The notes under the pieces are model-generated. The model was not told the origin of the DNA and made no database searches. It saw nothing but the letters and a program-made list of their open reading frames with translations. A stretch of 64,000 bases of DNA, from NCBI GenBank assembly GCA_019454045.1, contig SKCR01047750.1:23856-87855 (forward strand), written 5' to 3'. This document shows, piece by piece, positions 1 through 64,000 of the stretch; position 1 is the stretch's first letter, and each line of letters opens with the position of its first letter. Made by a program: the position numbers and the translations under genes. Origin of the DNA: Zanthoxylum bungeanum. Lineage: Eukaryota > Streptophyta > Magnoliopsida > Sapindales > Rutaceae.

Positions 1-490
1 AAGTGTTATTGGATAACATTGATTATTTACTTTGACCTATTTGGATTAATTCAATATTTACACAAGGGCTTTATTGTAATTTCATAATTATCTCTACCAT
101 TTGAGGATATTATGCTAATTGCAAGTATGTAATTATAGGTGTTTTTTTCTTGATTTTATTGGATTAAATCAAAGTGGAAGACATGTAACTAATCCATTAA
201 TTAAAATTTGTCTTGATTTAATTGGATTAAATCAAATTGGTAAACAACGGTGATTAGTCACACCTAATTATACATATTTGGATAAATTAGATTAACCCCA
301 CATAAAGTTTATTAGAACTTTTATTAATTAAAAATTACCTAAGATTTGCTATAAATAGCAAGCTTGAGCAAAGGTTTCAATCAAGCTTGAGAAAACTTAA
401 TACAAACAATTCTTGGAGAATTTAACCTAAGTTAGAGAAGTGTTTAGAGATGTTTTGTGAGATCTCTACAACATTCATCTAGGAGAAACC
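1..490 (+). repeat. Element B 5' LTR, first visible segment
   Basis: This matches the start of the surviving 3' LTR overlap (39996-40118) and the related LTR at 57041-57535. It contains the LTR TATA box at 349-358. It ends at the insertion point of element A, whose flanking bases AAACC (486-490) and AAACT (10284-10288) look like a target-site duplication with one mismatch. Confidence 0.85.
349..358 (+). promoter_or_regulatory. TATA box of element B LTR
   Basis: CTATAAATAG lies inside the short palindrome TTGCTATAAATAGCAA, about 130 bp before the A insertion. The related LTR at 57390-57410 has the box degraded to TAAAAATAG. The position, in the second half of the LTR, fits the core promoter. 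Confidence 0.6.
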
Positions 491-2348
491 TGTTGGACAA
501 TTATGACCCATAACATCACTATTTGTAAAAGACATTGTGGTTTTTGTACAAATTAACTATGTGACAAAGGAAATTGCTATTTTATCATTTTGTAATTGGA
601 TTACTTGAATATATATAAATGATAAAAGTCCTTATGATTAGTTTCGGATTAATAAGATATGAGACAGAATTAATCCATGAACGGTTTAATCATTAAATAT
701 TCATAGTCGTAGTATTATCGAGACTTGACATCAATAATACGGAATAGACTAATATTAAACTTGTGCGCGTTATGGAAGCTTAACGACATAGTTCTCATAT
801 ATTTAAGTATTGGATACTTATGCAAGTGTTATGGGAGGTTCTATTAGCCGTTGGACCGGGAACAGCTTCGCTCTGGATAGACCCATCGGAATCTCATTGG
901 TAGTATGACTATGTGTCTATGGGAATCTGCATCAAGGTAGGTGTATGTGGTTTTAACCTGAGACTTGCATCGCTAATACTTGCGACAATCAGTACGATTT
1001 GGTTTTGGTCGTCCGGGGCTTTAACATGTTCTGTGTATTCCTCTTCTAGGTTTACTGAGAATCATAGTGTATTGGGTGTGATGTCAAGATGAAAGTATCA
1101 CTTCAGTCATATGGAGAAGATGATCACGCAGGGATACAGAACTAGTACTGTATATGTTGCAGCTATCGAGATAATATGACTAGGTCATGATTATCCGATT
1201 AAAGAGACTAGTTGCTAGTGATCGGATATATGCTTCATACAGGGCAAACACAATTCCAGCCCCGGGCCTAGCATATGACATCTGATACTGGATCGTAATA
1301 CACAATACATAGTATACTATGCCTGATATAGATTATATATTCTTCGTTGATTATTTTTGGAGAATTAGGTAGGCACAGTGATTTGCTAGAAGCCAACCAT
1401 ATCTTGTAAATCGGTAAGAACGTGGTACGGGGTACGCACGTGTTCGGATAGTCCGATGACCGTATTTACTGCCAACATATCCAGGATCTCTTGGGTCACT
1501 TCCCAAAGATTCACCGATGACATTTGACTCGAATAGAATTAATCTTGGATTAATTATGAGAGAGAAAATTAATCTGGGATTAATTACTGTAAGAGTTTAT
1601 CTGGGATAAAATTCAAATAGAAGAGAGAACGCGATTAATTTGGAATTAATCGATTAAATAATATATTTGATATATTAATTGAAATCGGATTTCAAAGCGG
1701 AATTAAAATTGGATTTTAATTTGGCCGAACGAATTAATTTGGAATTAATTCGCAAGCGACTTTCGTAATAATTTTGCTAGACATTATTATTTAATTAAAT
1801 TGGATTTAATTACGTCGCAACGGAAAATTCGTTTAATCGGATTAAATGAACCCGAGCCCGAAGGTGTTGGGCAAGCCAACTTGAATTTTGAATTTAAGTG
1901 GTGGGACCCACTAACTTACATCAATTGTCAACAAGTTGATGGTGGTAGTTGAGAGCCTTTAATGAATCTTACACAACACACTTTGCCTTTTGCTTTTTTG
2001 AAAAGCATATACCAACTTTTGCAAGTTGAATTTTGTAATTGTTTTAGAAACAAAATATCAAAAAACCAAACTCTGTCTTTTCCCCTCATTTTGCTGTGAG
2101 CATGCCTTCTTCCTCTCTTTGATTTTGCTTCAAAATCAAGCAAGCTAGCACTTAAGGAGTCTTGTGAGGTGATAGGGAAACTCACCATTGGGTTGGATTC
2201 ACTCAAAGATGGCTTGGAGCTTCAAACAAACATATAAAATTTTCAAATTCTCATCCGTTCATTGTAAGTAATTTTCTGCAACTTACTTTGTTTTATTCAA
2301 ACATTATCATGACTTAGAGACCTTGGGCATGTCTAGGACTAACTAACA
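491..2348 (+). repeat. Element A 5' LTR
   Basis: It is a direct repeat of 8424-10283 with scattered substitutions and small indels. It begins TGTTGG and ends AACA immediately before the primer site. Small open frames in it are repeated in the other LTR with differences and are not genes. Confidence 0.92.
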
Positions 2349-2349
2349 A

Positions 2350-2361
2350 TGGTATCAGAGC
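2350..2361 (+). other. Primer binding site of element A
   Basis: TGGTATCAGAGC begins one base after the 5' LTR. It is the usual copia primer site, complementary to the 3' end of plant initiator methionine tRNA. Confidence 0.9.
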
Positions 2362-4601
2362 CTTTTCTAAGCATGATTTGAGTTTAGAGTTTATATACTT
2401 TATTTGGGGATTTTGTGTTTGGAGTATGTTTTTTCAAAATTGGTTGTTTAGTTGTGTATGTAAGATGGTGAATTGGATTTGTGCATCTTAGAATTTGAGA
2501 AAAATTGATTGGATTAATTTTCCCTAAAATTCACCTTATGGCCGAACAAGAACCCTAGACTTCTCATGGTGATTTTTTGATTTTATACTATTGGATAAGT
2601 TTAAAGCATGAAATGAATATTAATTGTTGGTTTAATTAGATTGAAATCGAAATCGAATGTTATTTCATGATATTGCCGGAGATTAAGCATGTTTAATGGA
2701 TTGATTTTACTTCTATTGTGTTGGACATGAATTGGATAAATTAAAGCATGATTAATTAGTTTAAATTGATGTTTTGGAAATATTAGTTTAATTAATTAAT
2801 TATGGTAATTACACTTTAATAAAAATTAATGTGATATTTAGAATATTATGTTAATAAGAATTAGTCTTTAAATTGGATTGGGCTAGTTTGTTGTATTTGG
2901 GCTTAATGGGCTTGGTTGGGCCAAGTTTAGTTTTGGACAATTGGGTTGGATCCAATTGGGCCCAAAACCATTTCCATAAAGTCCACGTATGACTTTTGGG
3001 CCTTTTAAATAATTTAATTGGGCCTAATGAGCCTAAATTAATTTTTGGCAAAAATGGTGATTCCTTATTGGGCCTTGGAATCTTGGATTGGATCCATATT
3101 GGCCAAAGCTCATGCCTTAAGAATTAATTGAAAGCCCATTGGACTTTAATTGAATAGTATTGGATATTAATTGGGCCTTTGAGACCCATTTAGATTGGAT
3201 TTGGAATCCAAGTCTTTAAGGCACATAAATAAGTGTAATTATTTAATTTGGAATTAAATTCGAATTAGTATTGAATACAAATTAAATTGGATTTAAAATT
3301 GTAGTTCGATATAATTCAAGAATACGTACTTTGAGTATTTATTCTTAAACGAGTTGGACTCGCGTAAATCAAATCGTTGTTTGAACATTTGATGGTCATT
3401 AATTCAAAGATTAATTAATTGGATTAGATTGATTGAATAACATGCTTTGTGTGAATACTTGGATGTATTTGTATGAATAATGTATATCGGATGGATATTA
3501 GAAGGATGAGGGCAATTTTGGAAATTATTGTAATAAATTTAGAATTTATTAAATTGGACCTGCGTGTCCAGCCTATTATCTCTTTACTCTTTGTATTTCT
3601 CTTTTCACTAATTCCCCTCAATGTAAATGAGGTTTCTTTAATGTATTATGTAATTGGGTAGAAGTAATAATAGTGCTAGCGGGAGAGAAGAAATTGAGAG
3701 ATTTGTTCTAGGAACAATTTGTTATATATCCATCCGCATATCATTATTAATTTATTCGCGCCTTATTATGCTTTTAGAATGCATGTTTAAGGGTGTATGA
3801 TGAGACCTAATCAAAGATAATAAATTGGATGCCAATTTATGCGAAAAACCATCACTTTAACATTAAGTGTTTTCCTTCCATTGAATGGTTCTCTCTCAAG
3901 ATCCAAGATTGGCTTTGATTTGTTGGCCAAAGTCAAGATCATTGTCCATCGCGGATGTATTTGAACCACGTAGGCTTTGTTATATATCGCATGTCTTGGG
4001 CAGTTGTGACTTGTTGGCCAAAGTCAAGGTCACTTCTGTACATCGACATGGATTACGAAGCTTTCCCACTGTCAATGGGTCGCGCTTAACTGGAATCATT
4101 AAGCTTGTTGAGCCAAATCCAAGACTTAGTTGATTCAGAGGAAAAGGTTAGGATATATATATTGGATATATATTTGGACTTGGAGGTCCACCTACCGGAT
4201 CTAGGAATTGGATGGGATCCAATTGATCTTAGAGATCTACCTAGTTAAGTTTCATACAGCTTGTTGGCCAAAGTCAAGGTTGTGTGTTATTTAACGGGAT
4301 CCTAGCCCACTAGGAAACTGGGTTTCCCGAGTACTCAACATAGGGTTAGAGGCTCACCGAAAAATAGTGGAAGGCCAGTATTAAATTTGCAATTTCGTTT
4401 AATACTTTCCAAATACGTGCTTTTAAATTATTTTCGTCGTTATATATTTATATAGTTGGACTAATATTTTATTGTTTTCTTTGAACAATTGGACTGTACC
4501 ATAACTTCATTTGTAGTTGATTATATAGTTAGATTATAGTAATCATTACATTTGATTATACCCGATATCGTTGATTGAATAGTTAGACTATTGCAATCAA
4601 G
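2362..4601 (+). other. Long untranslated leader of element A
   Basis: No gene is seen in these 2.2 kb. Two kinds of internal structure stand out. From about 2870 to 3200 there are at least ten TGGGCC/TGGGCT words on either strand. From about 3915 to 4285 the phrase TTGGCCAAAGTCAAG occurs three times, with a fourth weaker copy near 4110. Both structures are repeated, inverted, in the leader of element D (48000-49370), so they belong to the family rather than to this insertion. Confidence 0.7.
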
Positions 4602-5625
4602 ATGACAGGAAAAATTAGCGTCAGAGACATCGTCATGGGCAATAATGTCTTTAACGGCTCTAATTTTTCAGACTGGGAGATGGATCTCATGATTGTCTTG
4701 GGAGCCGAGAAGTTGCTCTATGTCATAGACAGACCTCTCGGGCCTGAGCCTAGACATGAGCGGGTTGTTGATCATGAGCTTTGGAAGACTCACAATGATG
4801 ACAACTCAACTGCTCAGTATGTCATGCTTGCCGCAATGACCCCCCAATTTCATCGTCAAAATAAGGGATTGGATCTCTACAACATGATGATTGCTGACAT
4901 CAAACAACTAGGTCAGCTAGGTATAACCTTTGAGGCTGAGACTTCTATAGATTTGATCTTACAGTCTCTGTCTGATTGTTGGGGCGGGTTTATCATGAAC
5001 TACAATATGATGAACCAAGAGAAGACTCTTGGAGAGTTGATGGCGATGATGAAAGAAGCAGAGCCAGAGCTTCTGAAGGGCAAAGTGCGAGGTGCACTTC
5101 ACTTCGATATCTCAGAAGGCCAAGGCTTGGCCGAAGGCTTCTGGAGGTGTGAAGAAGAAGAAGAAGAAAAGAAAGGGCAAGGCCAAATCATCAAAGTCTT
5201 CTGCGAAGGCAAATGATAAATCCCAAGATGTCTGCCTACAGTTTGGCAAATGGGGTCACTGGAAGCGTGACTTTCGTGAGTACAAGGCACATATGAAGGA
5301 AGTGAAGGCGGGCAAGGCTCCGGCTTCAGGTATGTTTGTTATTGAAATAAACATGTCTACTTCTAGTTTTAAAAATTGGATTTTTGATTCTGGATGTGGA
5401 ACTCATATATGTACTGATGTGCAGGATCTGCGGATTAGCAGGAGACTGGCCTCAGGCGAGATTGACCTACGAGTTGGAAACGGGACCAGAGTTGCTGTTT
5501 TAGCTGTAGGGACTTATACTTTGGAACTGCCATCGAGGCATGTACGTACTTTATCAGACTGTTATTATGTACCTAGTTTGACTAGAAACATTATCTCTAT
5601 ATCTTGTTTGACCCAATGCGGGTAA
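4602..5625 (+). pseudogene. Element A gag and protease (frameshifted)
   Basis: The gag begins at 4602 (MTGKISVRD...) and stays open to 5216, but the reading frame must change near 5100-5140 to reach the basic region, the zinc knuckle and the protease in the frame that ends at 5625. The knuckle reads CLQFGKWGHWKRDF, so two of the expected cysteines are replaced by phenylalanine. The aspartic protease motif is visible as WIFDSGCGTH. Relative to the gag of element D, about 40 residues are missing in frame between YNMM and IADIKQLG (near 4890-4895). The protein would package element RNA in the cytoplasm; this copy is unlikely to work. Confidence 0.85.
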
Positions 5626-5780
5626 ACTTTTGTATTCCGAAACACTGGGTGTTTTGTTTATAAAGATGATTTTGAGATATGTACAACTGATGCTAATAAT
5701 GGTCTTTATATTTTGAATATAAATTAATCTCAAGCATATAATATGACAAACAAAAGGCTCAAAATGAGTAAAACAGATTA

Positions 5781-6553
5781 AACTTATCTATGGCATTGTC
5801 GTCTGGGACACATTAACAAGACTCGCATATCCACGCTTTCGAAGAGTGGATACATGGATGGATTTGATCTTAATTCATATGATGTCTACGAATCTTGTTT
5901 ATTAGGCAAGATGCCTAAAACCCCTTTTAGCGGTAAAGTTGTTCGTGCCACTAAACTGTTAGCCCTCGTTCATAGTGGCGTATGTGGGCCCATGTCTAGC
6001 CAGGCTAGAGGTGGATATGAATACTTCGTAACCTTTACGGATGACGCATCGCGTTATGGTTATGTGTTTCTTATGAAACACAAATCGGAAACTTTTAGAG
6101 TTTCGACACGAAGTAGAAAAACAGACTGGCAAAAGTATTAAAACATTACGGTTGGACCGTGGTGGAGAATACTTGAGCAATGAGTTTCTCGATAACTTGA
6201 AAGAGTATCGTATTCTTTCACAGTGGACTCCTCTCGAAACACCTCAATTAAACGGTGTGTCTGAACTGAGAAACCGAACTTTGTTAGACATTGTAAGGTC
6301 TATGATGAGTCGTACTGAGCTACCAATTTCCTTCTGGGGATACGCATTGAACAGTGCAATACTTATTTTAAATAATGTTCCGTCAAAGTCTGTTGGACAG
6401 ACTCCATATGAAATATGGACAGGAAAGAAATCGGGTTTCTCATTCCTGAAGATTTGGGGATGCTTGGCATACGTTAAACGTTTGGATGGTACCAAATTAG
6501 AACCCAAATCAGATAAGTGCTTATTTGTAGGTTATCCTAGGGAAACCAAATGA
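5781..6553 (+). pseudogene. Element A GAG-pre-integrase and integrase (broken)
   Basis: The pre-integrase HCRLGHINKTR segment begins near 5790. It is followed by the integrase core with VHSGVCGPMSS and FVTFTDDASRYGY, then a frame change near 6115-6150 and the DRGGEYLSNEF and RTELPISFWGY segments, ending with LFVGYPRETK before a TGA at 6551. Domain order and motifs are standard for copia integrases. The frame change between the two halves separates the catalytic acidic residues, so the enzyme is dead as read. Confidence 0.88.
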
Positions 6554-6634
6554 TATTACTTCTACAACCCACAAGAGAACAAGGTATTTTTTGCTCTCCA
6601 TGCGGTTTTCCTCGAAAAGGAATTCCTAAATGCA

Positions 6635-7822
6635 GTGGTAAGTGGGAGGAAAGTAGAAATCGATGAAAATCATAGTGATATTGTTCCTGGCACCGACTCC
6701 TTAACGGAATACGAACAGTTCATCAGGGATGAGACTGTACCACAATCTTCTAATACACAAGAACCGCGTAGATCAGAGAGAGTCAGAAAACAACATGATA
6801 GGTATGGGTTTCTGATCTCACCTCATATAGATATTAATCTTATTGAGGATAATGAGCCGGCTACGTCTGATGAAGCGATACAAGGTATCGACTCCACTTT
6901 ATGGCAAGATCTCATAAAGTCCGAAATGGATTCCATGTATACCAACCAAGTTTGGACACTGATTGATGCACCAGAAGGCGTTAAGCCGATTGGTTGTAAA
7001 TGGGTCTTCAAGAAGAAGACAGACATGGATGGCAACATACAAATGTACAAAGTTAGGCTTGTAATGAAAGGGTATCGTCAACGAGATGGTGTCGATTACG
7101 ATGAAATTTTTTCACCTGTTGCCATGATTAAATCCATTCGGATAATGCTTGTTATTACTGCATATTTTGATTATGAAATATGGCAGATGGACGTCAAAAC
7201 AGATTTCCTTAACGGAAACATTTTGGAGGATGTTTATATGCAACAGCCTGACGGTTTTATCGTACCAAAACATGCAAACAAAGTTTGCAAGTTAAATCGA
7301 TCCATTTATGGATTGAAGCAAGCATTGCGTTCTTGGAACCAACGTTTTGATGAGATCATAAAAGAATATGATTTCATACAAAACGAAGATGATTCTTGTG
7401 TCTATAAGAAGGTTAGTGAGAGTGCACTAACATTTAGTGTCCTTTACCTTGATGATGTATTGCTTATTAGTAATGACATTACCATGCTACAATCGGTGAA
7501 AGCTTGGCTTTCATTAAAATTCTCTATGAAAGATCTGGGAGAAGCAGCATTTATTCTGGGAATAAGGATCTATCGGGATAGATCTAGAAAGCTACTTGGA
7601 CTCTCCCAGAGCTCGTACATTGACGAAGTGTTGAAGAGATTCAACATGGATCAGTCCAAGAGGGGACTGCTTCCAGTGTCACATGGCGTCTCTCTATCTA
7701 AAGACATGTGTCCTAAAACTCAAGATGAGAGAGATAACATGAATCAGATCATGTTCGCTTCTGCAGTTGGATCGATCATGTATGTCATGATATGTACCGA
7801 CCTGATGTCTCGTATGCTTTGA
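6635..7822 (+). pseudogene. Element A reverse transcriptase segment
   Basis: The open frame is 395 codons and covers the linker and the RT. WTLIDAPEGVKPIGCKWVFKKK and WQMDVKTDFLNG mark the palm start. The catalytic box reads YLDD instead of the usual YVDD. SIYGLKQALRSWNQRF and FILGIRIYRDRS follow. The frame stops at 7820 before RNase H. It is one of the few long open stretches in the element, but the flanking domains are broken, so it is treated as part of a pseudogene. Confidence 0.85.
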
Positions 7823-8409
7823 GCATGTGTAGTGATGGTCACTGGATTGCTGTTAAGAACATCCTTAAGTATCTTAGATGAACTAAATATGCTTTCTTAG
7901 TCTATAGAGATTGAGAACTTAAGGTGACTGGGTTCACCGATGCAAGTTTCCAAACCGAAAAAGACGACTCTAAGTGGAAATCTGGGTATATATTTTGTTT
8001 GAACAACGGAGCAGTGAGCTGGAAATCTTCCAAGCAATAGACTGTTGCTGATTCAACAATAGAAGTGAAATATATTGATGCAGATGAGATAGCAAAAGAA
8101 GCAGTTTGGATCCGTAAATTCCTAATTGGATTAGGAGTAGTTCTGTTAGCAGTTGAGCCTGTACCTTTGTATTGTGACAATAACGGGGCTATAGTGCAGG
8201 CTAAGGAACCGCGGTCTCATCAAAGATCCAAGCATGTACTTCGATGTTTCCATCTGATTCGTGAGATCATACATCGTGGCGATGTGAAGATCGAAAAGAT
8301 CGCTTCAAATGACAACATTGCATATCCGCTGACGAAAGCTATTTCTCAGCAGAAGTTTGAGCGACATGTACATAGTTCAGGTGTTAGATACTTGAGTGAT
8401 TGGCTATGA
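7823..8409 (+). pseudogene. Element A RNase H remnant
   Basis: The copia RNase H can be followed through several stops: a short TDASF-like stretch near 7930, then an open frame from 8065 with KEAVWIRKFL, PLYCDNNGAI and RSKHVLRCFHLIREI, ending at LSDWL (8409), eight bases from the polypurine tract. The DNNGA box is intact. Confidence 0.85.
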
Positions 8410-8412
8410 GCC

Positions 8413-8423
8413 AAGTGGGAGAT
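8413..8423 (+). other. Polypurine tract of element A
   Basis: AAGTGGGAGAT immediately precedes the 3' LTR start. The same tract is seen next to element E (53121-53131) and, inverted, next to element D (41982-41992). Confidence 0.85.
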
Positions 8424-10283
8424 TGTTGGACAATTATGACCCATAGCATCACTATTTGTAAAAGACATTGTGGTTTTTGTACGAATTAACTATGTGACAA
8501 AGGAAATTGCTATTTTATCATTTTGTAAATGGATTACTTGAATATATATAAATGATAAAAGTCCTTATGATTAGTTCCGGATTAATAAGATATGAGACAG
8601 TATTAATCCACGAACGGTTTAATCATTAAATCCATAGTCGTAGTTATCGAGACTGGACATCGATAATGCGGAATAGACTAGTATTACACTTGTGCGCATT
8701 ATGGAAGCTTAACGGCATAGTTCTCATATATTTAAGTATTGGATATTTATGCAAGTGTGATAGGAGGTTCTGTTAGCCGTTGGACTGGGAACAGCTTCAC
8801 TCTGGATAGACCCCTCGGAATCCCATTTGGTAATATGACTATATGTCTATGGGAATCTGCATCAGGGTAGGTGTATGTGGTCTTAACTTGAGACTTGCAT
8901 CGCTAATACTTGTGACAATCAGTACACTTTGGTTTTGGTCATCCGGGGCTTTAACAGGTTATGTGTATGCCTCTTCTAGGTTTACTGAGAATCGTAGTGT
9001 ATTGGGTGTGATGTCAAGATGGAAGTATCACTTCAGTCATATTGAGAAGATGATCATGCAGGGATATAGAACTAGTACTCTATATGCTGCAGCTATCGGG
9101 ATAATATGACTAGGTCGTGATTATCTGATTAAAGAGACTAGTTGTTAGTGATCCGATATATGCTTCGTACAGGGCAGACACAATTCCAGCCGCAGATTTA
9201 GCATGTGACATCTGATACTGGATCGTAATAAGCAATACATAATATACTATGCCTGATATTGATTATATATTCTTCGTTGAATATTTCTGGAGAATTGGGT
9301 AGGCACGGTGCTTTGCTAGAAGCCAACCATGTCTTGTAAATGGGTAAGAACGTGGTACGGGGTACGCACGTGTTCGGATAGTCCGATGATCGTATTTACT
9401 GCCAACATATCCAAGGATCTCTTGGGTCGCTTCCCAAAGATTCACCGATGACATTTGACTCGAACAGAATTAATCTGGGATTAGTTATGAGAGAGAGAAA
9501 ATTAATCTGGGATTAATTACGGTAAGAATTTATCTAGGATAAAATTCAAATAGAAGAGAGAACGCGATTAATTTGGAATTAATCGATTAAATAATATATT
9601 GGATATATTAATTGAAATCGGATTTCAAAGCAGAATTAAAATTTGATTTTAATTCGGGCGAACTAATTAATTTGGAATTAATTCGCAAGCGACTTTCGTA
9701 ATAATTTTGCTAGGTATTATTATTTAATTAAATTGGATTTAATTACGTCGCAACGGAAAATTCGTTTAATCGGATTAAACGAACCCGAGCCCGAAGTGTG
9801 TTGGGCAAGCCAACTTGAATTTTGAATTTAAATGGTGGGGCCCACTAACTTACATCAATTGTCAACAAGTTGATGGTGGTAGTTGAGAGCGTATAATGAA
9901 TCTTACACAACACATTTTGCCTTTTGCTTTTTTGAAAAGCATATCCCAACTTTTGCAAGTTGACTTTTGTAATTTTTTTAGAAACAAAATATCAAAAAAC
10001 CAAACTCTCTTTTTTCCCCTCATTTTGATGTGAGCATGACTTCTTCCTCTCTTTGATTTTGCTTCAAAAATCAAGCAAACTAGCACTTAAGGAGTCTTGT
10101 GAGGTGATAGGGAAACTCACCATTGGGTTGGATTCACTCAAAGAAGGCTTGGAGCTTCAAACAAACAAACAAAATTTTCAAATTCTCAGCTGTTCATTAT
10201 AAGTAATTTTCTGCAACTTACTTTGTTTTATTCACACATTATCATGACTTAGAGACCTTGGGCATGTCTAGGACTAACTAACA
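8424..10283 (+). repeat. Element A 3' LTR
   Basis: It is a direct repeat of 491-2348. It ends ACTAACA at 10283, after which the B LTR resumes with AAACTAAGATGG. The corresponding uninterrupted B-type LTR at 57530-57560 reads GAGAAATCAAGATTGG across this point. Confidence 0.92.
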
Positions 10284-10961
10284 AAACTAAGATGGGATCT
10301 TGGAGTGAAGCTTGTTACCATTGGAATCAAGATTGGATTTTGGAGTCAAGCTTGCAAACCTTTGAAGTTCTCCAACCATTTCAACAAAGAGAAGGAGATT
10401 GGATCTTTACATCAAGCTTACTAGGTAAGCTTGAACTTCTCTTAAGCTATGTTCTTCATTAGTGAGTTTTCATTAGTGAGACATATAGTGATGAATTATG
10501 TATTGGATGCATGATTACATAGCTTAAAGTTGAAATAAGGCTAATAAATTGTGTTAGGATGCTTTGGAAGTATAAACACAATATACTTGTTAATTAGGTC
10601 AAATATGTTGATGTTGGACATGAAATAATTAATAAGAGTTTGGAACTCTAGATTAAAGTTTAGAGCTATGGCTACCATTCTAAAATCACTTGACCACCTT
10701 TGGGTGAACTAGAATTGTTCATGAGACATTTCATAGGGGGATTCTAAATTATTTTGTGTTTTGATTCAAATAAATACATATATGTATTTAGAATACATGT
10801 ATGTTAGTTGTATAACATGTGTTTTGGTTGGTTTAGATGTTAAAATTGGTTTTAAGTTATATTGAAATGATAGGAGAAAATTGGAAGTGTTTAGGATTGG
10901 TTTGAAGTATAAAAATGCTCACTGCCTAGTGGAGCGTCACGACACTGACCTTTTAGCATCA
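10284..10961 (+). repeat. Element B 5' LTR, second segment
   Basis: It aligns with 57545-58180 of the uninterrupted LTR at 56005-58444. It ends at the insertion site of element C, where CATCA (10957-10961) and CATCG (34592-34596) form a 4-of-5 target duplication. Confidence 0.82.
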
Positions 10962-12367
10962 TGACCGATGCTTTCACACGCGTATAACGCAAGCACATGT
11001 ATCGTTCAAGTAGTATAAAAAGTATCGATCCCACGAGGACTTAATACCTAATCTATTAATTTTATGAGGTCAAATGATTACTAGTATCTAACAGGTTGAT
11101 TGATTGATTTGAAATGGTGAAGATTTTGAATTTAAAAACAAGTAAATAAAATTGCACGAAAGTAGGTTTAAGAAAATTCAATATTAGGAAACTATCTAGG
11201 GTTGTGAATCTTCCAATATCATTTTAAAGATCAAATGGTTATTTCATTTTTGTGTAATATATCGGTTTACTAACCTGAAACACTAAATTATGCGAAAGCC
11301 TCTGTCAACGGACAGACGTAAATACTCAGTATAACCTAATTGAACCATATGTCTATGTCAACCAAATTACCTGGATTCATTAAGTTTAAGTTCCAATTAT
11401 GGCTACCCCAGCCCGACAGGTATATGTCTATCATTTAAGGAAATCTATTAAAGGGTTATTTATCCTCAAGGAAGATCGTGGGCTATTAAGTCTAAGGCTG
11501 AAACCTAAAATTCCTTTGTCAAGTTTATTTTAGATTAACCAGATCAATCTTATTAGTGGCCAATTAACAAGACGCATTAAGCTTAAGACTTAATAAGTAA
11601 ACCTTTAAATTACCCAAACTATAAAATAACCCCTTATAAACTGGTGATATTAGAATTCATCACAACCCTAGATAACTAACTTAGTTACGACACATAACTA
11701 GGGCTAGTAAAAACTTAAAAATAAAAGACATAAATTACAATGCTGAAAAGTAAATGCGGTAAAATAAATACTGAAAAGTAAAATTATAATAAAATAAAAT
11801 GCTAAGGTAAAAGGATATACTTTTACTACTACTAATTTAGATATCTCCCTTAATATAATATATTAACTTGTGATTATATTACCAACCAGCCATATAAGGG
11901 GTAACCTGATTATGTCAAATTAAGTCCGACCAGCCATATAGGCGGTATCAAATTTGTCAATAAACCTGCCATATATAGGCAGTAAGAAAGTTTAATTACC
12001 AACCGACCAATCTGGCAGTACCCTTGTTTAGTCAGATTAAAACCAGTTTATAAATTATTACCAACCGGCCAATATAGCGGTATCCTCATTAAGTCAAATT
12101 TTAAATAGTGAATATATTATAATTAAGGGAGATTAATCTAAATAGCAATAGTAAAAGAATTACCTTTCACCCTAGCAGGGGGAAGTTACCTCCTCATGGT
12201 TGAATATTAAAAACTGTAAAAGTAAAGAAAGTAAATTACTATTACTATTACAGAATGTAATTAAAATTAATTACAAAACTGAAATTAAAATAAACTAGAT
12301 AGAAAACTCTCTATTTACATCAGAGAATTCAGAGAGGAAGGTACATCTGAAACTGAAATTTCGAGCT

Positions 12368-12379
12368 CTATTTATAGGC
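12368..12379 (-). promoter_or_regulatory. TATA box of element C 3' LTR
   Basis: On the minus strand this reads GCCTATAAATAG. The same box is at 33899-33910 in the 5' LTR and at 45637-45648 in the related solo LTR, so it is conserved within the family. Confidence 0.65.
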
Positions 12380-12478
12380 ATCAATAAGCCCAGCGCGTCG
12401 CGACGCGCACGTTTCTTCTTGCGTCGCGCCGCGCTGATGTGTCAATGCGTGATTGGTCCGTTTCAGATTCTTATCTGC

Positions 12479-12813
12479 CACGTGGCAATTTGGATAAATG
12501 AGTCAATAATTGAGCTGATGTGGCGATGACATGGCGAAAGTGATTATCTGCACCGTAGGATTACGACACGTGGCACGCTGTGATTGGCTGATAATGACGT
12601 GGCTGACATGTGGCAGGTTGACTCGGTCTTCTGCTGACATGGCGATGATGTGGCTGACACGCGTGATGACACGTGTCGACACTTGGCGATGGTGATTGTC
12701 GGCACCATAAGATGATGACACGTGGCACGGTACACGTTAGTAGATCGGCTGTGATTGTGACACGTGGCACGGCGCACGTTAGCAAAGTCAAACTTCTCAT
12801 ATTCTGACACGTG
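12479..12813 (-). promoter_or_regulatory. Cluster of six G-box/ABRE cores in element C 3' LTR
   Basis: The palindromic core CACGTG occurs at 12479, 12567, 12670, 12719, 12761 and 12808. Four are flanked as ACACGTGGC or CCACGTGGC, which is the ABRE/G-box form bound by plant bZIP and bHLH factors. In the transcription direction of C the cluster lies about 100-440 bp upstream of the TATA box, where a U3 enhancer would be expected. Binding is inference. Confidence 0.6.
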
Positions 12814-13031
12814 GACCCGGCGCACGTTAGGCGTCGCGACGCGCCAATTTACAAAAATGCCCTTTTGTGTTTTTTTCACTGTTTTGGCCCCAAATCACCT
12901 CCAGAATGTCCTGAAACTTTATTTATCTACAAATTAACACAAAACACATCATAATATTCACAAAACTCTAGAAATTATACAAAATATTAAGTTAAATGAG
13001 TGGGAAATAATGATATAATTACCACTCATCA

Positions 13032-13043
13032 CACCCCCAAACC
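13032..13043 (-). other. Polypurine tract of element C
   Basis: On the minus strand, GGTTTGGGGGTG directly precedes the 3' LTR. It is the expected plus-strand primer of a gypsy element. Confidence 0.8.
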
Positions 13044-14346
13044 TAACATTTTGCTAGTCCTCGAGAAAAACACGAAATAAAATAACATAAAAATAAAATT
13101 AAGCTAAGCCACTTTCGTAGGGATCACGGTTGCATTTAGCGTATGCAACAAGCCTTTAAACCCCTAGGTGTCCCTAGTGGACGAGTTGTAGTCTCGTGAG
13201 GGTTTACAACAATGATACCCACAAACATTTTACAAGAGTAAAAAGATAGTGAAATTAATGCACAAAAAAGCAAAAAGACAAGAGAAAATAGAATAAAGAA
13301 GTTAGTGACTAATCAGGTGAAACTTCTACTCCAAGTTGCTAGTTGTTTTCTTTCTTTCTAAATTATCGAATAAGTATATTCTCCGATTATATTTACCATT
13401 CTCCATATAGACAGGAAACAAAATATTAATCAACTCATTTTTGCCCACAACAATCTCAAATGCAGTTGATAAGAGAGTAATATTTTTGTCCTAAAGTTTT
13501 ATCAGAATTCACACCTTTTTACAGCAATGGAATAATTTTTCTGATTTTTCTGATTTTTTTTCTTTGATTTTTTTTTTATATACAATATCTTCCATCTATG
13601 TAGTGAGTGTTGGGTCGGTGACTCCCAAACCAGTTGGCTTTAGGGCACCAGGTGTTAAGACACCCCTACGGACTTAATTACTCAACCTTCAGATATATAT
13701 ATATTTTGTAGCATCTTTGATCCATGTAGCGAGCTTTGGGCCAGTGACTCCTAAACCAGTTGGTTTTAGGGCACTAAGTGTTAAAACACCCATACGGACT
13801 TAATAACTCGGATCTCAGACGTTTTTTTTTTACTCCAATGCTTTTCATAGATGCTTCCTCCAATTAAACTAGAGCACTGAATATTACAAACTTTTCAATT
13901 ACAGCTCATGTCTTTATGTTTACATGCATGTTGATAATATCTGCCAACTGAGCATATGAAGATCCATTTTAGTCAGTATTATGGAGAATCACATATTAAA
14001 TAATTCAAAAGGAAATAAATAAAAATTAACTTGTTTCGAAAATGGGTTGAAATACGTATCAGGAGTGGGAACTCCTTACATAGCTATCTCTCACCAATTT
14101 CACATTTTTAGTCAAAATAAAAACAAAAACGCAAAATATTTTTGTAATTTTTGAAAAAATTTCAATTTTTTTGTATTTTTCGAAAAATTTTGGACTAAAT
14201 ATAAAAACAACACACAACTAAAAACAAGATACTGATCAACTAATTCCCTCCCCCAAACCTAAATGAGACATTGTCCCCAATGTCTTAAACAGTAGAAGAA
14301 GAGCTTAGAAGATAGTAACTGTTTAACTAAAATTCTACACAAAAAG
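13044..14346 (-). other. 3' untranslated region of element C
   Basis: No ORF is supported here. A segment of about 100 bp is duplicated imperfectly (about 13600-13690 and 13722-13815), each copy containing GTGACTCC, CCAGTTGG and TTTAGGGCAC. The stretch near 14245-14290 reads as an Athila-type 3' region, with CCCCCAAACC next to GACATTGTCCCCAATGTC, which can form a hairpin. Confidence 0.6.
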
Positions 14347-15000
14347 TCAAAGGTTAAGATCCATATTAATCTGATGCCTCTTACCACGATCGTCCTCGGA
14401 CCAATTTATCTTTGAAATGATAGGGTCAATTTGTGGTTCATAGGCTAAGATTTGGTCAATTAGATATGGAGCAGTTCTGGCAGTGAAGAGAAGTTTTTTT
14501 AAAAGTTTTGACACGAACCCATTTCTCCGGGCATCATCAAGAAACACACAAAGAAAATCATAAAATCCTTCAACGTTGTACAGTCCAAGCGATTTCTGGA
14601 GTATGTTCAGGTTCACCCAAGATAACACTGTAAAAATTTCCTCCAATGTACCCAAGCCACCTGGCAAAGCAATAAAAGCATCAGCACGGTTAATCATTTC
14701 TACCAATCGTTCAGACATACCTGGCACGATCAGTTCCTCTCCATTTGATGGTCTAATAAGATTTGCTTCTGCCAAGGGTTTTGGGATGATTCCCAAAACG
14801 TGACTGCCTCCCTCCTGTACAGCTTTTGAAACGATCCCCATAAGTCCAAGATTGCCTCCGCCATATACTAAGTGCATATTCCTTGCAGCTAAGACTCGAC
14901 CCAATTCTTGTGTTGCTTCTATGTATTGTGGCTTAACACCAAAACTAGTACCGCAAAACACACAGATGTTTTCAACTCGTCTTCTTGAAGTGGTTTCCAT
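14347..15000 (-). CDS. LOG-like: LOG-family cytokinin riboside 5'-monophosphate phosphoribohydrolase, carried by element C
   Basis: The protein is 217 residues, the normal LOG length, with no stop or frameshift. LOG enzymes release active cytokinin base from the nucleotide in one step, in the cytosol and nucleus. The nucleotide-binding start ICVFCGTSFG is at residues 12-21, VYGGGNLGLMG at 45-55, HVLGIIPK at 67-74 and the family signature PGGLGTLEE at 113-121. The usual MHxRKxxM motif reads MSERLVEM (95-102): the arginine is kept and the lysine is lost. The C-terminus has an added tail, DRGK...DLN, shared with the second copy. The gene is intronless, whereas host LOG genes normally have several introns. 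It lies between integrase and the 3' LTR on the element's coding strand. The start is set by alignment with the copy at 27213-27860. Activity is not proven. Confidence 0.93.
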   Translation of the reverse strand: METTSRRRVENICVFCGTSFGVKPQYIEATQELGRVLAARNMHLVYGGGNLGLMGIVSKAVQEGGSHVLGIIPKPLAEANLIRPSNGEELIVPGMSERLVEMINRADAFIALPGGLGTLEEIFTVLSWVNLNILQKSLGLYNVEGFYDFLCVFLDDARRNGFVSKLLKKLLFTARTAPYLIDQILAYEPQIDPIISKINWSEDDRGKRHQINMDLNL

Positions 15001-15042
15001 GTTTTACTCTGGATGTCTTCAAAAGTGTAATGATGAGTTGAA

Positions 15043-15060
15043 TTTATAACACCTGAAAAG
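15043..15060 (-). promoter_or_regulatory. Conserved TATA-like / splice-acceptor-like block upstream of LOG (element C)
   Basis: On the minus strand CCCTTTTCAGGTGTTATAAA lies about 45 bp before the LOG start. The aligned block before the other LOG gene reads TTTTGCAGGTCCTATAAA. The pyrimidine run plus CAG could be a 3' splice site giving a spliced LOG mRNA, and TATAAATTCA could be a core promoter. The sequence alone cannot decide between them. Confidence 0.45.
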
Positions 15061-15420
15061 GGTGAGTAAAATAATAGCACTAGTACCTGCCAATCGGACT
15101 TGTGCTTCAATTACCCAACGAATGTCATTAGGAACACCATGGATCGTTAGTAATCTCATTTGTTCCAGGCGAGCTTTGTAAACTTTCATCAGAGATTTTT
15201 TAGGGAGATAAGGAAATTACTTGTGAAGATTTGCGAGAGCTTCTTCCATCGTAAAATGACTTTACCTGCAAAAATTAAACACACAAAAATAAAACACACC
15301 AGATCACAATATATACACAAATTTCATGGGTTGCCTCACTGCTAGCGCTAAGTTTAACATCATCAGCTAGATGTGACTTCTCGAATGTTAGGCTGGATCT
15401 AAAAGTGTGACACTTTCTTT
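15061..15420 (-). other. Non-coding interval between integrase and LOG in element C
   Basis: No ORF is supported. Near 15325-15375 it holds GGGTTGCCTCACTGCTAGCG, a post-integrase landmark that has a counterpart in element H near 28588-28650. A further U-rich CAG, a possible splice acceptor, lies near 15268 on the minus strand. Confidence 0.55.
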
Positions 15421-16680
15421 TTATCGCTCAAATGATTCTCCCCAGTAGTTCTTGACACGCTGACTGTTAACCTTGAATGTTTCGTTGGTGTTGGGATCCA
15501 GTAACTCAACAGCTCCATATGGAAAAACCTGAGTGATCACAAATGGACCTGACCACCTTGATTTCAACTTTCCAGGGAAAAGTTTCAACCGTGAATTGTA
15601 CAACAACACTTGCTGTCTTGGTTCCAATTGTATGTGCACTATTTTTTGATCATGCCATTTCTTGGTCTTTTCTTTGTACAATCTGGCATTCTCATAAGCC
15701 TATAAGCGAAATTCCTCCAATTTGTTGAGTTGGTGAAGTCGTTTCTCTCCTGCAGCTTGTGAATCAAGATTCAACTTCTTCAGTGCCCAGTACGCCTTAT
15801 GTTTAAGCTCAACTGGCAGATGACATGCTTTCCCAAACACCAATCGATATGGGAAAATACCAATGGGTGTCTTGTAAACTGTTCGATAGGCCCATAATGC
15901 GTCATCCAGTTTTGTTGACCAGTCCTTCCTTGTTGATCCAACAGTTCTCTCCAAGATTCTTTTGATTTCTCTGTTTGAAACTTCAACCTGTCCATTTGAC
16001 TGTGGATGATAAGCAGTGGCAACCTTGTGAGTAACTCCGTATTTGTATAGGAGTGCATCAAAATATCTGTTGCAGAAATGTGAGCCACCATCACTAATAA
16101 TTACCTGAGGTGCTCCGAACCGAGTGAAAATGTTCTTTTTCAAGAATTTGATCACCACTTTTGAATCATTGGATGGTAGTGCAATTGCTTCAACCCATTT
16201 GGAGACGTAGTCTACAGCAACCAGGATGTACAGGTTTCCGAATGATGGAACAAAGGGTCCCATGAAATCTATACCCCACACATCGAATATCTCAACTTCC
16301 AGAATGTTTTGCAATGGTCCTTCATTTCTTCTCGAAATATTCCCCATTCTCTGGCACCTATCACATTGAAGAGCAAACAAGTAAGCATCTTTAAAAAATA
16401 ATGGGCCAGAACAAACCTGATTGTAGGACTTTGGCTGCAATTTTGTTTCCGCTGAAGTGTCCGCCATATGGTGATGAATGACAATGCTGCAAAACACTGT
16501 TGACGTCCTCATGTTGAACACAACGCCTCAGTAATTGATTAGCACAACATTTGAACATGTACGGCTCATCCCAGACATAGTGCTTGACTTCTTTGAAGAA
16601 TTTCTTCCTTTGCTGAGTTTTCCATTCCAACGGCCATTTTCCTGATACAATGAAGTTGACATAGTCAGCATATCAATGGA
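15421..16680 (-). pseudogene. Element C integrase (frameshift and stop)
   Basis: This is a gypsy integrase read from high to low coordinates. The zinc-binding HSSPYGGHF and CDRCQRMG motifs are present, followed by the core with [15 protein letters not shown] and a glutamate in [16 protein letters not shown], which gives the D, D, E triad. The C-terminal part KSRWSGPFVITQVFPYGAVELLD is a GPF/Y-type module. A frame change separates the zinc domain from the core near 16400-16520, and an in-frame TAG lies near 15700, just before the C-terminal module. Confidence 0.9.
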
Positions 16681-16708
16681 CATCCTGTTGTTTCATGGCA
16701 AACATCTA

Positions 16709-18600
16709 TTAATCTGGAAAAGTTTCTTTGATTGTAAGTTCTTTTCCAGCTGTTTCTCCATTCTCAAGCCTCGATAGATGATCTGCCACTTGGTTCTCTG
16801 TCCATTTCCTGTCTCTGATCTCCACGTCAAATTCTTGCAGAAGAAGTATCCAACGGATCAATCTGGGTTTGGCATCTTTCTTCGTGATCAGATATTTGAT
16901 TGCAGAATGATCTACGTAGACCACCACTTTGGGACCCAGCAGATAGGAGCGAAATTTGTCAAAAGCATCCACAACTGTGAGCAACTCTTTTTCAGTGGTT
17001 GTGTAGTTGAGTTGAGCTTCAGTCAAATTTCTGCTAGAGTAGTAAATGGTGCTGAAAATCTTTGCTTTGCGTTGTCCTAAAACTGCACCTACAGCAAAAT
17101 CACTAGCATCGCACATCACCTCAAATGTAAGGGTCCAGTCTGGTGCTACAATGATGGGGGCAGAGACCAGCTTCTGTTTTAAGATCTCAAAAGCTTCATG
17201 GCATTCTTTGGTGAAGTTGAAAGACACATCTTTTTCCAGAAGATTGCATAGAGGTTTAGCAATCTTGTAAAAGTCTTTGATAAATCTCCTGTAAAAACCT
17301 GCATGTCCAAGAAAACTCTGAATCCCTTTGACTGATGTTGGTGGAGGTAATTTCTCAATTGTTTCGATCTTTGCTTTGTCTACCTCGATTCCCTTTTGTG
17401 AGATCTGATGTCCAAGAGCAACACCTTCTTGCACCATGAAGTGGCATTTCTCCAAATTGAGTACCAGGTTGGTATCTTCACATCTTTGTAACACTTGTTC
17501 CAAATTTTGCAAGTAGTGGTCAAAAGAGTCTCCAAACACAGAAAAATCATCCATGAATACCTCCATACTCTGCTCCAGCATGTCTGAGAAGATGGCCATC
17601 ATGCAACGCTGAAAAGTGGCAGAGGCATTACATAATCCAAATGGCATCCTACGGAAAGCAAAAGTACCATAGGGACATGTAAAGGTAGTTTTCTCCTGAT
17701 CTTCTGGTGCGATAGCAATCTGATTGTACCCTGAATATCCGTCCAGAAAACAATAGAACTCATGTCCCGCCAGTCTGTCCAGCATTTGATCAATGAATGG
17801 TAGCGGAAATGGTCATTTCTCGTGGCTTTGTTCAGCTTTCGGTAGTCCATGCATACTCTCCATCCAGTCACCGTTCTGGTTGGAATTAGCTCGTTCTTTT
17901 CATTTGTGACTACAATGATTCATTCTTTCTTTGGCACACACTGCATAGGACTCACCCAAGTGCTGTCTGAAATGGGGTAAATGATGCCAGCATCCAACCA
18001 TTTGATGATTTCTTTCTTCACGACTTCCTGCATGATTGGATTGAGTCTCTGTTGATGCTCCACTGTAGGTTTGTACTCATCGTTCATCAAGATCTTGTGC
18101 ATGCAAAATGATGGACTAATGGCTCGAATGTCTGCTATAGTCCACCCAATGGCTCTTTTGTGCTCTCGTAATAATCTCAGAAACTTTTCTTCCTGCTCCA
18201 ATGTTAGTGAAGAAAAAATAATAACAGGTAATTCAGAAGAGTTTCCAAGAAATGCATACCTGAGATGGCTCGGTAGTAAATTCAGCTCCAGCTGTGGTGG
18301 TTCTTCAATCGAAGGCTTGATTCGATCTTTCTTTGGCAGTTCCAGGCTTTCCATTTGTGGTGTCGCTTTGAATCGGAATGGTTTGTCAAGGTAGTTGATA
18401 CATTCCAGGATTTCAACATCTAGCTCGTTGTCAGTCATGTTGGTGATGCAAGCTTCAAGTTTTTCCGTGGGGGTTGTATCAGTATCCTGAACGATACCAT
18501 CAACAACATCAATTCTGAAACATTCTTCTTCCTTTTCATCGCTCGGGAATTTCATGGCTTTGAAAAAATTGAAAGTAACTTCTTGGTCCTGAACTTTCAT
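16709..18600 (-). pseudogene. Element C reverse transcriptase and RNase H
   Basis: The N-terminal RT part (to CVPKKE) runs 18600-17920 and ends at a TGA. The same frame then continues to about 17800, where a frameshift leads into the long frame 17785-16709. The catalytic FMDDFSVFG is near 17530-17560. RNase H begins around [14 protein letters not shown] and keeps TTTEKELL and [22 protein letters not shown] closes the domain. One nonsense codon and one frameshift make the enzyme inactive as read. Confidence 0.9.
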
Positions 18601-19305
18601 AGTTAGTTCTCATTTTTGTACATCAATCACAGTTCGTCATGTCGCCAAGAATGGTCTTCCAAGGATGATAGGTACATCTTTGTCTTCTTCCATGTCAATG
18701 ATAATGAAATCTGCTGGAAGAATGAGTTTATCGACTTTGACCAGCACATATTCAACAACACCTCTTGGAAATACAAGCGTTCGATCAGCAAGTTGTAGTG
18801 AGACTGTGGTAGGCATTGCTTCTATAATTTGCAGTTTCATGTAAATATAAAAAGGCATCAAATTAACACTTGCAGCTAAATCACATAAAGCCTTACCGAT
18901 GTAATGTTCTCCAATGGTGCATGGGACAGTAAAACTGCCAAGATCTTTCAACTTTGGGGGAATTTTCCTTTGAATGATGGCACTGCATTCTTCCATCAAT
19001 GCTACTGTCTCGTAATCTCCCAATCTCTGTTTTCGTGAAAGAATATCTTTCATGAATTTGACGTAGCTGGGCATTTCTTCTAAGGCTTCTGCGAATGGAA
19101 TGTTGATATGCAGCTTTTTGAACACCTCCAGGAATCGAGCAAACTGCTTGTCCAGTTTGATTTTCTGAAGTCGTTGTGGAAAAGGTGGAGGTGGAGTGAT
19201 CTGATCTTTTTCTTTTTCCTCCATATGTGGAACTGCATCTTTTGGAACTTCCTCAATTGTTGCCTTGATTCCAACATCTTTGTTGATTTCAGTACCGCTT
19301 TTCAA
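18601..19305 (-). pseudogene. Element C protease region
   Basis: The aspartic protease shows LCDLAASVNLMP, in which the catalytic aspartate is kept but the usual DLGAS glycine is alanine. Next come LQLADRTLVFPRGVVE and VPIILGRPFLAT. TGA codons follow at about 18637 and again before the RT frame. The Athila-like wording is clear. Confidence 0.85.
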
Positions 19306-20560
19306 GGTGATGGCTTGACATTGCTCCTTCCATCGGTTCCTTGGATTTGGTTATGTGCTGTTGGGAAGATTTCCTGGCGGTCTGTAACTCTGAGCATTGG
19401 CCAGTTGTCCAATTTGATTCTCCAGTGCTTTGATAGAAGCTGATTGGCTCTGAAAGATAGCATCATATGCTGCTTGTTGCTTTTTGAACATCTCTGCAAT
19501 CCATTCTTTCATTTCTGGTTCTTTTTCATGTTCATGGCCTTTGTTCTGTTGCTGGAATCTAGGTGGTGGATAGTTCTTTTGCCCTGAATTGTTGCCCCAT
19601 GAAAAATTCGGATGATTCCTCCACCCTGGGTTGTAGGTGTTGGAATATGGATTGTTCCCCTGTCTATTGAAATTGTTGACAAAATTCACCGTCTCTTCAA
19701 GTAAATTTGGTTCTGGTACTCCTCCATATGGTGAACTTGTGGATCCAGTGGTAAGAGTCTCCATGAATTTGCATATCTGATCCAGTTTGGCGTTGACTGC
19801 TGTATTGGCTCCAACTTCATAAATTCCTGCAATTCTTTGGATCATGCTCATTTCTGTTGGCCACAAGGAATTGTTGTTGGCCATTTCTTCGATTAGGTCC
19901 CATGCTTGATCTTCTCATTTTGCCATTAAATCTCCTCCAACAGCAGCATCGATTGTGGTTCTCATCAGTCCAGAAAGTCCATTATTGAAAGTTTGGACTT
20001 GAAGCCATTTTGGAATCTCATGGTGAGGACATTTTCGGAGAAAATCTTTGTACCTTTCCCAAGCTTCGTAGAGAGTTTTCGAGTCTTGTTGTACATAGGA
20101 TGTGATTTCATTCCTCAGCTTTCCAGTTCTGGCTGGTGGAAAGTACTTTGTAAGAAATTTGGTAGCTAAAGTGTTCCAAGTTGTGATGGAACCTGCTGGT
20201 AGTGAATGTAGCCAAGCTTTAGCTCTGTCTTTCAAGGAGTATGGAAAAAACACGCAGTCTCATTGCTTCTTCAGCTTCTCGGTTGTAATTAAAAGTGTCA
20301 CAAACTTCCAGGAAGTTGCTGATGTGGGTATTAGGATCTTCAGTTGCTTTTCCCCCAAACTGTACCGACTGCTGAATCATCTGAATGCATGATTTGATGT
20401 CACACGCATTTGCTGGTAAATGAGGAAGTACAATACAGGAAATGAAGCCGTCGACCACCGGAATGGTTCTGTCTCGAATGGGTATTGGTGGTGCAACCTC
20501 CAAAGGTTCAGGTTCCATGTTGATAATTTCTTCTTGGCCTTCTCGTCTTTCCCTTCTCAA
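19306..20560 (-). pseudogene. Element C gag (broken)
   Basis: The gag begins near 20560 with an acidic/basic leader and IPVVDGFIS, then shifts frame near 20220-20255 into FFPYSLKDRAKAWLHSLPAGSITTW, the Athila/gypsy capsid signature. A TGA lies after DLMAK (near 19915) and a TAA ends the frame at about 19351. A glutamine- and asparagine-rich tail follows the capsid. It would form the particle of the element, but at least three lesions are present. Confidence 0.87.
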
Positions 20561-20732
20561 CTGTCTGATGGTTTTTCAATTTGTGGGTCAAGCGGTCGGA
20601 GTTCAAAGCTTCTTATTCGTCTCATGTAGTTTCTGATAACCTGAAACACAAGAAAACAAAAACAATAAGTAAAAAGAAATTAGATACAAGTAACGTATCT
20701 AACCCCAAAACTAATAGTGAAAGATAAATAAG

Positions 20733-20749
20733 TCCCCGGAAACGGCGCT
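20733..20749 (-). other. Primer binding site of element C
   Basis: On the minus strand this reads AGCGCCGTTTCCGGGGA, seven bases after the 5' LTR end. It resembles the tRNA-Asp primer site (TGGCGCCGTTGCCGGGGA) used by Athila elements, with a few mismatches. Confidence 0.7.
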
Positions 20750-20756
20750 AAAAACT

Positions 20757-20847
20757 TGACCGGTGCTTTCACACACGTATAATGCAAGCGCACGTATCGT
20801 TCAAGTAGTATAAAAAGTATCGATCCCACGAGGACTTAATACCTAAT
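20757..20847 (-). repeat. Element C 5' LTR, terminal piece left of H
   Basis: These 91 bp match the start of the 3' LTR (10962-11052). The rest of the LTR lies beyond element H, at 32569-34591. The last five bases, CTAAT, are the duplicated target of H. Confidence 0.92.
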
Positions 20848-23800
20848 TGTAGACAACAGAAATCGGCGACGCTGTTCTAGGCTCAGGGCCTAGTTGGGAG
20901 TACGAAATAACATGGAGTCGCCACCCGGTGTGAACCGGGAAAATGATTTAAGGCCGCACTCACCCCTCGCAAGGGAAGACCTCAAACCGTTGGGTTCGGA
21001 ATGGTCCCTTACTTATGTCGTTTGTAATGAATGGATTTGTGCAATATTAATCAAAACTACTTAACATACATGTACAATGATAACTCAACCTAATTCACAT
21101 TCATAAAAATAAATCTTACATTTAAATTCACATGCTTCGAAAGTAAGTCTTTATTAACATACAACACTTAAAATACATATACAAAAATAAACATGTGGGC
21201 CAGTAACTTGGCCACTGCTAATGTAGGACCTCGCATACCCGATTAGACGTATCTGACGTCAACCGAATACGCCGCGTCCGTAACAGTAAAGTAACAAAGG
21301 GTGCCCTCAGGTCTTACCTTTTGGTCGCTGTCCGGGAGTGCGTTCCGCGGTGCCGGAAGGGTTATCATTCCACTGTTTTCAATGTCCGCTATTTCCGCTG
21401 TTTTGTCCGGGTTCGCCGTTTTCACTGTTTCGCTCGAATTCTTATTCTCTCTCTTGGGTTATCTTGGATCATTTTGGGCCAATTTGCGTGTGCATGGTTA
21501 AGGTTTCAGGGGTTGTTTGGGCAGTGTTTTGTGACAATTTTTGGAGGATTTTGGGGCTGTTTCTTATGCATGCAAGTGGTCGGTTTTAGAGTTAGTAGTC
21601 TAGTTCTCGGCAGTGAATGGAAGGTGATGAGTGTTGCCGTGGCTGGGGTGGTTGGTCTCGGCATTGGCTAGGGTTTCATGCAAGGAGGTGCTGGTGTGAG
21701 GGTGTGCTCGGCATGTCAGTGGGTGAATGGCTCACGGCTAGGGTTTAGGGCATGATAGTGGATGAGGTGTGGCCTCGGCAGTTGGCAGTGTGGTGGAGTG
21801 TGCAGTGAGGGTTCGACCAGGGTAATTTTGATGGCTAAGGGCATGAAGCAAAGGTCAGTTTGGTGATGGTTTGTGCTCGGCATTCAGGGTTCATGTATGG
21901 TTCTCGGCCAGGGGGTTATTAACATGTATGGAGGGCAGTGGGCATGGGGGGTTGTCCACGTGAATTGGTCTCGGCATTGGTCAGTTTGGTGATGGAGCAG
22001 TGTTCGGTCAGTGAGCTGTGATAGAGGATGATCAGGCTGTCCCTGGGAGATGCCGAGAGCTCCTTGTGCTGTGGTGATCCCTGGTTGCCGAGCTATTTGG
22101 TTCATTACAGTGGCCGAATCATCCTTGGCCGAGCAGAAGATGATGAGCTCAGAAGGTGCAGATGTTGTTGATGACAATGATCATGGATGAAGGGCGTGAA
22201 GAGAGTGATCTTGATGAGGTGTGGCCAGTTGTGTCGTGATTGATGGAGATCAAGGGTTCCAGAATTGATGGTGGTGGTGTCGTGGCTAGGGCTGATCAGT
22301 GCCGAGAAGAAGAGATCAAGGGGTATGTGAAGTTGATCATGATGAAGATCGATGATTCTCCTTGATGAAGGGCCGAGAAGAAGATTAGGGTTGCCGTGAA
22401 AATGATGATAGGAGATGATGAGAGTGGTGTACAGTGGGTGTTAATGGCATGAGGTATTGAAATGGCTTGTTCGGCAGTTGATGATTATGTCTTGGTGAGT
22501 TGATGAAGATGAATGTGATGGTGCCGAGAGGTTCACGTGATTATGGCCAGTGAATATGCATGGGCTTCAGGGTAAAGGTCAGTGGCGTTGGTGATCAAGA
22601 TGAAGGTTCAGTGGGTGGATGTTTTGATGACCATGCCGAGAAGGGGTGCAGTTCGTGAGGATGCCCAGTGATGAAAGGGTTCCCCTTGCATGAATGATTG
22701 ATCAATGATTAATGGTGAGCTGGGTGCATGATTGAAGGAGAAGAATGAGGCGTTTTAGGCTAAAAACCAAAAAATATTCGGTGGAATTGATTGAGGTTTG
22801 ACAATGATGGATTTGGTTTTTTCGTTTGTTGTGTGGAGTTGGTGGTGATCAAAAATGGTGATGGGAGGGAAGTTTGTTGGTTTGTTAATTGTCAAAATGG
22901 GCGGCTTGCATGTGAAAGGTTGGTGAGGGGTTCACGTGGGGAAGAAGACAATTGGTGTGGGGGAATTGTTTGGTACGTGGGGCATGGTGCATTTTGAGTT
23001 TGTTATTGTATTTTTGTTTGAATTATTTGTTTATTTTTGTTAAAGTTGTTATTTAATTGGTTGGTAATTTTTAATAATTTAATTTAATTCAAATTAATTT
23101 AATTGGTTGGTAGATTTTAATTTTGCATGGAAGTTAAAGGGTCACAAGCAAGGAAAATTAGAGAGAGAGAGAATATGTGTGAGAAAGAGCGAGGAAAAGG
23201 TTCCGAGCGAATGATGATTTTGAAACGAAAATGCGACGACAAAACCCGAAGCAAAACGAGCGAATAAAATCCACCAAAATGTCAATTCCTGACCATGGGC
23301 TTCAGGGTAAAGGTCAGTGGCGTTGGTGATCAAGATGAAGGTTCAGTGGGTGGATGTTTTGATGACCATGCCGAGAAGGGGTGCAGTTCGTGAGGATGCC
23401 CAGTGATGAAAGGGTTCCCCTTGCATGAATGATTGATCAATGATTAATGGTGAGCTGGGTGCATGATTGAAGGAGAAGAATGAGACGTTTTAGGCTAAAA
23501 ACCAAAAAATATTCGGTGGAATTGATTGAGGTTTGACAATGATGGATTTGGTTTTTTCGTTTGTTGTGTGGAGTTGGTGGTGATCAAAAATGGTGATGGG
23601 AGGGAAGTTTGTTGGTTTGTTAATTGTCAAAATGGGCGGCTTGCATGTGAAAGGTTGGTGAGGGGTTCACGTGGGGAAGAAGACATTGGTGTGGGGGAAT
23701 TGTTTGGTACGTGGGGCATGGTGCATTTTGAGTTTGTTATTGTATTTTTGTTTGAATTATTTGTTTTTTTGTTAAAGTTGTTATTTAATTGGTTGGTAAT

Positions 23801-24126
23801 TTTTAATAATTTAATTTAATTCAAATTAATTTAATTGGTTGGTAGATTTTAATTTTGCATGGAAGTTAAAGGGTCACAAGCAAGGAAAATAGAGAGAGAG
23901 AGAATATGTGTGAGAAAGAGCGAGGAAAAGGTTCCGAGCGAATGATGATTTTGAAACGAAAATGCGACGACAAAACCCGAAGCAAAACGAGCGAATAAAA
24001 TCCACCAAAATGTCAATTCCTGACTTTCCCTTTCCGACGACCGCTTTCCGCAACTTCCGTAACTAAAAAGTAGTGCCTCCATACGAGGCTCATCATTGGG
24101 CTGGTATGCAAAATGCAATGCCTACA
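20848..24126 (-). repeat. Element H 3' LTR with internal duplication
   Basis: It is 3279 bp, against 2547 bp for the partner LTR. The excess is a tandem duplication of about 735 bp. Apart from that the two LTRs are nearly identical. Open frames inside it appear in both LTRs and have no recognisable product. Confidence 0.93.
22561..24024. repeat. 735-bp tandem duplication inside the H 3' LTR
   Basis: Copy one runs 22561-23295 and copy two 23296-24024. Both begin TGGGCTTCAGGGTAAAGG. The partner LTR has one copy (31734-32465). The copies differ by small indels only (GACAATTGG against GACATTGG near 22948 and 23683, and a shortened T-rich run near 23765). Confidence 0.92.
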
Positions 24127-24142
24127 GTCGCCCCCACTTTGA
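24127..24142 (-). other. Polypurine tract of element H
   Basis: On the minus strand TCAAAGTGGGGGCGAC abuts the 3' LTR start TGTAGGCATTG. Its place fixes the orientation of H. Confidence 0.8.
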
Positions 24143-24254
24143 TGGGATTTGTTCAGTGTGTGCCAGTGACAATCCTATCAAAGTTCGTGCAATGCATTTT
24201 TACTTACCTGGCTCGCCAGCTGCCACCTGGCTTACCTGCTGCTTCAAACTGAGT

Positions 24255-25165
24255 TGATGATGCAGTGGACCTCGATCCTGGGACGCATCCCAATACCTGC
24301 AATTGACAAAATGGACCTCGGCCCGGGGACGCATCCCCAAAATGGAATATATGATACAGTGGGTCTACGACCCTGGGACGCATCCCAATAATTGCAACCG
24401 ACAACGGGGGTCTCGACCCTGGGACGCATCCCAATACCGCTGACAAAATGGGCCTCAGCCCGGGGACGCATCCCCAAAATGGAATATATGATGCAGTGGG
24501 TCTACGACCATGGGACGCATCCCAATAACTGCAACCGACAACGGGGGCCTCGACCCTGGGACGCATCCCAATACCGCTGGCAAAATGGGCCTCGGCCCGG
24601 GGACGCATCCCCAAAATGGAATATATGATGCAGTGGGTCTACGACCCTAGGACGCATCCCAATAACTGCAACCGACAACGGGGGCCTCGACCCTGGGACG
24701 CATCCCAATACCGCTGACAAAATGGGCCTCGGCCCGGGGACGCATCCCCAAAATGGAATATATGATGCAGTGGGTCAACGACCCTAGGACTCATCCCAAT
24801 AACTGCAACCGACAACGGGGGCCTCGACCCTGGGACGCATCCCAATACCGCTGACAAAATGGGCCTCGCCCGGGGACGCATCCCCAAAATGGAATATATG
24901 ATGCAGTGGGTCAACGACCCTAGGACTCATCCCAATAACTGCAACCGACAACGGGGGCCTCGACCCTGGGACGCATCCCAATACCGCTGACAAAATGGGC
25001 CTCGGCCCGGGGACGCATCCCCAAAATGGAATATATGATGCAGTGGGTCTACGACCCTGGGACGCATCCCAATAACTGCAACCGACAACGGGGGCCTCGA
25101 CCCTGGGATGCATCCCAATACCGCTGGCAAAATGGGCCTCGGCCCGGGGACGCATCCCCAAAATA
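24255..25165. repeat. 137-bp higher-order minisatellite in element H
   Basis: About 6.7 units of 136-137 bp are present; ACAACGGGG recurs at 24401, 24538, 24675, 24812, 24948 and 25085. Each unit is built from three related subunits of about 42, 48 and 47 bp. Each subunit contains the near-palindrome GGGACGCATCCC preceded by a GGGYCTC-type word. Long open frames across it repeat the same peptide and are by-products of the repeat. Confidence 0.92.
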
Positions 25166-25249
25166 CTGTTGATAATTGAGAATTGAGTTGGTCATGCCGT
25201 ACCTGGCAGAACTGATCTGATACAGAATTGTGGGTTTCGTCTCCATGGG

Positions 25250-25805
25250 TCATGTTCCCGAATCTGATGTGAAGGTCTTGTTCCCCTTTTGAGTTGAGGG
25301 TCTTGTTCCCTGAACTGTACTGAATGTGGGCTTTATTCCCGAACTGTATTGGATGTAGGCTTTATTCCCGAACTGTACCGAATGTGGGCTTTATTCCATG
25401 AATTGAGCTAAATGCAGGCTTTCTTCCTGAACTGTACTGAATGTGGGCTTTATTCCCGTATTGAGCTGAATGCAGGCTTTCTTCCTGAACTGTACTGAAT
25501 GTGGGCTTTCTTCCGGAACTGTACTGAATGTGGGCTTTATTCCCGTATTGAGCTGAATGCAGGCTTTCTTCCTGAACTGAACTGGATGCAGGCTTTATTC
25601 CTGAACTGTACTGAATGTGGGCTTTATTCCCGAGCTGAACTGAATATAGGCTTTCTTCCTGGACTGTGTTGAATATGGGCTTTATTCCCCTGATTGTAAT
25701 GAATGTGGGCTTTATTCCCCAACTGTGTTGACTGTGTGGCTTTGTTCCTGAATTGTATTGACTGTGGGCTTTGTTCCCTAATCTGAGCTAATTGTGTGGC
25801 TTTAG
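25250..25805. repeat. 29-bp minisatellite in element H
   Basis: There are about 19 degenerate units of about 29 bp, with a core near TGTGGGCTTTATTCCCGAAC. Variants alternate between TTTATTCCCG and TTTCTTCCTG forms. The GGGCTT core relates it to the neighbouring arrays. Confidence 0.88.
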
Positions 25806-25985
25806 CCCCTCAAGCTGATACTGATGAAGTGGGTTACAACCCTGGGACGCATCCCTCAAAACTGCTGATACTGATGAAGTGGGTTACAACCCTGGGACGC
25901 ATCCCCAAAACTGCTGATACTGATGAAGTGGGTTACAACCCTGGGACGCATCCCCAAAAATGTTACTGATGCTTATGCTGAATGT
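25806..25985. repeat. 49-bp minisatellite in element H
   Basis: Three units of about 49 bp are followed by a diverged fourth. Each contains CTGATGAAGTGGGTTACAAC and CCTGGGACGCATCC, so it joins the GGGACGCATCCC word of the 137-bp array to the CTGATACTGATG word of the next array. Confidence 0.88.
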
Positions 25986-26240
25986 GGGCCTCAACCCTGG
26001 GACTCATCCCCAAACAGGTGCTGATGTGGGCCTCGCCCCCAAGCTAATACTGATGTGGGCCTCGCCCCCGACTGATACTGATGTGGGCCTCGCCCCCTAC
26101 TGATACTGATGTGGGTCTCGCCCCCTACTGATACTGATGTGGGTCTCGCCCCAAACTGATACTGATGTGGGCCTCGCCCCAAACTGATATGGGCCTCGCC
26201 CCAAACTGATACTGATGTGGGGCTTCGCCCCCAAGCTGAT
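25986..26240. repeat. 28-bp minisatellite in element H
   Basis: There are about eight units of 28-30 bp with a core CTGATACTGATGTGGGCCTC followed by GCCCC. One unit is shortened (CTGATATGGGCCTC). It is the fourth adjacent array in this element. Confidence 0.88.
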
Positions 26241-27185
26241 ATGATATTCTACCTCACACATTACACCATCTCTCACGAGATAATCTTTGATAGATAGACA
26301 TATTTTTGTCCTCAACGAATGCTTTCGCGTCGAAACCGAAGAACCTTCAAAGTACTCGACATACTCAAGTCCAATCATCTGAATGGGTGATCTGAGCTAG
26401 ACTCCATGTGTGTGTGTGCTAAGGCTCTTTCGCAGCTTATTCCTTAAGTAAGCCAACTTGGTGATTTCGTTTCAGAGAATCGAACCAATGGGTCTAACCA
26501 ACCTGGATGTCTTGATCACATTCTGTGATTACTTCAGCATACTCAACATGATATGATTTTCATCTTTTTCTTTTGTCTCTTTCTTTTCATTTTCTTTTCT
26601 CTTTTTTCTTCTCTTTTTTTTTCTTTTTTTTTCTTTTCTTTTTCTGACACACCTACCCTTTAAGGTAGCATTTCTCCTCATGGTGGTCTTAATACTCGCC
26701 CATGGGTAGCTTCACGCTTATCGGTTATAGGCGGTCTATTTTTTTTCTTTCATATTTTCTTTTCAGAGACTTTTTCTTTATTTCCAACCATATCATATAT
26801 CATAGCATCGGTAAACCAGGGTGGACACCCAGGCAAACGGTCATTCACTAATACATCATCTCTTCAACTAGTCACCTCGATAACTACTCAGGTTTCTACA
26901 GCTAGGATTCTGTAATCAAGTGCTCGTGAGTCTAACTGAGATCAATCCATTCAGGATACTGGAAGAGAGCGTGTCTCGCACTTATCGTTTCTAGGGTTTC
27001 CCCCTACAACATTCAATGTCATCACCGGACATATGTCTAACTATCAAAGACTTCTCTCACTCAATATTTTTTTCTTTTCATTCATTTTTTTTCATTTTTT
27101 TCTCTTTTTTTTTTACTCATTTTTTTTCTTTTTTTTTTCTTTTTTTTTTCATCAATTAAAATAAAACATAAACTTCCAAATAGGC
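26241..27185 (-). other. Non-coding 3' region of element H with polypyrimidine tracts
   Basis: No gene is seen. Two long T/C-rich runs (about 26565-26645 and 27058-27150, + strand) are separated by unique-looking sequence. On the transcribed minus strand they are purine runs. The second lies just downstream of the LOG stop codon. Confidence 0.6.
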
Positions 27186-27212
27186 CTTGGAATACCTGGT
27201 CAGCAGGGCACA

Positions 27213-27860
27213 TCACCGATTCAGATCAATGTCCAGTCTGCGCTTCTTGCCACGATCACCATCTGTCCATTCCAATTTGGAGAGGATAGGGTCGAGCTTC
27301 GGTTCAAAAGCTAGGATCTGGTCAATCAACTCTTCGGCCTTTGTCGCAGTCAGGAAAATATCTTCCACAGATTTGGTGACGAACTCATGTCTCTTGGCTT
27401 CCGCGAGAAATACAAACAGAAAATCGAAGAAGTGCTCAATATTAAGCAACCCGATGGGTTTCCGATGAATGTTTAAATGCGCCCATGATGCTACGGTGAA
27501 TATTTCTTCAAGGGTACCAAGTCCACCTGGTAACGCAATAAACGCATCCGCAGTATTTATCATTTCATGGAGTCGTTCAGACATACCTGATACGATGCGT
27601 TCATCTCCATTTGTTGGTCCAATTTCGTCCGCCAAAGGTCTTGGGATGATTCCCAAAACATGACCGCCCCTTTCCTGAACGGCTTTTGAAATGATTCCCA
27701 TTATCCCAAGATTGCCACCGCCATATACTAGGTGCATGTTCTTCTCAGCTATGACTCGCCCCAATTCCTTTGCAGCCTCAATGAATTCTGGCTTATTACC
27801 AGTGTTGGATCCACAGAAAACACAAATTTGCTTAACTCGCTGTTGTGAGGTTGCTTCCAT
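27213..27860 (-). CDS. LOG-like: LOG-family cytokinin riboside 5'-monophosphate phosphoribohydrolase, carried by element H
   Basis: The protein is 215 residues and uninterrupted, about 65% identical by hand alignment to the LOG in element C, with one two-residue gap. ICVFCGSNTG is at 12-21, VYGGGNLGIMG at 45-55, MSERLHEM at 93-100 and PGGLGTLEE at 111-119. The tail is GDRGKKRR...DLN. The start at 27860 is chosen because it aligns with the start of the other copy; an in-frame ATG at 27962 would add 34 residues that read through the conserved upstream block. It is the only intact coding region of H, on the element's coding strand and downstream of the pol remnant. No intron is present. It should convert cytokinin nucleotides to free bases if expressed; lysine of the MHxRKxxM motif is absent, so activity needs proof. 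Confidence 0.93.
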   Translation of the reverse strand: MEATSQQRVKQICVFCGSNTGNKPEFIEAAKELGRVIAEKNMHLVYGGGNLGIMGIISKAVQERGGHVLGIIPRPLADEIGPTNGDERIVSGMSERLHEMINTADAFIALPGGLGTLEEIFTVASWAHLNIHRKPIGLLNIEHFFDFLFVFLAEAKRHEFVTKSVEDIFLTATKAEELIDQILAFEPKLDPILSKLEWTDGDRGKKRRLDIDLNR

Positions 27861-27920
27861 TTTTTTTTCTCTTTTACTTTGGATATATGTCTGATCGTGT
27901 TGAGGAGAGCAATGACGAGC

Positions 27921-27941
27921 TGAATTTATAGGACCTGCAAA
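27921..27941 (-). promoter_or_regulatory. Conserved TATA-like / splice-acceptor-like block upstream of LOG (element H)
   Basis: On the minus strand TTTTGCAGGTCCTATAAA lies about 65-80 bp before the LOG start. It aligns with the block upstream of the LOG in C (TATAAATTCA followed by CTCRTCATT in both). Either reading, core promoter or 3' splice site, would give LOG an mRNA of its own. Confidence 0.45.
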
Positions 27942-27979
27942 AGAGGTGAACAATAATTGCAATAACGATGGTTAGTTAA

Positions 27980-28325
27980 ACCACAAAAGGAGTCGTCATA
28001 AGTCAAAAAGGTTACTGGATCCTGTCTGCGAAAACAACGAGAGAAATCGTGAGATGTCAAAAAGTTGTGGAATCGTTCCATGAAAATAACAGAAAATAAC
28101 AAAGGAGATCGTGATATGTCAAAAAGCTGTGGATTCTTTCCACGAAAATAACAGAAAATACCAAAAGAAGTCCTAAAATGTCAAAAAGTTGTGGATCCCT
28201 TCCACCTCAACATGTCATGAAAGGTCACAAAAGTTATAGATTCTGTCTACAAAAATTCCAAAACAAGTCACGAAAGGTCAAAAAGTCTGGATCATACTTA
28301 CGAAAATAACAGAAAATAACAAAGC
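27980..28325. repeat. About 57-bp degenerate tandem repeat upstream of LOG in H
   Basis: There are about six degenerate units, each with a GTCAAAAAG word and, in most, a GAAAATAACAGAAAATAAC word. Unit lengths range from about 45 to 62 bp. No comparable array is seen upstream of the LOG in element C. Confidence 0.8.
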
Positions 28326-28985
28326 CAAAGCAATAATTAAGGTAAAGGAATTGTGTACTCAATACGTTGCTCGCTTGGTATAAATTCATTAAGGTGCGTC
28401 TCATGAATTCTTTCCTTACTCTGCCACCACTAATGAATTAGTTCTCATTCTTGTGATTGCCCAAACACCATTCCATCTGTCTTAACATGCTCCGCCTTTG
28501 TTTTTGCCTACAAAAATAACACACAAAATTAAAAACTCAACAACATGTATACACAAAACATGAAAACAGAAATCGCAACAAAGTGCACTGGTTGCCTCCC
28601 TGTTAGCACTAAATTCATCGTCTTCAGCCAGACATGACCGAAATCCTTCCGTCAAGGTGGCTTCATCGCTGTCTTTAGTGCTTTTGCCGCTTTTTAATTT
28701 TTGATGTTTTCTTTTTTTTTCTTTAAACCTGCAAATACAAAACAAAAAAATAAAGGCATGTGCATGTACGTATGCAAGAGTAGAGATACTCTCTTTTCGT
28801 GATGGCTTGGCTCCTCATGTGCTCGTTGGCGCCATGTGTCTTTGGCCGCCCCCTGCGGGTTCTCTTTTTGAAATCTGTAAAAACAACACACAAAACAAGA
28901 ATGCAAGTTACGTGTATGGATGGATGAATTCCCTATCCCGTTGGGTTAGGCCTTCCGCCAATTTCCTTAGTGACTGCTCACTTCT
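28326..28985 (-). other. Post-pol non-coding interval of element H
   Basis: No ORF is supported. Near 28588-28650 it contains GGTTGCCTCCCTGTTAGCAC and a following GACATGACC, the counterpart of the post-integrase landmark of element C. Several U-rich TAG/CAG acceptor-like words occur on the minus strand (near 28508 and 28730). Confidence 0.55.
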
Positions 28986-29290
28986 TTATTCCCAGCAAAG
29001 TGCAACTTCAATCTGCTTACGTCGACCAACTCGGTGAACTCCCAAATCTGGTAATCTCAATGCCTTGTTTCTCAATCTTCTGTCTTTTCTGCTGACTTTT
29101 TTTTCTGAGAATTCTCCGTGTTCCAGATACCTCTGAATATTATGATACCAAGGCTTCCCGTCATCGACTTCCACATCCAATATCCTTTCTGTCTCATACA
29201 ATGGTTTGTTTTCCGTTGTCAGCACAGGTGGTCACATCACCAATTTCTCCGGATTTTCCCAAGTTGGAGAATTATCTGTTTCTGATAGGG
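28986..29290 (-). pseudogene. Element H pol remnant (RNase H-integrase linker)
   Basis: The frame contains DGKPWYHNIQRYLEHGEF followed by SRKDRRLRNKALRL. Ogre/Tat-type pol proteins have PWYxDIxxYLxxGEYP and a DRRTLRRLA segment between RNase H and integrase, which this matches. The reading continues upstream (ETDNSPTWENPEKLVM) across a TGA near 29232-29240. The catalytic domains on both sides are gone. Confidence 0.7.
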
Positions 29291-29295
29291 GCAAT

Positions 29296-29493
29296 CTATG
29301 AGGAAGTAGGCTCTGTCTTTGAAGGTTTCCCAATGGTCTTTTGATTATGGTTGCACAAGTCTCTGTTATTGGCTGTATAGGGCACGGTCAAACTGGTCAC
29401 ATCATTGTTCAGGACTTGCAACTGCTCAAAAATCTCGGCTACCTTGGCTTCCAACTGATTTAGACGGGATTCTTCGTTGACCGACTCACTCAT
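29296..29493 (-). pseudogene. Element H gag-like N-terminal remnant
   Basis: A 65-residue ORF, the first after the primer site, begins MSESVNEESRLNQLEAKVAE. The heptad-like leucine spacing suggests a short coiled coil. It runs straight into the pol remnant, so capsid, protease and RT have been deleted. I do not recognise a specific family; the position suggests the start of gag. Confidence 0.45.
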
Positions 29494-30000
29494 ACTGGTT
29501 GACGATTCTTTGACGATTCTTTCTTCTTTCCCAACCTAACGGGAGTCTATGATGGCTTTTACGATGCAAATGGTTAACATGATGCATGTATGCATGTAAT
29601 GTGTGCAATGCAAATAAACAAGCTCATAAAAGAATTTACACTAATTGGCCCGTTATCATTTTAAAATATTCAATCACACTATTACGCAGTGCAAACTTCT
29701 CCCAGTTGAAAATGGCCCAACAGGTTAACACTTTTGCGATAACATGGCTAAATAACTTCAAATAATAAAAGGCACAAACACAAACTGACCCATCGACATT
29801 TTAGAAATTTTGGCCTAATTGTCAAAAGGACATGAACTTGTCCCGGTTTAAATGGCCCAACGAGTTCACATCTTTTGACAAAGAGTCCAACTAAATCCAA
29901 ATGACAACGGTCCAAAACACAAGCAAAAACACAGTAGTCATGATTAATTAAAACACAAATCACAAACATTACAAAACATTATTTCGGGGCCGATTCTCTA
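29494..30000 (-). other. Leader of element H
   Basis: About 500 bp between the primer site and the first ORF. No gene is seen. AATGGCCCAACNNGTTNACA recurs (near 29712 and 29849, + strand), giving a weak internal duplication. Confidence 0.55.
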
Positions 30001-30018
30001 TCCCCAGTGGAGTCGCCA
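30001..30018 (-). other. Primer binding site of element H
   Basis: On the minus strand TGGCGACTCCACTGGGGA begins three bases after the 5' LTR end. It starts with TGG as required for pairing with a tRNA CCA end. I associate this type of site with the tRNA-Arg primer of Ogre/Tat elements, from memory. Confidence 0.65.
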
Positions 30019-30021
30019 GAC

Positions 30022-32568
30022 TGTAGACAACAGAAATCGGCGACGCTGTTCTAGGCTCAGGGCCTAGTTGGGAGTACGAAATAACATGGAGTCGCCACCC
30101 GGTGTGAACCGGGAAAATGATTTAAGGCCGCACTCACCCCTCGCAAGGGAAGACCTCAAACCGTTGGGTTCGGAATGGTCCCTTACTTATGTCGTTTGTA
30201 ATGAATGGATTTGTGCAATATTAATCAAAACTACTTAACATACATGTACAATGATAACTCAACCTAATTCACATTCATAAAAATAAATCTTACATTTAAA
30301 TTCACATGCTTCGAAAGTAAGTCTTTATTAACATACAACACTTAAAATACATATACAAAAATAAACATGTGGGCCAGTAAATTGGCCACTGCTAATGTAG
30401 GACCTCGCATACCCGATTAGACGTATCTGACGTCAACCGAATACGCCGCGTCCGTAACAGTAAAGTAACAAAGGGTGCCCTCAGGTCTTACCTTTTGGTC
30501 GCTGTCCGGGAGTGCGTTCCGCGGTGCCGGAAGGGTTATCATTCCATTGTTTTCAATGTCCGTTGTTTCCGCTGTTTTGTCCGGGTTCGTCGTTTTCACT
30601 GTTTCGCTCGAATTCTTATTCTCTCTCTTGGGTTATCTTGGATCATTTTAGGCCAATTTGCGTGTGCATGGTTAAGGTTTCAGGGGTTGTTTGGGCAGTG
30701 TTTTGTGACAATTTTTGGAGGATTTTGGGGCTGTTTCTTATGCTTGCAAGTGGTCGGTTTTAGAGTTAGTAGTCTAGTTCTCGGCAGTGAATGGAAGGTG
30801 CTGAGTGTTGCCGTGGCTGGGGTGGTTGGTCTCGGCATTGGCTAGGGTTTCATGCAAGGAGGTGCTGGTGTGAGGGTGTGCTCGGCATGTCAGTGGGTGA
30901 ATGGCTCACGGCTAGGGTTTAGGGCATGATAGTGGATGAGGTGTGGCCTCGGCAGTTGGCAGTGTGGTGGAGTGTGCAGTGAGGGTTCGACCAGGGTAAT
31001 TTTGATGGCTAAGGGCATGAAGCAAAGGTCAGTTTGGTGATGGTTTGTGCTCGGCATTCAGGGTTCATGTATGGTTCTCGGCCAGGGGGTTATTAACATG
31101 TATGGAGGGCAGTGGGCATGGGGGGTTGTCCACGTGAATTGGTCTCGGCATTGGTCAGTTTGGTGATGGAGCAGTGTTCGGTCAGTGAGCTGTGATAGAG
31201 GATGATCAGGCTGTCCCTGGGAGATGCCGAGAGCTCCTTGTGCTGTGGTGATCCCTGGTTGCCGAGCTGTTTGGTTCATTACAGTGGCCGAATCATCCTT
31301 GGCCGAGCAGAAGATGATGAGCTCAGAAGGTGCAGATGTTGTTGATGACAATGATCATGGATGAAGGGCGTGAAGAGAGTGATCTTGATGAGGTGTGGCC
31401 AGTTGTGTCGTGATTGATGGAGATCAAGGGTTCCAGAATTGATGGTGGTGGTGTCGTGGCTAGGGCTGATCAGTGCCGAGAAGAAGAGATCAAGGGGTAT
31501 GTGAAGTTGATCATGATGAAGATCGATGATTCTCCTTGATGAAGGGCCGAGAAGAAGATTAGGGTTGCTGTGAAAATGATGATAGGAGATGATGAGAGTG
31601 GTGTACAGTGGGTGTTAATGGCATGAGGTATTGAAATGGCTTGTTCGGCAGTTGATGATTATGTCTTGGTGAGTTGATGAAGATGAAGGTGATGGTGCCG
31701 AGAGGTTCACGTGATTATGGCCAGTGAATATGCATGGGCTTCAGGGTAAAGGTCAGTGGCGTTGGTGATCAAGATGAAGGTTCAGTGGGTGGATGTTTTG
31801 ATGACCATGCCGAGAAGGGGTGCAGTTCGTGAGGATGCCCAGTGATGAAAGGGTTCCCCTTGCATGAATGATTGATCAATGATTAATGGTGAGCTGGGTG
31901 CATGATTGAAGGAGAAGAATGAGGCGTTTTAGGCTAAAAACCAAAAAATATTCGGTGGAATTGATTGAGGTTTGACAATGATGGATTTGGTTTTTTCGTT
32001 TGTTGTGTGGAGTTGGTGGTGATCAAAAATGGTGATGGGAGGGAAGTTTGTTGGTTTGTTAATTTTCAAAATGGGCGGCTTGCATGTGAAAGGTTGGTGA
32101 GGGGTTCACGTGGGGAAGAAGACAATTGGTGTGGGGGAATTGTTTGGTACGTGGGGCTTGGTGCATTTTGAGTTTGTTATTGTATTTTTGTTTGAATTAT
32201 TTGTTTATTTTTGTTAAAGTTGTTATTTAATTGGTTGGTAATTTTTAATAATTTAATTTAATTCAAATTAATTTAATTGGTTGGTAGATTTTAATTTTGC
32301 ATGGAAGTTAAAGGGTCACAAGCAAGGAAAATTAGAGAGAGAGAATATGTGTGAGAAAGAGCGAGGAAAAGGTTCCGAGCGAATGATGATTTTGAAACGA
32401 AAATGCGACGACAAAACCCGAAGCAAAACGAGCGAATAAAATCCACCAAAATGTCAATTCCTGACTTTCCCTTTCCGACGACCGCTTTCCGCAACTTCCG
32501 TAACTAAAAAGTAGTGCCTCCATACGAGGCTCATCATTGGGCTGGTATGCAAAAATGCAATGCCTACA
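30022..32568 (-). repeat. Element H 5' LTR
   Basis: It is 2547 bp and nearly identical to 20848-24126 outside the duplicated block. It ends next to the duplicated target CTAAT (32569-32573). Confidence 0.93.
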
Positions 32569-34591
32569 CTAATCTATTAATTTTATGAGGTCAAATGATT
32601 ACTAGTATCTAACAGATTGATTGATTGATTTGAAATTGTGAAGATTTTGAATTTAAAAAAAAAAAGTAAATAAAATTGCACGAAAGTAGGTTTAAGAAAA
32701 TTAAATATTAGGAAACTATCTAGGGTTGTGAATCTTCCAATATCATTTTAAAGATGAAGTGGTTATTTCATTTTTGTGTAATATATCGGTTTATTAACCT
32801 GGAACACTAAATTATGCGAAAGCATCTGTCGACGGTAAGACGCAAATACCCAGTATAACCCAATTGAACCATATGTCTATGTCAACCAAATTACATGGAT
32901 TCATTAAGTTTAAGTTCCAATTTTGGCTACCCCCACCCGACAGATATATGTCTATCCTGTAAGGTAATCTATTAAAGGGTTATTTATCCTCAAGGAAGAT
33001 CGTGGGCTATTAAGTCTAATGCTGAAACCTAAGACTCCTTTGTCAAGTTTATTTTAGATTTACCAGATCAATCTTATTAGTGGCCAATTAACAAGATGCA
33101 TTAAGCTTAAGACTTAAGACTTAATAAGTAAACCTTTAAATTACCCAAACTATAAAATAACCCCTTATAAACCGGTGATATTAGAATTCATTTCGACCCT
33201 AGATAACTAACTTAGTTACGACACATAACTAGGGCTAGTAAAAACTTAAAAATAAAAGACATAAATTACAATGCTGAAAAGTAAATGCGGTAAAATAAAT
33301 ACTGAAAAGTAAAATTACAATAAAATAAATGCTAAGGTAAAAGGATCTACTTTTACTACTACTAATTTAGATATCTCCCTTAATATGATATATTAACTTG
33401 TGATTATATTACCAACCAGCCATATAGGCGGTAACCTGATTAAGTCAAATTAAGTCCGACCAGCCATATAGGCGATATCAAAATTTGTCCATAAACCTGC
33501 CATATATAGGCGGTAAGAAAGTTTAATTACCAACCGACCAATCTGGCGCTATCCTTGTTTAGTCAGATTAAAACCAGTTTATAAATGACTACCAACCGGC
33601 CAATATAGCGGTATCCTCATTAAGTCAAATTTTAAATAGTGAATATATTATAATTAAGGGAGATTAATCTAAATAGAAATAGTAAAAGAATTACATTTCA
33701 CCCTAGCAGGGGGAAGTTACCTCCTTATGGTTGAATAGTAAAAACTATAAAAGTAAAGAAAGTACATTACTATTACTATTACAGAATGTAATTAAAATTA
33801 ATTACAAAACTGAATTTAAAATAAACTAGATAGAAAACTATATATTTACATCAGAGAATTCAGAGAGGAATGTACATCTGAAACTGAAATTTCGAGCTCT
33901 ATTTATAGGCGTCAATAAGCCCAGCGCGTCGCGACGCGAACGTTTCTTCTTGCATCGCGACGCGCTGACGTGTCAACGCGTGATTGGTCCATTTCAGATT
34001 CTTATCTGCCACGTGGCAATTCGGATAAATAAGTCAATAATTGAGCTGACGTGGCGAAAGTGATTATCGGCACCGTAGGATTGCGACACGTGGCACACTG
34101 TGATTGGCTGATGATGACGTGGCTGACATATGGCAGGTTGACTCGGTCTTCTGCTGACGTGGCGATGATGTGGCTGACACGCCAGATGACACGTGTTGAA
34201 ACATGGCCATGGCGATTGTCGGCACCATATGATGATGACACGTGGCACGGCACACGTTAGCAGATCGGCTGGGATGGTGACATGTGGCACGGCGCACGTT
34301 AGCAAAGTCAAACTTCTCAGATTCTGACACGTGGACCCGGCGCACGTTAGCATGGAGCGGCGCACATTAGGCGTCGCGACGCAGCCTGGGCATCGCGACG
34401 CGTCAATTTACAAAAATGCCCTTTTGTGTTCTTTTTCACTGTTTTGGCCCCAAATCACCTCCAGAATGTCCTGAAACTTTATTTATCTACAAAATAACAC
34501 AAAACACATCAAAATATTCACAAAAGTCTAGAAATTATACAAAATTTTAAGTTAAATGAGTGGGAAATAGTTATATAATTACCACTCATCA
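32569..34591 (-). repeat. Element C 5' LTR, main piece right of H
   Basis: It continues the LTR broken at 20847 and matches 11048-13031. It carries the CTATAAATAG box (33899-33910) and CACGTG cores at about 34010, 34087, 34190, 34239 and 34326. A sixth core present in the partner LTR is mutated to CATGTG near 34281. Confidence 0.9.
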
Positions 34592-34924
34592 CATCGCGAC
34601 ACTGAGCATCAGACCTAAGAGCATCGTGACTCCCATTCTTCCGCGTCGCTATGCCGAGATGCTCAGCTCTCACAGTTGCTCTCACACTTTCGAACATCTC
34701 GACTCCTAAGAATCCGTGTCGTGACTCCGTGTCGTCACGACACTGACTCTCGCAGAGTTTTCAGACTCCGATTTGGTCCCTGTTTTTTCCTACGGCCTTG
34801 TATCGGAATATAGTTTTTATTAAAATATTTTAAAATACACTTATCATTGATATCCTTGGGTTAGACCCACTTCCACTGTGCGGGGCACCGATCCGACCCT
34901 ATGGGTTTGACAACTGCTCCAACA
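34592..34924 (+). repeat. Element B 5' LTR, last segment
   Basis: It aligns with the end of the LTR at 58180-58444, sharing GGGTTAGACCCA, TTCCACTG and the terminus CCAACA. It ends three bases before the primer site. Confidence 0.85.
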
Positions 34925-34927
34925 GAA

Positions 34928-34940
34928 TGGTATCAGCGCA
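34928..34940 (+). other. Primer binding site of element B
   Basis: TGGTATCAGCGCA resembles the initiator-Met primer site TGGTATCAGAGC with one substitution. Confidence 0.8.
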
Positions 34941-35685
34941 GGTCTTTACCACACAACACATGTTTTTAAATCTATGCCACAATAATTTTAATTTAATTAT
35001 GCATAAGTCATATTGGATATATATTACATGTTTTAAATTAAAATTTTGACCTAACAATATTAATGACTTGATTGTCATAAATATCTCATGATTAGGTGAT
35101 TACTTTTAATAAGTATTAATAATATTGGAGTATTATTGGAAGGTCCATCGTGTCAATACGGAGATGAATGAATTCTTACTACTTATGATCAAGACCGTCA
35201 TTATTTTGAGGGTATAAGTGCTCGGAACTTAGGTCGCTCCGATAAAATATTAGATATAGCGTGATAAGTTAACACATTCACCCAATACCGTCATTATTGT
35301 GAGGGTGTACATACTAAGCTCATTAGTGTACATTGACAAGTATACATCTGGAATACGTCTTAATCCAATACCATTATTATTATGAGGATAAGAAATAGTT
35401 CAAGACCAAACTAGGAGTCACATGAATGTGATTGACCTTGAAGATCTACCTAATGAATTTAAAAAGGCTAAGACCATAATTGTTGTGAGGCTGGAATAAA
35501 TTTCATGGGATCCACTGCCTGTTATGAAATTTTGATAGTCAAATTTCTATTTTTTCATTAAGTGAGATTACATAATTACGTAAAGTAATGGGAGAGCACT
35601 AATAGATTTAAAATTCCATAATCAATTAGTGTTATTATTTTGAAATGAAAAATGTTCTGCTACTATTTATAACGTTGACTTGTAG
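34941..35685 (+). other. Leader of element B
   Basis: No gene is seen. The word ACCGTCATTATTNTGAGGG occurs near 35194 and 35287, with weaker forms near 35369 and 35473, about 90-100 bp apart, so the leader is a decayed tandem array. Confidence 0.6.
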
Positions 35686-36410
35686 ATGGTTGCCGTAAAT
35701 CCATTGATGCGACTCTTGGATTCCAATAAACTAAAAATCGCTGAAAACTATTTCGAATGGGAAATGAACATTCACCTTATCTTGGAGTTTGAAAAGTTTA
35801 CTTATGTAACTATCAATCCATTGCATGTTGAAATCAATCATGAATCCACTCCTGAAAAGCGAGTAACTTTTGCAAAATGGAATGATGGTAACCTGAATAT
35901 GAAATCCTACATTTTAGTATCGATGGTTCCAGATTTACTCAAACAGTACATAGATGTACCAGATGTTTGGAGCATTATGTGAACACTCAATGAGTTGTTC
36001 GAGACAAATCAAGAAATTGAAATATATCGGAGGTCTAAGGAATTGTTCCGCACTGAACTCAAGGATGGATGAGCTGTCAACATTCATGTTTTGAAAATGA
36101 TCGACCAGATCCGATATCTGGAATGACAGGGCATTGTGATTGATGAACGGCTGGGCCGTAATTTGATTATGTCTCTTTGCCTGGAACTTATGCTGGTTTT
36201 ATGTTAAACTTCCACATGCATTCGATGCAAGCCAGCTATGAAGAACTTCATAATATGTTACGCACGGCGGAACAATATTTGAAGAAATGCAATCTCATTA
36301 TGTACCTCCATGGTGGAGCAAGATCTTCTAAGACTTATAGGAAGAAGATTTCAAAGAAGAACTCCAAGAAGCGTAAAACTGTAAGACCGCATGTAGCTCG
36401 TGATAAATGA
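35686..36410 (+). pseudogene. Element B gag (broken)
   Basis: The copia gag starts at 35686 (MVAVNPLMRLLDSNKL) with FEWEMNIHLILEFEKFTYV. It is interrupted by a stop at 35980, further stops near 36070 and 36124, and a frame change before the basic stretch near 36330-36400. Its equivalent in element A begins with the same FxxWExxL pattern. Confidence 0.78.
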
Positions 36411-36489
36411 TTGTCCAAAGCTAAAAGGAAGGACATGACCTTCAGGTACGCTTTGTATTTTTCCTATTATTGATATCTCATTAGCCTTA

Positions 36490-37880
36490 TATGCAAATAT
36501 TGGATGGGTTTTAGACATCGACAATCCTACTCATATTTGCAAGTCCATGCAAGCCATGAGGGTTAAAAAAACGTTGAATAAATGGGAGATCCAATTTAGA
36601 GTTGGCAATGGCGAGACATTGGATATCAAGGCCATAGGAATGGTTGTTCTAGATCTCTAATGGATGTAAATTAGATTTAATTGACTGTTATTATGTACCC
36701 TCCCTTATTAGACAAATAATATATTTACCGATATTGGACAGAGAGTGATACAATATAAACATTAAAGATATTGCTTTTATGTTTATATGATAAAGACAAC
36801 AATTTGATATGCAAATGTTCTTTATCTAATAGTCACTATTTTGGAAACATATAGAGATGTCTTTAATGTAGAGGAAAATACAAGTATGAAATCTGAATTA
36901 AATAATACTAAATTATGGCATATGAGATTGGGCCATATAGATATTAGACGTCTATCCAAATTGGTAAAAGATGGTTTGATTGAAAATCTTACCTCACATC
37001 ATTATCTGATTTGTGAGTCATGTATCCAAGGAAAGATGACAAATGCCACTTTTCTTGGTGTTGGATACCGTTCTGGAGATTTATTGGATCTAATACACAG
37101 CGATGTGTGTGGTCCATTAAATCATGTTGCCCATGATGGTTCAACATACTTCGTGACTTTCACATATGATAAGTCTAGATATGGATATGTCTATTTGATG
37201 AGACATAAATCGGAAACATTTGATAAATTCAAAATATTCTGAAATTAAGTAGAAAAATTAACTAGTAAATTCATCGAGTGCCTTCGATCAAATCGAGGTG
37301 GTGAATACATGAGTAACGAATTCTGAAATTATTTAAGGGAGAATGGAATTCTAGCCCAATATAGCCCACCAGGAACACCTCAACACAGTGGTGTGTCTGA
37401 GCGTAAAAATCGTACTTTGTTGGATATGGTTCGAACCATGATGAGCTATACAGATCTTCCATATTACCTTTGGGGTTACACTTTATTTACCCATATACTT
37501 AATATGGTTCCATCGAAAGCTGTTTCTATGATCTCCTATCAAATATGGTTCGGTAGAAATCCAAGTCTTAGATATTTAAAGATTTGGGGTTGTCCTATAT
37601 ACGTTAGAGTTGCACAGCGGGATACACTAGCACCCAAGGGGAATAAATATGTTCGTTGGATATCCTGAAAATTATTTGGGATATCAATTTTATGATTCTG
37701 AGCAACGAAATGTATTTGTTGTTCACTTTGCCACTTTTCTTGAAAATGAATTTTTGAGAGAAAGTTGGAATTGTAGTAAAATTGAACTTGATGAGTTTAA
37801 TTCCAACAGTAAGGAACCTGAAATGGAACCAGAGATCCAACTAGGTGAAGGATCTACAAATATTTATTTATGGACTTAAA
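36490..37880 (+). pseudogene. Element B protease and integrase (broken)
   Basis: The protease active site reads LDIDNPTHIC, so the D-T/S-G motif is lost. The pre-integrase segment LWHMRLGHIDIRRL begins near 36913. Integrase core motifs include LIHSDVCGPL, SNRGGEYMSNEF and GVSERKNRTLLDMVR, separated by stops near 37240 and 37325. The C-terminal linker runs to about 37880. Confidence 0.83.
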
Positions 37881-38860
37881 CAGGCATCCCGAACCAGGAA
37901 TCGTCATTTTGATTAGATAATTAGATTATCTGGATTCATCAAGAACGAGTATGAACCGTGTGTTTATAAGAAATTTAGTGGGAGCATGATAGTTTTCCTA
38001 GTCTTGTATGTAGATGACATTCTTATCATTGAGAATTATATAGGTATGATGCAAAGTGTGAAAGACTACATTTGCAAGAACTTATCCATGAAAGATATGA
38101 GTGAATCTTCTTATATATTAGGTATAATGCTTTACCGGGATAGAGTTAGGAAGCTTATAGGGTTATCACAATCGATGTACATAGATAAAATGTTAGAAAG
38201 GTACGGTTTTACCAACTGCAAGGCAGCAAATGTACCTTTCTGATACGACATACATCATTCGAAGTATAATTTATATTATGCTATATTCAAGACTTGACAT
38301 TAGTTTCAGCGTCAGTATGACAAGCCGATATCAATCTGATCCATGTAATGATCATTCGACAGTCATGAAACATATCCTGAAATATCTTAAGGGTACTAGG
38401 GATAAGTTTCTAATATATAGAGAAGATGAGCTATAAGTTAAGGGTTATACAGACTTCGACTTCTAGGGAGATCCAAATGATAGAAAATCTACATCATGAT
38501 ACATATTTACCCTTAACAGTAGTGCAATTAGCCGGCGATGTTCAAAGCAAGGCTCAACAGTTGACTCCACCACTGAGGCAGAATTTATAGCGACTTCAGA
38601 AGCTACTAAAGAAGCTGTTTGGATTAGAAATTTTATCACAAAACTTGGCGTTGTGCCTAGTGTTGCAAATTCAATCCCATTGTACTGTGATAATAGTGGA
38701 GCCATTGCGTAGGCTAAGAAGCCGAGGGCACATTCCAAGTCTAAGCATGTGGAAAGAAAATATCGCGTGATTAAAGAGATTATTGAACGTAAATACATAA
38801 CAGTATTGAAGGTTCAAGGACTAAACAACATAGTAGACTGGCTTACTAAGGCCTAACCTC
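37868..38860 (+). pseudogene. Element B RT (N-terminus deleted) and RNase H
   Basis: The text jumps directly from the integrase linker to IY-LKQAS near 37868-37890, so the N-terminal half of RT, including the first catalytic aspartate, has been deleted. YVDD is intact at about 38009. RNase H keeps TEAEFIATSEATKEAVWI and LYCDNSGAIA but has stops near 38436, 38464, 38497 and 38711. Confidence 0.83.
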
Positions 38861-38935
38861 TTAAGTTATTCGATAAATATATGGAGGAGATGTGACTGTG
38901 GTACCATCCAGATTGGCACTAAGTAAGTGGGATTT

Positions 38936-40118
38936 TGTTGGAGTTGGTGCTTGGAGTGCCAATTCGAATAATGTATTGTACATTTTATTATTTATTAATA
39001 AAATAACTACATTTTCATTTCAAACCTTACTAATGGTAATGCAATTATACATATTAGATAGATGTATAAATATACTAAGAATGACATCGACCTTAGAATA
39101 GTCTTGTAGTAAAACTAGACACTATGTGGTCTGATATTGGGATAGTATTACTATTATAAACTATTCTTAAAGTATATATATTCATAGTGATTGGTTTTGG
39201 AATACGCTCGAATTCCTATAACCTAGAAGACTAGCACATATGGTATATTGGAATTGGAGTTCCAATGGTTTAACCTAATATACCATGAGCTTTGGAAGCT
39301 CGTATAGACATGTGGGTATTGGTTGGATCGAATACTGAATGACTTATATGTGATTCAAAATAGTTGGAAGTACACACAACCGTCAATAGGAATCTCATCG
39401 AGTCGAGTAGCATATGTAATCCTTTGACTATAGGATACCATTGATTTTGTATTAGATCTTCAACACTTTGATATTATGTATGTCAGAAACCTTTCATGGT
39501 CTGGCCTCTAGATGTTTGTTGGGTGTGGACCGATGCACTCGTTATCAAGTGCAAATCAAGATAGGATCCATCTGCCCGTATGTGTACTATAAGAGGTATC
39601 AATGTGAGTAAGTCACGATTCTTATGACTTTGGCCAAAGCCAATCACCTAGGGTGGATCACATCAGTTGTAAAGAATAGTGGACATGTCGACATGAGATG
39701 TGCACCTCATAAATTTGACAGTGTATTATAATTTTCCTAAGCATAACTCGGATAGCATTCGACAGAGGGATTGATAAACATATGTGATGACCTCGATTTG
39801 TATATTTCAGAAAGGTCGTTCGTGTTCTTCACGAATTCGGAGGTGGCCGAAGTGTGTACATATTAGTAAGCTTATATGACGAACGTGTCTGAACTTAAAG
39901 AGTACCAATATGAAATGTTCTCGTTGAACACTTGGGTAGCTGATTAATTTTGATAAAAGATAATTTTCGATATTATAATTATCAACTAAGATATTCAAGT
40001 GTTATTGGTTAACATTGACTATGTACTTTGACCTAATTGGATTAATTGGATTAATTCAATATTTACACAAGGACTTTGTCGTAATTTCATAATTATCTCT
40101 ACCATTTGAGGATATTAT
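38936..40118 (+). repeat. Element B 3' LTR, first part
   Basis: It starts TGTTGGAGTTGG after the tract AAGTAAGTGGGATT (38921-38935). From 38967 it matches 56005 onward. It is broken at 40118 by element D. The remaining half is not seen on the far side of D, so it was lost with the 5' end of D. Confidence 0.85.
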
Positions 40119-41981
40119 TTTTAGTGTCCTACACATGCCCAAGGTCTCTAAACAAGATTTGTGTGTGAATAAATTCAAGATAACTTGCGGAATACTTACA
40201 TTGAACTGATGAGAAAATTCAAAACTTTCCAATGGATGTAGAAGCTCCAAGCCTTTAGTTGAGTTCAAAACTCTTGGGTGAGTTTCCCTATCACCTTAAA
40301 AGGACTCCTTAAGTGCTAGCTTTTATGAATTTTTGCAACAAAAATTCAAGAACAATAGGGAGCTATGTTCGGCCAAGAAGGAAAGAGAAAGGGGAATAGT
40401 GTTTTCCAAAAACTTGTTTCAAAAACATAAAGTGTTGTGTAAAACAAGAAACTATTAAATGATGCCAACTACTCACATCAACTTGCCAAACAATTGATGT
40501 AAGTTGTGGGTCTCACCCAATTAAATTCCAAATTCAAGTTGGCTAACACAACACACTTTGGGTATGGGTTCGTTTAATCCGACTAAACGAATTTTCCGTC
40601 GCTAAATAATTAAATCCAATTTAATTAAATAATTATGCCTCGCAAAATTAATACGAAAGTCGCTTACAAATTAATTCTAAATTAATTCGTTCACTTGAAT
40701 TAAAATCCAATTTCAATTCCGCATTCAAATCCAAGTTCAATTAATATATCCAATATATTATTTTAGCCCAATTAAATAAATTAATTAGTAAAATACAATT
40801 AAATTATTAAATTTACTTTGCCAATTAATTCCAAATTAATCACGTTCTCTCTTCTAAACGAATTTAATCCCAGATAAATTCTTACCGCAATTAATCCCAG
40901 ATTAATTTTCTCTCTCATAATTAATCCCAGATTAATTATGTTCGAGTCAAATGTCATTGGTGAATCTTTAGGAAATGACCCAAGAGATCCATATATATGT
41001 TGGCAGTAAATACGGTCATCGGACTATCTGAACACATGCGTACCTCATACCATGTTCTCACTGATTTACAAGACATGGTTGGCTTCTAGCAAAGCATCGT
41101 GCCTACCCAATTCTCCAGAAATATTCAACGAGGAATATATAATCTGTATCAGGCGTAGTATACAATGTATTGCGTAATATGATCCAGTATCGGATGTCAC
41201 ATGCTAGGCCTAGGGCTGGAATTGTGTCTGCCCCATACAAAGCATATATAAGATCACTAGCAACTAGTCTCTGTAATCGGATAATCATGACCTAGTTATA
41301 CTATCATGATAGCTGCAGCATTTGAGAGTACTAGTTCTGTATCATGCATGATCATCATCTCCATATGACTGAAGTGATACTTTCATCTTGACATCACACC
41401 CAATACACTACGATTCTCAGTAAACCCAGAAGAGGCGTACACAGAACCTGTTAAAGCTTCGGATGACCAAAACCAAAGTATATTGATCGTCACAAGTATT
41501 AGCGATGCAAGTCTCAGGTTAAGACCACATACACATACCCTGATTCGGATTCTCATAGACACATAGTCATAATATCAATGGGACTCTGAGGGGTCTATCC
41601 AGAGCAAAGCTGTTCCCGGTCCAACAGCTAACAGAACCTCCTATCACACTTGCATAAGTATCCAATACTTAAATATATAATAACTATGATGTTAAGCTTC
41701 CATAACGTGCACAAGTGTAATACTAGCCTATTCTGCATTATCGATGTCCAGTCTCGATAATACTACGACTAGGGATATTTAATGATTAAACCTTTCGTGG
41801 TTTAATACTGTCTCATATCTTATTAATCTGGAACTAATCATATGGACTTTTATCATTTATATATCCAAGTAATCCAATTATAAAATAATAAAAGAGTAAT
41901 TTCCTTTGTCACATAGTTAATTTGTACAAAAACACCATGTCTTTTACAAATAGTGATGCTTTTGGTCATAATTGTCCAACA
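40119..41981 (-). repeat. Element D 3' LTR
   Basis: It matches the inverted A LTR along its full length. It ends CCAACA, and the inverted purine tract ATCTCCCACTT (41982-41992) follows. Its first two bases are TT instead of the expected TG. Confidence 0.88.
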
Positions 41982-43600
41982 ATCTCCCACTTGGCCTATA
42001 GCCAATCACTCAAGTGTCCAACACCTGAACTATGTACGGGTCGCTCAAAATTTTACTGAGATATTACTTTCATCAGTGGATCTGCAAGGTTATCATCTGA
42101 AATGATCTTTTCCATCTTCACATCGCCACAATGTGTGATCTCACGAATCAGATGAAACCGTCGAAGTACATACTTAGATCATTGATGAATCTGTGGTTCA
42201 TTAGCCTGTGTTATAGCCTAGCTCAGCTACTAACAGAACTACTCCTAATCCAATTAGGAATTTATAGATCCAAAATGATTATTTTACTGCCTCAGCTGCA
42301 GCAATATATTCCGCTTTTGTTGTTGAATCGGCAACATTATCTTGCTTGGAAGATTTCTAGCCCACTGTTTCATTGTTCAAACAAAATATGTACCCTGATT
42401 GCGACTTACAGTCGTCTTTATTGGTTTGGAAACTTGCATCGGTGAACCCATTCACCTCAAGTTTTCCATCTCTATATACTAAGAAAGCATCCTTAGTTCG
42501 TCTAACATACTTAAGGATGTTCTTTACTTCAATCCAGTGACCATCACCTGGATCGGCCTGATAGTGACTGCATATGCTCAAAACATATGAGACATCAGGT
42601 CGCGTACATGTTTGTCAATGTACGAGTTCTCGGAGAGTGCCAACAACTTTTAGATCTATCCCAGTAGATCCTTATTCCTAGAATAAAGGTTGCATCTCCC
42701 AAGTTTTTCATGGAGAATTTTAATGAAAGCCAAGCTTTCATCGATTGTAGCATGGGAATTTCATTGCTAAAAAGCAATACATCATCAACATATATGACAA
42801 TCAATGTTAGTGTGTTCCCACTAACCTTCTTATATACACAAGAATCATCTTCGTTTTGACTGAAATCATATTCTTTTATGATCTCATCAAAACATTGGTT
42901 CCAAGAACGCGATGCTTGCTTCAATCCATAAATAGATCGATTTAACTTGTAACCTTGTTTGCATGTTTTGGCACGACAAAACCGTCAGGGTGTTTCATAT
43001 AAACATCCTCCAAAAGGTTTCCATTAAGGAAAGTGGTTTTGACGTCCAGCTGCCATATTTCATAATCGAAATATGCAGCAATAGCAAGCATTACCCGAAT
43101 GGATTTAATCATGGTAACAGGTGAAAAGTTTTATCGTTGAATCGACACCATGTTGTTGACGATACCATTTGCTACAAGCCTAGCTTTGTATGTTTTTATG
43201 TTGCTATCCATGTCCGTCTTCATTTGAAGACCCATTTACTACCAATAGGCACAATGCCTTCTAGTACATCAACCAGTGTCCAAACTTGGTTGGTATACAT
43301 GGAATCCATTTCGGACTTCATGGCCTCTTGCCATAAAGCGGAGTCGATACCTTATATCGCTTCCTCATGCGTAGCTTGTTCATCTTACTCAATAAGATTA
43401 ATGTCTATATGAGGTGAGATCAGAAACCCATACCTCTTAGGTTGTTTTCTGACTCTCTCTGACCTACGCGGTTCTTGTGTATTAGAAGATTGTGGAACAG
43501 TCTCATCCCTGATGAACTATTCGTGTTCCGTGAGGGGTCGGTGCTAGGAACAGTATTATTCTGATTTTCATCGAGTTCTACTTTCCTCCCACTTACCACT
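41982..43600 (-). pseudogene. Element D reverse transcriptase and RNase H (broken)
   Basis: YVDDVLLFSNEI is intact in the open frame 42924-42595, with KQASRSWNQCFDEI upstream and FILGIRIYWDRS downstream. RNase H follows in shorter pieces, including GFTDASFQTNKDD. The RT N-terminal half (43420-42940) has several stops and small indels. Confidence 0.82.
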
Positions 43601-43680
43601 GCATTTATGAATTCATTTTCGAGGAAACCTGCATGGAAGGCAACAATTATTTTGCTCTCTTGTGGGTTGTGGATATAATA

Positions 43681-44829
43681 TCATTTGGCTTCCCTAGGAT
43701 AACCAATTATAAATAGGCACTTATCTGATTTGGGTTCTAGTTTGGTACCATCCAAACGTTTAACATATGTCCAGCATCCCCAAATCTTCAGGAATGAGAA
43801 ACCCAGTTTCTTTCCTATCCATATTTCATATGGAGTCTGTCCAACAGAATTTGACGGAACCTTATTCAAAATAAGTATTGCATTGTTCAATACATATCCC
43901 CAGAAGGAAATTGGTAGCTCAGTGCAACTCATCATTGACCTTACCATGTCCAACAAAGTTCACTTTCTCCGTTCGGACACACCGTTCAATTGAGGTGTTT
44001 CGGGAGGAATCCACTGTGAATGAATACCATATTCTTTCAATTAATCGAGAAACTCATTGCTCAAGTATTCTCCACCATGGTCCGACCGCAATGTTTTAAT
44101 ACTTTTGCCAGTCTGTTTTTCTACTTCGTGTCAAAACTCTTTGAATTTATCAAAAGTTTCCGACTTTTGTCTCATAAGATACACATAACCATAACGTGAT
44201 GCATCAACCGTAAAGGTTACGAAGTATTTATATCCACCTCTAGCCTGGCTAGACATGGGCCCGCATACGTCACTATGAACAAGGGCTAACAGCTCGGTGG
44301 CACGTACATCTTTACCACTAAAAGGCGTTTTAGGCATTTTGCCTAATAAATAAGATTCGCAGACATCATATGAATTAGGATCAAATCCGTCCAAGTATCC
44401 ACTCTTCAAAAGTGTGGATATACGAGTCTTGTTAAAGTGTCCCAGACGACAATGCCACAGATAAGTTTCATCCGTGTTACTCAATTTGAGCCTTTTGTTT
44501 GTCATATTATATGTTTGAGATTCATTTATATTCAAAATATAAAGACCATTATTAACATATGTTGTACATATCAAAATGTCATCTTTATATACAAAACACC
44601 CAGTGTTCCGGAATACAAAGGTATACCCGCATCGGGTTAAACTAGATATAGAGATGATGTTCCTAGTCAAACTAGGTACAAAATAACAGTCACCTAATGT
44701 AATTACATGCCCCAATGGCAGATACAAAACATAGGTCCCAACGGCCAAAACAGCGACTCTCGTCCCGTTTCCGACTCGTAGGTTGATCTCTCCTGAAGCC
44801 AGTCTTCTGCTAATCAACAAATCATGCAC
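43681..44829 (-). pseudogene. Element D protease end, pre-integrase and integrase
   Basis: The frame 44829-44131 holds the protease C-terminus (LRVGNGTRVAVLAVGTY), HCRLGHFNKTRI, and the integrase start with VHSDVCGPMSS and FVTFTVDASRYGY. A frame break near 44050-44130 separates it from the second half, with RSMMSCTELPISFWGY at 43956-43681. It is more complete than the A copy over the protease-integrase join. Confidence 0.85.
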
Positions 44830-45123
44830 ATCAGTACATATGTGAGTACCATATCCAGAATCAAAAATCCAATTTTTTAAAACCAGTAGTGGACATGTTT
44901 ATAACAAACATACCTGGAGTCGGAGCCTTGTCTGCCTTCACTTCCTTCATGTATCCCTTGTACTCACAGCAATCACACTTCATGTGACCCCGTTTTCCAC
45001 ATTGTAGGGAGACATCTTGGGATATGCCCTTAGTCTTCCCAGAAGACTGTGATGATTTAGCCTTGCCCTTTTTCTTTCTTTTTCTTCATACCACCAGAAA
45101 CCTTCGGCCAAGCCTTGGCTTTT
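44830..45123 (-). pseudogene. Element D gag 3' part and protease start
   Basis: The zinc knuckle reads SLQCGKRGHMKCDC: the second, third and fourth ligands are present but the first cysteine is serine. The protease start shows a stop near the active site. The frame is cut at 45123 by the solo LTR. Confidence 0.75.
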
Positions 45124-47034
45124 TGATGAGTGATAAATGTATCACTATTTCCCACTCATTTAACTTGATATTTTGTATAGTTTCTTGAGTTTTGTGAATA
45201 TTTTGATGTGTTTTGTGTTATTTTGCAGATAAATAAAGATTCAGGACATTTTAGAGGTGATTTGGAGCAAAACTGTGAAATTTGGTGAAATTTGGCAAAA
45301 AGGGTATTTTGGTCATTTTGGACGTCCCGACACAAATTTTGGTAATTTTGGGCATCCCGACACCAAAATAAAATTTCAAGATATTCTGGAGGTGATTTGG
45401 AGCAAAATTGTGAAATTTGGCAAAAAGGGTATTTTGGTAATTTTGGGCGTCTCGACACCGAGGGTATTTTGGTAATTGCACCACCATGCCACATGTCGAA
45501 GATTCAACGAGCCGTCATTTTTAGCACACCATGACACGTGTCGAAAATTCAGCGATCCAAAAAAAATAATAATAAAATAATAAAATAATAAAGTAATAAA
45601 AATCAGAAAAATAATAATAAAAAATTAGATTTTTTTGCCTATAAATAGATTTCGAATTTTTAGTTTCAAATGTACCTCTTCCTAAAATCCTTATAAATAA
45701 ATTGAGAGTTCTTCATATTTTCTTCTTTTATTCAGTTTTATTTACGCTTTGTAGTAGTAATTTTATCCATCCATGAGGGGGTAACGTCTCTATGCTGAGG
45801 TAATAAGGTAATTCTTTTACTTTTGCTATTTAGATTAATCTCCCTTAAAATATAATATATAAACTATTTAAAATCTGAATTAATAAAAAGATACCGCCAT
45901 TCTAGGTCGGTTGGTTATTCAATTTAAACCGGTTAAACCTGACTTAATGAGGATACCGCCATTCTAGGTCGGTTGGTTTAAATTTATATTTCTGTTCCGC
46001 CTTATGGCTGGTATATTTGAATTTGACTTAATGAGGATACCGCCATTCTAGGTCGGTTGGTTTAAATTTATATTTCTGTTCCGCCTTATGGCTGGTATAT
46101 TTGAATTTGACTTAATCAGGATACCGCCATTCCGGACGGTTGGTTTAAAATATCACAAGTATATATATATTATTATTTTATGGGAGATATCTAAATAGTA
46201 TATAGTAGAAGTTATTTCCTTTTATCTTAGCATTTCATTTCTTTGCAATTCATTATTCTACAATTACTTTTCAGCAATTTAATTTTATGTCTTTTAAGTT
46301 TTTATCAGCTTTAACTATGTATTGTAACTAAGTTAAATATCTAGGGTTGTGATAAAATCTAATATCACTGGTTTAAAAAAGGGTTAGATTATAGTTTGGG
46401 TAATTAAAGAGTTATTTGTTGAGTCATAATCTTAATGCTTTTTATTAACTGGCCATTAATAAAATTGACTAAATAAAACTTAAAATGAACTAGACATAGA
46501 GATTTTAAGTTAAAGACCACAAACTTAACAACCCACGATCTTCTTTAAGGATAGATAAACCTTTAATAGATTTCCTTACAGGATAGGAATATACCTGTTG
46601 GGCGGGGGTAATCATAATTGGAATTCAATCTTAATGAATCTAGGTAATTTAATTGACATAGACATATGGTTCAATTTGATTATTCTAGGTATTTGTAAAT
46701 GATCGTTCGAAAGAGGCTTTTACATAATTTAGTATTCCAGATTAATAACTCAATATTTTACCCAACTATGATTTAACTACTTCATCATTTAATAAGTATT
46801 GGAGAATTCACAACCCTAGATAGTTTTAATTCTCATTAATCTACTCTCAATTCTTTTACTTGTTTTAAATTTAGAATCATCGTCATTTTAATCAAACAAC
46901 TTGTTAGATATCAGTAATCACTTAACCTCATAAAATTAATAGAATAGGTAATAAGTCCTCGTGGGATCGATATCTTTTTATACTACTTGAACGATACGTG
47001 CGCTTGCGTTTAACGTGTGTGATTACGCCGGTCA
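45124..47034 (+). repeat. Solo LTR I of the element C family, inside element D gag
   Basis: It is 1911 bp, starting TGATGAGTGATAAATG and ending GCCGGTCA, with a perfect 5-bp duplication CTTTT on both sides (45119-45123 and 47035-47039). No internal region remains, so the two LTRs recombined after insertion. From 45890 to 46150 it has four ATACCGCCATTC copies spaced 62, 84 and 84 bp. It has two G-box-like words near 45490-45540, far fewer than C. Confidence 0.93.
45637..45648 (+). promoter_or_regulatory. TATA box of solo LTR I
   Basis: GCCTATAAATAG is identical to the box in both LTRs of element C, although the surrounding sequence has diverged. Confidence 0.6.
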
Positions 47035-47672
47035 CTTTTTGTGATGTAGAAGTAAGATGCGCCTTGCGCTTCTTGCCCTTCAGAAGCTCTGGCTCTGTTT
47101 CTTTCAGCATCGCCATTAACTCTCCAAGATTCTTTTCTTGGTTTATCATGTTGTAGTTCATGAAGAACCCGCCCCAACAATCGGGCAGAGACTATAAGAT
47201 CAAATCTATGGAAGTCTCAGCTCGAAAGTTATGCCCAGCTAACCTAGCTGTTCGATGTCAGCAATCATCTGCGACACATAGTGTTCGACAGATGTACCCT
47301 CTGACATACGCGAGTGAAAGAGCTTCTTTTGCAAATCATACTTCTGAGATATAAGGTTAGATCTGTGAAGGTCTTTCAATTTCAACATCATGTTATAATG
47401 ATCCAATCCTTTGTTTTGACGATGAAATTGAGGAGTCATTGCAGCAAGCATGACAGATTGAGCACTAAAGTTATCATCACGGTGAATCTTCCAAAGCTCA
47501 TGCTCTACTGTTTGATCAACTTCAGGCTCAGGCTCGAGAGGTTTCTCTATGACATAGAGTAACTTCTTGGCTCCCAGGACTATCCTGACATTCATCTCCC
47601 AATATAAAAATTGGAGCCGTTAAAGACATTGTCACCCATGTTGATGTCTCTAACGCTAATCTTTCCAGCCAT
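47035..47672 (-). pseudogene. Element D gag 5' part
   Basis: The start codon is at 47672 and reads as the same opening as the A gag. A frameshift near 47600 precedes the open stretch 47595-47239, which holds MTPQFHRQNKGLDHYNMM and MSEGTSVEHYVSQM. The 40 residues missing from the A gag are present here, so this copy shows the ancestral length. Confidence 0.82.
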
Positions 47673-49867
47673 CTCGATTGCAATAGTCCAACTATTTAAT
47701 CAACGATTTTAGGTACACTCAAAATGTAATGGTTACTATAGTCCAACTATATAACCAACTACAAGTGGAGTAGTGTCTTGTACAGTCTAACTGTTCAAAG
47801 AAAGCAATAAAACAATATTAGTCCAACTAATATATTTATAACGACGATAAATAAAATAAAAGAGCGTGTGTAAGAAAGTATTAAACAAAATTGCAAATTT
47901 AATATTGGCCTCCCACTATTTTTCTGCGAGCCTCTAACCGTCCGTTGAGTACTCGGGAAACTCGATTTCCTAGTGGGCTAGGATCCCGTTAAATAACACA
48001 CAACCTTGACTTTGACCAACAAGCTGTATGAAACTTAACTAGGTAGATCTCTAAGATCAATTGGATCCCATCCAATTCCTAGATCCGGTAGGTGGACCTC
48101 CAAGTCCAAAACATATATCCAATATATTTCCTAATCTTTTCCTCTGAATCAACTAAGCCTTGACTTTGGCTCAACAAGCTTAATGATTCCAGTTAAGCGT
48201 GACCCATTGACAGTGGGAAAGCTTCATAATCCACGTCGATGTACAGAAATGACCTTGACTTTGGCCAACAACTGCCCAAGACATGCGATATATAACAAAG
48301 CTTTCGTGGTTCAAACACATCTGCGATGGACAGTGATCTTGAATTTGGCCAACAAATCAAAGTCAATCTTGGATCTTGAGAGAGAACCACTCAATGGAAG
48401 GAAAACGCTTAATATTAAAGTGAGGGTTTTTCTCATAAATTGGCAACCAATTTATTATCTTTGATTAGGTCTCATCATACACCCTTAAACATGCATTCTA
48501 AAAGCATAATAAGGCGCGATAAATTAATAATGATATGCAGATGGATATATAATACAATTTGTTCCTAGAACAAATCTATTTCTTTCCTCTCTCTCGCTAG
48601 CACTTTACATTCTTCTACCCAAATATATAATACATAAAGAAACCTCATTTACATTGAGGGGAATTGGTGAGAAGAGAAATACAAAAAGAATATGAGGTGA
48701 AAGGCTGGACACGCATGTCCAATTTAATAAATTCCAAATTTACAACAATTTCCAAAATTGCCCCCACCCAACTAATATACATCTGATATACATTATTCAT
48801 ATAAATACATCCAAGTATTCACACAAAGCATGATGTCAATCAATCTAATCCAATTAATTAATCTTCAATCAATGACCATTCAATGTTCATACAACGATTT
48901 GATTTGCGCGAGTCCAACTCGTTTAAGAATAAATACTCAAAGTAAGTATTCTTGAATTATATCGAACTACAATTTTAAATCCAATTTTAAATTGTATCCA
49001 ATACTAATTCATGTTTAATTCCAAATTAAACAATTACACTTATTTTAGTGCCTTAAAGACTTGGATTCCAAATCCAATCCAATTGGGTCTTAAAGGCCCA
49101 ATTAGAATCCAATGCCAATTCAATTAAAGTCCAATGGGCTTTCAATTAATTCTTTAGGCATGGACTTTGGCAATTATGGATCCAATCCAAAATGCCAAGG
49201 CCCAATTAGGAATCACCCTATGCCAAAAATCAATTTATGCCCATTAGGCCCAATTAAATTTTTAAAGGCCCAAAAGTCATATTTGGACTTTATGGAAATG
49301 GTTTTAGGCCCAATTGGATCCAACCCAATTGTCCAAAATCATGCTTGGCCCAACCAAGCCCATTAGCCCAAATACAACAAATTAAATTAACATAATCTTC
49401 CAAAATCACATTAATTCAATTAAAGTGTAATTAACACAATTAATCAATTAATCTAATGTTTCCAAAACACTAATTAGCCCAATTAATCATGCTCAATTTC
49501 AAATTCATGTCCAACATAAAATTGAAGCAAAATCAATTTATCCAACATGCTTCGCAATCACATAAAATAACATTCAATTTTGATTTCAATCCAATTAAAT
49601 CAATAATTAACATTCATTTCATGCTTTTAATACATCCAATTGTCAAAATCAAAAAATACCATGAGTAATCTAAGGGTTCATCTATTCGGCAAAAGCTTGG
49701 GATTTGGGGAAATTGTTCATCCAATCAATTTTACAAATCCAATGATGCACAAATCTAATTTATCATCATCTAAGCACAACCAAACAATCAATTTAGACAT
49801 TTACAAGCTCCAAGCAAAATCCCCAAATTAAAGTTAAGAACCCTAAAATTCAAATCATGCTTAGATT
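47673..49867 (-). other. Leader of element D
   Basis: No gene is seen. It is the inverted counterpart of the A leader, with GACTTTGGCCAAC-type repeats near 48004, 48170, 48255 and 48345 and a cluster of GGCCCA/GCCCAA words from about 49085 to 49370. Confidence 0.68.
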
Positions 49868-49881
49868 GGCTCTGGATACCA
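49868..49881 (-). other. Primer binding site of element D
   Basis: On the minus strand TGGTATCCAGAGCC follows the LTR end by one base. It has a one-base insertion relative to the usual initiator-Met site. Confidence 0.82.
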
Positions 49882-49882
49882 T

Positions 49883-50806
49883 TGTTAGTGTCCTACACAT
49901 GCCCAATGTCTCTAAACAAGATTTGTGTGTGAATAAATTCAAGATAACTTGCGGAATACTTACATTGAACGGATGAGAAAATCCAAAACTTTCCAATGGA
50001 TGTAGAAGCTCCAAGCCTTTAGTTGAGTTCAAAACTCTTGGGTGAGTTTCCCAATCACCTTAAAATGACTCCTTAAGTGCTAGCTTTTATGAATTTTTGC
50101 AACAAAAATTCAAGAACAAGAGGGAGCTATGTTCGGCCAAGAAGGAAAGAGAAAGGGGAATAGTGTTTTCCAAAAACTTGTTTCAAAAATATAAAGTGTT
50201 GTGTAAAACAAGAAACCATTAAATGATGTCAACTACTCACATCAACTTGCCAAACAATTGATGTAAGTTGTGGGTCCCACCCAATTAAATTCCAAATTCA
50301 AGTTGGCTAACACAGCACACTTTGGGTCCGGGTTCGTTTAATTCGACTAAACGAATTTTCCGTCGCTAAATAATTAAATCCAATTTAATTAAATAATTAT
50401 GCCTCGTAAAATTATTACAAAAGTCTCTTACGAATTAATTCTAAATTAATTCGTTCGCTTGAATTAAAATCCAATTTCAATTCCGTATTGAAATCCAATT
50501 TCAATTAATATATCCAATATATTATTTTAGCCCAATTAAATAAATTAAATAGTAAAATCCAATTTAACTATTAAATTTACTTTGCCGATTAATTCCAAAT
50601 TAATCACGTTCTCTCTTGTCGACGAATTTAATCCCAGATTAATTCTGTTCGAGTCAAATGTCATTGGTGAATCTTTGGGAAGCGACCCAAGAGATCCCTG
50701 TATATATTGGCTGTAAATACGGTCATCGGGCTATCCGAACACGTGCGTACCCCATACCACGTTCTCACCGATTTACAAGACATGGTTGGCTTCTAGCAAA
50801 GCACCG
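49883..50806 (-). repeat. Element D 5' LTR, truncated
   Basis: It matches 40119-41100 of the 3' LTR, with an internal deletion of about 60 bp near 50630, then stops at GCAAAGCACCG. The outer half of the LTR and the duplicated target are missing. Confidence 0.87.
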
Positions 50807-51506
50807 ATAAATGATGTACTCTGTCAATATTCGAACTTTTGCTTTGTATGCTTTGAATGTTTGCATATTAGATTGGCATGTGTAAAGAATAAATGACAAT
50901 TAAAAATTGATGAATTTAAACTCGTGACATTGGATAATTTCAAAACGTTTCTGATATGCTTGACTTGTATGTTTTTTTTGTAGTATGAGCATGGTTACTT
51001 ACTGAGTTTTATAACTCACACCAAACCAATTTGCTGGTTTTGCAGGTTGGCTACCAGATGGGTCAACCACTTCAACTTTGGAAGCTCTACTTGAGACGCG
51101 GATCACCCAAGTTGCAGTCACCCTCGCAAGTGTCCTGGGAAAAGTCTTAGAGGTTTAGGATTTATGATTATTATTTTATTGGTCATGATGAGAACGTTGT
51201 TTTGTATTATTAAGTAAAAGATATAATTGCATATGATATTGTGGGCACAGAGTCCTTAAGTGTTGATAGATGTTGTGAGCATAAAGCCCTTAAGTGTTGA
51301 TTTTGATTTTGATGTGTTTTGTGTGGACTTGGGGTCCTTTTATATGTTTGATGTATATTACAGATTCTGCTTTGATGATGGACTGTGATCTAGGTTGTCT
51401 AGTTTTAGGATACATCATGTCCGTTTTTCTATAAATTTGGAGGCTTATGGAGATGGGTTAATCATGTCTTCTGCTGGTAACATCTTACCTTTGGTGGGGT
51501 GTTACA
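50807..51506 (+). repeat. Truncated gypsy-type LTR end J
   Basis: It has the look of a chromovirus-like gypsy LTR: a TTACTGAGTTTTATAACTCA block, a CAGGTTGGCTACCAG stretch and the terminus GGGGTGTTACA. Its start is missing at the junction with D. An internal 50-bp duplication (TTGTGNGCANAGNCCTTAAG) lies at about 51239-51300. No coding region is attached. Confidence 0.6.
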
Positions 51507-51730
51507 CTAGACCCAAATCCCAAAATAAATAATTTGAAGCCATATTATGAATTTTTTAAATTTATTTCTCGATAAAAACAGTTTTTATTAAATGCTGTTT
51601 ATTTCTCTATTTGTCTATTTGCTCAGATTTTTGATTTATAGAAAAGACATTTACATATAATTCTTGATTTTATTTATTTATTTTATATTTAATTAATGGG
51701 CTCCCTTTAATTTCATGTATACTATAGACA
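51507..51730 (+). repeat. Dispersed repeat X, copy 1
   Basis: It matches 58925-59140 and 63690-63910. Shared blocks include GAAGCCATATT, GCTCAGATTT, ATAGAAAAGACATTTA and TTTAATTAATGGGCTC. It begins right after the J LTR terminus. Confidence 0.8.
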
Positions 51731-53004
51731 GTTATTTTTCGTTCCAATGCCAATAGGGGAAATTAACCCTTCAAACAACCTCCATCAGCAGTGAATTTGT
51801 TTGGTTAGTAGGGAACCAAATGCAAACTCAGCAAGCAGACAGATAAATCACTGTGGCAAGGATTTACATCGTTCGGCAGAGAGTGGCTCTAATCTACGTC
51901 CACGAGAGAAACGGTGGTGTGTTTTATTACTGCTCGGGATCAAGACCGACCCAAGCTACAAGTAGGGTAACAAACTTACAAAGGGTTTACAACACCTCGG
52001 GTCTTACATTAGCCCTTTATAATTCTCTCAAAGGTAAAATAACCGAGAAACTTTCTTTCTCTATCACTAGATTTTTGGCTATTGGTTTCTCTATAAGTGT
52101 TGAAATATAAATTTTGATCTCCCTTTACAAGAGTTGTGAATACAATTCCAAAACATCACCCTCTCTTATTCAATTGTGAATACAATTCGAAAGAATTCAT
52201 CTATTCTCTTGAGTTGTGAATACAATTTCCAAAGAATTCCCCTTCCCTTACAAGAGTTGTGTATCCAATTCTAAAGAATTCCCCTCTCTCTCCACAAGAT
52301 TTGGGTATCAAATTCCAAAGAATCCCTCTTTTATATAGGCTAATCTATTATTCCACCGCCAATGACATCATCCTATGTAACTTGGTCATCATTATTTTCC
52401 TTGAGTCATTGCTTCTACCACTTTCTCAGCCAATCCCATGTGCCAGCTATTCTGCCACTTGCACCAGCCTTTGATGGCTCTGCTTTACTATTTCCCTGCC
52501 ACTGTAGCGCTATATGGCATCTAGTAGGGGCTACTTTCACGGTGAATCACTTCTTTCTCATAGTCATCATTAGCCTTCTAGAAGGGTATCTTCTCATTTT
52601 AGGGCATACGTCACTTGACTCAAGCGTATATTGGCCTGTGATCCCATCTTCGATCCACGGGTCAGCATACCGAGGTGGATGATACTGGTCAAAACTCCCT
52701 CTGACCTCTTCAATCAGGCCGGGTTGCTAAGCATATTCCATCTTGGTTCGATTTCCAAAAATATTCAAATGAATCCAAATCTATCATTTCTTCTCTAGGT
52801 CGGGTCAGCGTACCAACCTGTTTCATCATCAACACACTCAGCCCTTGCATGAACCCCGCCATATAATGGGGTCGGTCCTTCTGTCAAATTTCATATGTCT
52901 CTCTAGGCCTTTGAGCCTTTGCCATCCACTTTTGGCTAAGTATAATCTCGATTCTACCATCCTCAGTACTCAGACCGTCCTCAGGGCCAGAAACCATCAT
53001 TAAT
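51731..53004. other. Unassigned interval
   Basis: I recognise no gene or element here. Part of it (52115-52345) is a degenerate tandem repeat. Open frames of 71-106 codons show no motif. The composition is less AT-rich than the neighbouring intergenic parts. Confidence 0.5.
52115..52345. repeat. Degenerate tandem repeat, about 55 bp unit
   Basis: About four or five units share a GTTGTGAATACAATTC-type word followed by AAAGAATTC and a CTCTCT-rich spacer. Confidence 0.75.
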
Positions 53005-54105
53005 AAATCACATCAGATGATAACCTTGCAAATTCGCTGACGAAAGTTGTTTCTCAGCAGAAGTTTGAGCGACTCGTACATAGTTCAGGTGAAGGACACT
53101 TGAGTGATTGGCTATAGGCCAAGTGGGAGATTGTTGGACAATTATGACCCATAGCATCACTATTTGTACAAAACATGGTGTTGTTGTACAAATTAACTAT
53201 GTGACAAAGGAAATTGCTCTTTTATCATTTGTAATTGGATTATCAAGATACATAAATGATAAAAGTCCTTATGATTAGTTCCAGATTGAGATGATATGAG
53301 ACTGTATTAATCCACCAAGGTTTAATCATTAAATATCCCTAGTCGTAGTATTATCAAGATTGGACATCGATAATGCGGAATAGACTAGTATTGCACTTGT
53401 GCGTGTTGTGGGAGCATAACGGCATAGTTCTCATATATTTAAGTATTGGATACTTGTGCAAGTGTGATAGGAGGTTGTGTTTACCGATGGTACGGGAACA
53501 GCTTCGCTCTGGATAGACCCCCTCTAAATCCCATTGGTAGTATGACTTTGAATTCAAGTGGGGCCCACAAGTCACATCACTAGTCAATCATTCACCTTTT
53601 TTTGGTGATCGAAGTTGGTGAAGACTTTGATGTTGGCTTGTAAAACACATTACCTTCATTTTTGATTGGAATGAGTGACATTTACCAACTTTTGAAGTTT
53701 GGTATTACTTTACTTGATTTTTGGAAAATCAAATAACATATAACACTCATTCTTTTCATCTATCTCTCACTTTGGGCGTGAGTTTTGCTCTCCCTCTCCA
53801 AAAATCTTGGCTTGGCCGAGAGTTGCAAGGAAAAACAAGGAAATTTTGTTGCAAAATTTCCAAATGCTAGCACATTAAAGGAGTCATTCAAAGGTGTTAG
53901 GGAAACCAACCTTTGAGCTTGGAATCTCAAATCAAAGCTTGGAGCTTGGATTCAACACTTCTAAGGAGCTTGGCCGAAACATCATGGAGCAAAAATTTTG
54001 TGTTCAACGCATCCAACATCCGATCAAAGTGAGTATTTTCCGCATTCTTACTTTGTTGTATTCACATGATTTCTTACTTAATTGATCTTGGTTTGACCTA
54101 GAAAA
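53005..54105 (+). mobile_element. Fragment E of an A-family copia element
   Basis: It starts inside the end of RNase H (CTGACGAAAG... at about 53037), passes the purine tract AAGTGGGAGAT and enters an LTR at 53132. The LTR follows A to about 53548 (GGTAGTATGACT), then jumps to the TTGAATTCAAGTGGGGCCC part, losing about 950 bp. It fades out near 54105 without a clear CA terminus. It is more diverged from A than D is. Confidence 0.75.
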
Positions 54106-54955
54106 CCCCTACAACTTCATTCACAAAACAAATCTCTAAATACTTTAGAGATTAAAATTGCCACACACTAATTATTATTATTTTTATTCTTCTATCTTAT
54201 TCTTTTAACTATTAAGAGAGGGAAAAAAAAGAAGAAAAAAAGGTGGCTAGGGTTAGGAAAATATGAATAGGTTAAAAAGTAAAATAATTTTCTTTTTTAT
54301 ATCTAGGATTTATGTTTTATTAGTTTGTAACCAAAATTTCAATACTAGCCCCTCCAAAACCCTATCAAATTCTACCAACCTTAGTAATTGTGTAACTTCC
54401 AAAATTTTATTTAATGTCTTAATAAAGGCATTAAACACGTTACCATAAAAGAAAATGTAACTACTAATTTTAAATAATGACTTCCTAAAATCAAAATTTA
54501 AACTCATTAATTCAAAATCAACAGTAAATTATATAACATAATTTAACAATTACAAAATCTTAAATACTCATAATTATTTAGTAAAAATAATTTATATTAA
54601 ATATTATATAAGTTTCATGTGTGATTTTAATTATTAATAATATAAATAATTAAATTACATGTGAATTTATAATTGGACAATCTAATTATATTTAATTTGC
54701 TACAATATATCGAGCTAGCAATGAGACCAAATGGACCTACAATTCTGAGATCCAATAATCTCGAAATATTAATTAAACTCTTTATTTAAATATTCTTAAT
54801 TATTAATTTTAAGTTATTCCACTAAAAACCTAAAGTTGCACTCTCGTTACCGTAGATATATAATATAAGTCGAAATACGTCGTTGTCCATCGATATAATG
54901 ATTACATACAGATTGACATTTCACGAGTATCTCATAATTAGTCAGCTCAAAATTT
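54106..54955. other. AT-rich interval without genes
   Basis: No coding sequence is supported. Runs of A/T and short simple repeats dominate. Confidence 0.5.
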
Positions 54956-54959
54956 TTGT

Positions 54960-56004
54960 TGTACCCCTCTAATTATTTTTACTTTAAGTACCATTGATTC
55001 TCTTCATAACTATTATGGTTACTGACTGAGAAAGTCTCATCATAGTCGACTTCCTCTTTTGAGGTATAACCCTTGGTCATTAGCCTAACCTTGAAAGTTT
55101 GTACCTTCCCATCTTCTCCTCTCTTTCTCTTATAGATCCACTTACAACGTATGAGTTTTACCCCATCAGGTTGGTCTTCAAGTTCCCAGACTGAGTTGGA
55201 GTACATCGACTTCACCTCAAGGTTCATGGATTTGAGTCATTCCTCTTTATCAGAATCATCCACTGCACTATAATAGGTCAATAGATCATATACACCATCA
55301 CTAGATGCGACAACTTGTGTCTCTCCAACATTTAGATAGCGATCAGGTTGTCGTACAACAATCTCACTGTGTATAGGTTGTAGATAATTCTGATGTACTT
55401 GCATCTAACGCTTAGATGTCGAAGTTGTTAAGCTTATGTCAACTTATGTTGATGATGGCGTGCTAGTCAAACTAGTAAGTAACTCATCGAGTATTACTTT
55501 ACTTCGAGGTTTGAACTCTCTCATATAGTCCTCCTCAAGAAATATAGAGTTTGTCGATATAAACACTTTGTTATCTTATTGACTATAGAAGAACCTACCC
55601 CTAGTCTCTATAGGATAACCTACAAATAAGCACACCTAAGAGCGTGGCTCCAACTTTGTAGTCTTATTCTTCAACACATGTGCTGGACCCCCTCATATGC
55701 GGAAATATTATAAACTAGTTTTACGACCACTTCACAACTCTAAGGGAGTCTTAGGAATAGACTTAGAAGGAACTACATTAAGGATATACATTATTGTTTG
55801 CACGACATATCCCCAGAATGAACTAGGCATTGAACTGTAACTAAACATAGATCTTATCATGTCTAGTATATTCTGATTTCTCCTCTCTACAATACTATTC
55901 TGCTGTGGTGTTCCGGACACTGTGAGTTGGGATACTATCTCGTGCTTAACCAAGAATTCCTCAAAGCCACTATCAAGGTATTCTCCTCCACGATTTGATC
56001 AAAT
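54960..56004 (-). pseudogene. Copia integrase-RT fragment F
   Basis: On the minus strand the integrase piece GTPQQNSIVERRNQNILDMIR and SSFWGYVVQTIMYILNVVPSKS (55953-55732) is followed by a linker with stops, and then by an RT start with VWELEDQPDGVKLIRCKWIYKRK and VDYDETFS (55227-54979). The wording differs from A, B and D, so it is another copia family. Both ends are cut; the upper end abuts the G LTR. Confidence 0.8.
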
Positions 56005-58444
56005 AATAATGTATTGTATATTTTATTATTTATTAATAAAATAACTACATTTTCATTTCAAACCTTATTAATGGTAATGTCATTATGCATATTAGATTGA
56101 TGTATAAATATACTAAGAATGACATCGACCTTAGAATAGTCTTGTAGTAATACATGACACTAGGTGGTCTGACATTGGGATAGTATTACTATTATAAATT
56201 ATTCTTAAAAGTAAATATCATTAATCGTTGGTTTTAAAATACGGTCAAATTCCTATAACCTATAAGACTAACACATGTCGTATATTGGATTTGGAGTTCC
56301 AATGGTTTATCTTGATGTACCATGAGCTTTGGAAGCTTGTATAGACATGTGGGTATTTGTTAGAGCGAATACTGAATGACTCACAGGTGATTCCTAATAG
56401 TTGGAAGTACATACCACCGTCAATAGGAATCTCCTCGAGACGAGTAGCATATGTGATCCTTTAACTATATGATATCATTGATTTTGTGTGAGATCCTCCA
56501 CACTTAGATGCCATGTGTGTCAGAAACCTTTCATGGTTTGGCCTCTAGATGTTCGTTGAGTGTGGATCAATGCACTCATTAATCAAGTGCTTATCAAGAT
56601 ATGATTCATCGGCCCGTATGTGTACCATAAGAGGTTTAGGTATCCATGTGAGTAAGTCACGATTCTTAAGACTTTGGCTAAAGCCGATCACCTAGGGTGG
56701 ATCGTATTAGTTGTAAAGAATCATGGACATGTCTACATGAGATCTGCACCTCATAAACTTGACGGTGTATTCTATGTTTATTAAGCACAACTTGGATAGT
56801 CTACGATGAAGGAATTGATAAACATATGTGATGACCTTGACTTGTATATTTTAGAAAGTTCGTTCATGTTTTTCGCGAATTCAGAGGTGGCCGAATTGCG
56901 TACATATTAACTAAACTTATATGACGAACGTGTCTAGACTTAGAGAGTCCCACAATATGAAATGTACTCATTAAGCACTTGGGTAGCCGATAATTTTTTA
57001 TAATAAATAATATTCGATATTATAATTATCAACTAAGATAATTAAGTATTATTGGATAACATTGATTATTTACTTGACCTAATTTGATTAATTGGATTAA
57101 TCCAAAATTACACAAGGGCTTTGTCGTAATTTCATAAATATCTCTACCATTTGAGGATATTTTGGTAATTGCAAATATGTAATTATATGTGTATTTGGCT
57201 TAATTTAATTGGATTAAATCAAAGTGGTAGACACGTAACTAATCAATTAATTAAACTTTATCTTAATTTAATTAGATTAAATCAAAGTAGTAGACAATGG
57301 TGATTAGTCACACCTAATTATATATATTTGGACAAATTAGATTAAACCCACATAAAAATTGATTAAAACTTTTATTAATTAAAAATTACCTAAGTTTTGC
57401 TAAAAATAGAAAGCTTGAGCAAAAGTTTTAATCAAGCTTAAGAAAGCAAAAACAAGCAAGCGTTAGAGAAATTAGCCTAAGTTAGAGAAGTGTTTAGAGA
57501 AGCTTTGGAAGATCTCTACAATATTTCAACATTGAGAAATCAAGATTGGATCTTGGAGTGAAGTTTGCTAGCATTGAAATCAAGATTGGATCTTGGAGTC
57601 AAGCTTGCTAAACTTTGGAAGTTCTCCAACCATTTAAACAAGGAGAAAGAGATTGGATCTCTCTATCAAGCTTGTTGTGTAAGTTTGATCTTCTCCAAAG
57701 CTATATTTTTCATTAGTGAGTTATCATTAGTGAGACATATAATGATGAATTATGTATTAGATATATAATAACATAACTTGATGTTGAAATTAGGTTAATT
57801 AATTATGTGCAGATGTTTTGGAAGTATAAACACAATTTGCTTGAGATTGGGTTAGAATATTTATGTTGTACATAAATTTAAAATTAGAGTTTGGAACTCT
57901 AGATAAAAGCTTAGAGCTATGGCTACCATTCTATAATCACTGACCACCTTTGAGTGACCTAGAAATATTCATGAGTCATTTCATCGTGGGATTCTAATTT
58001 GGTTTGTGCTTTGGATTCAAAATTTATGCAATTGTGTATTTAGAATAAATATATATTTTTGTAAAAATATTTGATATTTTGAAAAACATGATTTTTATTC
58101 TATAACATGTGTTGATGTTGGTTTTGATGTTAAAAATTAAATTTGGATATTTTTGAAGTGTTTAGAAAAGATCGGAAGGAATTAGAATATTTTACCCTAA
58201 TTCCTTCAGCTCTCTGGAAATAGAGCCGAAGGGAATGTGCGCGCGTCGCGCACTTAAACTTGTTTTTTCCTTGTTCTGGAGCCTTCGGAATTCGATTCAG
58301 CCTCGATTTTTTCCTATACACTCGTAATGAAATATAGTATTTTATTAAATTATTTAAAATTACACTCATGCTTGATATCCACGGGTTAGACCCATTTCCA
58401 CTGGGCACAGATCCAACCTTAGGGGTCCCACAACCGCCCCAACA
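56005..58444 (+). repeat. Element B-type LTR G, first 31 bp missing
   Basis: It matches the B 3' LTR from its base 32 (38967) and continues through the parts equivalent to 1-490, 10284-10961 and 34592-34924, ending CCCCAACA. It is not interrupted, so it gives the pre-insertion sequence at the A, C and D sites of B. No internal region or primer site follows; it is a solo or truncated LTR. Confidence 0.88.
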
Positions 58445-58572
58445 AGACCACCCCGTTTAGCTTTTTTGTTTGTGAAAATGGAATTGTAAATGATTTTGAT
58501 TCCCGTAGTAATTGACGGAACTCTTTCCTTCAAAATACTAAGAATTTCACGAGGTGCGGTGCTGTTGGCCAT
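58445..58572 (-). pseudogene. Possible host exon cut by LTR G
   Basis: A minus-strand frame MANSTAPREILSILKERVPS continues with a basic stretch TNKKAKRGG and runs directly into the end of LTR G at 58444. I do not recognise the protein. It may be a chance frame. Confidence 0.25.
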
Positions 58573-58787
58573 ACTCATGGTAATCAAGATATTCTATTAC
58601 TTGATGGTTATGGAAACCACATGTAGCATTTAATCCCCACATAATACCGTCTAGATGTATTGATATACCCCGCAGCTCAAATGGGCATTCCTGTTTTTTA
58701 ATCCCACTATTTCTTATTATGGATTGCCCTTCAACAAAATATTGTGGTGATTTATACTTTCTCCTCTTCCCTTGTTAGTTTCTTCTA

Positions 58788-58928
58788 TGGAAGAAACTCA
58801 ACAAACCCTCGTGCAATATATTTTTGCCTTTACCTTAGGATTTTTTTCTCTTATATGGAAGGTTTTAATTCAACAGAAAAATAATTACTCAATTTTAATT
58901 TTTTTTTTTCAAAAATATCCTATATAAG
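58788..58928 (+). other. Short hydrophobic ORF, unassigned
   Basis: A 46-codon frame begins MEETQQTLVQYIFAFTLGFF and has one likely membrane segment. No family is recognised and it overlaps the start of repeat X copy 2. It is listed only because it lies in the low-copy flank. Confidence 0.2.
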
Positions 58929-59235
58929 CTTGGACCCAAATCAAAATAAATAAATAAATAATAATCCGAAGCCATATTCTGAATTTTTTTTTAAATTTCT
59001 TGCCTTTAAAAACAATTTTTATTCATCTCTATTTATTTCTCTCTCTGCCTCTCTGCTCAGATTTCTGGTATATAGAAAAGACATTTATATATATATCTTG
59101 GTTTTTTTTTCTTTATTTATTTCTATATTTAATTAATGGGCTCAATTAACTATTCAATTAATATTTATTTGCAATTTGCCTTTAAAATCTATTGTGACTA
59201 TGCATACCGAAGGTATTCGTAAAATTCTTATTAAA
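58870..59235 (+). repeat. Dispersed repeat X, copy 2
   Basis: This is the fullest uninterrupted copy. It opens with AATAATTACTC, a T run and CCTATATAAGCTTGGACCC, and extends to TGCATACCGAAGGTATT. Copy 3 has the same two ends, so the repeat is at least 340 bp. Confidence 0.8.
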
Positions 59236-59735
59236 ATATTAATCAATGCATATCAAATTATTACCCATTAATCTAAAATTAATAAATTATAATAAAAATT
59301 AATAAAAATAGATAATAAATATGAAAAATCACATTTTTAATAAAAAATATATATATATATATTGAAAAAAAAACAATCCATAACAATCCATGGTTAAAAA
59401 CAATCCATAATCCTAATCCATAATCCATAATTAGTATTTTAAAATTTTATTGAGAATGTTTTAGAAATACAAAATTATAAAATTATGTCAAACAAAAATA
59501 ATACAATGGCCGCAAATTTATGTAACAGTTAAATAAGAATCCCGGCTATTGGAATAAAGATTTTCTAGATTAATAATAAATTGAAAAATGGGTTAGAGTA
59601 TATTAAATAAATGGAGTTGGGCTTAATATAAATAATAAAAAGCAATTAATCAAAGCACAAATCTAGTTAAAATAAATATAAGCTAGTTTTAGAAAACTCT
59701 AGTACTCTACTAACTTCCTCAGTTTTTTTTTTTTT
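59236..59735. other. AT-rich spacer
   Basis: No gene. It contains AATCCAT-type short repeats near 59375-59430 and a T run near 59725. Confidence 0.5.
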
Positions 59736-59739
59736 TTTT

Positions 59740-59968
59740 TTAACAAACGCACAAAGCCCTAATTTTGTTCTTCCTGGCAAGCCGAGCACTGCAAAAGGGA
59801 AAGGGGGGAAAATAATAAACATTCAACCTCTTGAGAGTGAAACGAAAAGAGAGACTGAGGAGAAAGCGCACAGACGAGAAAGAGGTTCTATATTCATATT
59901 TGAGGGTGCAGCAACTTGGCTCTCCTCTATTTTCAACATTTTATTTTTACTCCTTTAATCAAAATATT
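59740..59968 (+). other. Possible untranslated first exon
   Basis: The stretch has the look of a plant 5' leader, with a purine-rich GAGAGAC/GAAAG region and a donor-like ATTG|GTGAGTTTTC near 59968. No protein is recognised in a 65-codon frame that crosses the donor. A transcript is needed to support it. Confidence 0.25.
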
Positions 59969-61350
59969 GGTGAGTTTTCTTACATGCATTGTCTGATTTT
60001 GACTTATGGGGGTGGTTGGTTTCAGTAATTTATTTTACTGCATATTTTAAAATTGAGTTTAATTAGTTTTTGACTTTTTCGTTTTCATGGGTTTGTTGGA
60101 TTGTTATCAATTAATCACTTGAAACAGGAATTGAGTATGTTTATCCAAATTTCGGAAATTTTGGATTTTGAAGGCTAGCCATATACTACTTCATTGCATC
60201 ATTGAAATTTTGAGTTAATCAATAATTCTTGCTATTGATTTTTATAATTCTCACACACTTATTTCAGTTTTTGATATTTTACGAGGCTGATTTTGATAGC
60301 ATTAATTCTATCCATTTCAATTGTTATGTTTCAATTGAGTTTCTCCAATTTGCTGACTTAGGGGATTGATTTCCTCCAAGAATTAATTTTGTATTTAATA
60401 TTTGAAACTTGTTTCTTTCAAATGGTTATTTTACCAAGACTGATTTATAGGCTTGGGCAATGATGTTGTGTGGGTGTTGAAATGGTGAGGATTAAATTAT
60501 GGAGTGTGGTTCCATTTTAGAAACCCTAGGAGTTACTTGAATTAAGGATTATGAAAATTGAATGTGTATTGAGATTAAATGTGTTTAGTAGTATTGATGG
60601 GGATATATATTAATGATGATTTTGTGCATTAAAAAGGAAGAAATGGTGGCTTGATTTGGGAGTTGATTTCGACAGCAAAGGGGCTGACTGCTGAGTTTTA
60701 TTTATGTTTTATGCATAATAATGTGCAATTGTAGTGTTAGAATGCATGCTAAAAATGACTAAAGTGAATGGGTTCAGTAGGGCAGTGAGTAGAGGGGATT
60801 AGGCTGTGAATCTGAGCAGCAGTGCAATCTGAATAGGTATCACTATTTCGGACATTAAAATAAATTCTAGACCTTCGATCAACACATCGTAAAATTCTGT
60901 ATAAACTAGACATATTAAGGACTAACATATTCAAAAATCAGAATTTTTGGACTTGAATTAGGCCGAATATATGAAGTGGGCTGCCCTGCATGGCTGCATC
61001 TCACTACATTCTGTCTTAGTCTGAACAATCCCCGAAGATTCACTTATAACTTGAGTTTCGGAAGTCAAAATCGAAATCCATAAAAACCTACATAAACTAG
61101 GTACAATAAGGTTCATCCTATTAAAATTTCAGCCCCCGATTCATTACCCACTATTTACAGTGAATTTTCAAAGTTAAATGTCGAGCAGTGAATTTTTAGC
61201 AGCCAGGTAGAATTTGAATTTTCGTATTCCCACTTGTGTAATTCTAAATCTAGGCCCGTAAAATTCGTAGACGACTTGATACTACTACAAAAACTAATTC
61301 AAGCTCAATTTGGATGAAAAGAACTGTCGGCTATGTTGCTCCAGGTAACT
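59969..61350. other. Interval without recognised genes
   Basis: The composition is T-rich on the + strand, like a plant intron, and no coding frame is supported. Near 60950-61350 it is closer to random composition. Confidence 0.4.
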
Positions 61351-61435
61351 ATATATGTATATTTTTTATATGTTGATCTTTCTAATTCAGATTCATGTAC
61401 AACATGTTATCACTCATATACGCAAAATGAGGAAG

Positions 61436-61640
61436 CAAGAGACGCAAAGCAGAAACCCTAAATCGACGAAGGTAAGAGACGAAGTAGAGGCAAAGCAGAC
61501 GCAAAATATGGGGACGCAAAGCAGAAACCCTAAATCGACGAAGGTAAGAGACGAAATAGATGCAAAGCAGACGCAAAATGAGGAAGCAAGAGACGCAAAG
61601 CAGAAACCCTAAATCGACGAAGGTAAGAGACGAAGTAGAT
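61436..61640 (+). repeat. 72-79-bp tandem repeat with splice-donor words
   Basis: Three copies begin GACGCAAAGCAGAAACCC at 61441, 61513 and 61592. Each includes CCCTAAATCGACGAAGGTAAGAG's central AAG|GTAAGA, which fits the plant 5' splice-site consensus. Confidence 0.88.
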
Positions 61641-61730
61641 GCTGATTCCTTTTTTTTTTTTTATAAATACGCCAAAACGTAGTCATTTTGGTTGGATAAA
61701 AAAAAAATTTTAAAAAAAAAAGGCTGGAAT

Positions 61731-61835
61731 GCGAGGCGGCCGCCTCATCGGTGAAAAACGGAAAAAACGGCACACGGAGTATTAGGTGGCCGCCTCGACG
61801 CGCTGACGCCTCGAGGCGGCAATTCGGCGCCTCAA
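61731..61835. repeat. GC-rich palindromic segment
   Basis: GAGGCGGCCGCCTC (61733-61746) is a perfect 14-bp palindrome. Related words GGTGGCCGCCTCGACG and GCCTCGAGGCGGC follow within 90 bp, so the segment can fold on itself. It stands out in an AT-rich setting; the source is unknown. Confidence 0.7.
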
Positions 61836-62400
61836 TACGTATTTTTAAACAATGCAAATCACCCAATTCAAGCTTATACGAAGCAGGTAAAACCCTCGGC
61901 TATCCTATGTTCTTATAAAAAATGCATTTTTTACTCGAACGCAGGACCTGATAATCAAATTTTAATCCTTTTCCCACCAAATTAATTTTGATTACTTAAT
62001 ATCTAAATCGAAACCTAATAAGAGCACATCATATTGGATAATTTTTTTGTGTGAAAATTACAAAATAACTGATCATATCCTCCCTCCATAGTTCTGATCA
62101 TACGGTCATACCAACCAATCTGAAATTCAACACGTGGAAAATGGTTGGAAATTTCATTCAAAAGAATGAAGGGTGAAATAACCCCACTCGACTCAAATTT
62201 AAGAGGCTAACAAGAGACTTCTGCGTATGGTTTGGGCCTAATGAGCCCAATACATTTGGTCTAAGTCTAAGGTAAAAAAGTGGCCCAATTTCAATTACAA
62301 AAGGCCGAAAACAACCTATATCATTCGCAGCATTAACTTGTACACTAACGTACAACACCGCAAAACACTCATTTTCTTAAACGGCAAGCAAATATAATAA
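61836..62400. other. Likely upstream region of the clathrin-type exon
   Basis: No ORF is supported. It holds three TGGGCC-type words near 62233-62290 on either strand, a motif common in promoters of plant housekeeping genes. Confidence 0.35.
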
Positions 62401-62530
62401 ACTCGACACTCTCCTCCCTCCCTCCCTCCGTCCTTCGATCAAACAAACACTTCTCCTTCTCTCTCTCTATGTCGATCATTTCTTACATTTTCTCTTCAAA
62501 TTTTTTTTCCAAGCCTCGATCCACGTCATC
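62401..62530 (+). other. Putative 5' untranslated region of the clathrin-type gene
   Basis: A CT-rich leader with CTCCCTCCCTCCCTCC and a CTCTCTCTC run lies directly before the ATG at 62531. This composition is typical of plant 5' leaders. Confidence 0.5.
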
Positions 62531-62575
62531 ATGGCCGCCGCCAACGCTCCCATTATCATGAAAGAAGCCCTAACG
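62531..62575 (+). CDS. CHC: Probable first coding exon of clathrin heavy chain (partial gene)
   Basis: The 15 codons read MAAANAPIIMKEALT, which matches the N-terminus of plant clathrin heavy chains as I remember it (MAAANAPI-MKE-LTLPS). The frame then meets GTGCCG, a possible splice donor at 62576, and continues only as non-clathrin sequence, so an intron is inferred. Clathrin heavy chain forms the triskelion legs of coated vesicles. No second exon (LPS-GI-PQFITF) is seen before 64000. The intron may be long, or the gene may be a truncated copy. Fifteen residues is a short basis. Confidence 0.6.
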
Positions 62576-63190
62576 GTGCCGTTTTACATTTCTCCTAACG
62601 ATTTCACGCTCTCTCTTTTCGATTCGTTTTTTTTCCCCATTTTAGTTACTTGTTTATGCGATATCTGTTCTTGCAAATTTTTAGCGAGACTAAGTGTTCA
62701 TGTGTTTCATATTTTATTTTGTTGTATGAAAAGTATTCCGTATGATGAAATTTAACAAATTAACTTTAGATCAGCGTCAGGATTCTCAATAATCGCCGAC
62801 ACCGTGAAGCATACCCAGTCCATTCTAACATTGTGAGTGGATACTTTTTCTTTTATTGATACTCTTGTTTTATGTTTCTGTGGATACTTAAAATCATGCT
62901 TTAAGAAGAATGATTTTGGAATTTGGATAAATCTATTTTTACGGGATATGAGATATTTTCGATTTGATGTTATATGATATGTTTCCGCTACGGTCCTTGT
63001 ATGATATTTATGTTTTATGATTTTGAAATTGCCGTGATGCTTTTTAGGGTCCTGTCCATTTGAAAATGGTTGACTCGCTACCCTCTATCAATATGGTCCT
63101 GATTCGTTTATTGTTCGGTTTTTATGCGCAATCGGGCAATGGATGCCTGTATAGTTTTTGAAATATGTTGTAAATGAAAGTTTTGAACTT
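62576..63190 (+). other. Candidate first intron
   Basis: It is T-rich with no clathrin-like coding. A stretch at about 62770-62835 (GGATTCTCAATAATCGCCGA) is more GC-balanced and could be an exon of something, but its frames match nothing I recognise. Confidence 0.35.
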
Positions 63191-63655
63191 GGTTTTATGA
63201 TCTTTGATATTTATTCGATTTACAATGTTTTACGTTGTTTTTATAATATCTACTCAATGGGTCTTCATAGATGTGCCCTCCCAATCCACAAATTTTGTAG
63301 ATAGCTCTATCTGGTGAGCCATAACTTATTAGGAGCCTGGGATCGAGGTAATGAAGTATACTGCAGTCACTAGAGTATGGGTCCGTCATGTAAAGTTTGT
63401 GGTTCGCATTCAAATATAATGCATGTATGTCGGTATGAGTCAAGTCAAATGTGTATATGACTATAGATATAAAGTAAAAGTGTTTATTTAATATCAGTGA
63501 ATATGATCTTAAATCATGAAATAGTTTAATAAATGTTAGTCATGATAACACAGCAGAGGAATAATCGAGAAAGTTAAGATATAGTCAGAGGCTCAAGGTG
63601 GTGGTGAGGATCTATTACCTGCCGGTAATAACATCTCCGCATTGGGGATGTTACA
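63191..63655 (+). repeat. Gypsy-like LTR end next to repeat X copy 3
   Basis: It has the layout of a gypsy LTR 3' part, with ACTCAATGGGTC, a GGAGCCTGGGATCG stretch and the terminus GGGGATGTTACA at 63655. The upper boundary is unclear. The junction into repeat X (TTACA then AATAACTACTTAATTT) matches the intact X copy 2 (AATAATTACTCAATTT), so it inserted at or next to the X edge. Confidence 0.5.
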
Positions 63656-64000
63656 AATAACTACTTAATTTTTTTTTTAATCCTATATAAGCTTGGACCC
63701 AAATCCAAAAAAATCTGAAGCCATATTCTGAAATTTTTTTTAAATTTCTTGTGCGTTAAAAACAGTTTTTATTCATCGCTGTTTATTTCTCTCTCTGTCT
63801 CTCTGCTCAGATTTCTGATTTATAGAAAAGACATTTATATATAATTTTTGGTTTTTTTCGTTATTTATTTCTATATTTAATTAATGGGCTCCCCTTAATT
63901 TTATGTATACAATTCTTATTTATTTGCAATTTGCCTTTAAAATCTATTGTGACTGTGCATACTGAAGGTATTGGTAATTTTCATTTTTATTATCGTACCA
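63656..64000 (+). repeat. Dispersed repeat X, copy 3
   Basis: It matches copy 2 from AATAACTAC through CCTATATAAGCTTGGACCC, GCTCAGATTT and TTAATTAATGGGCTC to GCATACTGAAGGTATT, and runs to the window edge. Confidence 0.8.

Follow-up and report, generated by a model that had tools for sequence, protein, structure and literature searches.

A LOG-family gene in the window, by which we mean the whole 64,000-nt stretch of Zanthoxylum bungeanum DNA analysed here (contig SKCR01047750.1), has very probably been captured by a Ty3/gypsy retrotransposon and retained by it as an accessory gene, as judged from comparisons of the element with its relatives in the same genome and of its gene with LOG genes from the host, Arabidopsis and bacteria. 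The gene belongs to an element that we call C, with the following parts:

10962..13031, minus strand: 3' LTR of element C, from self-comparison and junctions
13032..13043, minus strand: polypurine tract, GGTTTGGGGGTG, adjoining the 3' LTR
14347..15000, minus strand: LOG-family ORF of element C, 217 aa, with PGGLGTLEE and the tail RGKRHQINMDLNL
15421..20575, minus strand: gag-pol region, with gag PF03732, RT PF00078, RNase H and integrase PF00665
15700..16521, minus strand: integrase core reading frame, PF00665
20732..20756, minus strand: primer-binding-site region, TAGCGCCGTTTCCGGGGA, tRNA-Asp-like, adjoining the 5' LTR
20757..20847, minus strand: inner piece of the 5' LTR, which is split by the insertion of element B
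32569..34591, minus strand: outer piece of the 5' LTR, starting with CTAAT, the target-site duplication of element B

The initial annotation had placed an uninterrupted LOG ORF between the integrase and the 3' LTR of an element with identified LTRs, primer site and purine tract, and this description is borne out. The LTRs, a primer-site-like stretch and the purine tract were located by self-comparison and junction reading, and the ORF, which runs from its ATG to its stop codon (15000..14347, minus strand) through 217 codons in an unbroken frame, sits between the integrase (PF00665) and the 3' LTR on the gag-pol strand. It matches PF03641 (Lysine_decarbox/LOG; Pfam, E 1.3e-32), with the domain spanning the whole protein, and TIGR00730 (NCBIfam, E 2.7e-47), and its closest solved relative is Arabidopsis At2g37210 (E 2.5e-53). 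Its score against the CtkRMPhLog equivalog, the NCBIfam cytokinin-enzyme model, is 104.2 bits, below the cut-off of 300 bits. We rejected a chance ORF because of the PF03641, TIGR00730 and At2g37210 matches.

Pfam domains in element C follow the order gag, RT, RNase H and integrase, all on the minus strand. Its LTRs have TG..CA ends and differ at 99 of 2,058 ungapped sites (K 0.050), and the flanks CATCA and CATCG form a target-site duplication that matches in four of five bases. Since gag-pol is broken by frame changes and in-frame stops, C is not an intact, autonomous element. Its primer site is putatively a match to tRNA-Asp, with two differences, and the term Athila-like as applied to C is based on gene order and this presumed primer-site identity. 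A C-family LTR-like stretch, about 74% identical to part of the LTR of C, is also present at 45124-47022, inside a minus-strand Copia relative (40111-50804). The latter is the reversed relative of a Copia-type element at 491-10284, whose LTR-like repeats (491-2349 and 8424-10284) are about 94% identical and whose frames are in several pieces.

A second LOG-bearing element, B, whose LOG ORF the initial annotation of this finding did not mention, is nested in the 5' LTR of C with a perfect CTAAT target-site duplication:

20848..32568, minus strand: element B
20848..24126, minus strand: 3' LTR of element B, containing a tandem duplication of 731-735 nt
24184..26245, no strand assigned: tandem-repeat arrays with 137-, 29- and 28-nt units
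27213..27860, minus strand: LOG-family ORF of element B, 215 aa from the ATG, the frame being open from 27971
28986..29231, minus strand: short pol-like remnant, with no Pfam match
29999..30018, minus strand: primer-binding-site region, TGGCGACTCCACTGGGGA, tRNA-Arg-like
30022..32568, minus strand: 5' LTR of element B, from self-comparison

The LTRs of B have TG..CA ends and, once one copy of the duplication is set aside, show 15 differences in 2,543 ungapped sites (K 0.0059). The tandem duplication (22559-24024) is found in the left LTR only; the right LTR does not have it and is otherwise 99.4% identical. We presume that the primer site is tRNA-Arg-like and that the pol-like remnant is of Tat type, a combination that would suit a Tat/Ogre-related element. 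No gag or pol Pfam domain was found in the frames of B that were searched, 6 of the 87 listed, and among 150 scored places in the genome that match the 81-aa remnant, the longest open frame is 231 aa. Of the 149 other remnant places, at least 18 are followed on the same strand, some 1.2-1.7 kb downstream, by a B-type LOG, and at least five further ones by the B-type LOG 24-mer. Short tandem arrays are described for the Retand lineage in the Retand paper. The LOG ORFs of B and C both lie wholly within LTR-bounded elements, and we therefore rejected a host gene spanning the LTR, one of two outcomes that the initial annotation had named as fatal to its claim; the host LOG loci are separate and split by introns.

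The other such outcome, namely that further copies of C lack LOG and no second insertion carries it, is contradicted by the many LOG-carrying copies in the window's own assembly (3.956 Gb). A 26-mer from the C-type LOG has 10,344 exact matches there and 30,925 matches with at most three mismatches, while its backwards control has none in either search; exact matches are thus 33% of near matches. A B-type LOG 24-mer gave 300 matches (control 0), and a 26-mer from a host LOG exon gave two. Because this host 26-mer occurs twice and several host LOG places form equal-scoring pairs, the assembly may hold two haplotypes, in which case the counts per haplotype would be about half. The C-type 26-mer is present in 24 of the 28 C loci, in 6 of 10 further C-type loci and in none of 10 B loci, and both it and the B-type 24-mer are absent from the 18 host loci. 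In protein searches of the genome, the best 150 of 69,936 first-look candidates for the C LOG are all at least 88% identical to it, and the best 150 of 68,587 for the B LOG at least 90%. A scan of viral contigs found no relative.

As for the question raised by the initial annotation, whether several copies carry LOG in the same place, 27 other copies, all chosen for containing LOG, were fetched with their flanks. A match to the integrase C-terminus lies upstream in 24 of the 27 and a C-type LTR start downstream in 24, both being present in 21. At least nine of the fetched copies whose flank was long enough had no integrase core at E 1e-5. Nine loci with a C-type LOG (L009, L012, L013, L015, L018, L022, L023, L026 and L028) have an integrase core that is missing or too diverged, and their upstream flank matches at most the last ~41 aa of the C integrase frame, at 55-61% identity; they may represent a further non-autonomous LOG family. 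We also searched from the integrase side. An integrase 26-mer has 2,579 matches in the genome (control 0), and in that part of the contigs for which the list of LOG matches is complete, eight of 33 integrase places have the exact LOG 26-mer 2,054-2,091 nt downstream on the same strand, against 0.17 expected within 4 kb. It was absent at that distance from the other 25, and with no more than about one near match in three being exact, the true proportion is at least 8 of 33. We rejected a single odd insertion, as LOG copies occur genome-wide, many of them in the same position.

The LOG ORFs of B and C are identical at 140 of 215 residues (65%), and their likeness reaches beyond the coding sequence, beginning about 30 nt ahead of a 3' splice-acceptor-like site and ending at the stop codon:

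15053..15082, minus strand: 3' splice-acceptor-like stretch of C, pyrimidine-rich, ending in TTTTCAG followed by G, ahead of the LOG ATG
27935..27964 (approximate), minus strand: matching 3' splice-acceptor-like stretch of B, ending in CTCTTTTGCAG followed by G, ahead of the LOG ATG

The acceptor AG is kept in 26 of 28 C-type copies as well as in B. In addition, four of the 10 further C-type loci (L041, L048, L049 and L050) share with B a segment of about 400 nt that lies upstream of its LOG (28259-28668) and that C itself does not have. These shared features bear on whether B and C captured different host LOG genes independently, as might be supposed from their primer sites and contents, which look unlike (the lineages being presumed). 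We consider two such captures highly improbable, since B and C have in common the acceptor as well as the altered pocket and basic DLN tail described below, some other C-type elements share the ~400 nt with B, and the retro-LOGs, as we call the LOG proteins of these elements, form one clade apart from the sampled host LOGs (IQ-TREE, 98/94).

The host LOG loci of the same genome are split at several exon borders and the retro-LOGs are intronless, as the initial annotation had expected; a 50-aa query from the last exon set the two groups apart, scoring 49.9-86 bits at 29 host-type places and at most 40.8 bits at the other 121. These data support the carriage of an intronless LOG-family gene in the env position of a Ty3/gypsy element. 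In a FastTree phylogeny, the 32 retro-LOG sequences form one clade (0.936) and the 17 host and Arabidopsis sequences another (0.986). When bacterial LOGs were added (79 of 80 bacterial loci), a long-branch Pediococcus sequence joined the retro-LOG clade (0.953), and the grouping of plants with retro-LOGs, including this sequence, had a support of 0.443. IQ-TREE, applied to 54 sequences with 28 of those 79 bacterial loci and 10 of the 32 retro-LOGs, recovered the retro-LOGs (98/94) and the plants (99/98), and grouped 14 plant and 10 retro-LOG sequences with one long-branch bacterial sequence out of 30 (95/98); a topology joining plants and retro-LOGs without the Pediococcus sequence was not rejected (p 0.251). 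Host sequences L054-L056 were left out of both trees with bacteria, and L063 was too short for any tree; exon pieces that overlap a border have left L054-L056 with incorrect residues at the PGG motif and L039-L040 with S in place of P.

We read these trees as suggesting one old capture, probably of a plant-type LOG gene. A bacterial donor would also account for the missing introns, and bacterial LOGs, with L109 at the top, are up to 46% identical to the retro-LOG, that of Pseudomonas at 45% against 44% for Arabidopsis LOG3. The LOG of Pediococcus cellicola (L141:301-858) resembles the retro-LOGs at two of their three altered pocket positions, where it has S and T, but keeps the Lys; the likeness may reflect convergence or a long-branch effect. 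Such a donor would find room in the low FastTree support, but the IQ-TREE grouping of all 14 plant and 10 retro-LOG sequences with a single long-branch bacterium of 30 argues against it, and we judge it improbable. A plant-type gene, taken up once, is the origin that we prefer.

Comparisons among copies indicate that the gene has been under constraint in those tested. Between the B and C LOGs, dS is 1.58, near saturation, and dN 0.223, giving a ratio of 0.14 with a bootstrap upper bound of 0.22. Among the 28 C-type copies (378 pairs, whose values are not independent of one another), the medians are 0.161 for dS, 0.036 for dN and 0.21 for dN/dS, with a maximum of 0.90. At seven loci with an integrase, dN/dS is 0.12 for the integrase (20 pairs, gapped matches excluded) and 0.23 for LOG (21 pairs), and that of the LOG tail (0.30, 181 pairs) is no lower than that of the remainder of LOG. 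The window's own C copy may be drifting, to judge from its dN/dS of 0.19-0.78 against the 27 others and its departures at positions 134 and 137, which are nearly invariant among copies. Stop codons, read by eye in the best-scoring copies of unmatched ages, interrupt 28 of 150 LOGs of the C type, 37 of 150 of the B type and 94 of 141 integrases; for the C-type LOG against the integrase, the difference in these same age-unmatched lists has p 5e-17.

These data can be set against the view that LOG is a functionless passenger that hitch-hikes with the elements and looks conserved merely because the copies are young. The LTR divergences in the window are indeed small (K 0.050 for C and 0.006 for B), implying a short time since insertion, and the open frame of the single copy C is unsurprising on its own. 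The surprise is the conservation across copies: youth does not explain a 65% identity at near-saturated dS with dN of only 0.22, the median dN/dS of 0.21, the fewer stops in LOG than in integrase among the best-scoring copies, or the retention of the tail and the splice-site-like stretch. We thus regard a mere passenger as very unlikely, and retention of LOG as an accessory gene as the better account.

What the retained protein does is less certain, and here the active site is informative. In CgLOG, Arg99 and Glu122 have been proposed as catalytic residues and Met96, His97, Lys100, Glu125 and Trp129 as the prenyl site, and replacing the AMP-binding residues, Lys100 being listed as one of them, by alanine almost fully abolished activity (PMC4979012). 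The retro-LOGs carry the PGGxGTxxE motif with the catalytic Arg and Glu: the Met96, Trp129 and Glu122 positions are kept in 32 of 32 aligned retro-LOGs and Arg99 in 31, with two B-type sequences showing R for a motif Gly (L031) and X for the catalytic Arg (L034). On the other hand, His97, Lys100 and Glu125 of the prenyl/adenine pocket (CgLOG numbering) are replaced in all 32, with S for His97, L for Lys100, and T (13) or I (19) for Glu125. A second, overlapping set of 29 retro-LOGs has L (27) or M (2) at the Lys100 position, and C for the catalytic Arg in one. All 17 host and Arabidopsis sequences have H, K and E at the three positions, and the 81 bacterial LOG sequences have K in 81, H in 79 and E in 80.

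The designation of the element's gene as cytokinin-activating is thus doubtful. If the retro-LOGs were ordinary cytokinin-activating enzymes, free cytokinin could keep host cells dividing or meristematic and so favour passage through the germ line, and their LOG fold family, their nearly invariant catalytic residues and their nearest solved sequence, Arabidopsis LOG3, would fit this idea. However, it has to contend with the replacement of three pocket residues that do not vary among the plant sequences, one of them a Lys found in every bacterial sequence and listed among residues whose change to alanine nearly kills activity (PMC4979012), and we consider it rather unlikely. Because the hormone-binding pocket is changed in the copies examined, the retro-LOG protein probably does a different job from cytokinin activation.

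The C-terminus is a further point of difference. It is rich in R and K and continues into INLDLNL in the C type or LDIDLN in the B type. Among L001-L050 there are 48 non-host loci, and tails were read in 44 of these (all but L012, L023, L035 and L046), two of the 44 being those of elements B and C in the window; DLN occurs in 42 of the 44 and LDLNL in 29. No DLN tail is present in the nine host loci with readable C-termini, among the host sequences L040 having SLDLK. EAR patterns, according to PMC6283911, are LxLxL or DLNxxP. The retro-LOG tails match such a pattern, the B-type LDIDLN being a variant that is strictly neither; motifs of this EAR-like kind are short and often encountered. A structure model made from 14 close sequences was unusable (mean pLDDT 42.6).

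Taking these observations together, we propose that a plant-type LOG was captured once, long ago and without introns, by a Ty3/gypsy retrotransposon, and that purifying selection has since maintained it as an accessory gene, placed where env would be, both in the gag-pol family (C type, with near matches at about 31,000 places) and in the non-autonomous B-type family, in which we recognised no other gene. A spliced subgenomic RNA may be the template for translation of the retro-LOG, which would still bind, and probably hydrolyse, a substrate of the nucleoside 5'-monophosphate type, though not, or not mainly, N6-prenyl-AMP; its tail might direct it to the nucleus and recruit TOPLESS-type co-repressors, and it could help the element against the host. 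These steps on function are tentative and, in our estimate, less likely than not. Bolder, and unlikely, is the idea that the retro-LOGs have neofunctionalised into a class of nuclear proteins that process nucleotides; they would have lost the prenyl pocket, gained a basic, EAR-like tail, and come to act on a non-cytokinin nucleotide signal while docking co-repressors; candidate signals are a TIR-type immune nucleotide or the particle's nucleotide pool. If this were true, a hormone enzyme, rebuilt and carried as an accessory gene, would serve a retroelement in countering silencing or immunity of the host, and the B family would consist of mobile elements with a retro-LOG as their only product.

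To our knowledge, the roles of the extra ORFs of plant retrotransposons are mostly unknown. One of them is now seen to be an enzyme-family gene with thousands of relatives, constraint in the tested copies, kept catalytic residues and a rewritten specificity pocket, and the role of accessory genes in plant retroelements becomes testable with one purified protein. Annotation may also be misled: because they match LOG models, retro-LOG ORFs could pass for cytokinin genes in gene counts.

The initial annotation knew of no described retrotransposon family carrying LOG, which does not hold: Gypsy consensuses with a YgdH (LOG) domain are in print for Citrus sinensis and C. clementina, and one for Populus trichocarpa appears with a filter off, in the account that PMC9289625 gives of them (citing Steinbauerova et al. 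2011). The LOG-in-Gypsy kind is, by that account, already known. Like the elements described here, those of Citrus and Populus have the LOG-family domain as an extra domain in a Gypsy-type element; however, the domain only is reported, and our comparison with them is by description rather than by sequence. Within that account, we found no mention of copy number or scale, of the splice site, the pocket or the tail, or of a non-autonomous LOG family. Our literature search on LOG in retrotransposons, in which most papers were judged by their listing, recognised no other report. A Phalaenopsis Gypsy element with a captured 2-ODD (AlkB-like) gene, as summarised in PMC9289625, likewise keeps a host-type enzyme gene as an extra ORF over several rounds of replication, but the enzyme is a different one, with RNA demethylase activity shown in vitro, and the element resembles Ogre/Tat. 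The env-like 3' ORFs of the Athila lineage, as described in PMC7264820 and PMC6317226, resemble the LOG of C in being sense ORFs between pol and the 3' LTR with the same gene order, but encode an env-like or ORF-1 protein, whereas that of C is an enzyme-family gene. Finally, Arabidopsis LOG3 and LOG8, which are cytokinin riboside 5'-monophosphate phosphoribohydrolases, have the fold family, the PGGxGTxxE motif and the catalytic Arg and Glu in common with the retro-LOGs, which differ from them in being intronless, in the replacement of the pocket His, Lys and Glu, and in their basic C-terminal DLN tail.
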